A stretch of DNA of 41,347 bases from Candidatus Tenebribacter davisii (lineage in GTDB: Bacteria > Cloacimonadota > Cloacimonadia > Cloacimonadales > TCS61), in the NCBI GenBank assembly GCA_030765535.1, contig JAVCCH010000185.1, positions 1-41,347 of the forward strand, in the 5' to 3' direction. Below are positions 1 through 41,347 of the stretch, piece by piece. How positions within the stretch are numbered: position 1 is the first letter of the stretch; every line of letters starts with the position of its first letter. The notes under the pieces are model-generated. The model was not told the origin of the DNA. It saw nothing but the letters and a program-made list of their open reading frames with translations, and did no database searches. Position numbers and translations under genes: made by a program.

Positions 1-575
1 AGGAAAGCTCCAATAGCAGCAATAAGTTTAATATCTCCTCCTCCAAGTCCATCTTTACCTGTTGTCTTCTGGAAGATAAAAGCAGTCCCAAAAAATAGTA
101 TAAAACCCGATAAAGAACCTATAACAGCTGAAATCCAACTAACATCCGTATTCGGAAGAATTGAAAAAATTAAACCAATTACAATTAATGGAATAGATAA
201 TTTATCAGGGATAATAGAATGATAAAGATCAATAAAGAATATGATCAAACCAAAAGAAATAAAAATTGCATATTTAAAAAACACAATCGAAAATTGCCCA
301 TTCTGACTGGTAAAGAGAAGTATCAGTAAAAGAGGAGTCAACAATTCAACTAGAAAATAGTGAAGATCAATTTTGACACCGCAATAAGCACATTTCCCTT
401 TTAAGAAGATATAGCTGATAATTGGAATATTATGGTAAGGTTTTATATGTGTTTTACAAAACGGGCAACTTGAATCAGGAAAAACAATTGATTTTTTCTT
501 TGGAATTCTATAGATACAGACATTAAAGAAACTTCCAAAGACTGCACCGAAAATAAAAATAAGAATATAAAACAT
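1..575 (-). CDS. pilD: Prepilin peptidase PilD (partial, C-terminus beyond window)
   Basis: This is a bifunctional inner-membrane aspartic peptidase and N-methyltransferase that removes the leader of type IV prepilins and methylates the new N-terminus. About 191 residues are visible. The protein starts MFYILIFIFGAVFGSFFNVC, the usual start of the family. Two CxxC pairs (C37/C40 and C62/C65) form the family's zinc site. A first catalytic Asp lies in a FIDLYHSIIPD segment, and the second lies in GGGDIKL right at the window edge. Several hydrophobic membrane segments are seen. The gene follows pilC and is the last pilus gene visible. No Shine-Dalgarno sequence precedes the ATG: the upstream bases are the T-tract of a strong hairpin (584-603). 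The start is nevertheless supported by family alignment. The identification is secure; only its expression is puzzling. Confidence 0.93.
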   Translation of the reverse strand, partial: MFYILIFIFGAVFGSFFNVCIYRIPKKKSIVFPDSSCPFCKTHIKPYHNIPIISYIFLKGKCAYCGVKIDLHYFLVELLTPLLLILLFTSQNGQFSIVFFKYAIFISFGLIIFFIDLYHSIIPDKLSIPLIVIGLIFSILPNTDVSWISAVIGSLSGFILFFGTAFIFQKTTGKDGLGGGDIKLIAAIGAF

Positions 576-603
576 AATAAAAAATGCCCGGTTACCCGGG
601 CAT
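572..603 (-). terminator. Intrinsic terminator between pilC and pilD
   Basis: A perfect 8-bp stem (584-591 paired with 596-603, ATGCCCGG/CCGGGCAT) with loop TTAC is followed on the minus strand by a T-run that runs into the pilD start codon. It lies 8 bp past the pilC stop. As a terminator it would close the main pilus transcript and limit read-through into pilD. Confidence 0.8.
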
Positions 604-611
604 AATTTGTT

Positions 612-1865
612 TTATTTCATTCCCGAACTGATAGCCAGTCCCAGGTTGAATACCGGCAAGTAAATAATTATGATGATATATCCTACCATGCCAGCCATTA
701 AAATGATCATCATAGGCTCAATAAGTGACGTAAGCCGGTCAATAACTGAATCAACCAGTTTTTGATGGAACTCTGCTGCTTTTTTAAGAAGACTATCCAT
801 CTCACCAGTCTCTTCACCAGTTGAAATAAGCTGCAGAAGAGTTGATGGGAAAACCTTTGTTTTCTTAAAAGCTCCCGCCACGGTATAACCCTCTTTTACT
901 AATACTCTGGCTTGCCTGCAACCCTTTTCTATAACTGCATTCTGAACAACTTTCTCAACCAGTTCCATTGTATCCATAATTGGGACACCAGCATACATTA
1001 GAATGCTGAAAGTTCTTGCAAATTTACTCATGATGGAGTTTTCTAATAAATTACCTACCACTGGTAATTTTAGAAGAACGCGATCTACTATATAATGACC
1101 CCTTTCTGAAAGATAGAAAAGGAAAAACGCCATCAGCAATGCTAATACACCAAGTCCTGTAAAGAACACATTCTCACGCACAACATTACTAATTGCAATT
1201 GCAGCAACTGTTGGCGCCGGAAGATCAGCATTGAAAGATTCATAAACACCGGCGAACATGGGAATAATAAAATAGAACAATCCCCAAATCACAATAGCAA
1301 GAAAGACTAAAATGAATATTGGGTATGAAAGGGCTGACCCTACTTTTCTACGAGTATCTTCTATCTTCTCCAAATATGTTGCCAGCTCATCAAGCACAGT
1401 ATGAAGTGTACCGGAAACTTCTCCAGCTTTTACAAGTGCAATATATAAAGAGTTAAAAACACCTGGATGAAGTTCCATAGATTCGGATAAGCTATATCCT
1501 TTTTTAATGTCATTCGATAATTTGAGTAGAACTTTCTTAAATCTTTTATTCTTCTCTTCTCTTGCCAGGTTAGTTAACGATTTCTCAATAGTTAATCCTG
1601 CTGAAAACATAGTTGCAAGTTGACGAGTAAAGAATACAAGAATCTTTAAGCTTACTCCGGTTCGAATTTTATAAATAGTAAGCATTATCTTATCGAGCAT
1701 CGACAATTTTCCACTGAATGCTCCTTCTTTTCCCGGTTTTACCGAGATAATAATACTTCCTTCTCTTGTTAATTTATCAACAGCTTCATCCATGGTAGAC
1801 GCTTTCATTGTACCTTCTACACGAAGCCCTTTGACATCTTTAATTATATACTGAAAAACTGCCAT
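612..1865 (-). CDS. pilC: Type IV pilus inner-membrane platform protein PilC (GspF family)
   Basis: PilC is the polytopic inner-membrane platform on which the PilB and PilT motors act to add or remove pilin subunits. The 417 residues have the expected length. An N-terminal cytoplasmic segment is followed by two GspF domains: the first around residues 70-195, with LATMFSAGLTIEKSL and a YPIFILVFLAIVIWGLFYFI membrane span, and the second around 275-400, with the parallel motif FSILMYAGVPIMDTM and a C-terminal IEPMMIILMAGMVGYIIIII span. Each GspF repeat carries the expected GEVSG or GEETG motif (KAGEVSGTLH; STGEETGEMD). The start at 1865 has an AAGGAA ribosome site. It sits 25 bp after pilB and belongs to the same operon. 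Confidence 0.95.
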   Translation of the reverse strand: MAVFQYIIKDVKGLRVEGTMKASTMDEAVDKLTREGSIIISVKPGKEGAFSGKLSMLDKIMLTIYKIRTGVSLKILVFFTRQLATMFSAGLTIEKSLTNLAREEKNKRFKKVLLKLSNDIKKGYSLSESMELHPGVFNSLYIALVKAGEVSGTLHTVLDELATYLEKIEDTRRKVGSALSYPIFILVFLAIVIWGLFYFIIPMFAGVYESFNADLPAPTVAAIAISNVVRENVFFTGLGVLALLMAFFLFYLSERGHYIVDRVLLKLPVVGNLLENSIMSKFARTFSILMYAGVPIMDTMELVEKVVQNAVIEKGCRQARVLVKEGYTVAGAFKKTKVFPSTLLQLISTGEETGEMDSLLKKAAEFHQKLVDSVIDRLTSLIEPMMIILMAGMVGYIIIIIYLPVFNLGLAISSGMK

Positions 1866-1890
1866 ATTATTTCCTTATTACTTAACGAAT

Positions 1891-3600
1891 TTATTCATCA
1901 GAAACAGTTAATTTAATAACCTCACTGATTGTTGTTAATCCTTGTTTCATTTTATCGATACCACTAGCATGTAGTGAATGCATCCCATTCCTGAGTGCTG
2001 CGTCACGTATTACATCCTGATTCTCTTCCGCGAAGATAAGTTTTCTGACCTCTGAATTTACTTCAATGATCTCAAAGATACCTGTCCTGCCGGAGAATCC
2101 AGTATTATTACAATGTACACAGCCCTTACCCTTTTTAAATGTGATCTCTTTTGCCTCTTCCTTTGTAATTCCAGCAGCAATAAGTTCTGCATCTGTAGGT
2201 GTGTAATCTCCGATACAATTTGTACAGATCTTACGAACCAAACGCTGTGCTAAAACAAGATTCAAAGAAGAAGCAACCAGATATGCTGGAATACCGATAT
2301 CTACAAGACGAGTAATAGTTGAAGGTGCATCATTTGCATGAAGTGTTGTAAAAACAAGGTGACCGGTAAGCGAGAACTTAATGGCAATATCAGCGGTTTC
2401 TTCATCACGTATCTCACCAATAAGAACGATATCAGGGTCTTGACGTAAAACTGAGCGCAGAGCTCTTCCAAAAGTTAGTCCTATTTTTTCTTTGGCTTCA
2501 ATTTGTGTAATTCCATCAAGCCTGTATTCCACTGGATCTTCAACGGTTACAATATTATTTTCGATATTTTTTATCTCTTTTAAGCCTGCGTGAAGAGTGG
2601 TCGATTTACCACTACCAGTTGGTCCTGACACAATTGTAATTCCATACGGTCGTTTGATCCATTTATGAAAAATATCTAGATCTGATTGTGAAAAACCAAG
2701 AGTAGTTAAACTGAAACCAAATTCTCCTTTATCAAGCAGACGCATCACGACTTTTTCCCCGGTTACTGTAGGTGCAATAGAAACCCTTACATCCACGCTT
2801 TTCACGGATGTTTTAAGAGATATATGACCATCCTGGGGCAATCTTCGTTCTGCGATATTCAATTTTGACATCACTTTAATAAGTGAAACCATTCCTGCGT
2901 GAAGTCCAATAGGAGGTGACATTACTTCACGTAAAGCCCCATCTATTCTAAATCTCACTCTTGTATTATTGGTAAGCGGCTCTATATGTATATCCGTAGT
3001 ATTTGATTTTATTGCTTCAGTAATGATAAGATTCACAAGTTTTACAACTGGTGCATCTGCATCAGCTTTATTATCTATAGTGATCTCATTTTCATCTTCA
3101 TCAACAGCAACAAATTCAAAATTACCTACAGCATCTTCCACTTGCGAAGATGTACGAATACCCTTATAATACTTTTCAAGAGTATCCGAGAGAACCGAAT
3201 CACCAATAAGCATTGGAATTATATTCAAGCTTAAAAGTTTTTGTAAACTATCCTGTATAACGATATTATCAGGATCTGTCATTGCTATTATCATGGAATT
3301 TTCTTTTTTATGAATAGCAATAACTCTATTCTCTACAGCAAAAGGTTCAGGGATAAGTTTTACAACATTAGGATCAAGTTCAAGAAGTTCATCTTCTTTA
3401 ATTATTTCATATTCAAGTTGAAGATGTAATGCATCCAAAAGATCTTTTTCGGATACATATCCCAGCTTTAATAATGTTTCTCCTAATTTCAAACCAAAAT
3501 TCTTTTGCTTGAGTACTGCCTCGTTTACTTGTTGCTCCGTTGCAGTACCAAGGTGAACAAATACCTCACCTATTCTAGCAAATTGGGGATTAAAACTCAT
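1891..3600 (-). CDS. pilB: Type IV pilus assembly ATPase PilB (GspE family) with N-terminal MshEN domain
   Basis: PilB is a cytoplasmic hexameric ATPase that powers pilus extension. In 569 residues the order is an MshEN/T2SSE_N domain (about 5-150), a linker, then the GspE ATPase core. Visible landmarks are the Walker A loop GPTGSGKST (326-334), the Asp/His boxes, the Walker B segment DPDIVLIGEIRD (388-399), and a zinc-binding tetracysteine (C459, C462, C494, C497) typical of PilB/GspE and absent from PilT. The N-terminus carries two consecutive 24-residue motifs, R9 to Q32 and K38 to Q61, each of the form (R/K)(I/L)GExxxxLG...Q. These match the pattern known to bind c-di-GMP in MshE-type ATPases. 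The gene lies between the Ig-like lipoprotein gene and pilC. Confidence 0.96.
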   Translation of the reverse strand: MSFNPQFARIGEVFVHLGTATEQQVNEAVLKQKNFGLKLGETLLKLGYVSEKDLLDALHLQLEYEIIKEDELLELDPNVVKLIPEPFAVENRVIAIHKKENSMIIAMTDPDNIVIQDSLQKLLSLNIIPMLIGDSVLSDTLEKYYKGIRTSSQVEDAVGNFEFVAVDEDENEITIDNKADADAPVVKLVNLIITEAIKSNTTDIHIEPLTNNTRVRFRIDGALREVMSPPIGLHAGMVSLIKVMSKLNIAERRLPQDGHISLKTSVKSVDVRVSIAPTVTGEKVVMRLLDKGEFGFSLTTLGFSQSDLDIFHKWIKRPYGITIVSGPTGSGKSTTLHAGLKEIKNIENNIVTVEDPVEYRLDGITQIEAKEKIGLTFGRALRSVLRQDPDIVLIGEIRDEETADIAIKFSLTGHLVFTTLHANDAPSTITRLVDIGIPAYLVASSLNLVLAQRLVRKICTNCIGDYTPTDAELIAAGITKEEAKEITFKKGKGCVHCNNTGFSGRTGIFEIIEVNSEVRKLIFAEENQDVIRDAALRNGMHSLHASGIDKMKQGLTTISEVIKLTVSDE

Positions 3601-3621
3601 TTAATTTTCTCCCTACTAATC

Positions 3622-5082
3622 TTAGTATCTTCTCAGGATAATTGTAACCTGATTAGATGTATTGGTTCCAAGTATTTGAGCTGTTACTACACCAGTAGTT
3701 GTTCCTGGCGGAGATGGAATAGGCTCTGGACATTCTAGAATATTGAATTCAACTTCTTTGTCCAGTCTACCATGCTCACCATTTACAATACCAGTTAAAC
3801 CTGTATAAGGATCGCCGGTATCTGGAGGAGATGGTTGTTGTGGCTGACCTAAAGTTGAGGAGAATAATACTTCCTGATTATCTATAGGATTATTCTGACC
3901 GTCTTTTACAGTAAGCCTGATCTCTGTTGACTGATCAGCTGGAGTAGGTCCCCACCAGTCAATATGGATCGGAACAGCTGCAATGTCTATTGTAGGGAAT
4001 TGAAGCGGGAGAATAAGTTCTCCTTCAAAAATATCACCTAGTCCGGTCTCAATTCTTACAGCAACGGCATCATTTGTATGAGAACCATTATAATTTAAAT
4101 ATGAGTAAGCCACACCTGCCAGAGAATCTCCCATAGCATTTAGATTATTTACGTAAGCTGCTGCTACAACTGATGCCCATTCAGGTTCTTCTGGAAGTGA
4201 GAAATAAACAGCTGTTCCAGCAGCAACAGGGTTACCTTCAATATCATTTAGAAGTGCAGAGATCTGAACTTTCCACATACCGCTACCCATATCTGTTCCA
4301 CTGCTATGACCACCTATACCAAATTCTACTGTATGAGTGAAACCGCTGGCAACAACTATATTAGATTTGCTTGAGCTTATCAATGCACCTTCAAGTGTTC
4401 GGGTTGAAACACGGCATGTAACAATACCAGAATGTCCCCCGCTATTGATATTAACAGAAGCTTTTCCGGCAATTGAATAAGTACTGTCACTTAATCCAAT
4501 ATTATTAATATTTGTACCATCTGGTGCATATAGAAGCTCAAACAGAACATTTTTTGGTTGTGTGATCAATTGGCCTGAACTATCGTAAAGACTTGCTACA
4601 AGCTCAAATGTCTCCATTCCTCCAGTTCCCTGAACACTAATCTGAACTTGCTCAGATACATCAAATCCGATAGAACTAACATCTTGAGGAGGTACACCAT
4701 CAACATAAATCTCGATCGATTCTGATACACTTCCTACGATCGCTTCAATAGTAGCCATTCCAAAAGAGTTACCATCATGAAATTTAACCGTAGCAAGACC
4801 ACTACTATCAGTAATAGCTTCAGCTGGAGTTAGATAACCAATATTAGATTTAAATTGAACTTCTTGACCGAATACAGCAAAATTATCACTATCTTTTACC
4901 ATAACCTGAATTGTAGCATATGTCATTTCATCACCATCCGAATAGATAACTGTAACATCTGAATTCATACTGGTAATTGTGTAGTCTAAAGGATCTACAA
5001 TTCTATTATCACAAGCTGTAATTAATAGACCAATAGCTATAAAACTAACAACAAGAGATAATATCAATTTTGAATATTTCAT
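3622..5082 (-). CDS. Lipoprotein with invasin-like (Big_1) Ig domains, encoded in the pilus operon
   Basis: This 486-residue predicted lipoprotein has a signal peptide ending in lipobox ITAC, with lipidated Cys24. Residues about 40-130 resemble a bacterial Ig-like Big_1 (invasin/intimin) repeat: a VMVKDSDNFAVFGQEVQF strand pair followed by a DSSGLATVKFHDG turn. Later segments repeat the scheme (GTAVYFSLPEE with DSLAGVAYS; NNPIDNQEVLFSSTLG near 390-410), suggesting three or more tandem beta-sandwich domains. The start codon overlaps the stop of pilQ by one base (TAATG), so translation is coupled to the secretin. No pilotin (PilF/PilW) family match is evident. Its position between pilQ and pilB suggests a role at the outer membrane, such as secretin support or a surface adhesin. 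That role is inference. Confidence 0.8.
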   Translation of the reverse strand: MKYSKLILSLVVSFIAIGLLITACDNRIVDPLDYTITSMNSDVTVIYSDGDEMTYATIQVMVKDSDNFAVFGQEVQFKSNIGYLTPAEAITDSSGLATVKFHDGNSFGMATIEAIVGSVSESIEIYVDGVPPQDVSSIGFDVSEQVQISVQGTGGMETFELVASLYDSSGQLITQPKNVLFELLYAPDGTNINNIGLSDSTYSIAGKASVNINSGGHSGIVTCRVSTRTLEGALISSSKSNIVVASGFTHTVEFGIGGHSSGTDMGSGMWKVQISALLNDIEGNPVAAGTAVYFSLPEEPEWASVVAAAYVNNLNAMGDSLAGVAYSYLNYNGSHTNDAVAVRIETGLGDIFEGELILPLQFPTIDIAAVPIHIDWWGPTPADQSTEIRLTVKDGQNNPIDNQEVLFSSTLGQPQQPSPPDTGDPYTGLTGIVNGEHGRLDKEVEFNILECPEPIPSPPGTTTGVVTAQILGTNTSNQVTIILRRY

Positions 5083-6491
5083 TATTCCTCCACTTCCTGA
5101 GTTTCTTCAGAATCTTTTTCCTGGATCAATCTCTTTTCAAGTTTCTCATCAATATCGAAATTTAAATTAACATTTTCAAAAGTTACAACATGAGGAGTTA
5201 TCTCAATAATAAGATCTGTTTTTTCAAGAAGTTTAACTTTATGCTGGAATAATTTTCCAATAAAAGGAATTGAACCAAGAATTGGAACTTTGTTTACAGT
5301 TGTTGACATAGATGTGCTTAAAAGTCCACCAACAATTATCTTTTGTCCATCAGGAACTGTTACAGTAGAAGTAATTCTTCTGATCTTAGTTCTTGGAATG
5401 TAACCACCGACCAATTCCATTACTGAGCTAACTTCCGGCTCGATCTTAGTTGTGATCTGACCTTCAGAATTAACAGTAGGTCTAACTTTAAGCTTGATTC
5501 CAACTTCTTCTCTTTCTACCTGGATCTGTTTCTCGTTATCTTCAGCAATATAAGGTACAACTTCACCAATATGTATTTCAGCTTCTTCACCATTCAGGGC
5601 AGTAATTCTGGTATCTGTAAGAAGTTTAGCTGCATTATTTTGCAATAACCAGTCTATTGTTATATCAAAAGCAGTAAGCTGGCGACTGAATTTGCCAATA
5701 TCAGCCAACTCTTCCATTCTTTGAAAATATTGATCTTCAGGAATTTGACCGAAGGGTGAGAGGTCTCCGTAAGGAAGATCACCTGCGTCATCTGTAAAGT
5801 TATATGGCAAACCTGTTCCATTAGCACTTTTTGCATCTTCAGCCAGTATAGTTGTAAGACTGTTTAACTTAGACCAGTCAATACCATATTTTTCAGCTTC
5901 GGTAACAGATATTTCAATAAGTCTTGCCTGGATCTCGATCTGTTTCTGTGGAACATCAATTTCTTCAATTCTATTACTGATCTCAGCAAAAGTTTCAGGA
6001 TTTGCTCTAATCAGAATTGCATTTTGACCTTCTATCGCAACAGACTCACCCGGCATAATTTTGAGTGCATTTACAATCTTATTTACATCAACATAATTAA
6101 GGTTAAGAACGTAAGTTCTTTCACCTATCTCTTCTTCGATCCTGGCTCTTTCACCAACAATAAATGTCTTTTCTCCAACTAAACGATAAGATAGTCCAAT
6201 AGATTTTACAACAAGTGCTAAAGCTTGTTCTATTGGAACTTCGTTAAGTTGAATAGTGATCTTTTTCTCTTCTGCTTTTTCATCTTTTGTGGTTGTGTCC
6301 ATTGCTAAAACAATGTTACAATTGCTTAATCTCGCCATTGTTGAAATGATAGTTGAGATAGATGCATCCTCTGCGTTAATTGTGATCTTATTTGCTAATA
6401 GATTTTCTCCCTCTGCTGCAAATAAATTCACAGATAACAATACCATTACAGTTAATGACAATAAAAGTAATTTAATGTTATTGATTTTCAT
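5082..6491 (-). CDS. pilQ: Type IV pilus secretin PilQ (GspD/PulD family)
   Basis: PilQ is the outer-membrane multimeric channel through which the pilus exits. It has 469 residues with a signal peptide (1-25, ending LFAAE). A short N0/STN domain (about 33-112) contains ITINAEDASISTIIS and VPIEQALALVVKSIGLSYR. One N1/KH-type domain (about 125-185) and the C-terminal secretin domain (about 186-435) follow, with characteristic VPDGQKIIVGGLL and VPILGSIPFIGKLF motifs and an ending like other secretins (TDLIIEITPHVV). It is shorter than proteobacterial PilQ (often 700 or more residues) and has no visible AMIN domains, so peptidoglycan anchoring may be provided by another protein. It lies downstream of the PilP-like gene (15-bp gap) and overlaps the lipoprotein gene by 1 bp. 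Confidence 0.94.
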   Translation of the reverse strand: MKINNIKLLLLSLTVMVLLSVNLFAAEGENLLANKITINAEDASISTIISTMARLSNCNIVLAMDTTTKDEKAEEKKITIQLNEVPIEQALALVVKSIGLSYRLVGEKTFIVGERARIEEEIGERTYVLNLNYVDVNKIVNALKIMPGESVAIEGQNAILIRANPETFAEISNRIEEIDVPQKQIEIQARLIEISVTEAEKYGIDWSKLNSLTTILAEDAKSANGTGLPYNFTDDAGDLPYGDLSPFGQIPEDQYFQRMEELADIGKFSRQLTAFDITIDWLLQNNAAKLLTDTRITALNGEEAEIHIGEVVPYIAEDNEKQIQVEREEVGIKLKVRPTVNSEGQITTKIEPEVSSVMELVGGYIPRTKIRRITSTVTVPDGQKIIVGGLLSTSMSTTVNKVPILGSIPFIGKLFQHKVKLLEKTDLIIEITPHVVTFENVNLNFDIDEKLEKRLIQEKDSEETQEVEE

Positions 6492-6506
6492 ACATTCTCC
6501 TTTATA

Positions 6507-7055
6507 TTACCAATTATATTTTTTATCTGGTGAAGCTTCATTTTCATTTTGAATTGCGGTTGGTTTTTCCGGAAGTTTTTGGAGTTTAAGAACATTGTCT
6601 ACTCCTTTATAGGAATAAACAATTTCTCCCTGACGGATATCTTTGATTATTCCATAATAGAAACTATCACCAATTTCATAAAGTTTAGTTTTACCTTTAT
6701 GAGAAATGGCAGCTCTTTTTCTTCCAATTTCAGGAACAATGGTTGTCTCCAGACGAACCATACTTTCTACTTCGAGTCTCCATTGTTTTTCCAGATCTTT
6801 TATTGTTTTTACGATCAAATTTTGTTCAAGAGGGTCCTTGGTAACAGTAAACACAAATTCTTTTCTATCATTAATAGAATGCTCGATATTCTGGATCTGA
6901 TTGAACAAATCTTCGCTTAATGCCAATTTTTTATACTTAGATTCTACTGGAATTACCTTTGCCTTTTGATAAAGACTATTGCATTTAACACCAAGCACTA
7001 TAAGGAGAATTACAATCAAGGCAATAACTAGATCTTTTAAATATTTATCTTCCAT
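6507..7055 (-). CDS. pilP: PilP/GspC-like alignment-complex protein
   Basis: This 182-residue protein has one N-terminal transmembrane helix (about 8-24) and a periplasmic domain. Residues about 110-160 carry the PilP/GspC homology-region pattern: GRKRAAISHKGKTKLYEIGD followed by two short strands and LKLQKLPEKP. In the family, this domain binds the N-domain of the secretin and links it to PilM/N/O. Unlike classical PilP it has no proper lipobox (the local sequence is VLGVKCNS), so it appears membrane-anchored like GspC. The position between pilO and pilQ and the 1-bp TAATG overlap with pilO support the assignment more strongly than sequence alone. Confidence 0.8.
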   Translation of the reverse strand: MEDKYLKDLVIALIVILLIVLGVKCNSLYQKAKVIPVESKYKKLALSEDLFNQIQNIEHSINDRKEFVFTVTKDPLEQNLIVKTIKDLEKQWRLEVESMVRLETTIVPEIGRKRAAISHKGKTKLYEIGDSFYYGIIKDIRQGEIVYSYKGVDNVLKLQKLPEKPTAIQNENEASPDKKYNW

Positions 7056-7615
7056 TATAATTCCTCCTTGATGATCTTAAAGACTGAAATTTCAAAAGTA
7101 ACTTTATACCTTGTATCAAGTAGTTCAATTGAGTCGGTATTCTTATCTTCCTGCTTCGGTCTCACATCAAGAGTATTTATTTTAAGTATATGATCGAATG
7201 ATTCTAATTCCGATAGGAATTGCCCCATTTGTACAAATGTCGTAACTACCGAAAGTGTATATTTTTGTTCAACAAGATGTGATTTTTCAGAAGCGACAAC
7301 CTTTGGTGAAATAGAATCAATTGAGATTTCATATTTATCAGCCAGGTCAGCTAATTTTTTAATAAAGGTATTAACTTCATCAATCTCAAATTTATCATTA
7401 GTTGTCATACTCTCCATAATAATCTTAGAAACTTGCTGAAGTTGATCATTAATAACTTTAGCACTATTCAATTTTTCCTGTTCTATTTTAATTTCTTTAT
7501 CATAACTATTTATCTTATGGATCTTGGCCTTAACACTGCTTGTGCTGAAATAAAAGAAACACATGGTACTCAAGATCATCACAAACAATAAGAGGAGATA
7601 TCTTTGCTTCATCAT
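7055..7615 (-). CDS. pilO: Type IV pilus inner-membrane protein PilO
   Basis: This is a 186-residue bitopic protein: a short cytoplasmic tail, a transmembrane helix at about 6-24, a coiled-coil segment (about 30-70), and a ferredoxin-like periplasmic domain, the usual PilO plan. Motifs such as LADKYEISIDSISPK and FVQMGQFLSELESFDHILKINTLDV match the PilO consensus. PilO pairs with PilN to form the inner-membrane alignment complex. Its start overlaps the pilN stop (ATGATG over TGA, 4 bp), so coupled translation and near 1:1 synthesis with PilN are likely. Two adjacent ATG codons are possible starts; the first is used here. Confidence 0.87.
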   Translation of the reverse strand: MMKQRYLLLLFVMILSTMCFFYFSTSSVKAKIHKINSYDKEIKIEQEKLNSAKVINDQLQQVSKIIMESMTTNDKFEIDEVNTFIKKLADLADKYEISIDSISPKVVASEKSHLVEQKYTLSVVTTFVQMGQFLSELESFDHILKINTLDVRPKQEDKNTDSIELLDTRYKVTFEISVFKIIKEEL

Positions 7616-8211
7616 TTTTTACCTCCTTTTCCCGTATAGCTCTTTGATATACAGTCGATCTGGAATCGAAGGATATCAACATCTTTTTCCTTATCTTTAC
7701 TGGATTTTACAAATTGAATTTCAGGGAAATCAGTACTGATCTGTTCATTATTTTTCAATTCAGAAATAAAATCATTGATCAGATCAAATTCTTTTAAATC
7801 TCTATCCAGGCGGGTTATGCCAAAAAGACTTAGTTTGTTATTCTTGAATGAGAAATAAGTAATAGCAATTTGATCCGTTGTCTTCTCAGATAAAGCTACC
7901 AGTTTTTGAGTCCAAAAGATTCTTTCAGAACTAATACTGGCAAGTCTTGTAAGATCTTTAGATGAAAGAAATTCTCCACTCACCTGGTAAGTTTTGATCT
8001 CATCACGAATACTATTCAATAGTATACTTCTATGCTTAATTTTCGAACTCAGATTTTCACTAATGAAGATTGAAATTATTGTTGCAATAATAAATATCAC
8101 TGCATAACTTATAGCTGAAGCTTTAAATGTTCTCTTTTCAGATTCGGCTTTTTGTTTTAGTTCACCGAATTTATTAAGATTTATTGCGAAGTAAAATGTA
8201 TTCATTGTCAC
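7612..8211 (-). CDS. pilN: Type IV pilus inner-membrane protein PilN
   Basis: This 199-residue bitopic protein has a cytoplasmic N-terminus with a short motif (FYFAINLNKFGELKQK) in the place of the INL(L/x)P-like PilM-binding segment. A transmembrane helix (about 31-51), a coiled region and a periplasmic alpha/beta domain follow. PilN docks on cytoplasmic PilM through its N-terminus and dimerises with PilO. The gene is 3 bp from pilM and ends in TGA inside the pilO start, which shows that TGA is a true stop in this genome. Sequence conservation in PilN is low, so the order M-N-O-P carries much of the weight. Confidence 0.86.
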   Translation of the reverse strand: MTMNTFYFAINLNKFGELKQKAESEKRTFKASAISYAVIFIIATIISIFISENLSSKIKHRSILLNSIRDEIKTYQVSGEFLSSKDLTRLASISSERIFWTQKLVALSEKTTDQIAITYFSFKNNKLSLFGITRLDRDLKEFDLINDFISELKNNEQISTDFPEIQFVKSSKDKEKDVDILRFQIDCISKSYTGKGGKK

Positions 8212-8214
8212 TCC

Positions 8215-9288
8215 TTATTCCGGTCTCATTGCCAGCCCTAAAGCTACGGCAAATTGAGGATCGTTTGTAATACCTGGTCTATCTGAATCTTCCAGGTTAG
8301 TGAACGGATTGAAAATCTCAGCCGGAATTTTAAGCTGTTCGGCAATATATTCTGGTAAACCTTTTGTATTAGCGCCACCGCCAACAAGTAAGATTTTTTT
8401 GAAATCACTGTTACCTGCCTCTTTCACATAAAATCTGAGTGATCTTTTAACTTCTTGTGCAATAAGCTCAATTGTATTTTTTTCGGATATATCTAAAGCA
8501 ATAAGAGTTTTTTTATCCTCTTTTATTTCTTTATCTTTTAAACCATGTTGAAGTTTGTACATTTCAGCTTCCTGATAAGAAATCTTCTGCTTTTTCATAA
8601 TATCTTTAGTTATATTAAAACCACCGTAAGAAATATCACGCGCAAAAAACTTCGAAGTTGGACTGTAAATAACCATATTTGTTTTAAATGCACCAACATT
8701 AAGTATAACATATACTCCATCTTCATGATCTTCACTATTAAAGATAAAACTGTTTACTACAGCTAAAGATTCCAGATCAACGATACCGGGTGTTAAACCG
8801 GCAGATGTTAATATGTTGGAATGTTCTGTTAATAATGATTTTGTAGATGATGCAAGCAAAATATTCATGTTATTTGTTTTCTCTTCTACGCTTAGAACCT
8901 GGTAATCAAGATTCATCTCTGAACCGCTAATGGGCAAATGCTTCTTTGCCTCGAAGAATAAGGCGGATTCCAGCTCTTCGTCTGGTAGAAAGATCGTTTT
9001 AATCTGCTTTATACTTGTATTATCTCCACCAATAGATGAAACTAAATGATTTATCTTTTTGGCTTTTAGTTTCAGCGTTTTTACCAGTTGAGCTAATATG
9101 GGACCATAGCGATCAGGAGACAGATCTGAAAAAACAGGCTCCACTCCTTCCGGAATTGTCGAAAGGCTTTCACAGTTCAATAATTTAAAACCATGGTGTG
9201 TTTTCCTAAGATGAACCATTTTGATACTGTGATTACCTATGTCCAATCCGATTGATTCTTTGAATTTTACTGTTTTCGTCTTAGCCAT
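8215..9288 (-). CDS. pilM: Type IV pilus actin-like ATPase PilM
   Basis: This 357-residue cytoplasmic protein has an actin/FtsA-like fold. The phosphate-1 loop is SIGLDIGNHSIKMVHL (about 13-28). A GVYVILNVGAFKTNMVIY segment forms the second phosphate loop, and ILLVGGGANTKGLPEYI is the adenosine motif. The ending AVALGLAMRPE matches PilM C-termini. It recruits PilN and transmits motor activity across the inner membrane. The start at 9288 has a GAGG ribosome site. It follows the giant pilin-like gene by 47 bp and precedes pilN by 3 bp. Confidence 0.94.
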   Translation of the reverse strand: MAKTKTVKFKESIGLDIGNHSIKMVHLRKTHHGFKLLNCESLSTIPEGVEPVFSDLSPDRYGPILAQLVKTLKLKAKKINHLVSSIGGDNTSIKQIKTIFLPDEELESALFFEAKKHLPISGSEMNLDYQVLSVEEKTNNMNILLASSTKSLLTEHSNILTSAGLTPGIVDLESLAVVNSFIFNSEDHEDGVYVILNVGAFKTNMVIYSPTSKFFARDISYGGFNITKDIMKKQKISYQEAEMYKLQHGLKDKEIKEDKKTLIALDISEKNTIELIAQEVKRSLRFYVKEAGNSDFKKILLVGGGANTKGLPEYIAEQLKIPAEIFNPFTNLEDSDRPGITNDPQFAVALGLAMRPE

Positions 9289-9335
9289 GTAACCTCACAT
9301 TTATTCTTTTTTTATCTATATATTTTTTAAAATTA

Positions 9336-11645
9336 TTAGTGTGGATCTTCTATAAAATCAGCTGGAGGAGCTTTATAGAACCACGATCTCTTTTCAAATG
9401 CTGTAAGTGTTGTCTCACCCCAACCTTCATATACCTGTGGAAAATCAGGTGGTTGAACATACAACAAACGTTTATCATAGTGATAGTCTTTATCATATCC
9501 TGTAGATAAATGTTCTCCATCATAATGATATTGATCCATTTCCCATTGGTTATTTCCCGGATGATTATAAGGATCTTCTCCTGATCGATGGATAAATCCA
9601 CGTCTCCTCTGAGCAATCGCACCGTATATTGTAAGCGTTCCTCTTTCCATTACAATATCATCGGATGATTCTGGCCAGACCGGATTATACCAGGGATAAT
9701 CAGTTCCATAAGGTACAGTATAGGAACCTGAATTATTATTAGGATAAGAATTTATGTACCCAGAATTCTCATAAGGATATCCGCAGGTACCATTTGTCAT
9801 AGGTACACCGCCATGCAGATTAAAACCTTCTATTCCAGGCGGAAGCATTCCGGTAGGTGGAAATATAAATTTATGCAGATCTATATATGTATAGGTAGAA
9901 TCGGAAAATCCTGATAAAATTACCTGATATATTATACCTGGTCCTGGATTTGGTCCATCGGAAGCAATTAAATTTCCATCACCATTAATGATCTCATATA
10001 AATGTTCATCTTCATTAATACCGGCTGTATACACTGTTTCGATAATGTCACCATTATTAACAGTAAAGCCAAAAGTATTATATCCACCTGTGCAGGAAAT
10101 GTCATCCAGTCTGATCTCTCCATTGATAAGAAGATCTATAGTCGCACCATCCCAGCCGTCTCCACCTGTATCTATCAGATTAATTGTATAGTTATCATAA
10201 ATATAGGGACTTAATGCTGTAAAATCTGGAGTTGAACCATGCGGATGCTGATATTGGAAAGTGAAGATGCCGTCATAATGACAAGACATATTTCCATATA
10301 AACTCACATCCCCCTGACCTATGGCAGCGTAAGCACCATAGAGAAGAACATCATCACAATTTTCCTCTCTCAGTACCATATCCTCAAATGGATCTTTATG
10401 TTTATATCTTATCAATATCTTCTTTTCGGAAACTAGACCAAAATAATCTGAGGTATTAGGGCTTAAAGGATTGTCTGGAGGACCGGAAGTTGTATTGGCA
10501 TAAGTAATATCTCCAACAATAAATACTGTATCAGCACTAGCCCACGTTTGTGCTCCAAATACTACACCTTCTATCCACAGCTCAGCTTCACCCACCCATA
10601 CCGATTGACCTACAACCGGGAACGCTGTACTTGGAGTCCAGAGAGTATCATAAAGAGTAATATGATTAGTCCAGATATGGTTAGATTCTTCAAACCAGTT
10701 TCCACCGGTATTTACTACATCATCGGCTGTTTGGGTATTGTGCGGATACCAGCTGTAAACACCAAAGGTATCAACTCCAGTAGCTATAACATCACCAAAC
10801 ATACAATCAAAGCTGCCATCATGGAGTTTTACATATACAATATCAGTATCTGGTTCACCCAGTTCTATACCATTTTGCTTAATAAGATCGGCAGTTGGGC
10901 TAAAAATAATCGGTGGTACTTCCTCTACATATCCGCCCAGGAATATCTGATCCATAGGAGCACTTCCAATTGCTGGTGCGCCGGTTTCCTCATCCATGAT
11001 CCTTTTAGCAGTAGTTACCATACCATGGAAAGTCGGCCAGCCTAATACATTCTGGATCCAGATATCATCGTTGGAATGTACCGGACCGAACATTTCATCT
11101 GCACCATAGAATTTAACCATAGCTGCAGCTGTCCCGCCATCAGCATTTTCAGAAGCTTCTACATCAGAAAAATATTGATATTCTGCAATACTCTTATTTT
11201 TTACCAAACGCTCAGAATAAGTTTTCACAGGTGAGTTATAAGATTGAACGACCCAGCGTTCCCGTTTTGCAGATATCAAAGATTGAATAGCATATGCCTG
11301 CTCAGTAGCTAAACCCATAAAGCTGTTAAGTACCATTTGTTTACCATGGCTGGTGATATAATATGTAGTTCTGCGATCAGGTTCCAATATCTCAATAATA
11401 CGCCCCGGTAATTCTCTTGCATTATCATGTTCAATAGCCAGATGTAATCTTATTGCCTCACTACGCAGTAAAAATTCTTCCTGCATTTTATCATGGGAAT
11501 ATTGCGTTTGCAGTTGATTATGACCAGTAACGACCATCAAAGATGCTGAAGAAAGTACAGCAACAACACTAAGCATAACTGCTGTTACCATAATTAGCAC
11601 ACTACCGTCATTACTGTTCAATATTTTTTTAAAAAGTTTTATCAT
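9336..11645 (-). CDS. Giant PilX/GspK-like minor pilin with adhesin-like body (candidate pilus tip protein)
   Basis: This 769-residue protein has a prepilin-like N-terminus: a basic start, then DG before a long hydrophobic helix (about 15-40, SVLIMVTAVMLSVVAVLSSA), as in PilX_N-type minor pilins. There is no Glu at mature position 5. An alpha-helical part (about 50-160) leads into a beta-rich region. FGPVHSNDDIWIQ (about 186-198) resembles DUF4900-type domains found with pilus genes. An inserted module at about 484-565 has the DTGGDGWDGATIDLLING signature seen in secreted adhesins of FCB bacteria. Aromatic and Tyr/Gly/Pro-rich sequence fills the C-terminus. It is encoded with two small minor prepilins, like the GspI-J-K tip set, where GspK also lacks Glu5 and carries an extra domain. 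The tip-adhesin role is inference. Confidence 0.78.
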   Translation of the reverse strand: MIKLFKKILNSNDGSVLIMVTAVMLSVVAVLSSASLMVVTGHNQLQTQYSHDKMQEEFLLRSEAIRLHLAIEHDNARELPGRIIEILEPDRRTTYYITSHGKQMVLNSFMGLATEQAYAIQSLISAKRERWVVQSYNSPVKTYSERLVKNKSIAEYQYFSDVEASENADGGTAAAMVKFYGADEMFGPVHSNDDIWIQNVLGWPTFHGMVTTAKRIMDEETGAPAIGSAPMDQIFLGGYVEEVPPIIFSPTADLIKQNGIELGEPDTDIVYVKLHDGSFDCMFGDVIATGVDTFGVYSWYPHNTQTADDVVNTGGNWFEESNHIWTNHITLYDTLWTPSTAFPVVGQSVWVGEAELWIEGVVFGAQTWASADTVFIVGDITYANTTSGPPDNPLSPNTSDYFGLVSEKKILIRYKHKDPFEDMVLREENCDDVLLYGAYAAIGQGDVSLYGNMSCHYDGIFTFQYQHPHGSTPDFTALSPYIYDNYTINLIDTGGDGWDGATIDLLINGEIRLDDISCTGGYNTFGFTVNNGDIIETVYTAGINEDEHLYEIINGDGNLIASDGPNPGPGIIYQVILSGFSDSTYTYIDLHKFIFPPTGMLPPGIEGFNLHGGVPMTNGTCGYPYENSGYINSYPNNNSGSYTVPYGTDYPWYNPVWPESSDDIVMERGTLTIYGAIAQRRRGFIHRSGEDPYNHPGNNQWEMDQYHYDGEHLSTGYDKDYHYDKRLLYVQPPDFPQVYEGWGETTLTAFEKRSWFYKAPPADFIEDPH

Positions 11646-11654
11646 AATATCACC

Positions 11655-12320
11655 CTATTCCGTATTAGCATGTGAATTACCCAGGAAAACTGAGGTTTCA
11701 TAAGTAATCGTTCTGGTGTTTCTCCTCAAGTCATCATCATTGGATTGACGTTGAAGTTTCTCACGGAATCTAACCTGGCCAACAAGCTTGATCTTAACCA
11801 TTAGCGGGTGACCAGCAGCATCTGTATGTTCCAGAGACCAGATCTGATGTGGATTTTTTATGATAAATTGTGGGGTATTGCCGAAAAAATTTGCGGCTGA
11901 AGACGGGAAAATCACTTTTCTCTCAGGAAAACGATTTAAACCATAGTTCCCGTTTATTTCTAATTGGTTATCATCATTTACCATATATTCAACCCAGTAG
12001 TCGTCTTCAACATCTAGGTTCAATACTAACGGAGTGACCCTAATGGAATTATGTGAAGATCCTATTATTACTTTTTTTGCAGTCGATAAGCCAATAAGAC
12101 CTTCATTATCAGTAACTCCCTCATACATGAATCCCTGTTTCATAATTTCTATTGCTTCAAATAAATCCTGTTGAAGTTGATTATACAATTTCACTTCCTG
12201 GAAAGTAGTTGTAAAATGGACTATGCCAATTCCAAAAATTACAAAAACCAATGAAGCGAGAGGAAGAGCAACAATTAATTCAATAAGGTTGTAACCTTTG
12301 TTATTATTTATTGTTTTCAT
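11655..12320 (-). CDS. Minor prepilin (PilW/GspJ-like)
   Basis: This is a 221-residue prepilin with a short leader MKTINNNKG, then YNLIELIVALPLASLVFVIF: Gly at -1, a methylatable aromatic at +1 and Glu at +5, followed by the hydrophobic helix. This is the class III/N_methyl signature processed by PilD. The beta-rich body contains a RFREKLQRQ stretch near the C-terminus. Length and position among three minor pilins recall GspJ or PilW, which help start pilus assembly. It lies 9 bp before the giant minor pilin and 2 bp after the PilV-like gene, so the three are very likely co-translated and form a priming or tip complex. Confidence 0.85.
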   Translation of the reverse strand: MKTINNNKGYNLIELIVALPLASLVFVIFGIGIVHFTTTFQEVKLYNQLQQDLFEAIEIMKQGFMYEGVTDNEGLIGLSTAKKVIIGSSHNSIRVTPLVLNLDVEDDYWVEYMVNDDNQLEINGNYGLNRFPERKVIFPSSAANFFGNTPQFIIKNPHQIWSLEHTDAAGHPLMVKIKLVGQVRFREKLQRQSNDDDLRRNTRTITYETSVFLGNSHANTE

Positions 12321-12322
12321 AA

Positions 12323-12796
12323 TTATTCTTCCTCGTCAGTTCTATAGAAGTAATCTTCACGCAAGATAATAGTTTTTTCTTTATTCAAAACATCATTAAG
12401 ATAATACTCCGGACCGTCACGCCAGGTTACTTTCACACTTATCACATCGTAATCGACATATTGAGAAACATTCAGATCAGTATATGTTGATCTCGACGGA
12501 GAGCTGAGATTCCCCCAAATTGCTTCTCCATCTGCATCATCAATAATAAAATTGAGTGGAACAATACCATCGATATCAGTATAAGATTCATTATTCCTAT
12601 TAACATATTTTATCTGTTCTATTCTTTGCTGCGCTTTTAATAGTGCAACACGATAATGGTAACTACTTACCGAACTATGCCAGGCATAATAGGAACTCAA
12701 GAAAAGACCACTTAATGCAATAGTAACAATGACCAAACCGGCTAGGGCCTGGACAATTCCAAACCCGCTTTCAGAACGCAGTATTTTATTATTCAT
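12323..12796 (-). CDS. Minor prepilin (PilV/GspI-like) with Gln instead of Glu at +5
   Basis: This 157-residue prepilin starts MNNKILRSESG, then FGIVQALAGLVIVTIALSGL. Cleavage after Gly11 leaves Phe at +1, and the fifth mature residue is Gln, not the usual Glu. I chose the ATG at 12796, one base after the pilT stop, because it gives an 11-residue leader typical for prepilins. A TTG at 12820 would add eight residues and overlap pilT by 23 bp. The body has a helix with ALLKAQQRIEQIKYV, as in PilV and GspI, and a small beta region. It sits between pilT and the PilW/GspJ-like gene. Confidence 0.83.
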   Translation of the reverse strand: MNNKILRSESGFGIVQALAGLVIVTIALSGLFLSSYYAWHSSVSSYHYRVALLKAQQRIEQIKYVNRNNESYTDIDGIVPLNFIIDDADGEAIWGNLSSPSRSTYTDLNVSQYVDYDVISVKVTWRDGPEYYLNDVLNKEKTIILREDYFYRTDEEE

Positions 12797-12797
12797 T

Positions 12798-13853
12798 TTA
12801 AAAAGCCGTCCCGGTAGCAAACATTTTAGGATTATCTGCTACTTCTTCAGCTACTTTTCTATCAAGATAACCATTCATTACATGATTATATAATGATTGA
12901 TCTTTAGATTGCATACCTTCTTTATTTCCAGATTGGATCACAGATGGTATCTGATATGTTTTTTCCTCACGAATTAAGTTTTTTACAGCATTATTCGCGA
13001 TCATTATCTCAAGTGCAGGGATCCTGTCACTTTCATCTTTCATTGGAAGCAGTGTTTGTGCAATTACCGCCTGAAGTGATTCTGAAAGCATGGAACGAAC
13101 TTGAGCCTGCTGCTCTTTCGGGAACATATCAATTATCCTGTCGATAGATTTTGTAGCACTACTTGTATGCAGCGTTGCAAGTACCAAGTGACCTGTTTCA
13201 GCTGCAGTTAGTGCCAATGATACTGTTTCGAGATCACGCATCTCTCCCACAAGTATCACATCCGGGTCTTCACGTAATGCTGAACGCAGTGCAATCCTAA
13301 ATGACCAGGTATCATGCCCCACTTCTCGTTGATTCATTAGAGAATTCTTGCTATGATGGGTAAATTCTATCGGATCTTCAATTGTAATTATGTGGCAGTG
13401 CTTATGATCATTAATATAATCAACCATTGTGGCAAGTGTTGTGGATTTACCACTACCTGTCGGTCCGGTAACCAGTATTAATCCACGTTGTTTCATGGCA
13501 AGTCTGGCTAGAATTTCCGGCAGATGAAGATCATCAAAATCTTTTATAACATTAGGGATAACACGAAAAGCAACACCTAAACCATTAACCTGATGAAAAG
13601 CATTTACCCTGAAACGTGTATCATCATCCAATTTCGTCGAGAAATCTATTTCCAATTTCTCTTTAAAAATTGCTATTTGAGAATCATTCATAGTACTATA
13701 AATGAGTTCTTCAACTTCCTTCTCGCCCATTTTGGGCAAGTTCAGTTTTTTCATTTTTCCCAAAACTCTTATCATGGGAACAGAACCTGCACTTATATGC
13801 AGGTCAGATGCACCTGCATCTGATGTAAATTGTAATAATTCTTTAACTGTCAA
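12798..13853 (-). CDS. pilT: Type IV pilus retraction ATPase PilT
   Basis: PilT is a cytoplasmic hexameric ATPase that depolymerises the pilus and drives retraction and twitching. At 351 residues it is the normal length. It has an N-terminal PAS-like domain with ASDLHISAG (15-23), Walker A GPTGSGKST (130-138), an ITIEDPIEF Asp box, Walker B REDPDVILVGEMRD (194-207), a His box TGHLVLATLHT, and the PilT-specific NLIREEKTYQIPSVIQSG stretch (292-309; the AIRNLIRE motif). It lacks the tetracysteine of PilB. The start is a TTG (encoding Met) 7 bp after a GGGGG ribosome site; no in-frame ATG would keep the domain. It follows pilA by 22 bp. Confidence 0.95.
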   Translation of the reverse strand: MTVKELLQFTSDAGASDLHISAGSVPMIRVLGKMKKLNLPKMGEKEVEELIYSTMNDSQIAIFKEKLEIDFSTKLDDDTRFRVNAFHQVNGLGVAFRVIPNVIKDFDDLHLPEILARLAMKQRGLILVTGPTGSGKSTTLATMVDYINDHKHCHIITIEDPIEFTHHSKNSLMNQREVGHDTWSFRIALRSALREDPDVILVGEMRDLETVSLALTAAETGHLVLATLHTSSATKSIDRIIDMFPKEQQAQVRSMLSESLQAVIAQTLLPMKDESDRIPALEIMIANNAVKNLIREEKTYQIPSVIQSGNKEGMQSKDQSLYNHVMNGYLDRKVAEEVADNPKMFATGTAF

Positions 13854-13875
13854 AAGACACCCCCAAAAAAATTAA

Positions 13876-14307
13876 TTAATCGAGAATCCCTTCTTCGTCT
13901 ATTTCATCATCCGGTAAACCATAACCATGATATGATGCATCATCAACATCATACCAAACTTGTTTTCCTTCTCCTTCAGCAAAATCTGCTGTTGTAGTAG
14001 CCATATATTTTTTTGGTGGGTTACCAACAACTTCAAATTCCCAGTTTTTCTGTGTTCGATTACCAAGATTAGTATCTTTCATTGCAGTTTCGATGTCATA
14101 ATCAGTGGTTGATCCATAAGTTTGATAATGAACTCTGTAAGCTTGTCGTAAAGCAGCAATAGCTGATTGAGCTTCTGTTGAACGTGCTTGACGAACATAA
14201 TTCATGTAGATTGGTACTGCGATCGCTGCCAAAATAGCAATTATGACAACAACAACTAACAACTCAATAAGACTAAACCCTTTTTGATTTTGTACTTTTT
14301 TAAACAT
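13876..14307 (-). CDS. pilA: Major type IV pilin PilA
   Basis: This 143-residue prepilin has leader MFKKVQNQKG cut before FSLIELLVVVVIIAILAAIA, the classic type IVa pilin N-terminus with Phe+1 and Glu+5. The mature protein of about 133 residues is small. It has a long N-terminal helix with SAIAALRQAYRVHYQTYG, then a short beta part, and an acidic Asp/Glu-rich C-terminus. There are no cysteines, so it has no D-loop disulfide. It is the first gene of the pilus operon and has an AGGAGG ribosome site, consistent with high expression. Because the same signature occurs in the type II secretion pseudopilin GspG, a pseudopilus role cannot be excluded, but pilT and pilM-P in the operon favour a pilus. 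Confidence 0.93.
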   Translation of the reverse strand: MFKKVQNQKGFSLIELLVVVVIIAILAAIAVPIYMNYVRQARSTEAQSAIAALRQAYRVHYQTYGSTTDYDIETAMKDTNLGNRTQKNWEFEVVGNPPKKYMATTTADFAEGEGKQVWYDVDDASYHGYGLPDDEIDEEGILD

Positions 14308-14461
14308 TATACGTCCTCCTAATTTTATTATCTCTTTATTAGATGCAAAATTCGTTCCGACAAATCCATCTTCACCTTTTTTTTTGCAAGTAATATTTGA
14401 TGAAATATAATATTTATTTGGTTATTTAAGTAAATTAGATTTCATAATATATAATAAGCAC

Positions 14462-14494
14462 AAAAAAAGGTTCCCCCATAAATGGAAGAACCTT
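14462..14494 (-). terminator. Intrinsic terminator after the 1289-residue secreted protein gene
   Basis: A 7-bp outer stem (AAGGTTC 14467-14473 with GAACCTT 14488-14494), with inner CCA/TGG pairing, is followed on the minus strand by seven T residues. It lies 20 bp past the stop at 14515 and separates the secreted-protein genes from pilA. Confidence 0.85.
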
Positions 14495-14514
14495 AATTTA
14501 TCTTATCGAAATTC

Positions 14515-17500
14515 TTATTTGATCAATAACATACGTTTTGTACCTATCGCTTTGTCATCAACTTCTAATTGATAAAAATAGACTCCTGAAGAAACCTGTT
14601 TATTATTTCGATCAGTTCCATTCCAAATAACAGAATGCTCCCCGGTTTCCAAATGTTCATTAACCAGAGTATTTAATTTCTGCCCTTTTACATTATAAAT
14701 TAATAGTTTAACATTTAAGGGTTGATCTGTATTTAATGTAAACGTAATGGTAGTTTCAGGGTTAAATGGATTTGGATAGTTACCTTTAAGTTTAGTCTCA
14801 TATATTGTCAGATCATCAACAGATGATCCTGAGTATTTTGTAATTAAAAAAGAAAACGAAGGGATCGACTCCACACTATTAGTATAAACCGATCTGACAG
14901 CAAATTGGTATATATCATTGGGAAGATCTATCCATTCTGTATCTGTATAGACTGTATCTGTAATACCCTCGGCAATATTTTCCCAGCTGCTCGGATCATT
15001 ATGTTGTAATTCAGTGAATCTGTATACATTATAAGATTCCATGGATCTGCTGATAGTTTTTTCTGTATGAGAGCTCAGGATTTTGTTATCCAATCTCTCA
15101 GCCGAAGTATTTCCCATATTCATACCAAAAGCACGGATCATAAAGTTGCGTTCATAATTAACTCCGAATGAACTTACATCAGTCCAAACACCGGATACAG
15201 TCCAATTCTCTTTACAGAATTGTGTTCCAGGCTGGAATTCCCAGGGTTCTTCAATACCATCATCCATTCCAATAGAAGTATACGCATTAGGTGTGGAAAC
15301 TCCCACAAAGAATCCCTCATAAGCTTCCAGAGGTACATCGAGATAATGGATATTCCATTCATCATCAGTATTGTCAACATAGCCAGACTCATACAGAACA
15401 TCACCTTCATCCGGTTTATATTCATCATCCAAACCAAAAAGATACAGTTTAACCTGATCATGAATGCCGTATGTTGAGTCAAGATACCAGTGGATCTCCT
15501 GTACAATGGCAATATTTGAATGAACCGCACCAAAAACTGCATTTGGCGGTGTTGTATTATATCCTAACTGGAACTCATAATCACCGTCATCATAGCGGAA
15601 TTCGCCACTGCCTACTGCAGGTGGAGTCCAGCTAAGAGCCACTTCAGTTCCTTCCGGATTTTGAGTCGCCTGCACATTTTGCGGTGGATAGGCAACTTCA
15701 TTTAAAACTATTGTTCCAAGATCTAAAGCTGTACCTCCAACTGAAATTTCATCTATATAATTGTCATATCCTTCATAAGTTATCAAAATATCGTACGTAA
15801 TATTTGTGTAAACATCTTCTATTATAAAATCACCGTTTACATCAGTATAAACCTGATAATTTTCAAATCCGGTGATCTCCACCAGGGCATTCTCTAAACC
15901 AACTACAGGAAAGTCACTTCCAGCCACATGACCCGAAACCGAAACTGCACCAAGTGAGATCAGGTTAAAATCAACTTGAACTGTTTCATCTTCAATGACT
16001 TCTTCTGTAATAGTTTGAGGCGAATATCCCATTAAATTTGCTGTAAAATCATGAACTCCGGCAATAACATTTCCAAAGTGATAATAACCCTGATCATTAG
16101 TATATGTCATTGTCTGAGTTTCGTCTATAGTTACAGAAGCACCTTCTAAAGGATTATCCTCATCATCATATACATAACCTTCTACTTCACCCATAGCTCC
16201 CAGGAAGAAAGTAAAAATGGTATTGGCAAATTTATCGAATGTGTAACTTGAATCAGGAGGACTGGCTGGATCCAAGATCATTGTATCATCTCTTTGATAG
16301 CGGGTACGATCTACGTAATCAGGAGTTTGGTCATGTAAGAAATAATCAGAAGAGCCATAATTTTGAGTATCCATTGGACGGAAGGTCATTACTACAAGAT
16401 TACCGCCATTGTAAACATATGGTGTAGTAAATTGAATGGTTACTTCGTTAGTTCCAGATGGATATGTAACATTGCCATTAAATACTTCTGTCAACATTGT
16501 TGACGGTATCCAACCACCTGTTAAATTATTTTGAGTGGTTTCTCCCAGCCAGACTGCAGTTGGCTTATCCGTTAAATTGCTGGTGAAATTATTGTAATAC
16601 GTAAGCTCTGTTATCATTCCAATGCCGCCAGCTAATTCATCTGCAAAATAAATAATCTCTGTTAAGCTGTTTTTATATTGAAAACTTAAAGGAGTTCTAT
16701 TATTAGTTTCAGTTCCATCACCTACAGATATCTCCATAATACCCTGTGGGTAAACCTGGATCTCAAGATTATTAGTACTATCATTAGCCGGATTTTCGTC
16801 TCCAGCTAAAGATACCTGTCCATAAAGATATGTGAATCCGACAGGTTGACTTACCGGAACGTCCCAAACCAGATCATGGCTGACAGACTGGCTTGGATCA
16901 ATAATCTGATTAACATCAAGTGATGCAACCTCAATGCCGCCTTCCTGGAATAATTTAACTGTATAATTTGTTTGTGCATTAATACCGACATTCTTAACTT
17001 CGATTGAATAAGTTTCGGTGTTTCCAGCATTAATCACAGTATTACCTGAAATATTCATACCAGCAAGATCATTATCATAAACAGTAGGATTACCTGTTAT
17101 CAAGACATCATCTACACATACTCCATAACCATATTGTGCAATTCCTTCAAAGGCTACATAATAAGTTGTAGAAGGATTTGGTAAGAATATAGTTCTCTCA
17201 GTCCATGTTGGTGTATCTGCAATAAAAGATTCAATTAATGTCCAAGTACCTCCCAAAGAATTCTTATAATAAATATGTAATTCATCTTGATCAGATAACC
17301 ATAGTGTTTGAGCATGCCAAAAGGTTAGAACACCATCATTAGCTGTTCCTAAGTTAATTTCGGGAGTTATCAATTTTGTTATATCTGCTTCAGTAGAACT
17401 AGTATTGTATAGTTTCGCATTGAAACTTCCAGTATGTGCTGCAGCGGGATTTCCAGATTGACCACCATTTTCATAAATCCAATCGATCGTACCAGTAATA

Positions 17501-18384
17501 AAATCTTGAGACCAACCAGCAGGAAGTGAACCACCTTCAAATCCCTCATCAAGTATGATCACTAATCCTTCAGGATAAACCATGATATCAAGATCAGGTG
17601 TTAAATCATTATTATTATTCTCATCTCCAGCTAATATGACTTGCCCATAAATTGTTGTAGGTCCTATTGGCTCATTGGAAGGAATAACCCAACCAAGTTC
17701 ATGTGCTACAGTTTGATCAGGAACGATAGTGTCAGTTACATCCAATGAAGCTAATTCTTCACCACCAAATTTAAATAATTTAACAGTATATTCATCTTGA
17801 GAATTGTTACCGTTATTTTTCACAAATACTTCATAAATTTCAGTGGAATTGACATTTACACTTTGATTACCAGACACACTCATTCCTGCAAGATCGTTAT
17901 CGTAAGTGACTGATGGAGGAAAAATGATATTATCTATCCAGCCGGTATCTGCTCCTGATGAGAAACTACCATCCTTAGTATATTCCCACTTAAATGTATG
18001 AGAACCAGAGGTTACATTAACAGTAATTTGAGTCCAAGCAACACTCCCGGAAATTTCATGGATCTGAGCCCCATCAAGATAAAATCTGAGATAATCCCAG
18101 CCACTTTCACTATCTACTTTCCAATAAAAACTTATAGTTCCGTTATCAGTTACTTCTCTTGTAACCTCTAATGTTGAAACCTCACTATCGTTAATATCTC
18201 CATTTTCTGCGCAGTATGTTCCTTCATAAGGATCACTAGTTGTAACAAGCCAATTAGTATCTCCACTCAACTGCCACTCATAAGATGAAAAATCCCCTGT
18301 TTCAAACCCTTCAAAATCTTGAGCAAAGATAAGTGTTGATATCGAAATTAGCAGAATTAACAAAAATAATTTTTCTTTTCGCAT
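14515..18384 (-). CDS. Large secreted modular adhesin-like protein with C-terminal sorting domain
   Basis: This 1289-residue exported protein has a signal peptide ending LIFA|Q near residue 21. Modules in order are: a MAM/jelly-roll-like domain (24-156); a CARDB-like domain (161-270); a cleaved-adhesin-like jelly roll (275-431, DEGFEGGSLPAGW ... YVAFEGIAQYGYGVCVDDV); a second CARDB-like copy (436-545); a domain starting MEISVGDGTETNNRTPLSF (550-730); two carboxypeptidase-regulatory-like beta domains (733-808 and 812-895); an Fn3-like stretch; and an 88-residue C-terminal sorting domain from about 1202 (YPNPFNPETT, then YNVKGQ and VSSGVYFYQ). No enzyme motif is visible, so adhesion or matrix binding is the best guess. 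It is flanked by terminators on both sides and is probably its own transcript. Confidence 0.85.
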   Translation of the reverse strand: MRKEKLFLLILLISISTLIFAQDFEGFETGDFSSYEWQLSGDTNWLVTTSDPYEGTYCAENGDINDSEVSTLEVTREVTDNGTISFYWKVDSESGWDYLRFYLDGAQIHEISGSVAWTQITVNVTSGSHTFKWEYTKDGSFSSGADTGWIDNIIFPPSVTYDNDLAGMSVSGNQSVNVNSTEIYEVFVKNNGNNSQDEYTVKLFKFGGEELASLDVTDTIVPDQTVAHELGWVIPSNEPIGPTTIYGQVILAGDENNNNDLTPDLDIMVYPEGLVIILDEGFEGGSLPAGWSQDFITGTIDWIYENGGQSGNPAAAHTGSFNAKLYNTSSTEADITKLITPEINLGTANDGVLTFWHAQTLWLSDQDELHIYYKNSLGGTWTLIESFIADTPTWTERTIFLPNPSTTYYVAFEGIAQYGYGVCVDDVLITGNPTVYDNDLAGMNISGNTVINAGNTETYSIEVKNVGINAQTNYTVKLFQEGGIEVASLDVNQIIDPSQSVSHDLVWDVPVSQPVGFTYLYGQVSLAGDENPANDSTNNLEIQVYPQGIMEISVGDGTETNNRTPLSFQYKNSLTEIIYFADELAGGIGMITELTYYNNFTSNLTDKPTAVWLGETTQNNLTGGWIPSTMLTEVFNGNVTYPSGTNEVTIQFTTPYVYNGGNLVVMTFRPMDTQNYGSSDYFLHDQTPDYVDRTRYQRDDTMILDPASPPDSSYTFDKFANTIFTFFLGAMGEVEGYVYDDEDNPLEGASVTIDETQTMTYTNDQGYYHFGNVIAGVHDFTANLMGYSPQTITEEVIEDETVQVDFNLISLGAVSVSGHVAGSDFPVVGLENALVEITGFENYQVYTDVNGDFIIEDVYTNITYDILITYEGYDNYIDEISVGGTALDLGTIVLNEVAYPPQNVQATQNPEGTEVALSWTPPAVGSGEFRYDDGDYEFQLGYNTTPPNAVFGAVHSNIAIVQEIHWYLDSTYGIHDQVKLYLFGLDDEYKPDEGDVLYESGYVDNTDDEWNIHYLDVPLEAYEGFFVGVSTPNAYTSIGMDDGIEEPWEFQPGTQFCKENWTVSGVWTDVSSFGVNYERNFMIRAFGMNMGNTSAERLDNKILSSHTEKTISRSMESYNVYRFTELQHNDPSSWENIAEGITDTVYTDTEWIDLPNDIYQFAVRSVYTNSVESIPSFSFLITKYSGSSVDDLTIYETKLKGNYPNPFNPETTITFTLNTDQPLNVKLLIYNVKGQKLNTLVNEHLETGEHSVIWNGTDRNNKQVSSGVYFYQLEVDDKAIGTKRMLLIK

Positions 18385-18564
18385 TATTACTCCTAAAACT
18401 TATTTTATTATTTTATTTTTTATTATGCAAATCTTATTCCAGTATAAATTGTTAAATTTGCATATTGCTAAACACGAGTTGTGATGATCATTTTTTATGT
18501 CAAGTAGTTATCTGAACAGTTAAGGTTATTAATACCACTGGCTGTTCAGTTGCTTTTGAAAAAT

Positions 18565-18596
18565 AAATAACGCTCCGAAAACGTGGAGCGTTATTT
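18565..18596 (-). terminator. Intrinsic terminator after the TGA-interrupted secreted-protein gene
   Basis: A perfect 12-bp stem (AAATAACGCTCC 18565-18576 with GGAGCGTTATTT 18585-18596) and an 8-base loop are followed by a T-rich tract on the minus strand. It lies 26 bp past the stop at 18622. Confidence 0.87.
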
Positions 18597-18621
18597 TGAT
18601 AGTTCATTTTTTTGGAATCAA

Positions 18622-19956
18622 TTATTTCATTAAGATCATTTTTCTGGCTTGCTGGAAATTACCTGAACTTAACCTATAATAATATATCCCGCTTGAAACC
18701 GATTTTCCCCTGTCATCTTTCCCATTCCAGACAACTGAGTACTTACCTTCTGCTAAATGTTCTCTGAGAAGCTGTTTCACTATTTGACCTTTAATATTGT
18801 AAATTACTAACTCAGTGTTCTCTGTGCTATCTGTACTTAAAGTAAATGAAATCGTTGTGGAAGGATTGAAAGGATTTGGATAATTACTAAGCAGTTGATC
18901 TGCAACAGCTAAATCATCATCTATACTTGTTAAACATTCTGCATTTAACGGAATTACTAATTCCTGTGTATCAGGATCATTGCTGAGAATTGTTAATTCT
19001 CCGGAATATTGGCCCATTTGAGCAGTTTCAAATTCAATTTCAAGCACATATATTTGCAGATGTTCTAAATCAAACTGCAATACTCCATTATAATTAAATC
19101 CTTCCCCTGAGATCACAACATCTGATATCTGAAGTGTTTCATATCCCAGATTAGTTATCTCCAGGTTATTTATTTGTAAATTGTTAGTTGTAACAATCCC
19201 AAAATCTATTTGATCAGTAGAAGCGACAATATTTGGAGATAGATCCCCAACAAGGAATTCAAGATATTGAGCCATTACATCTGCTTTCGTATTACCTGCT
19301 GAGCCATCAGCCAGTGCACCAAAGAAAGATGAAGCTGCTATTGTACGGTAATTACCTGAATCATAATAGACACCACGAACTGCATCATCTTGAGAATACA
19401 TAAATGGGACTCCATCATTTGCATCCAAAATATCAATGCCAAAATCTGCATTAGAACCATAAAGATAATTCATCGAAAACTCAGAGAACATCCCTGCGTT
19501 TTCTGCATATAAAGACTCTATTCCGCTATAGGAATTATGCAGGATTGAGTTATCACTGAGTCCAAAATAAGGACGTAATAATGGATGATTACCACTTCCA
19601 ACAATTGCACTCTCGAAATAAACGGCTTTACCGTCTTCTAAGAAATCTATGAGCCTTTGTGTATCTTCTGCTTCAACTGGAGCTGGTGGAGTCCAACCTC
19701 AACCACTACACCAAATTCCTGCAGTGGCAAATATGATATCATATTCGGATAGGTCATCAGCCAGTGAAGATTCAATAACAGGTAAAATGCCATTTGTAAC
19801 CAGGGCAGTTTTTAATGCAGCTTCCAAACCGACATAATTCCATGGCTCTTCAGGATCTGCTATTTGATTTCCGTCATCTCTGTCCCAGATTAATACATTT
19901 TGTGCTGTCAGTAAAGATACTGCTAGCACAAATAAAAATATTATACTTAATTTCAT
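18622..19956 (-). pseudogene. Secreted protein with sorting domain, interrupted by one in-frame TGA
   Basis: One continuous reading frame runs 19956 to 18622 except for a single TGA at 19701-19699 (codon 86). The first part (85 residues) has a signal peptide ending LTAQ and a start LIWDRDDGNQIADPEEPWNY, and ends GIWCSG. After the stop the frame continues at once with GWTPPAPVEAEDTQRLIDFL and stays open for 358 codons. The second part has an ASH/choice-of-anchor-D-like domain (IDFGIVTTNN ... ILSNDPDTQELVIPL) and a YPNPFNPSTT...SSGIYYYR sorting domain ending KMILMK. Joined, it would be a 444-residue secreted cargo protein. A recent nonsense mutation or a base-call error is most likely. The downstream part alone has an internal ATG (19491) but no signal peptide, so it could not be exported as it stands. 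Confidence 0.82.
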
Positions 19957-20004
19957 AATTTCACCCTCTAATTAATTTATTTGATACTATGCAATAAATG
20001 TACC

Positions 20005-20029
20005 AAAAAACCCCGGAAAACCGGGGTTT
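20005..20029 (-). terminator. Intrinsic terminator after the C25 peptidase gene
   Basis: A perfect 9-bp stem (AAACCCCGG 20008-20016 with CCGGGGTTT 20021-20029) and an AAAA loop are followed on the minus strand by a T-run. It lies 72 bp past the stop at 20102 and just upstream of the TGA-interrupted gene. Confidence 0.88.
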
Positions 20030-20101
20030 AGTCAATTATTCGTCAATTTATGAAATTTATTTCATAATATCAACCTTTATTATCAGCAAGTTTTACGAAA
20101 A

Positions 20102-23100
20102 TCATTTTATGAGGATCATTTTTTTCGTTGATTGATAAGTACCTGATCTTAATTTGTAAAAATAGATGCCAGAAGAAACAGTTCTCCTATTATCATCACG
20201 TCCATCCCAAATCACAAAATGTTGTCCTGCAGACAACTGTTCTCTGACAAGTTGTCTCACTTTCTGGCCTTTTACGTTATAGATATCAAGAGTTACTGGT
20301 GTAGACATTTGAGCTACATCAAAAGAGATAGTAGTAGTCGGATTGAAGGGATTAGGATAATTGGAATAAAGTTTATTTAATTTAGGTAATACTGTTTCAT
20401 TATTGGACCCTGTTGTATTGGAATAATGAACGTCATCAATATACCAGCCCTCTCCTGTTATCAAGCTGGCACTTCCCATCACGAATCTCAGTTGTGCAGT
20501 TCCGGAATAACCAGATAGATCTAGCTCAACTTGCTCCCAATCAATATTACCAGCAAAAACTGGTGTACCTTCATCAAATGGACAAGACGGAATATTAATT
20601 GTTGTACAAGGATATCCACCGGTTGGTTCTATCTGTTCCCATTCACCACCATTCACAGAAATCTCTATTAAACCCCCATCCCAGGTCAGAGGGCTGTCAG
20701 ATCCTACATCCATCCAATGATAGAAAGTAACCTTTGCGCCCGGGAAAACTTCAATCTCCGGCATAACAAGAGCAGCATAAATCAAATTGTCATAGAATGC
20801 TTCACCGATCCCGCCACATTTCATTGAAAAGTTACCATTAAAAGTATTATTACGGAAATCATCAAGATGCCATTCATCTATATACCCATCTGCCAAGGCC
20901 ATATGCTCCCAACCTGTATCTCCATATTCAAAATCATAAGCATAAAAACCTATAGGTAAACGGAATATGGATTCGAAAGTAAATTCGCTACTGTCAACAA
21001 CGTATACATTCATATCAGCGAAATATTCTACGGGGCAGTCTTCAGCAATATCTATAGTGAAAGGTGCAATTGTATATGTCATAGAATCCGGAGCAATAGA
21101 AGCAATAACATCACTACCACTTAAAGAGACATACGGATCTGATGAGAATAAAAGAACGTTTGAATTGTATGCATATCCATTTCCTGCATTATGAAAACCT
21201 AAAAAGATCTCAGCCTGCTCACCCGGGTCCAGTATCTGATCTGAACCATTTAATACATTGAGATCAAAATTCAAATATTCTAAAAAAGGAGCATTACAAT
21301 TGAGTTCAAATCCACTTATCCAGCTCGTGCCATTAGATGTAACTTCTACTTCGAATTCTATTATACTGTTATCTTCAATTAACGGTAACAATTCGATTGT
21401 GAAGGCATTGGCATAAATCATATTAGATGATGCAGGGATCTGTCCTCCATTCATTGTGCCATCTAAAATAATGATCCTATCCGATCCGGTAGTAAGAGTA
21501 GCTGTAACGGTGTTCCAGGTTGGCTGCATCCCAATATTCTGTAAGGTCAGATCAATCTGCAGAGTATCAAGAGATTGATATGAGTCATCAGCATGTATAC
21601 CAAGCTCAATATATTCTACTCCATTACAAATAACATACATATCGGGAGATATAATTTCAACATCTGCAGAATAACGAAAATAATTTTGCTTAGTAACTGT
21701 TACTTTCATTGTATTATCAGGAACCTGCAAAGGAATAGTAATTGCAAGAGGAGCTCCCGTTCCCAAAGCAGCACCTATTACTTCGCCATTAACAGAAAGA
21801 CCAATAAGTGCGCCCTCATCAGCTGTGACAGTAAAAGTCTCCAATCCCGACATTAACTCATTATCATGATCAACTGTCAGCTGCTGCGGCATTTCTGAAT
21901 AGACACTTGAAAAAGCACAACCATGATGATGGAATAAGTTATAAGTAACCTCTTTATTATTTTCATTGTAGGGCCAACTTGATTGTTGCAGAAAATATTT
22001 CCCGGCTGCGTTTGCAAATGCAGGTCTTATCCAGTCTGCTTCAGTAGGAGCAGCACCAAATTGCGGTAGAAAATTTTTCCACATGTTGTCATACATTCCC
22101 CAGACAAAAGTATCATTAACAAATGAATAAGAAACTTCTGAAGCAGCTATGAGACCTAAAGCACCTTGTTGATGTCTGTGAAAAGCTTCTGCAAAACAAG
22201 TTTGAGTTGAATTGTACTTTCCGGTTAGACAGTTAATGGAAAAAATGAAAATCAAATTTTCATTAGTCAATCCACTCAGATCACCAGTATTATAATCAGG
22301 TTCACCCCATCCGTTAACACCACCATGATCTCTATGCTGAAGCAGGAAAGCACCGTTATTGATAGCTGTATTAATAGCAGATGCATTCCCTCCAGACCAG
22401 CCATCCAATTCAGAAGGTGAAGCTGGGATATAGCCCAATCCATTGGGTCCGAAAACATTTACTATCGTACTGGTGTTTGATGCAGTAGACCAAGGATCAA
22501 CTGCTGGATTCCCAATATAAATCTCATTTATTCTAATTTGATCTTTGCCAAGTTCATTGTGAAAAAATCCTCCCACACTTTCAGAACATAATTGAAACCA
22601 GCGTTCAGTTTGCCAGCCAAGTGCAGTTATCGGATGATCATAAAAATATTGATCTGTAGGCGGGTTCATCTCATAATTAAGAATTTTACCGATCATCGTC
22701 TCTAATTGCTCATCATTTTGAGCAGTAATTCTTGCCAGGATAACGTCCGGCATATCATTATCAGTTACATCTGCAAATATGTTATCTGAAACACAGTAAC
22801 TATTCCAGATGGGAGATACGATGGTATTCCCGGTAGTTCCATAATCTCCTAATAATAAAACTGCAACTGGAGGGATATCCCAGTTATCATAAGCATTATC
22901 AACATAATCTTCTATAGCTGTTACAGTATTACCGCCAATTTCTGTTGTTGTAACAACACCAGTTCGGATCCCCTGTTCATTTCTAAATGTACTCAATGAA
23001 TCTGCCCATGCCAGGAAGATCGGATCATCCGGAGTAATAATTACGTATTCGTAATCTTCAGTCCTATTAGAGGATGTTTTATAGGCAAAATCCGGTAAAG

Positions 23101-23764
23101 AATTAAAATTTACGAACACATCTTCTAATATTGAGTCCCACCAAATATTTCTTAATCTATCTTCACCATATTCAGCTGAGCCACCGATAAATCTTACTTT
23201 AAATTTTATCTCACTGAAAACAATTAGTTCTTTTGTAACAGGATTATATTGAAACGGAGTAATACCAAAAAGTGCAGCTTCTATTCCACGGATAATTGTT
23301 TTATCTGAAAGTTGCACGGGAAATTTTGGATAGAAAGAATCGCTTTCATATATTTCTTTATTCAAATAATAGTCCAAGGGTCCAGTTTCAGTATCAAGCG
23401 GAATCCTGGGAGCAGGAGCAATATTGATATCCCTGATGATCTCTTTTTTTGTTGAAATTATTTCTAATTCGATCTCAGCATTATTTGGTATTGCAAAGTA
23501 GCGTCCAAATCCAGGCAGATCAGGCATTCCCTCATTATTCGGCAACATGCTTCCTATCATCGACGGTTTGATCATCCTGTAACCATTGATGTCTATTTCA
23601 TCTAAGCTGATCTGATTTATCGAATACTCGAGAACTAATTCATTCTGAGATTCTTTAATCAGTTTTAAACCTTCATTATCTTTATCATTAGAAAAATTTA
23701 TTATTGAAGAACTTAAAATGCTTATTACACTTACTATTATTGTAATAAAGACTATTTTTTTCAT
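20102..23764 (-). CDS. Gingipain-like cysteine peptidase (family C25) with C-terminal sorting domain
   Basis: This 1220-residue secreted peptidase has a hydrophobic N-terminal export signal (1-22) and a propeptide-like region (about 25-230). The C25 catalytic domain (about 235-630) contains YVIITPDDPIFLAWADSL, LLLGDYGTTG and the catalytic dyad: His480 in QHRDHGG and Cys512 in FSINCLTGKY. The 32-residue spacing is nearly that of gingipain R (His211/Cys244). An Ig-like domain follows, then CARDB-like repeats, a jelly roll (about 940-1115, with GEGWYIDDVHY), and a sorting domain (about 1134-1220: YPNPFNPTTT, YNVKGQ, VSSGIYFYK, KKMILIK). It lies 42 bp after the M14 carboxypeptidase gene, so both are probably on one transcript. 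A role in extracellular protein breakdown is likely; cleavage specificity cannot be read from sequence. Confidence 0.92.
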   Translation of the reverse strand: MKKIVFITIIVSVISILSSSIINFSNDKDNEGLKLIKESQNELVLEYSINQISLDEIDINGYRMIKPSMIGSMLPNNEGMPDLPGFGRYFAIPNNAEIELEIISTKKEIIRDINIAPAPRIPLDTETGPLDYYLNKEIYESDSFYPKFPVQLSDKTIIRGIEAALFGITPFQYNPVTKELIVFSEIKFKVRFIGGSAEYGEDRLRNIWWDSILEDVFVNFNSLPDFAYKTSSNRTEDYEYVIITPDDPIFLAWADSLSTFRNEQGIRTGVVTTTEIGGNTVTAIEDYVDNAYDNWDIPPVAVLLLGDYGTTGNTIVSPIWNSYCVSDNIFADVTDNDMPDVILARITAQNDEQLETMIGKILNYEMNPPTDQYFYDHPITALGWQTERWFQLCSESVGGFFHNELGKDQIRINEIYIGNPAVDPWSTASNTSTIVNVFGPNGLGYIPASPSELDGWSGGNASAINTAINNGAFLLQHRDHGGVNGWGEPDYNTGDLSGLTNENLIFIFSINCLTGKYNSTQTCFAEAFHRHQQGALGLIAASEVSYSFVNDTFVWGMYDNMWKNFLPQFGAAPTEADWIRPAFANAAGKYFLQQSSWPYNENNKEVTYNLFHHHGCAFSSVYSEMPQQLTVDHDNELMSGLETFTVTADEGALIGLSVNGEVIGAALGTGAPLAITIPLQVPDNTMKVTVTKQNYFRYSADVEIISPDMYVICNGVEYIELGIHADDSYQSLDTLQIDLTLQNIGMQPTWNTVTATLTTGSDRIIILDGTMNGGQIPASSNMIYANAFTIELLPLIEDNSIIEFEVEVTSNGTSWISGFELNCNAPFLEYLNFDLNVLNGSDQILDPGEQAEIFLGFHNAGNGYAYNSNVLLFSSDPYVSLSGSDVIASIAPDSMTYTIAPFTIDIAEDCPVEYFADMNVYVVDSSEFTFESIFRLPIGFYAYDFEYGDTGWEHMALADGYIDEWHLDDFRNNTFNGNFSMKCGGIGEAFYDNLIYAALVMPEIEVFPGAKVTFYHWMDVGSDSPLTWDGGLIEISVNGGEWEQIEPTGGYPCTTINIPSCPFDEGTPVFAGNIDWEQVELDLSGYSGTAQLRFVMGSASLITGEGWYIDDVHYSNTTGSNNETVLPKLNKLYSNYPNPFNPTTTISFDVAQMSTPVTLDIYNVKGQKVRQLVREQLSAGQHFVIWDGRDDNRRTVSSGIYFYKLRSGTYQSTKKMILIK

Positions 23765-23806
23765 TTTACCTCACCCTTGTTATCAAATGAAACGAGATTG
23801 AAAACT

Positions 23807-26800
23807 CTATTTCATTAGAATCATTTTTTTTGTATTTGAATAATTTCCAGATTTCATTTTATAGAAATAAATACCGCTTGAAACAGATTTCCCAGTGTTG
23901 TCTTTACCATTCCAGACAATATTATGATATGCTGCCTCAAGATATTCATTTATTAGTGTTTTAACCAACTGACCTTTCATGTTGTAAATATTTATTGATA
24001 CATTACCTGCTTCTCTATTTGAGAAACTGATCGTTGTTTCCGGATTGAATGGATTTGGGTAGTTACCGGAAAGTGCAGTTACTTCAGGTTTTAGTAGATC
24101 ATTACTAGTCGTATGACTGACAAACGTGCTATCAGACATCTCAGATTCCCAATTATCATCATAAACTGCCGTTACATTATAGATATAGTTTCCACTTGGA
24201 ACATTCAGATCCTCATAAGGAGATGCCATTACATCATCTGCGAGCAATTCTGCATTACGATAAATATTGAAAGAAGCAAGTCCTCTATTCGCAGGCATAC
24301 TCCAGCTAATAATAACGTTTGGTTCCTGTGATTGTGCAGTAACATCTATGGGTACTGGAAGTGTAATTGTCACGTTAGCAGGATTGGAAGAACCTGATTC
24401 TCCTTCATCATAAACTGCGGTAACATAAATTTCGTAGTTCCCTACATTTAAAACATATATAGTAAATTGTAATTCTGTTGTCAAACTAAGATAGTTATCA
24501 TCCAAAAAAACATTATAACCGATCAGATCACGGGAATTTCTCAAATTGGAATTCTCTCCGTTCTTACCCGTAATAGGATCATTTGAAACAGGAGCTTCCC
24601 AAGTCAATTCTATCTCATTATAATTCACGATTTCTGCTTGTAGATTTACTGGAGGATTTAGAGGCGCATCAATACTTATCGATGGGAAAACAATGTAGTC
24701 TACCCAACCGCAATCTGTACCACTGGAAGTATTTGAATCTTTTGTATATTCCCATTTGAATGTGTGTGTTCCAGCAGAAACAGGATATGTTTCCATGCTC
24801 CAATCAGATTCACCGCTCCAGGCTCCCATCTCAACATTATCCAAATAAAACTTGAGAAAATCCCAACCACTTTCTGACGAGACTTTTTTATAGAAACTAA
24901 TTTCTCCATCAATAGCAACTTCTACAGTTAGTAAAAGTGATGAGGTCTCTTCATCATCTACATCACCTGACAATGCACTAAATAATCCTTCATAATAATC
25001 TGTAGAAATTATCCAGTCATAGTTTCCACCAAATTCCCAATCAAAACTACAGAAATTAGCGGTTTCAAAATCTTCTATGGCAATACCAACCATACAATCT
25101 ATGTTGAAGTTAGTAGTGTATGTTCCGGCATTTGCTGTAATTTCAAGATCAAATGGAAGAAACTCTCCTATTGGAGTTGAGACATCAACTGTGAAGGTGA
25201 AAATACAGGACATTTCCTGACCTGGAGTTAAGCTACCGAAATTTACTTCACCATTGTTTAACACAACATATTCGGAAGTTGTGGTTAGCACACCTTCCAC
25301 ATCTTCTGCAAGCAAACTGCCATTATTGCGAATCGTTACCAGCATATCCATCGTTTCGCCTGGATCAATGTAACCATTTGTATTCCCAATCACTTCATCC
25401 AGTTCATAATCTACTAAAGCAATATAAATTTCACCAATTTCTGCAATAGATTTCACCGCATCAAGGTCAAAGCCAGCATCAGCTGAGATCGCTATTCCAT
25501 CTCCATCATCCTCAACTTTGAAGAACTGAGCTTCAATGATATTTCCTTCTGCCAGATCATATTCTGTAGTCCCAATTCCCTCACCCAAATAAATCCACGG
25601 ACCATCAATACTTTCTCCGGCATAAACTGTATATCCTTCCGGCGAGGTATCACCTTCAAAAACTATTATATCATTTCCCGGTCCATCTATAACCGGATAC
25701 TGCATATCAATAACTATCCAACCGTTCTTCCCAATCGAATAATTTCTATTATCGGGAGCTCCAATCACTCCGGGCGTATCTCCTTCATCTGCACTATTAT
25801 TATCAGGAATTCGAGATGAAGCAATTTTATAGACAAACTGTCCTTCTAATGGTTGAAGTTGAAAATCTGTTGCATTGGAACTACCTGATGCTACAGAAAT
25901 ACCAGTAATAGTTTGTGTCTCATAGCCATTAGCTACAACTGTAATATCATAGGTTCCAGCAAGAACATATTTGTGATAATCACCAGCATTTACATCTGTA
26001 TATGTCGGAAAATAATCGTTAACAAAAACAGCTGCAGTAACAGGATCACCAGTATTCACATCTGTCACAATCCCTTCTAAACCATAGCCGGAGTGCTCTA
26101 CAATACTTAACATGGCAGGTTTATTGTAATTATAATACATCATGAGCTGACTAGCTGGAGGATGTTTGCTATAGGAAATTTCCATTGACCAGCTGATAGA
26201 TCCCATCATACCGTAATTAGTGTCCTTCGTGCTTCCGTTTATAGGATACATTCCTGTACAGCCTTGGCCATAGTCCATATTCGCATAACCAGATGAAGTT
26301 GAATACTCACCAGCTAATTGAATAATATGATTATAATCCGGACATTGATCTGATCGATAACTCCAGGGACATGAGATGTATTCAGTTCCACTATGGTATG
26401 TAGTATGAACAACAAATTGACGATTGTAATGACAATCTCTAAGAGCTTTTGATTCCGGTTGAGAAAAAGCATCGGTACTTCCACTCCAGCCATCCCACAT
26501 ATAGCCGGAATCACGGTTGCAATCTACACCATTTGCATTTTCACGATTATCTGCAGCACGACCATCAGGATTTACCATATAATAGATCCAAATCTCACGG
26601 TTATCCACCAGATCAGTTATATCCGGATCATTACCATATCCCCTGCATAGATCACGGGCAAAACGAATACAATTTTCAGATGCACCGATCTCATCACCAT
26701 GAATCCCGCCATCGAACATTACCTCTGCTTCGTTCTCATCAAGTGTAACGTTATCTGTAATTTTCAGGGCTCCAAGTTCTCTACCCTGAACAGATGATCC

Positions 26801-27178
26801 AAAAAGATGTTTTTCACAAATAGAAGGAAAGGCATTGGCTAAACTGTCCGCTAGAGCAATTATCTCGGTATATGTATGATATGCTTCTCTTGTATTATTC
26901 TGAGTTTGCCAAAAGTTTTCAGCAAAGGTTTTTACGTCTTCCCTTTCAACCTGATATTTGAGTCCCGTTGTTTTTAGCTCTTCAAATTCTGATGGGATCA
27001 GATATATCAGGGCTTCCCCATTAGGGTATATATCTCCTTTAGCATTCAAATCTATCAATTTTGCAAGTTCAAGACTATTATTATAAAATACGCGAACTTC
27101 CATCTCATTATCTCGCCAGGCAAATGCTGTGCTGAAAAGTATTAGACAAAATAAAAAAGTAATAACTAATTTTTTCAT
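23807..27178 (-). CDS. Secreted zinc carboxypeptidase (family M14) with C-terminal sorting domain
   Basis: This 1123-residue exported metallopeptidase has a signal peptide ending STAFA at residue 20 and a short prodomain. The M14 domain (about 95-360) has zinc ligands H160 and E163 (GGIHGDEIG) and H262 (TTYHSGT), the substrate-binding NR pair (N221/R222 in GVDCNRD), and catalytic E333 in SMEISY. All key residues are present, so it should be active and remove C-terminal residues from peptides. A carboxypeptidase-regulatory-like domain (about 365-440), beta domains, a MAM/jelly-roll module (about 700-834) like that of the 1289-residue protein, Fn3-like segments and the sorting domain (about 1037-1123) follow. 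A GGGGGAAA ribosome site precedes the ATG. It is the first gene of a unit with the C25 peptidase. Confidence 0.93.
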   Translation of the reverse strand: MKKLVITFLFCLILFSTAFAWRDNEMEVRVFYNNSLELAKLIDLNAKGDIYPNGEALIYLIPSEFEELKTTGLKYQVEREDVKTFAENFWQTQNNTREAYHTYTEIIALADSLANAFPSICEKHLFGSSVQGRELGALKITDNVTLDENEAEVMFDGGIHGDEIGASENCIRFARDLCRGYGNDPDITDLVDNREIWIYYMVNPDGRAADNRENANGVDCNRDSGYMWDGWSGSTDAFSQPESKALRDCHYNRQFVVHTTYHSGTEYISCPWSYRSDQCPDYNHIIQLAGEYSTSSGYANMDYGQGCTGMYPINGSTKDTNYGMMGSISWSMEISYSKHPPASQLMMYYNYNKPAMLSIVEHSGYGLEGIVTDVNTGDPVTAAVFVNDYFPTYTDVNAGDYHKYVLAGTYDITVVANGYETQTITGISVASGSSNATDFQLQPLEGQFVYKIASSRIPDNNSADEGDTPGVIGAPDNRNYSIGKNGWIVIDMQYPVIDGPGNDIIVFEGDTSPEGYTVYAGESIDGPWIYLGEGIGTTEYDLAEGNIIEAQFFKVEDDGDGIAISADAGFDLDAVKSIAEIGEIYIALVDYELDEVIGNTNGYIDPGETMDMLVTIRNNGSLLAEDVEGVLTTTSEYVVLNNGEVNFGSLTPGQEMSCIFTFTVDVSTPIGEFLPFDLEITANAGTYTTNFNIDCMVGIAIEDFETANFCSFDWEFGGNYDWIISTDYYEGLFSALSGDVDDEETSSLLLTVEVAIDGEISFYKKVSSESGWDFLKFYLDNVEMGAWSGESDWSMETYPVSAGTHTFKWEYTKDSNTSSGTDCGWVDYIVFPSISIDAPLNPPVNLQAEIVNYNEIELTWEAPVSNDPITGKNGENSNLRNSRDLIGYNVFLDDNYLSLTTELQFTIYVLNVGNYEIYVTAVYDEGESGSSNPANVTITLPVPIDVTAQSQEPNVIISWSMPANRGLASFNIYRNAELLADDVMASPYEDLNVPSGNYIYNVTAVYDDNWESEMSDSTFVSHTTSNDLLKPEVTALSGNYPNPFNPETTISFSNREAGNVSINIYNMKGQLVKTLINEYLEAAYHNIVWNGKDNTGKSVSSGIYFYKMKSGNYSNTKKMILMK

Positions 27179-27270
27179 AAATTTCCCCCAATTAATTTAT
27201 ATTTAATTATTTAATTTACGCAATAACTATTCCATATAATGTTAATATATACATTTATTTTACATTACTT

Positions 27271-27300
27271 TTGACATATAAATCTTTAATAAAATAATAG
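27271..27300 (+). promoter_or_regulatory. Possible sigma-70-type promoter for the ATP-grasp gene
   Basis: A perfect TTGACA (27271-27276) is followed 17-18 bp later by an AT-rich ATAATAG stretch (27294-27300) that could serve as a weak -10. It lies in the 150-bp divergent gap, about 30 bp upstream of the ATG. In such AT-rich DNA this may be chance. Confidence 0.35.
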
Positions 27301-27328
27301 CAAGTAGAAATATTAATTGAGGATTTTG

Positions 27329-28438
27329 ATGAATTACATAATAACAGGGAAAGGATATATCTCCGAGTTGATAAAACAGGAAGATCAAGAAGTAAAGATA
27401 ATATCAGAAGATGATCTTAGTAATTCATTGATCACATTGAAGACTGGTGATAAGATTTATGCACCAACAGAAAGTGCTCTTGAAGTTATCCTGGATAGAT
27501 CTAACAACACAGTTTTCATAAATGCGGTAGAAATGCTAAAAGACAAATTTAAATTCCGCCAGATGATGAGTGATATGTATCCAGATTTTTACTACAGGAT
27601 GGTTAGCCTTGATGAATTAGGATCCATTGATCTTGACCGTGAGAAAAAGTACATTGTCAAACCTGTAAAAGGATTTTTTGGAACTGCTGTAAAAGAGCTT
27701 AACAAAAATACTGATATAACAAAGATCGTGAAAGAAATTCGCAGTGAACTTGATGAAAACACAAAATATTTTTCTGAAAGTGTTTTATCTAAAAACGATT
27801 TGATCATCGAACAATTTGTTGAAGGTGAAGAATATGCTATTGATATGTATTTCAATGAAGATGGTAAACCTGAGATATTGAATATTTATCATCATCCACT
27901 TCCAGAAAAAAATGAATATTTTCATGTGCTGTATTACACGAACAAAGAGATTTTTGCGAAATTCTATGATGAACTTGAAACTATATTCATTAATCTTAAT
28001 CGCTATTTAAATATTACTAATTTCCCTATTCATGCTGAATTTAAATTAGAAGATGAAAAACTCATCCCGATTGAAATGAATCCACTGAGGTACGGTGGTT
28101 TTGGACTTGCAGATCTTACTTATTATGCATTTGGATTTAATCCATTCAATGCTTTCTTTAGCAATATAAAGCCAGACTGGCAACAGATCTGGGCTAAACG
28201 TAACGAATATAATTTTGGCTGGGTTTTGGGTTATAACGGTACTGATATTGATGTGAATGTTCACACTCCGGATGATGAAGCATATTTACACTATTTGGGT
28301 GATACAATGCATTATGTTGAAATAGATCACAAAACAAATCCCGTGTTTTCAATTGCTTATGTTAAGGATCAGTGTTCAAAATCTTTAAAGCGTTTTCTTA
28401 AAACTGAATTCAATGATTTTTTTGTGCCTGTTAAATAA
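27329..28438 (+). CDS. ATP-grasp family enzyme, substrate unknown
   Basis: This 369-residue cytoplasmic protein has an ATP-grasp fold: a small N-terminal domain (1-85); a nucleotide-binding lobe with KYIVKPVKGFFGTAVKEL (near 110-127) and LIIEQFVEGEEYAIDMYF (about 155-172); and a metal-binding end, FPIHAEFKLE and IPIEMNPLRYGGFGLADLT (about 232-260). Members join a carboxylate to an amine or other nucleophile using ATP. I chose the ATG at 27329, 6 bp after GAGG (27319-27322), rather than an in-frame TTG at 27317. The gene stands alone, divergent from the peptidase unit and convergent with the RND operon, so neighbours do not reveal its pathway. A peptide- or amino-acid-ligase role is possible but not shown. 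Confidence 0.82.
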   Translation: MNYIITGKGYISELIKQEDQEVKIISEDDLSNSLITLKTGDKIYAPTESALEVILDRSNNTVFINAVEMLKDKFKFRQMMSDMYPDFYYRMVSLDELGSIDLDREKKYIVKPVKGFFGTAVKELNKNTDITKIVKEIRSELDENTKYFSESVLSKNDLIIEQFVEGEEYAIDMYFNEDGKPEILNIYHHPLPEKNEYFHVLYYTNKEIFAKFYDELETIFINLNRYLNITNFPIHAEFKLEDEKLIPIEMNPLRYGGFGLADLTYYAFGFNPFNAFFSNIKPDWQQIWAKRNEYNFGWVLGYNGTDIDVNVHTPDDEAYLHYLGDTMHYVEIDHKTNPVFSIAYVKDQCSKSLKRFLKTEFNDFFVPVK

Positions 28439-28779
28439 GCGTATAAAATAAACCCTGCAAACGCTTGTCTCAATTTTTCATTCAACTTTGCGATTTCAGA
28501 GTTGAAATTTCAAGAATCTACTTCCTAAGCTTCTGCTATCAATTTCAGGGTTAGATTACCTATGACCTACTTCCTAAGCTTCTGCTTGGGAAGATATAAT
28601 ATTGTGAAGATTCTCCCATTCCCAACTGGAAAGTTAGGAATGAGAATAATCTATCCTGCAAAGCTTTTAGGAGAAGGACAGTAGGTTAAGGTTATAAAAA
28701 CCTTAAAAGGGCAAACTTCCTAAGAAAACTTGAAAGATGCCCTTTCAAGGTTAATAATTAGACGCAAAGTTTTGCATCT
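28439..28779. repeat. Hairpin-rich intergenic block with a 20-bp direct repeat
   Basis: No gene is seen in these 341 bp. They hold several inverted repeats: 28481-28487/28500-28506 (TTCAACT/AGTTGAA); 28571-28579/28584-28592 (TTCCTAAGC/GCTTGGGAA, one G-T pair); 28610-28647 (imperfect, around AACT-GGAA-AGTT); and 28688-28693/28699-28704 (AAGGTT/AACCTT). A 20-bp direct repeat beginning CTACTTCCTAAGC occurs at 28518-28537 and 28567-28586, and its core AACTTCCTAAG recurs at 28714-28724. This looks like a small dispersed intergenic repeat family (REP- or MITE-like). Confidence 0.65.
28694..28752 (-). terminator. Probable terminator of the RND efflux operon
   Basis: A 14-bp inverted repeat (28739-28752 and 28699-28712) forms on minus-strand RNA with one G-U pair, and with a mismatch on plus-strand RNA. 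It has a 26-base loop and is followed by TTTTTAT on the minus strand. It lies 28 bp past the RND pump stop. The loop is long, so the call is moderate. Confidence 0.6.
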
Positions 28780-31700
28780 TTAATCTTCACAATCTACACA
28801 TTCTTCATATTTTGCATGAGTTTTAAATCGTGTCATTCCCAGTTTACCAAATAGTGAATCCACTAAAGAGTAAATCACTGGAATTACAAACAAAGTAAGC
28901 ACAGTGGCAAAAGCCAGTCCAAAAGCTATACTCACAGCCATTGGTTTGTAATCAGAGGTTGTGCTGGATGTAGACAGGATTATCGGCATGAAACCGGCAA
29001 TGGTTGTCACAGTTGTCATAATGATGGGACGCAATCTAATTGCTCCGGCATTGATAAGTGAGTTCCAGCGATCAGTTCCATTTGCTCGCTCACGATTTAC
29101 AAAATCCACCAAAACCAAGGCATCATTCACTACAACTCCAGCAAGAGCTACCACGGCGATCATCGTCATCATACTAAACGGTAATCCAGTTACCATTAAC
29201 CCAAAGATTACTCCGATGAGAGCAAATGGGATTGTGAACATAACGATCAATGGCTGAACAGCAGACTTAAATTGCGTAGCCAGAATAGTGAAAACCAACA
29301 GCAAAGCAACACCAAAAGCAAAGTAGAGAGAATTACTGGTTTTACTTTGCTGTTCAGCTTGTCCACCAAACTCAACCTGGTAACCTGGGAATCTGATTTC
29401 AAATCCTTCCAGAACACCTGTTTCATTAGCAGTTTTACTCCCACGCATTATGCTAGTTACTTCCTCAGCAGTTCGCGTTTTTCTTTCACCATTTTCCTCA
29501 TAAGTTGTTACTGCCCCTGTAATATTGATAAAACGTTTTCTATCACGATGCTGGATCTTGGCATAACCGGCTCCAATCTCTAAATCTGCAACTTCCTTCA
29601 AAGCTATCACATCACCATTCATAGTTCGAATTGGCAGGTTTTCCAGATCACTTAGATCATCGATCTGCTCTTCTTGAACACGCAACACAATATCATACTC
29701 ATCCATGCCTGAACCGCGAAATTTGGAAATATAACCACCAAAGGAAGCATATCCAACTAAACGTGAAATGGATTGAACTGATAAGCCGTACATTGCTATT
29801 TTATCATGTTTGGGAATTATCCTGATCTCTTTTTTCCCCTCGGCAAAACTGGTTTCCAGATCAGCAGTTCCGGGTATTTTTTCCAATTCAGAAATGATGT
29901 ATTGTCCAATTTCTTCCAATCGTGTCAGATCATCGCCTTTCACGCGGATTTCAATATCTTCTCCTGTAGGTGGTCCACCCCTTCCTCCTTCTTTAAATGT
30001 ATAGGAATAAAGAGCAGGAATTGTGTCGATGTACTTTCTAATGCGGTTCTTGATCTGAGTATGAGTAAACTGCATATTATCCAGTTCAACCAGGTCGATC
30101 TTCACTTCAGCATTCTTGCTATCTACTTCATCTTGATGGTTTTCACGATATTGTCCAATTGTACTTACTATAGCTTCTATATCTTCTTTTTCCGGGATGT
30201 TTAAAATGAAATTCTCAATATTTGTTACAACTTCATCAGTTTTTTCGAGTGATGTTCCAGGAGGAGTTTCCAAGTTTATGGTCAAAGTTTGGGGAGCTCC
30301 GCGAGAGAAAAACTGAGTTTTTACTAAACCCATTTTAACTGCTAAACCAGAAAGAATCATTGCAGCAAAAAGCATCAACAAAGTCATCCCACGATGCTTA
30401 AGTGCTTTTTTTACATTTTTGCGGTATTTTTTTACCAACCAGTCATGTAATTTGTGTCCTCTAATTTTCTTATTGTAATCACCTTTCCCTCCTAATTCTG
30501 CAACATGAGAAGGAAGAATAACTAAACTTTCAAACAAGGAAGCAAGTAAAGCTAGAGATATAACAATGGGAAAGAAACTAAAAAACTTACCCATGGTTCC
30601 TTCCATAAGAAGAAGCGGAAAGAATGCTGCTATGGTAGTCGCTACTGCTGCCACCACAGGCCAGGAAATTTCATTGGTACCTTTGATAGCTGCTTCTTTA
30701 CGGCTAAATCCCATTTCGCGATAACGATGAATATTTTCCAGTACAATGATCGCATCATCCACGATCATCCCCAGCACCAGGATCAAGCTGAATAAAGTAA
30801 GATTATTTAATGTGACATCCAGGTAATTCATTAAAATAAATGCTAGCAAGAAACTAAATGGAATTCCCCAGGCAGCGAACAGGGCATTCTTCCAACCTAT
30901 GAAAATCCATAAAATGATGAAAACTAAAAAGATCCCCATCATTGCATTATTACCTAAGGTAGAAATGCTGTTCCTTACACGGATAGAACCATCGTTACGC
31001 ACTTCCACTTTCATACCATCAACCCGTTTTTCAAATTCTTTGGCTTCTTCTCGGATATTTTCCATTACACTGATGATGTTACCATCAGCTTTTTTATATA
31101 CTTGAATTGTTACAGCTTTCTGGGTGTTTAATTTACTGATAGTTTCAGCTTCTTCCAAAGTATCACGTACAACGGCTACATCACTAATACGTACAGAACT
31201 ACCATTGGGATCCATTTTAACAACAAGATCACTGATCTCATCCACATTATCGAATTCACCCATTGTTCTCACCAGGAAGTCGGCATAACCAACTTTAATA
31301 GATCCACCAGGAGCATTCATATTCCGCATGTTTACAGCATTGGAAAGATCATCCAAAGTAAGACCATACTGGCTGAGTTTATGAATGTTGGCATCCAACC
31401 AGATCTGGCGATCACGAGTTCCGGCAATTTCTACTTTAGAAACATAATCCACATTCAATAATTCATCTTTGAAATCTTCTGCCAGTTCACGCAGTGCATT
31501 ATCAGAAAGGTCACCACCCAGGGCTACTGTACACATCTCATTGATTTCCCGCATCTTGAGCTGCAGAAGATACGGATCATCAGCATCTTCTGGAAGATTA
31601 TTAACTTTATCCATCTCTGTATTAAGGTTAGCCCAGGCTTCATCGATATCAGCTTTAGGATCCATACTAATGAATATTGTTGCCCGACCTTCTGAGGCAG

Positions 31701-31947
31701 TGGATGAAATATAATCTATATCTTCCAGATCGGAAATTTCATCTTCAATTCTCTTCACTATCAACTTTTCAATTTCAGCTGGTGATACACCGCGGTATCC
31801 TACCATGATGTAAAACGCTCCAAAATCTACTGCTGGAGCTTCCTCTTTGGGCATGCTGATCAAGGTCATAATTCCGAAGATGAAAACAATGATCATGATC
31901 ATGTTTATCAATACGCCGTTTTCGACGGAAAATTTTGCTAAAGACAT
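28780..31947 (-). CDS. RND efflux pump, inner-membrane transporter (AcrB/HAE-type)
   Basis: This 1055-residue proton-driven exporter has normal family length, with 12 predicted membrane helices in two halves and two large periplasmic loops. Landmarks are an N-terminal helix MIMIIVFIFGIMTLISMPKEE, the TM4 proton-relay motif GMIVDDAIIVLENIHR with the Asp-Asp pair, and the matching second-half segment AGVVVNDALVLVDFVNRE. The periplasmic loop carries RGVSPAEIEKLIVKRIE, usual in HAE-type pumps. It ends in an acidic, Cys-containing tail (EECVDCED). It is the last gene of a four-gene operon after the adaptor (18-bp gap). Substrates may be drugs, lipids or small metabolites; sequence alone does not tell. 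Confidence 0.94.
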   Translation of the reverse strand: MSLAKFSVENGVLINMIMIIVFIFGIMTLISMPKEEAPAVDFGAFYIMVGYRGVSPAEIEKLIVKRIEDEISDLEDIDYISSTASEGRATIFISMDPKADIDEAWANLNTEMDKVNNLPEDADDPYLLQLKMREINEMCTVALGGDLSDNALRELAEDFKDELLNVDYVSKVEIAGTRDRQIWLDANIHKLSQYGLTLDDLSNAVNMRNMNAPGGSIKVGYADFLVRTMGEFDNVDEISDLVVKMDPNGSSVRISDVAVVRDTLEEAETISKLNTQKAVTIQVYKKADGNIISVMENIREEAKEFEKRVDGMKVEVRNDGSIRVRNSISTLGNNAMMGIFLVFIILWIFIGWKNALFAAWGIPFSFLLAFILMNYLDVTLNNLTLFSLILVLGMIVDDAIIVLENIHRYREMGFSRKEAAIKGTNEISWPVVAAVATTIAAFFPLLLMEGTMGKFFSFFPIVISLALLASLFESLVILPSHVAELGGKGDYNKKIRGHKLHDWLVKKYRKNVKKALKHRGMTLLMLFAAMILSGLAVKMGLVKTQFFSRGAPQTLTINLETPPGTSLEKTDEVVTNIENFILNIPEKEDIEAIVSTIGQYRENHQDEVDSKNAEVKIDLVELDNMQFTHTQIKNRIRKYIDTIPALYSYTFKEGGRGGPPTGEDIEIRVKGDDLTRLEEIGQYIISELEKIPGTADLETSFAEGKKEIRIIPKHDKIAMYGLSVQSISRLVGYASFGGYISKFRGSGMDEYDIVLRVQEEQIDDLSDLENLPIRTMNGDVIALKEVADLEIGAGYAKIQHRDRKRFINITGAVTTYEENGERKTRTAEEVTSIMRGSKTANETGVLEGFEIRFPGYQVEFGGQAEQQSKTSNSLYFAFGVALLLVFTILATQFKSAVQPLIVMFTIPFALIGVIFGLMVTGLPFSMMTMIAVVALAGVVVNDALVLVDFVNRERANGTDRWNSLINAGAIRLRPIIMTTVTTIAGFMPIILSTSSTTSDYKPMAVSIAFGLAFATVLTLFVIPVIYSLVDSLFGKLGMTRFKTHAKYEECVDCED

Positions 31948-31965
31948 AATAACTCCCTTTCGTTG

Positions 31966-33066
31966 TTATTCAGCACTGAAGCTGCTGCGAGCATCTACTA
32001 ATGCTCCTTCCGTCAAACTATCAATTCCATCAATAACCAGTTTATCGCCAGGTTCCAATCCAGAAGTTATAATAACATTATTAGCAACTTTTTCACCAAG
32101 AGAAACAATTCGAATTTCTGCTCTATTTTCACCATTTATCACATAAACAAATTCATTATCATATTTTTCCCGCAGGTTTTCTATAGAAGTAAACAACACA
32201 TCTTTAAAGGTTTGGGAAAAGATATGACTCTCAACTACCATACCAGGGTATAGCATCTGATCATGGTTATCAAAAACGACCTCTACTGGATAGTTATTAC
32301 CACCAGTTATGGGACGAATGCCAACTCCTGTAACTTTACCTTGAACAGTGTTACCATTTACCGAGAGATTTACCAGATTCCCTTTTTTCACATAGGCAAT
32401 ATCAGATTCGCTCACACCAGACTTGATGATCAATTTTTTTGTGTTAACAATGCCGGCTATGATCTTGCCCTGGGAAACCATCTCGCCTACTTCCAAGTTA
32501 AGTTCAGCTATATAACCGGATACAGGTGCTGTAAACTGAGAATTCTCAAACCTTTTCCTCATACTTTCAGTATTAGCCAGCGCCCCATTAAAACCTGCTT
32601 GAGCATTTTTTTGATTGCTCTTGGACTGAAGCAATTCATTTTCGGAGATCTTATCCTGATCATATAAATTATTGGAAACAGTAAGATTTATGTTTGCCAT
32701 TTCTAAAGAAGATTCTGCAGCCATCAAAACAGCTTCAGCTTGTTTCAACTGGTTTTCATAATCACTATTGTCAATTCGAGCAATTGCTTCTCCTTTCTCA
32801 ATCCAGTCACCTAGAGTTTTAAAGATCTCAATAACTTTTCCACTAACTTCACTGGTTAAGTTCACATCATTAAAACCTTCTAACTTTCCGATAACTCTGA
32901 TATATTTATCCAGATCACGCGGCTGCATTTCCTGCACCATAACTATAATTTCTTTTTCCTTGGTATTACCGTTCATTTTCATTTTGGACGGTTCTTCTTT
33001 TGAACAAGAAGCAAGTGATATTGTGAGTAACAAAATTATTATACTAAATTTAAATATATGTTTCAT
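31966..33066 (-). CDS. RND efflux periplasmic adaptor (membrane fusion protein), lipoprotein
   Basis: This 366-residue adaptor has a lipoprotein signal ending SLASC (Cys21). In family order it has a barrel-sandwich (lipoyl-like) half VIGKLEGFNDVNLTSEVSGK with GDWIEKGEAIARID, an alpha-helical hairpin (about 95-170), the second lipoyl half FTAPVSGYIAELNLEVGEMV, a beta-barrel and a membrane-proximal domain ending ITSGLEPGDKLVIDG. It bridges the RND pump and the TolC-like channel. It lies 10 bp after the TolC-like gene and 18 bp before the pump gene, with a GGGAGG ribosome site. Confidence 0.93.
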   Translation of the reverse strand: MKHIFKFSIIILLLTISLASCSKEEPSKMKMNGNTKEKEIIVMVQEMQPRDLDKYIRVIGKLEGFNDVNLTSEVSGKVIEIFKTLGDWIEKGEAIARIDNSDYENQLKQAEAVLMAAESSLEMANINLTVSNNLYDQDKISENELLQSKSNQKNAQAGFNGALANTESMRKRFENSQFTAPVSGYIAELNLEVGEMVSQGKIIAGIVNTKKLIIKSGVSESDIAYVKKGNLVNLSVNGNTVQGKVTGVGIRPITGGNNYPVEVVFDNHDQMLYPGMVVESHIFSQTFKDVLFTSIENLREKYDNEFVYVINGENRAEIRIVSLGEKVANNVIITSGLEPGDKLVIDGIDSLTEGALVDARSSFSAE

Positions 33067-33076
33067 TATTCCTCCC

Positions 33077-34399
33077 TTAATTTGATATAATATCTTCTAA
33101 GACTTGGGAATCTGAAGTTCCCATTAACAATTGTAAAGTTGATTTTGCGCGCAAGAAATTATAAAAGCTGCTTGTATATTGGTTTTGTGCAGAAGTAAAC
33201 ATAACTTCTACTGAGAGAAGATCATTAGCTGTGATAACCCCAAGCGTAAATCTTTCTTGCATTTGCTCATAAGTCTCCATAGAATATTCCATGGCAAGTT
33301 TGGATGATTTCACTGTTTTAGCAGATGCAACCAGATTTATTAATGAACTCTGCAAGGACAATTTTATCGCATCACTGGCTGATTCAAAAGAATATTTTGA
33401 TTGCTTAAGATTATGATTTGCTTTAGCTACTTCCAAACCATTATTAACTAAAGGAAAAATTGGAACTGAGAGATTCACACCCAATTGACCACTTTCATTG
33501 TAATCTTCTTGAAAATCATATTTTGACCAATTATTGGAATATTGAAGATTCACAGAGGGTAGAAAATTCCCACCAGCCATTAATAATGATTTTTTGTTTG
33601 TCCTAATTGAAATCTCAGAAATTTTCAGTGTTGGATTACTATCTTCACCAATATTAATAATCTCTTCGATCATCTCATCCAGTTCTGCCAGTGATTTGCT
33701 GCTCAATAGATCTAATGTAGGTTGATGAATCTCGATGGGAATCTCTGCCAGTTCTTCAACTTTATCTATTTGCAGGAAATTAGCTAATTCCAGGAGACTA
33801 ATTTCATAAAGATTCTCCCTTTGGATAAGACTTACTTCCTTACTTGCAAGTTCCGATTGAAACTGCAATAATTCCGCTTTTGAGAGAGATCCTGAATCAT
33901 AACGAACCTGTGCAATTTCCACATTAGACTGGGAAGATTGCAGATCTTTTTGTGAAATTTCAAATAAATTTTTATTCTCTAGTACAGTAAAATATTTTGA
34001 TTCAACATCAGCTACAGTACTCAATGTTTTATTATTTAAACTCTCTTTTGAAATTTTATAAACATCATTAGCTATACGCGCTCCCAACCAGATTTTACCA
34101 CCATTAAACACAGGTTGTGTAATAGAATATCCATAAGATTTAGAATCATCAGCAGATTCTAATCCAATTGTTCTAGGATCGTTAAATTTAGCATAACTTC
34201 CTGTTAAATTAGCTGAAGGAATCAAATTAAGATATGATTGCCAGAGTCCATTCTTCGATGATTTGGTTGCTTCTTCCTGAGCCAATAGATCGGGATTATA
34301 TTTTAGTGCTAATTCTTTAGCTTCCTTCAGTGAAAGTGTTTGAGCAGTCGCACTCACTGAAATCAAGATAACTAAAATTGATAGTATTATTTGTTTCAT
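33077..34399 (-). CDS. TolC-family outer-membrane efflux channel
   Basis: This 440-residue protein has a signal peptide ending SATAQ (about 1-20) and the TolC/OEP repeat structure: LSLKEAKELALKYNPDLLAQ at the start, then two similar alpha-helical/beta-barrel halves with VRYDSGSLSKAELLQFQSEL and the later copy RFTLGVITANDLLSVEVMFT. It forms the trimeric exit duct for the RND pump. Its ATG overlaps the TGA stop of the PadR-like gene by 4 bp (ATGA), so the regulator and channel are translationally coupled. Confidence 0.93.
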   Translation of the reverse strand: MKQIILSILVILISVSATAQTLSLKEAKELALKYNPDLLAQEEATKSSKNGLWQSYLNLIPSANLTGSYAKFNDPRTIGLESADDSKSYGYSITQPVFNGGKIWLGARIANDVYKISKESLNNKTLSTVADVESKYFTVLENKNLFEISQKDLQSSQSNVEIAQVRYDSGSLSKAELLQFQSELASKEVSLIQRENLYEISLLELANFLQIDKVEELAEIPIEIHQPTLDLLSSKSLAELDEMIEEIINIGEDSNPTLKISEISIRTNKKSLLMAGGNFLPSVNLQYSNNWSKYDFQEDYNESGQLGVNLSVPIFPLVNNGLEVAKANHNLKQSKYSFESASDAIKLSLQSSLINLVASAKTVKSSKLAMEYSMETYEQMQERFTLGVITANDLLSVEVMFTSAQNQYTSSFYNFLRAKSTLQLLMGTSDSQVLEDIISN

Positions 34400-34980
34400 T
34401 CTTTCTCCTTTTTGAAATCCTTTTGATTTTCCGGTAGTTTTGCGGCAGATTTCATTTCTTTAATTATTTCTATTTCTATAGTTTTCATTTTTATCATAGA
34501 TTCGTGCATGATCTTTGCATAGAAAGGAAAATCCGGCATATCGCCGCATTCAACAGCCTGCTTATGCTTATCTTTCATAATTCTTTCCATCTTTTCATGC
34601 TTCAATTCGCGGTTTTCCAGAACTCTGATGAACTCTGAATGTGTTATATTTTTTTGAATAAACCGAAATGCATTCCAAAAATCAAATGGAGTTTGGAATT
34701 GTCCCTTTCCCCATAGGAATGATCGCAGAGTTTCCATAAAATATTTTTTTCCGGTAATCGTGATCGTAAATACTTTTCTTGGCGGATTATTTCCTTTCTG
34801 TTTCATTTCGCCAGTGATATATCCTTTTTTCTCAAGCCGTTGCAAGGCTTTATAAACAGAAGGTGTTTTTACCTGTGTCCACATTTCAATACCGCGTTTT
34901 TCAAAATAACCGATTATCTCGTAACCGTGCATAGGTTGTCTGTTTAAAAAACCCAGAACAACCAGATCTAAGCGGGACAT
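34396..34980 (-). CDS. PadR-family transcriptional regulator of the efflux operon
   Basis: This 194-residue DNA-binding protein has a PadR winged helix (1-90): LDLVVLGFLNRQPMHGYEI, then VKTPSVYKALQRLEKKGYIT as the recognition-helix region, and PRKVFTITITGKKYF as the wing. A C-terminal helical dimerisation domain rich in Lys/Met follows (about 100-190). PadR proteins often repress neighbouring efflux genes and release DNA when they bind the drug. As first gene of the padR-tolC-adaptor-RND operon it probably controls its own transcript. The ending ATGA overlaps the next gene. Confidence 0.9.
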   Translation of the reverse strand: MSRLDLVVLGFLNRQPMHGYEIIGYFEKRGIEMWTQVKTPSVYKALQRLEKKGYITGEMKQKGNNPPRKVFTITITGKKYFMETLRSFLWGKGQFQTPFDFWNAFRFIQKNITHSEFIRVLENRELKHEKMERIMKDKHKQAVECGDMPDFPFYAKIMHESMIKMKTIEIEIIKEMKSAAKLPENQKDFKKEKE

Positions 34981-35345
34981 TTAACCTCCATTTTTCCTAT
35001 TCATATTTTCAGACAAAGCAGAATATTAAATTCTGCATTTTATTTTCTACTATTTTCTTTTCCATTATTATACTATAGAATAAGGCAAAAGAAATGCCAA
35101 GCAAGTTATTGTCAAATATATTATTGTAAAGTAGAGTAGTCTCCCCCGGCTCACTTAAAGAAATAGCTAAGATATTCAAAGGACATTTATGTTGTGTAAC
35201 TTCTTATTCTATAAAGGTTATCTATTATCCCGGGAATTATTTTACTTGACACTGTTTACCTCGAAAAAAAATTCCCACAAGTATTTTATTATTGAAATAT
35301 GAAATTTTGTTAATAATAGATAAATAGTTAAATTAAGGAGTTTTA
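34981..35345. other. Divergent intergenic region between the PadR-like and Bax-like genes
   Basis: No gene is seen in these 365 bp. The region must hold the promoters of the efflux operon (minus) and the Bax-like gene (plus). A possible plus-strand promoter is TTGAAA (35292-35297) with TAATAG (35314-35319), 16 bp apart. A GGGAATT/AATTCCC inverted repeat (35232-35238 and 35270-35276) flanks a TTGACA (35246-35251) that lacks a good -10. On the minus strand, TATAAT (35072-35067) lies about 90 bp upstream of the PadR-like start, next to a short GGCA/TGCC repeat (35084-35087/35095-35098). These are weak candidates. Confidence 0.4.
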
Positions 35346-36131
35346 ATGCCTCAAAATAAGTTATTTTCGCTGGCCGTAATATTTATGATAATTGTGTTTG
35401 CAATATCAAACATCGTTAGTGCCATGCAGATAAAAGATAACTCAGTCTTACAGATTGATCAATTCACCTCAGTTCCTTCATTTACGGGAACATCAACTTA
35501 TGATGAGAGAACACAATCATTTTTTGACTTTCTAAGTCCAATTGTGAAAGCAGAAAATAGTTATATAATGCGTGACAGGATCAGGTTATTAAAATTGATC
35601 AAAAAATTTGCGAACAATAAATTAAATGAAGATGATATTAATTGGATTGATAAAAAAGCGCAATATTACAAATTATCACATTTTTCACACAATGATCCGG
35701 AAGACTTAGCAAACTTATTAACAAGAATAGATATAATACCTGAATTGTTAGTTATGTCTCAGGCAGCAATAGAATCTGCGCATGGAACTTCCAACTTTGC
35801 TAAAAGAGCAAACAATTTATTTGGGATGCGTACATTATCACCTAATAGGGGTATAATTCCAAAAAGACGTCCAAAAAACAGGCATTTTTATGTGGCAAAA
35901 TATGATACAGTAAATCAATCTATTCAAAGTTATCTGCGTAATTTAAATACTCATGGTGCTTATAAGGATCTACGAGATATGCGACAAGAATTTCGTCAAA
36001 CTGAGAAACCGTTAGATGCCTATAAACTTGTAAACGGATTAAAAAAATATTCTACTGAAGGTGATATATACATTCAAAAGATCAGACGTACTATGAAGAA
36101 AAATGAAAGTAGAATAATCCAAAATATTTAG
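35346..36131 (+). CDS. Bax-like glucosaminidase-domain protein
   Basis: This 261-residue protein has an N-terminal hydrophobic export signal or anchor (about 7-27) and a glucosaminidase/Bax-type peptidoglycan hydrolase domain (about 55-250). FFDFLSPIVKAEN and RDRIRLLKLIKKF match the N-terminal Bax helix region. The probable catalytic Glu143 lies in MSQAAIESAHGTSNFAKRANNLFG, and the domain ends with VNGLKKYSTEGDIYIQKIRR, also typical. Such enzymes cut the glycan strand of peptidoglycan (N-acetylglucosaminidase activity). AAGGAG (35335-35340) lies 5 bp before the ATG. It is a single gene, convergent with the histidine kinase gene with only 35 bp between their stops. Confidence 0.88.
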   Translation: MPQNKLFSLAVIFMIIVFAISNIVSAMQIKDNSVLQIDQFTSVPSFTGTSTYDERTQSFFDFLSPIVKAENSYIMRDRIRLLKLIKKFANNKLNEDDINWIDKKAQYYKLSHFSHNDPEDLANLLTRIDIIPELLVMSQAAIESAHGTSNFAKRANNLFGMRTLSPNRGIIPKRRPKNRHFYVAKYDTVNQSIQSYLRNLNTHGAYKDLRDMRQEFRQTEKPLDAYKLVNGLKKYSTEGDIYIQKIRRTMKKNESRIIQNI

Positions 36132-36166
36132 AATATTATCTCACAAATAAAAATACATATATATAA

Positions 36167-37522
36167 TTAAAATTTAAGTGTAAATATTGTTTCTTTGTTT
36201 GGCTTTGATTGAGCCGTGATGGAACCTCCATGCATCCTGAGGATCTGTTTGGATAAACTTAGCCCAATACCGGAACCATCAGTTCTGGTTGTGAAAAAAG
36301 GTACAAAGATCTTATCAATAACTTCCTCCAATATTCCAGTTCCATTATCGATTATCTGTAATACGATCCTGCCGCGTTTATCTAAAAATGCTTTCATGAT
36401 GATCTTGGCATTCTCTATTTCAGAAAGGGCAAAGATAGCATTTTTTACCAAATTTATTAATACCTGCTCAATTAGTTCCTCATCTGCAGTTAATTCTAAA
36501 CTAATTGGAGAAATAACAATTTCACATTCGATATCACGAAGTTTAAGTTCCTTTTCCATTAAAAGATACACATTATTGAAAATTTCTTTTACAGGGATAA
36601 TATTGAATTTGGGTTTGGGGATCTTAGTAAGACTGCGATAGGATTTAACAAAATGTATCAATCCGATACTTCTTTTATTTATCGTTTTCAGAGAATTTCT
36701 TATATCAACAACTGTTTCATCATCAATTTCCTGAGGTTTGTTATCTGTTGTATCGATATCCTTTAATAATTCGTTTATAGTGGAAGTTAATGATGAAATG
36801 GGAGTAATGGAATTCATGATCTCATGTGTAAGTACACGAATAAGTTTTTGCCAGGCTTCCATCTCCTGTTCTTCTAACTCAGATTGAATATTCTGAATTG
36901 AAACCAGAATTATATTCTGCCTTCTGATCTTGAATTCTGTAGCGTAGATAGCTAATTGCATTATCATATCATTATCAATAACCTGCACTAACACACGCTC
37001 TCCTGATTTCATATTTATCATTTTCTCTACCAGTTCAGAACTGAAGTTTTCTAATTCTTTGATATGTTTTATTTTGCTGATCTGAAAAAGTTTTTTTGCG
37101 CTGTTATTTACCATCTCTACGGTACCGTCTTTTTGAAAAGCGATCAGGCTAATACCAATATGCTGGATCACATTTTGCAAGTAATGATAATGTTCTTCTT
37201 TCTCATTTCTAATTTTCTGAAAATCCATGATCACATCATTGAAAGCTTCTTTCATTTCATCATAAGCTGTGCCTAAACCTTCTAGTTTAAAACTACGCGT
37301 AAAATCAGCATACCGGATAGATTCTAAAAAAATTGCCAGGTAATGGTTTGTCTTTTGAACATACTTGATTAAATTAAGAATTTGAAAAATGAGAATTATT
37401 CCCATTAGTATCGGCGTAATATATAAATTGAATTGGTAAATTGTAATAAAGATCAACAGGAGCATAAGTACAATAAACATTATTCGCACAACGATGTTCA
37501 GATTAAAATTTTTATATATCAT
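36167..37522 (-). CDS. Sensor histidine kinase (NtrY-like)
   Basis: This 451-residue inner-membrane kinase has two transmembrane helices (about 9-31 and 34-54) with almost no periplasmic loop, so it probably senses a signal inside the membrane or cytoplasm. A HAMP-like stretch (about 60-105) and a PAS-like domain (about 110-210, IGISLIAFQKDGTVEMVNNSA) follow. The phosphoacceptor His233 is in LTHEIMNSITPISSL. The ATPase domain has the N-box NLVKNAIFAL, IIDNGTGILEEV, and the G-boxes TRTDGSGIGLSLSK. It is 9 bp downstream of the sigma-54 response regulator gene, its likely partner. Confidence 0.92.
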   Translation of the reverse strand: MIYKNFNLNIVVRIMFIVLMLLLIFITIYQFNLYITPILMGIILIFQILNLIKYVQKTNHYLAIFLESIRYADFTRSFKLEGLGTAYDEMKEAFNDVIMDFQKIRNEKEEHYHYLQNVIQHIGISLIAFQKDGTVEMVNNSAKKLFQISKIKHIKELENFSSELVEKMINMKSGERVLVQVIDNDMIMQLAIYATEFKIRRQNIILVSIQNIQSELEEQEMEAWQKLIRVLTHEIMNSITPISSLTSTINELLKDIDTTDNKPQEIDDETVVDIRNSLKTINKRSIGLIHFVKSYRSLTKIPKPKFNIIPVKEIFNNVYLLMEKELKLRDIECEIVISPISLELTADEELIEQVLINLVKNAIFALSEIENAKIIMKAFLDKRGRIVLQIIDNGTGILEEVIDKIFVPFFTTRTDGSGIGLSLSKQILRMHGGSITAQSKPNKETIFTLKF

Positions 37523-37531
37523 ACTAACCCT

Positions 37532-38905
37532 CTAAATCCCGTATTTTTCCAATCTTCTATACAAGGAAGCCCGAGTTAATCCTAACTCATTTGCTGCTCG
37601 ACTGATATTACCATTGTTTTTCCGCAAAACTTTTTGAATAATATCACGTTCCATATCTTCAATATTATAAGTATTCAATGTTCCCTCCTCATTTACACTG
37701 TGGGGAGACTTTAAACTAAAATCATTTGGTTGTAATATTTTTGAATCACTCAGAATAACCGCTCGTTCAATGGCATGCTGCAATTCCCGTACATTTCCTG
37801 GCCAACTGTATTGGCGAAATTTTTTCATAGCGGCATTACTGATACTCTTAATATTTTTTTTATATTTATGAGTATATAGTTTTAGAAAATGTTCAACTAA
37901 TGGTGGGATATCTTCAATTCTATCCCTTAAAAGCGGTAAGCTGATCTCAACTATATTTATTCGATAAAGAAGATCCTGACGGAAATCTCCATCTTTTGCC
38001 ATCTGATATATTGGCATATTTGTCGCACAGATCAATCGAACATTTACAGGTCGCGGTTTATTAGAACCTACACGAGTTACCTCCTTCTTCTCGATCACTG
38101 TTAGTAATTTAGATTGCAGGGGAAGTGACAAATTCCCGATTTCATCAAGGAAGAGAGTACCACCGGATGCGACTTCAAATCTACCGGGTTTATCATTTTT
38201 TGCATCGGTAAATGCACCTTTTGTATGACCGAAAAGTTCACTTTCAAATAAAGTTTCACTTATCGATCCCAGATCAACACTCAAGAAAACATCATTTCTA
38301 TGATTTGAATTTCGATGTAATGCTCTGGCAACCAGCTCTTTTCCCGTACCATTATCACCCAGGATCAATACACTGGCATCTGTGGAAGCTACTTTATTTA
38401 TTGTATTGTAAACCTTATTCATTTCGGCAGAATCACCTATAAAATCATGAAACGGCTGATCTAATTTCTTGCACAGTTCATTTCTGGAAAGACGTAATTT
38501 ATTTGCTTCAATTAATGAACCTCGTAATTTTATAGCAGCTGATAAGGTAGCCAGCAATTTTTCATTTTGCCAGGGTTTCAAGATGAAATCTACAGCTCCC
38601 TCTTTGATAGCCTTCACAGCCCTTTCAACATCACCATATGCAGTAATAAAGATCACAACAGCAGAAGGATCTATTTTTAATATCTCATCCAGCCAGTAAA
38701 AACCTTCCTGACCACTTATCATATCTTTGGTGAAATTCATATCAAGCAAGATTACATCATAACTCTCCTGTTCCATTAGAGCCGGAATTCTTTTTGGATT
38801 AACTTCTGTGTGAATTAATTCAACATATTTTTTCAAAAGTAATTTTAAACTGAATAAAATATCCTCATTATCATCAACAATCAATACTCTTCCATATTTA
38901 ATCAT
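37532..38905 (-). CDS. Sigma-54-dependent response regulator (NtrC family)
   Basis: This 457-residue activator has a receiver domain (1-125) with acidic pocket D11/D12, phosphoacceptor D55 (VILLDMNF) and K110. The AAA+ domain (about 150-390) has Walker A GDNGTGKE (183-190), the sigma-54 contact loop GAFTDA (230-235, the GAFTGA motif with Asp at position 5) and Walker B GGTLFLDE. A Fis-type helix-turn-helix sits at the C-terminus (NNGNISRAANELGLTRASLYRR). When phosphorylated it should oligomerise and open sigma-54 promoters. AAGGAG precedes the ATG. The divergent gene has a textbook sigma-54 promoter, so that operon is the likely target. Confidence 0.95.
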   Translation of the reverse strand: MIKYGRVLIVDDNEDILFSLKLLLKKYVELIHTEVNPKRIPALMEQESYDVILLDMNFTKDMISGQEGFYWLDEILKIDPSAVVIFITAYGDVERAVKAIKEGAVDFILKPWQNEKLLATLSAAIKLRGSLIEANKLRLSRNELCKKLDQPFHDFIGDSAEMNKVYNTINKVASTDASVLILGDNGTGKELVARALHRNSNHRNDVFLSVDLGSISETLFESELFGHTKGAFTDAKNDKPGRFEVASGGTLFLDEIGNLSLPLQSKLLTVIEKKEVTRVGSNKPRPVNVRLICATNMPIYQMAKDGDFRQDLLYRINIVEISLPLLRDRIEDIPPLVEHFLKLYTHKYKKNIKSISNAAMKKFRQYSWPGNVRELQHAIERAVILSDSKILQPNDFSLKSPHSVNEEGTLNTYNIEDMERDIIQKVLRKNNGNISRAANELGLTRASLYRRLEKYGI

Positions 38906-39001
38906 CTATCCTGCTCCTTGAACATTACTTTTCCATATAATTATAATTGATACTTTATTTTACGGAAAAGCTGAAAGCGTCAATAAAAAACTGTCCGTCA
39001 A

Positions 39002-39055
39002 CGTACATAACATAGTTCATTTTCGTACAATCTTTTATGACAAAATACTCGTATC
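39002..39055 (+). promoter_or_regulatory. Possible upstream activator site (CGTACA repeats)
   Basis: CGTACA occurs at 39002-39007 and 39024-39029, 22 bp apart (about two helical turns), with a related CGTATC at 39050-39055. The first two lie about 80-107 bp upstream of the predicted start of the sigma-54 promoter, the usual place for activator binding. This is only a candidate, since the regulator's site is unknown. Confidence 0.3.
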
Positions 39056-39082
39056 TTATTATATTTTAGCTCATTGGCTATT

Positions 39083-39098
39083 TGGCACACAATTTGCA
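39083..39098 (+). promoter_or_regulatory. Sigma-54 (-24/-12) promoter
   Basis: TGGCAC (39083-39088), five bases, then TTGCA (39094-39098) match the sigma-54 consensus TGGCAC-N5-TTGCW exactly. Transcription would start near 39109, leaving a very short leader before AGGGAG (39111-39116) and the ATG at 39123. The neighbouring divergent gene encodes a sigma-54 activator. Confidence 0.9.
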
Positions 39099-39122
39099 AT
39101 AACTAATAATAGGGAGCGAAAC

Positions 39123-40373
39123 ATGGATAGAAAAATTGAAAAGAAAAAATGGACACCTAAAAAAATAATTTGGATTTCATTAAGCTGTATTATAGTTATT
39201 TTGATATTTTGGAATGTAATTTTGGGAGATCACTCTTCCAAATTTAATGTGCAGACAGAACGAATTTCTATTGAGGAAGTAACTAATGATCATTTCCAGG
39301 ATTATATCACTCAAACCGGGACTGTTCAACCCATAAGTACGGTTTACCTTGATGCTATGGAAGGTGGACGTGTGGAAGAGGTGATGATTGAAGAAGGCAC
39401 GATGGTTTATAAAGATGATGTGATTTTAAGATTGAGCAACACAAATCTTCATCTTGATATTATGAATAGAGAAGCAAATCTTGCTGAACAAATAAATAAT
39501 CTACGTAACACCCGTCTGTCTATGGAACAAAATAAACTTAGTTTGAAAAGGCAATTACTTGATCTTAATTATCAACTGAGTAGTCAAAAAAGAAATTATG
39601 AGAATGACATTAATTTATATGAGCAAAAATATATTTCTGTGAGAGAATTTGATGAATCAAAAGAGAAGTATGAATATCTTAAGAAGAACCGGGAACTGGT
39701 TATAGAAAATCAGCAGGCAGATTCACTATTCCGTGAAATCCAAGTGGCTCAATTAGAGAATTCCGTGGATCAGATGGAAATGAATCTTGAATTTGTAAGA
39801 CAAAAATTGGGAAACCTCAAAGTGAAAGCACCTGTAAATGGTCTACTAGTTTCTGTAAATGCTGAAATTGGCGAAGCAATCGGCAGCGGACAGCGATTAG
39901 GTCAGATCCATGTATTAGATGATTACAAAATCAGGCTTGAAATTGATGAACATTATATTTCACGCGTAAATTCCGATTTAGTTGGCACATTTGATTTCAA
40001 TGGAGAGTCCTTTAACTTACACATAAAAAAGATCTATCCTGAAGTGCGAAACGGACGTTTTGGAGTTGACCTGGTATTTACAGATTCAATTCCGGAACAA
40101 ATCAGGACGGGGCAGACTTTCCGTGTAAAACTGGAATTGGGTGAATCTCAGATGGCATTACTTGTTCCACGTGGAGCATTTTATCAAAGCACCGGTGGGC
40201 AATATATTTTTGTAGTAGATCCAACTGGAAAATTCGCTGTGAAACGTAACATTAGATTAGGACGAATGAATCCTAAGTATTATGAATTACTGGAAGGTCT
40301 GAAAGAAGGTGAGAAAGTTATTATTTCCAGTTATGATAACTTTGGAAAAGCAGAAAAACTAATATTAAAATAG
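39123..40373 (+). CDS. Membrane fusion/periplasmic adaptor of an ABC exporter (HlyD/MacA-like)
   Basis: This 416-residue adaptor is anchored by one N-terminal membrane helix (about 14-33). A lipoyl half (GRVEEVMIEEGTMVYKDDVI), a long alpha-helical coiled-coil hairpin (about 105-215, Gln/Asn/Leu-rich), the second lipoyl half VKAPVNGLLVSVNAEIGEAI, and a beta-barrel/membrane-proximal region ending LLEGLKEGEKVIISSYD follow. It should link the ABC transporter encoded next to an outer-membrane channel. It is preceded by a sigma-54 promoter and lies 14 bp before the ATPase gene. Confidence 0.91.
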   Translation: MDRKIEKKKWTPKKIIWISLSCIIVILIFWNVILGDHSSKFNVQTERISIEEVTNDHFQDYITQTGTVQPISTVYLDAMEGGRVEEVMIEEGTMVYKDDVILRLSNTNLHLDIMNREANLAEQINNLRNTRLSMEQNKLSLKRQLLDLNYQLSSQKRNYENDINLYEQKYISVREFDESKEKYEYLKKNRELVIENQQADSLFREIQVAQLENSVDQMEMNLEFVRQKLGNLKVKAPVNGLLVSVNAEIGEAIGSGQRLGQIHVLDDYKIRLEIDEHYISRVNSDLVGTFDFNGESFNLHIKKIYPEVRNGRFGVDLVFTDSIPEQIRTGQTFRVKLELGESQMALLVPRGAFYQSTGGQYIFVVDPTGKFAVKRNIRLGRMNPKYYELLEGLKEGEKVIISSYDNFGKAEKLILK

Positions 40374-40387
40374 AAATGGAGGCAAAA

Positions 40388-41077
40388 ATGATTAAGACTG
40401 TTGATTTAACTAAATTCTACCGAACAGATGAGGTAGAAACTACAGCACTGAACAATGTTAATATGGAAATTGCAAGGGGAGAATTCGTTGCCATCATGGG
40501 ACCTTCCGGATGTGGAAAATCAACCTTGTTAAATTTAGTGGGTTTATTGGATAATCCCAATAAAGGAGAGTTATTTTTCAATGAAACTGAAGTGTCAAAA
40601 TACACTGAAAGAATGCGTACTAATATGAGAAAATCAAATATTGGATTCATTTTCCAAAGCTTTAATCTGATCGATGAACTTACAGTTTATGAAAATGTTG
40701 AGCTACCACTTCTATATATAAAAATGAGTTCAGCGGAAAGAAAGAAACGGGTAAAAGAGGTCTTAGATCGCATGAAGATCGCCCATAGAGCAAAACATTT
40801 TCCCCAGCAACTTTCCGGAGGTCAGCAGCAGAGAGTTGCAGTTGCCCGTGCAGTTGTCACAAAACCAAAATTGATATTGGCTGATGAGCCTACCGGGAAC
40901 CTTGATTCAGCAAATGGAGAGGAAGTAATGGATCTTCTCACACAACTTAATGAAGAAGGAACAACTATTATTATGGTAACTCACTCTCCTTCTCATGCTG
41001 AATATGCTCATAGAGTTATTCAATTATTCGATGGTCATATTGTTACAGAAAACATTAAGAAAGAATTCCATTTATAA
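40388..41077 (+). CDS. ABC exporter ATPase (MacB/LolD-like)
   Basis: This 229-residue ABC ATPase (numbered from the start used here) has Walker A GPSGCGKST (38-46), a Q-loop (FIFQSFNLID), signature LSGGQQQRVAVARA (about 137-150), Walker B LILADEPTGNLDS (about 159-171), and a switch His in MVTHSPSHA. The sequence style (ADEPTGNLDS, ELTVYENVELPLLY) places it in the MacB/LolD/FtsE branch, which powers efflux or lipoprotein export. I prefer the ATG at 40388: it lies 5 bp after GGAGG (40378-40382), whereas the ATG at 40376, which adds four residues, has no ribosome site. Confidence 0.92.
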   Translation: MIKTVDLTKFYRTDEVETTALNNVNMEIARGEFVAIMGPSGCGKSTLLNLVGLLDNPNKGELFFNETEVSKYTERMRTNMRKSNIGFIFQSFNLIDELTVYENVELPLLYIKMSSAERKKRVKEVLDRMKIAHRAKHFPQQLSGGQQQRVAVARAVVTKPKLILADEPTGNLDSANGEEVMDLLTQLNEEGTTIIMVTHSPSHAEYAHRVIQLFDGHIVTENIKKEFHL

Positions 41078-41096
41078 AGTTTGAAATTTCTATCGT

Positions 41097-41124
41097 TGGT
41101 GAGAAAACTCACTAGTGGTTTTTT
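41097..41124 (+). terminator. Possible intrinsic terminator between the ABC ATPase and permease genes
   Basis: A 7-bp stem (41097-41103 with 41108-41114, TGGTGAG/CTCACTA, one G-T pair) and an AAAA loop are followed by TTTTTT at 41119-41124, after a four-base gap. It would reduce expression of the permease gene relative to the ATPase and adaptor. Confidence 0.5.
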
Positions 41125-41176
41125 GTTCAATTAAAACCATAATAAACCTATGATGTTTTAGGTGAAGGAGTGATAA

Positions 41177-41347
41177 ATGTTTAAAAATTTTGTTAAAGTT
41201 GCTATAAGAAATCTAATGAGTAGAAAATTCTATTCAATTATAAACATTTTAGGGTTAGCCATAGGACTTACCTGCACGATCCTGATCGCACTGTTCATCA
41301 GAAATGAACTTTCCTATGATAAGCACCATGAAAACTATAAAAGGATC
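41177..41347 (+). CDS. ABC exporter permease (MacB/FtsX-like), partial
   Basis: The first 57 residues are visible; the rest is beyond the window. They begin MFKNFVKVAIRNLMSRKFYS, then IINILGLAIGLTCTILIALF as the first membrane helix, and NELSYDKHHENYKRI. This is the characteristic start of MacB_PCD/FtsX permeases of FCB bacteria. AAGGAG (41165-41170) lies 6 bp before the ATG. It completes an adaptor-ATPase-permease set with the two genes before it. Confidence 0.9.
   Translation, partial: MFKNFVKVAIRNLMSRKFYSIINILGLAIGLTCTILIALFIRNELSYDKHHENYKRI

Follow-up and report, generated by a model that had tools for sequence, protein, structure and literature searches.

The gene treated here occupies positions 9336–11645 on the minus strand of contig JAVCCH010000185.1 of Candidatus Tenebribacter davisii, within a MAG of Candidatus Cloacimonadota (3.0 Mb, 218 contigs, 95% complete). 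All positions refer to the window, that is, the whole 41,347-nucleotide stretch of this contig that was analyzed. The open reading frame (ORF) starts with ATG, encodes a product of 769 residues, referred to below as the giant prepilin, and lies within a pil locus that comprises the following genes, given in the order of transcription:

13876..14307 (-), PilA-like major pilin, 143 aa (N_methyl, 5.7e-10)
12798..13853 (-), PilT-family retraction ATPase (TIGR01420, 474 bits)
12323..12796 (-), minor prepilin 1, ~157 aa, Gln at +5, GspI/PilV-like (prepilin features, family profiles)
11655..12320 (-), minor prepilin 2, 221 aa, Glu5, in a GspJ/PilW-like position (prepilin features, position)
9336..11645 (-), giant GspK-like modular minor prepilin, 769 aa (ORF, homologs, AlphaFold model)
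8215..9288 (-), PilM (PF11104, 5e-48)
7612..8211 (-), PilN-like protein (PF05137, 9e-5)
7055..7615 (-), PilO-like protein (PF04350, 4.5e-6)
6507..7055 (-), protein in the PilP position (position only, without a convincing family match)
5082..6491 (-), secretin PilQ (PF00263, 5.6e-40)
3622..5082 (-), Ig-like (Big_1/Invasin_D3) protein, 486 aa (domain matches)
1891..3600 (-), PilB assembly ATPase (PF00437, 1.3e-129, plus MshEN)
612..1865 (-), PilC platform protein (PF00482, 8.8e-57)
3..266 (-), prepilin peptidase PilD, cut by the contig end (PF01478, 1.2e-16)

The two small minor prepilins that the earlier note had placed beside the giant prepilin are indeed encoded directly upstream of it (12323–12796 and 11655–12320), and the PilM gene lies directly downstream. 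The giant prepilin is co-encoded with the assembly machinery and with a prepilin peptidase; the PilD of this contig is the sole prepilin peptidase found in the genome, and an N_methyl search of the genome detected no second prepilin set. The Ig-like Big_1/Invasin_D3 protein (3622–5082) is encoded within the pil operon, with the secretin and PilB genes on either side, and may act as a further surface-exposed partner of the pilus. Adjoining the pil locus, the minus strand of the window at 14515–27178 encodes large secreted proteins with FlgD_ig/Por sorting tails, comprising a MAM/carboxypeptidase-regulatory protein, a C25 gingipain-like peptidase and an M14 carboxypeptidase. A scan of the window with Rfam and a comparison with phage records gave no match.

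The N-terminus of the giant prepilin reads MIKLFKKILNSNDG/SVLIMVTAVMLSVVAVLSSASLMVV, with Met at position +5. An acidic residue at +5 was found in none of the 50 aligned members of the giant-pilin family that have a readable N-terminus, and the Gly that ends the leader is present in 50 of the 51 alignment rows, the remaining row being truncated at a contig end. The class III leader ending in Gly, the hydrophobic α1 region and the long N-terminal helix are those of a type IV pilin; the prepilin-like N-terminus without Glu5 previously described for this 769-residue protein is thus borne out by the ORF, by the Met at +5 and by the family as a whole. None of the curated family models recognizes the giant prepilin: PilX_N (PF14341) and DUF4900, the searches proposed earlier, left the window protein unmatched, as did every T2SS-K model and the N_methyl signature (PF07963). 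DUF4900 gave weak matches at the start of the body in five of 37 family members (best match 0.0011 and 19.7 bits, against a Pfam cut-off of 29.4 bits). K-type tip pilins without Glu5 commonly escape N_methyl. ComZ is likewise not picked up by PilFind (PMC6561018).

An AlphaFold2 model of the giant prepilin, built from a 51-sequence alignment (pLDDT 83, pTM 0.71), and comparison with homologs divide the protein into the following parts:

11196..11645 (-), pilin module: leader, α1 helix (12–73) and four β-strands (82–150) (AlphaFold, block pLDDT about 55–87)
10200..11183 (-), body part 1, residues ~155–482, common to secreted propeller-like proteins (homologs, model)
9906..10199 (-), optional GDGW module, residues ~483–580, an eight-stranded β-sandwich (homologs, separate model)
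9432..9905 (-), body part 2, residues ~581–738 (homologs, model)
9339..9431 (-), C-terminal segment with the last β-strand (750–758) (AlphaFold model)

The N-terminal helix comprises 62 residues (12–73) and the β-rich body ~580 residues (about 158–740); the helix region is of lower confidence, and residues 741–750 have a pLDDT under 50. The order of the elements in the model (helix, four strands, β body, last strand) is that of ComZ, and the last strand (750–758) presumably rejoins the pilin sheet. A fold without a pilin-like N-terminal helix had been named in the earlier note as grounds for giving up its reading; the AlphaFold model contains a long one. No relative of the giant prepilin was found in the PDB by sequence, and Foldseek gave no match in the PDB with E ≤ 0.001; two viral matches with E ≤ 0.001, of about 110 columns each, probably cover the GDGW module.

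Of 125 phylum genomes covered by a protein search, 105 contain a relative of the giant pilin. Wherever the surroundings are readable, the homologs lie at the same place in the operon, and most are 600–700 aa in length; the oversize remarked on previously is therefore real, but it is normal for the family in this phylum rather than a peculiarity of the window protein. Since the homologs of 600–700 aa lack the GDGW module, the module is not the cause of the giant size. Among 36 aligned members, identity to the window protein ranges from 34 to 75%, and the invariant residues include HSN (190–192) and those in WYNPxWPE and RRG. The gene order minor prepilin 1, minor prepilin 2, giant prepilin, PilM is kept in the family loci with enough flanking sequence; co-occurrence with minor pilins in relatives, on which the earlier reading also depended, was accordingly observed. 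Glu5 is always present in the minor prepilin 2 family, and the minor prepilin 1 family has Glu or Gln at +5: the window protein has Gln (GFGIVQ), and the 16 aligned members are divided between Gln (nine) and Glu (seven), which makes the loss of Glu5 in minor prepilin 1 lineage-specific. Matches of the minor prepilin 1 family to the GspI model (6/16 members, best 5e-4) and to PilV (5/16) are all weak, and minor prepilin 2 members match other minor-pilin models, also weakly. Several genomes carry the giant pilin gene as a tandem duplicate or triplicate (L009, L016, L018, L041, L101, L111, L115 and L119). Three records labelled Armatimonadota (L065, L067 and L090) have a Cloacimonadota pilin and secreted protein that nest inside Cloacimonadota in the trees, and are probably mislabelled MAGs.

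The body has a second home. In many relatives, secreted proteins of ~870–1070 aa carry the pilin body (pilin residues ~155–738) in mid-protein; they possess a signal peptide, Asp-box-like repeats that flank the body and a FlgD_ig/Por_Secre_tail C-terminus, and the Asp-box motifs together with weak Sortilin/BNR matches suggest that they are propeller-like. SprA, a core protein of the T9SS, is present in 35 of 39 family genomes, so that these carriers are plausibly T9SS cargo. Seven further homologs of the flanks were examined, and all seven contain the body. No secreted copy was found in the genome of the window itself; the pairing of pilin and secreted body is hence not universal. One genome (G083; L051/L105) has four body-carrying secreted genes in tandem. 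A secreted subfamily (L152, L153 and L158) is missing the first ~100 body residues, including the HSN region, and forms a separate clade that does not track the pilins of its own genomes. The giant pilin, as a pilin module joined to modules (the body and GDGW) that also occur in non-pilus proteins, has the composition of a modular pilin.

If the secreted gene had split from the pilin only once, its bodies should form one clade. Such a clade was rejected for 34 pilins and 23 secreted bodies, at a cost of 648 log-likelihood units (p-AU 7.8e-5). The widest body tree (46 pilins and 32 secreted proteins) has 18 context switches, 17 of which are forced by well-supported branches. When each of 31 secreted proteins is compared with the 46 pilins, 19 are closest to the pilin of their own genome, and the secreted body of G057 shows 71% identity to its own pilin versus 42% to the best other secreted body. 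The secreted flanks, by contrast, belong to one homologous family, mostly with 20–44% identity, which branches unlike the body tree. In several genera the secreted gene adjoins LpxB and PspC, and is by these shared neighbors a positional ortholog; a set that includes the LpxB-PspC-linked orthologs likewise rejected one secreted clade (p-AU 9.2e-11). The flank tree contains two old secreted subfamilies, and the JAGLPW genome has both, with bodies of the genus type of that genome in both. These observations indicate recurrent exchange or homogenization of the body between the pilus tip and the secreted protein, and the simplest reading of the homogenizing process is recombination, presumably gene conversion. 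Repeated independent fusions that placed the pilin body in a propeller gene, with no gene conversion involved, would also yield mixed body trees, and long identical DNA tracts, the mark of recent conversion, are few: the longest are 50, 47 and 39 nt, so that very recent conversion is not evident. Independent fusion nevertheless appears unlikely in view of the single flank family with a body in all seven additional homologs, the LpxB-PspC neighborhood common to several copies across genera, and the two old flank types that both bear local genus-type bodies in one genome. In several pairs, local tracts were detected by a permutation test, most of them within the variable region of the body (~190–390); these tracts are not proof of partial conversion, because conversion of the whole body fits equally well. 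No description of the matching of pilin and secreted bodies, or of the nesting of GDGW within a body within a pilin, was found in open-licence full texts.

The nested module was delimited by alignments of the window pilin to its relatives, which break at residues 482 and 581. The GDGW segment is present in 14 pilins of the tree set, including that of the window, and is missing from nearly all others. Its recognition in the earlier note was correct, although the limits given there (484–565) were slightly narrow compared with those from the homolog alignment (about 483–580). Modelled alone, the module is an eight-stranded β-sandwich (pLDDT 89) with only weak β-sandwich matches in the PDB (CARDB, CBM35, the EclA C-terminal domain and C2), which are too weak to show that it is “carbohydrate-binding”. 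The module occurs in 48 of the 125 phylum genomes, and its non-pilin copies are mostly in long ORFs. Two further copies in the genome of the window are in secreted multidomain proteins (~1790 and ~1980 aa) with CarboxypepD_reg, LTD, fn3, MAM and Cleaved_Adhesin domains, in agreement with the earlier statement that this type of module is usual in secreted proteins. Pilin modules score 153–182 bits versus at most 100 bits elsewhere, which would fit a single graft followed by losses or exchange, but the profile was made from pilin modules and is thus biased towards pilins. Presence of the module changes several times on the body tree, and species of the same genus differ in it (G072 has the module, G071 does not). 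Recent arrival as foreign DNA was considered and rejected, as the GC content of the module (36%) differs from that of the body (38–40%) without a sharp shift. Nor is the module a defining part of the protein, since most homologs are without it. Because most homologs at the same locus lack the module yet retain the body, the conserved function is expected to reside in the body, and the role of key adhesive part that had been assigned to the module was not sustained.

The absence of Glu5, the I- and J-like minor prepilins encoded upstream, and the pilin helix and sheet of the model are consistent with a K-type subunit; of the earlier proposal, the GspK-like tip pilin is retained, and adhesion through the GDGW module is not. 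Tip complexes are known to be capped by a subunit without Glu5 (PMC10191384), and bulky modular pilins are presumed to be exposed at the tip and can be adhesive (PMC8179133, PMC9934059). By analogy, the oversized subunit probably caps the sole type IV pilus detected in this organism, and a tip pilin displaying a module is supported; from the same precedents we infer its tip location and the binding of a ligand, and the giant pilin is likely to be an adhesin. In the mechanism proposed here, the giant prepilin would be processed by the PilD of the same contig and would pack via its α1 helix onto the I- and J-like minor pilins, thereby priming filament assembly; Glu5 would be missing because no subunit lies above it. 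The ~580-residue body, inserted between the fourth and last strands of the pilin sheet, would be shown at the end of the pilus and bind an external ligand, after which PilT would retract it. In this lineage, a mobile GDGW β-sandwich from secreted proteins would have been inserted into the body, providing it with a further, optional module for a ligand, and many relatives would display the same body on a separate secreted Asp-box protein with a T9SS-type tail, the two copies being repeatedly homogenized within a lineage. This explanation as a whole, in which a tip-capping minor pilin displays a ligand-binding body that is homogenized with a secreted copy, is the one that we consider reasonably probable. 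The earlier observation that PilY1 is missing from the visible locus holds, and the giant pilin could conceivably take its place, as was suggested there. The PilY1 model (PF05567) gave no match over the Pfam cut-off in the 125 phylum genomes, including lineages without the GDGW module; 14 control genomes gave none either, and absence from the phylum is accordingly a weak negative. In the genome of the window, one sub-threshold match of 19 bits falls in a 701-aa ORF.

Other functions have been weighed against this explanation. The ComZ-like order of elements, with a β domain between the penultimate and last strands, the lack of Glu5 and the adjacent I-like partner (PMC6561018) would also suit a competence-type tip DNA receptor like that of Thermus, in which the β body binds DNA for an uptake pilus. 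The body and module are, however, strongly acidic (82 D+E versus 21 K+R), and the body also occurs in secreted T9SS-type proteins, which take no part in the uptake of DNA by a pilus, so that a surface ligand is favored over DNA; moreover, no PDB chain is related to the giant prepilin by sequence. An acidic body by itself leaves room for a DNA receptor, because ComZ is also without a positive patch (PMC6561018), and we judge this function to be rather improbable. The conservation of the K position with I- and J-like partners in most of the phylum is likewise compatible with a subunit that, in the role of GspK/PilX, only primes assembly and whose large body is a passive cap without a specific ligand; GspK itself carries an inserted domain of unclear function (PMC8179133). 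A passive cap would leave unexplained why secreted proteins display a matched body and why a module of secreted proteins was added, and we therefore give it little credence. The tip of a T2SS-like pseudopilus, at which the giant pilin would recruit or release cargo secreted by the locus, is very improbable: minor pilins at the T2SS tip do touch cargo (PMC10191384), and the secretin of the locus matches the GspD model a little better than the PilQ model, both below the cut-off, but the PilT-family retraction ATPase and a PilM, rather than a GspL fusion, are typical of T4aP.

The preferred reading, that of a tip-capping pilin with a displayed, ligand-binding body, has several implications. That the pilin and a secreted T9SS-type protein have a body in common suggests that two machines use a single binding specificity, and the function of the body could be tested with a soluble protein in place of the pilus. 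A more speculative extension, to which we attach only a small likelihood, is that the tip body and the propeller-borne body constitute a matched recognition pair kept alike by recombination within the genome. It is similarly doubtful, though conceivable, that the pilus grips the body on kin, or that both bodies grip the same lineage-specific ligand; if true, the type IV pilus tip and T9SS surface proteins would be joined in a system of self-recognition or shared specificity. Most of what is known about modular tip pilins comes from a small number of cultured bacteria, and the present family is conserved across an almost uncultured phylum. In this phylum without detectable PilY1, the giant pilin is a candidate with which it can be tested what such pili hold on to.

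The giant pilin is a variant of the modular K-type tip pilins that falls outside PilX_N, DUF4900, N_methyl and PilY1. It resembles ComZ of Thermus thermophilus in its large size, the lack of Glu5, the GspK-like pilin module and the neighboring minor pilins (PMC6561018), as well as in the predicted placement of a big β domain before the last strand, which is an inserted β-solenoid in ComZ (PMC6561018; AlphaFold model); it differs in having no detectable sequence relation to ComZ, an acidic body that is common to secreted T9SS-type proteins, and the additional GDGW module. With the modular pilins, such as PilB and PilC of S. sanguinis and the class surveyed by Raynaud et al. (2021), it shares the combination of a pilin module with a non-pilus module and the presumed display at the tip (PMC8179133, PMC9934059). 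In contrast to these, its module is inserted before the last strand instead of appended, two modules are nested, the N_methyl-type signature used in the survey is unmatched, and the locus is of the diderm type with a secretin. GspK/PilX likewise occupy the K position, downstream of I- and J-like genes, and also lack Glu5, whereas the giant pilin has no PF14341 or T2SS-K match, is about twice the size and contains a β body in place of the α domain of GspK. Like the giant pilin in the role proposed here, PilC/PilY1 carries a binding module at the pilus tip, and effector modules are known to be common to PilY1 and pilins in terms of domain architecture (PMC8179133). PilY1 is, however, not a pilin, its C-terminal PF05567 propeller is unmatched in the giant pilin, and the secreted Asp-box proteins resemble it only as a propeller-like part plus a module. 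In Neisseria pilS/pilE, recombination changes the exposed part of a pilus subunit. There, silent pilin cassettes act as donors and variation results, whereas the giant pilin and its secreted counterpart are each encoded by a complete gene belonging to a different machine, and they come to resemble each other within a lineage.
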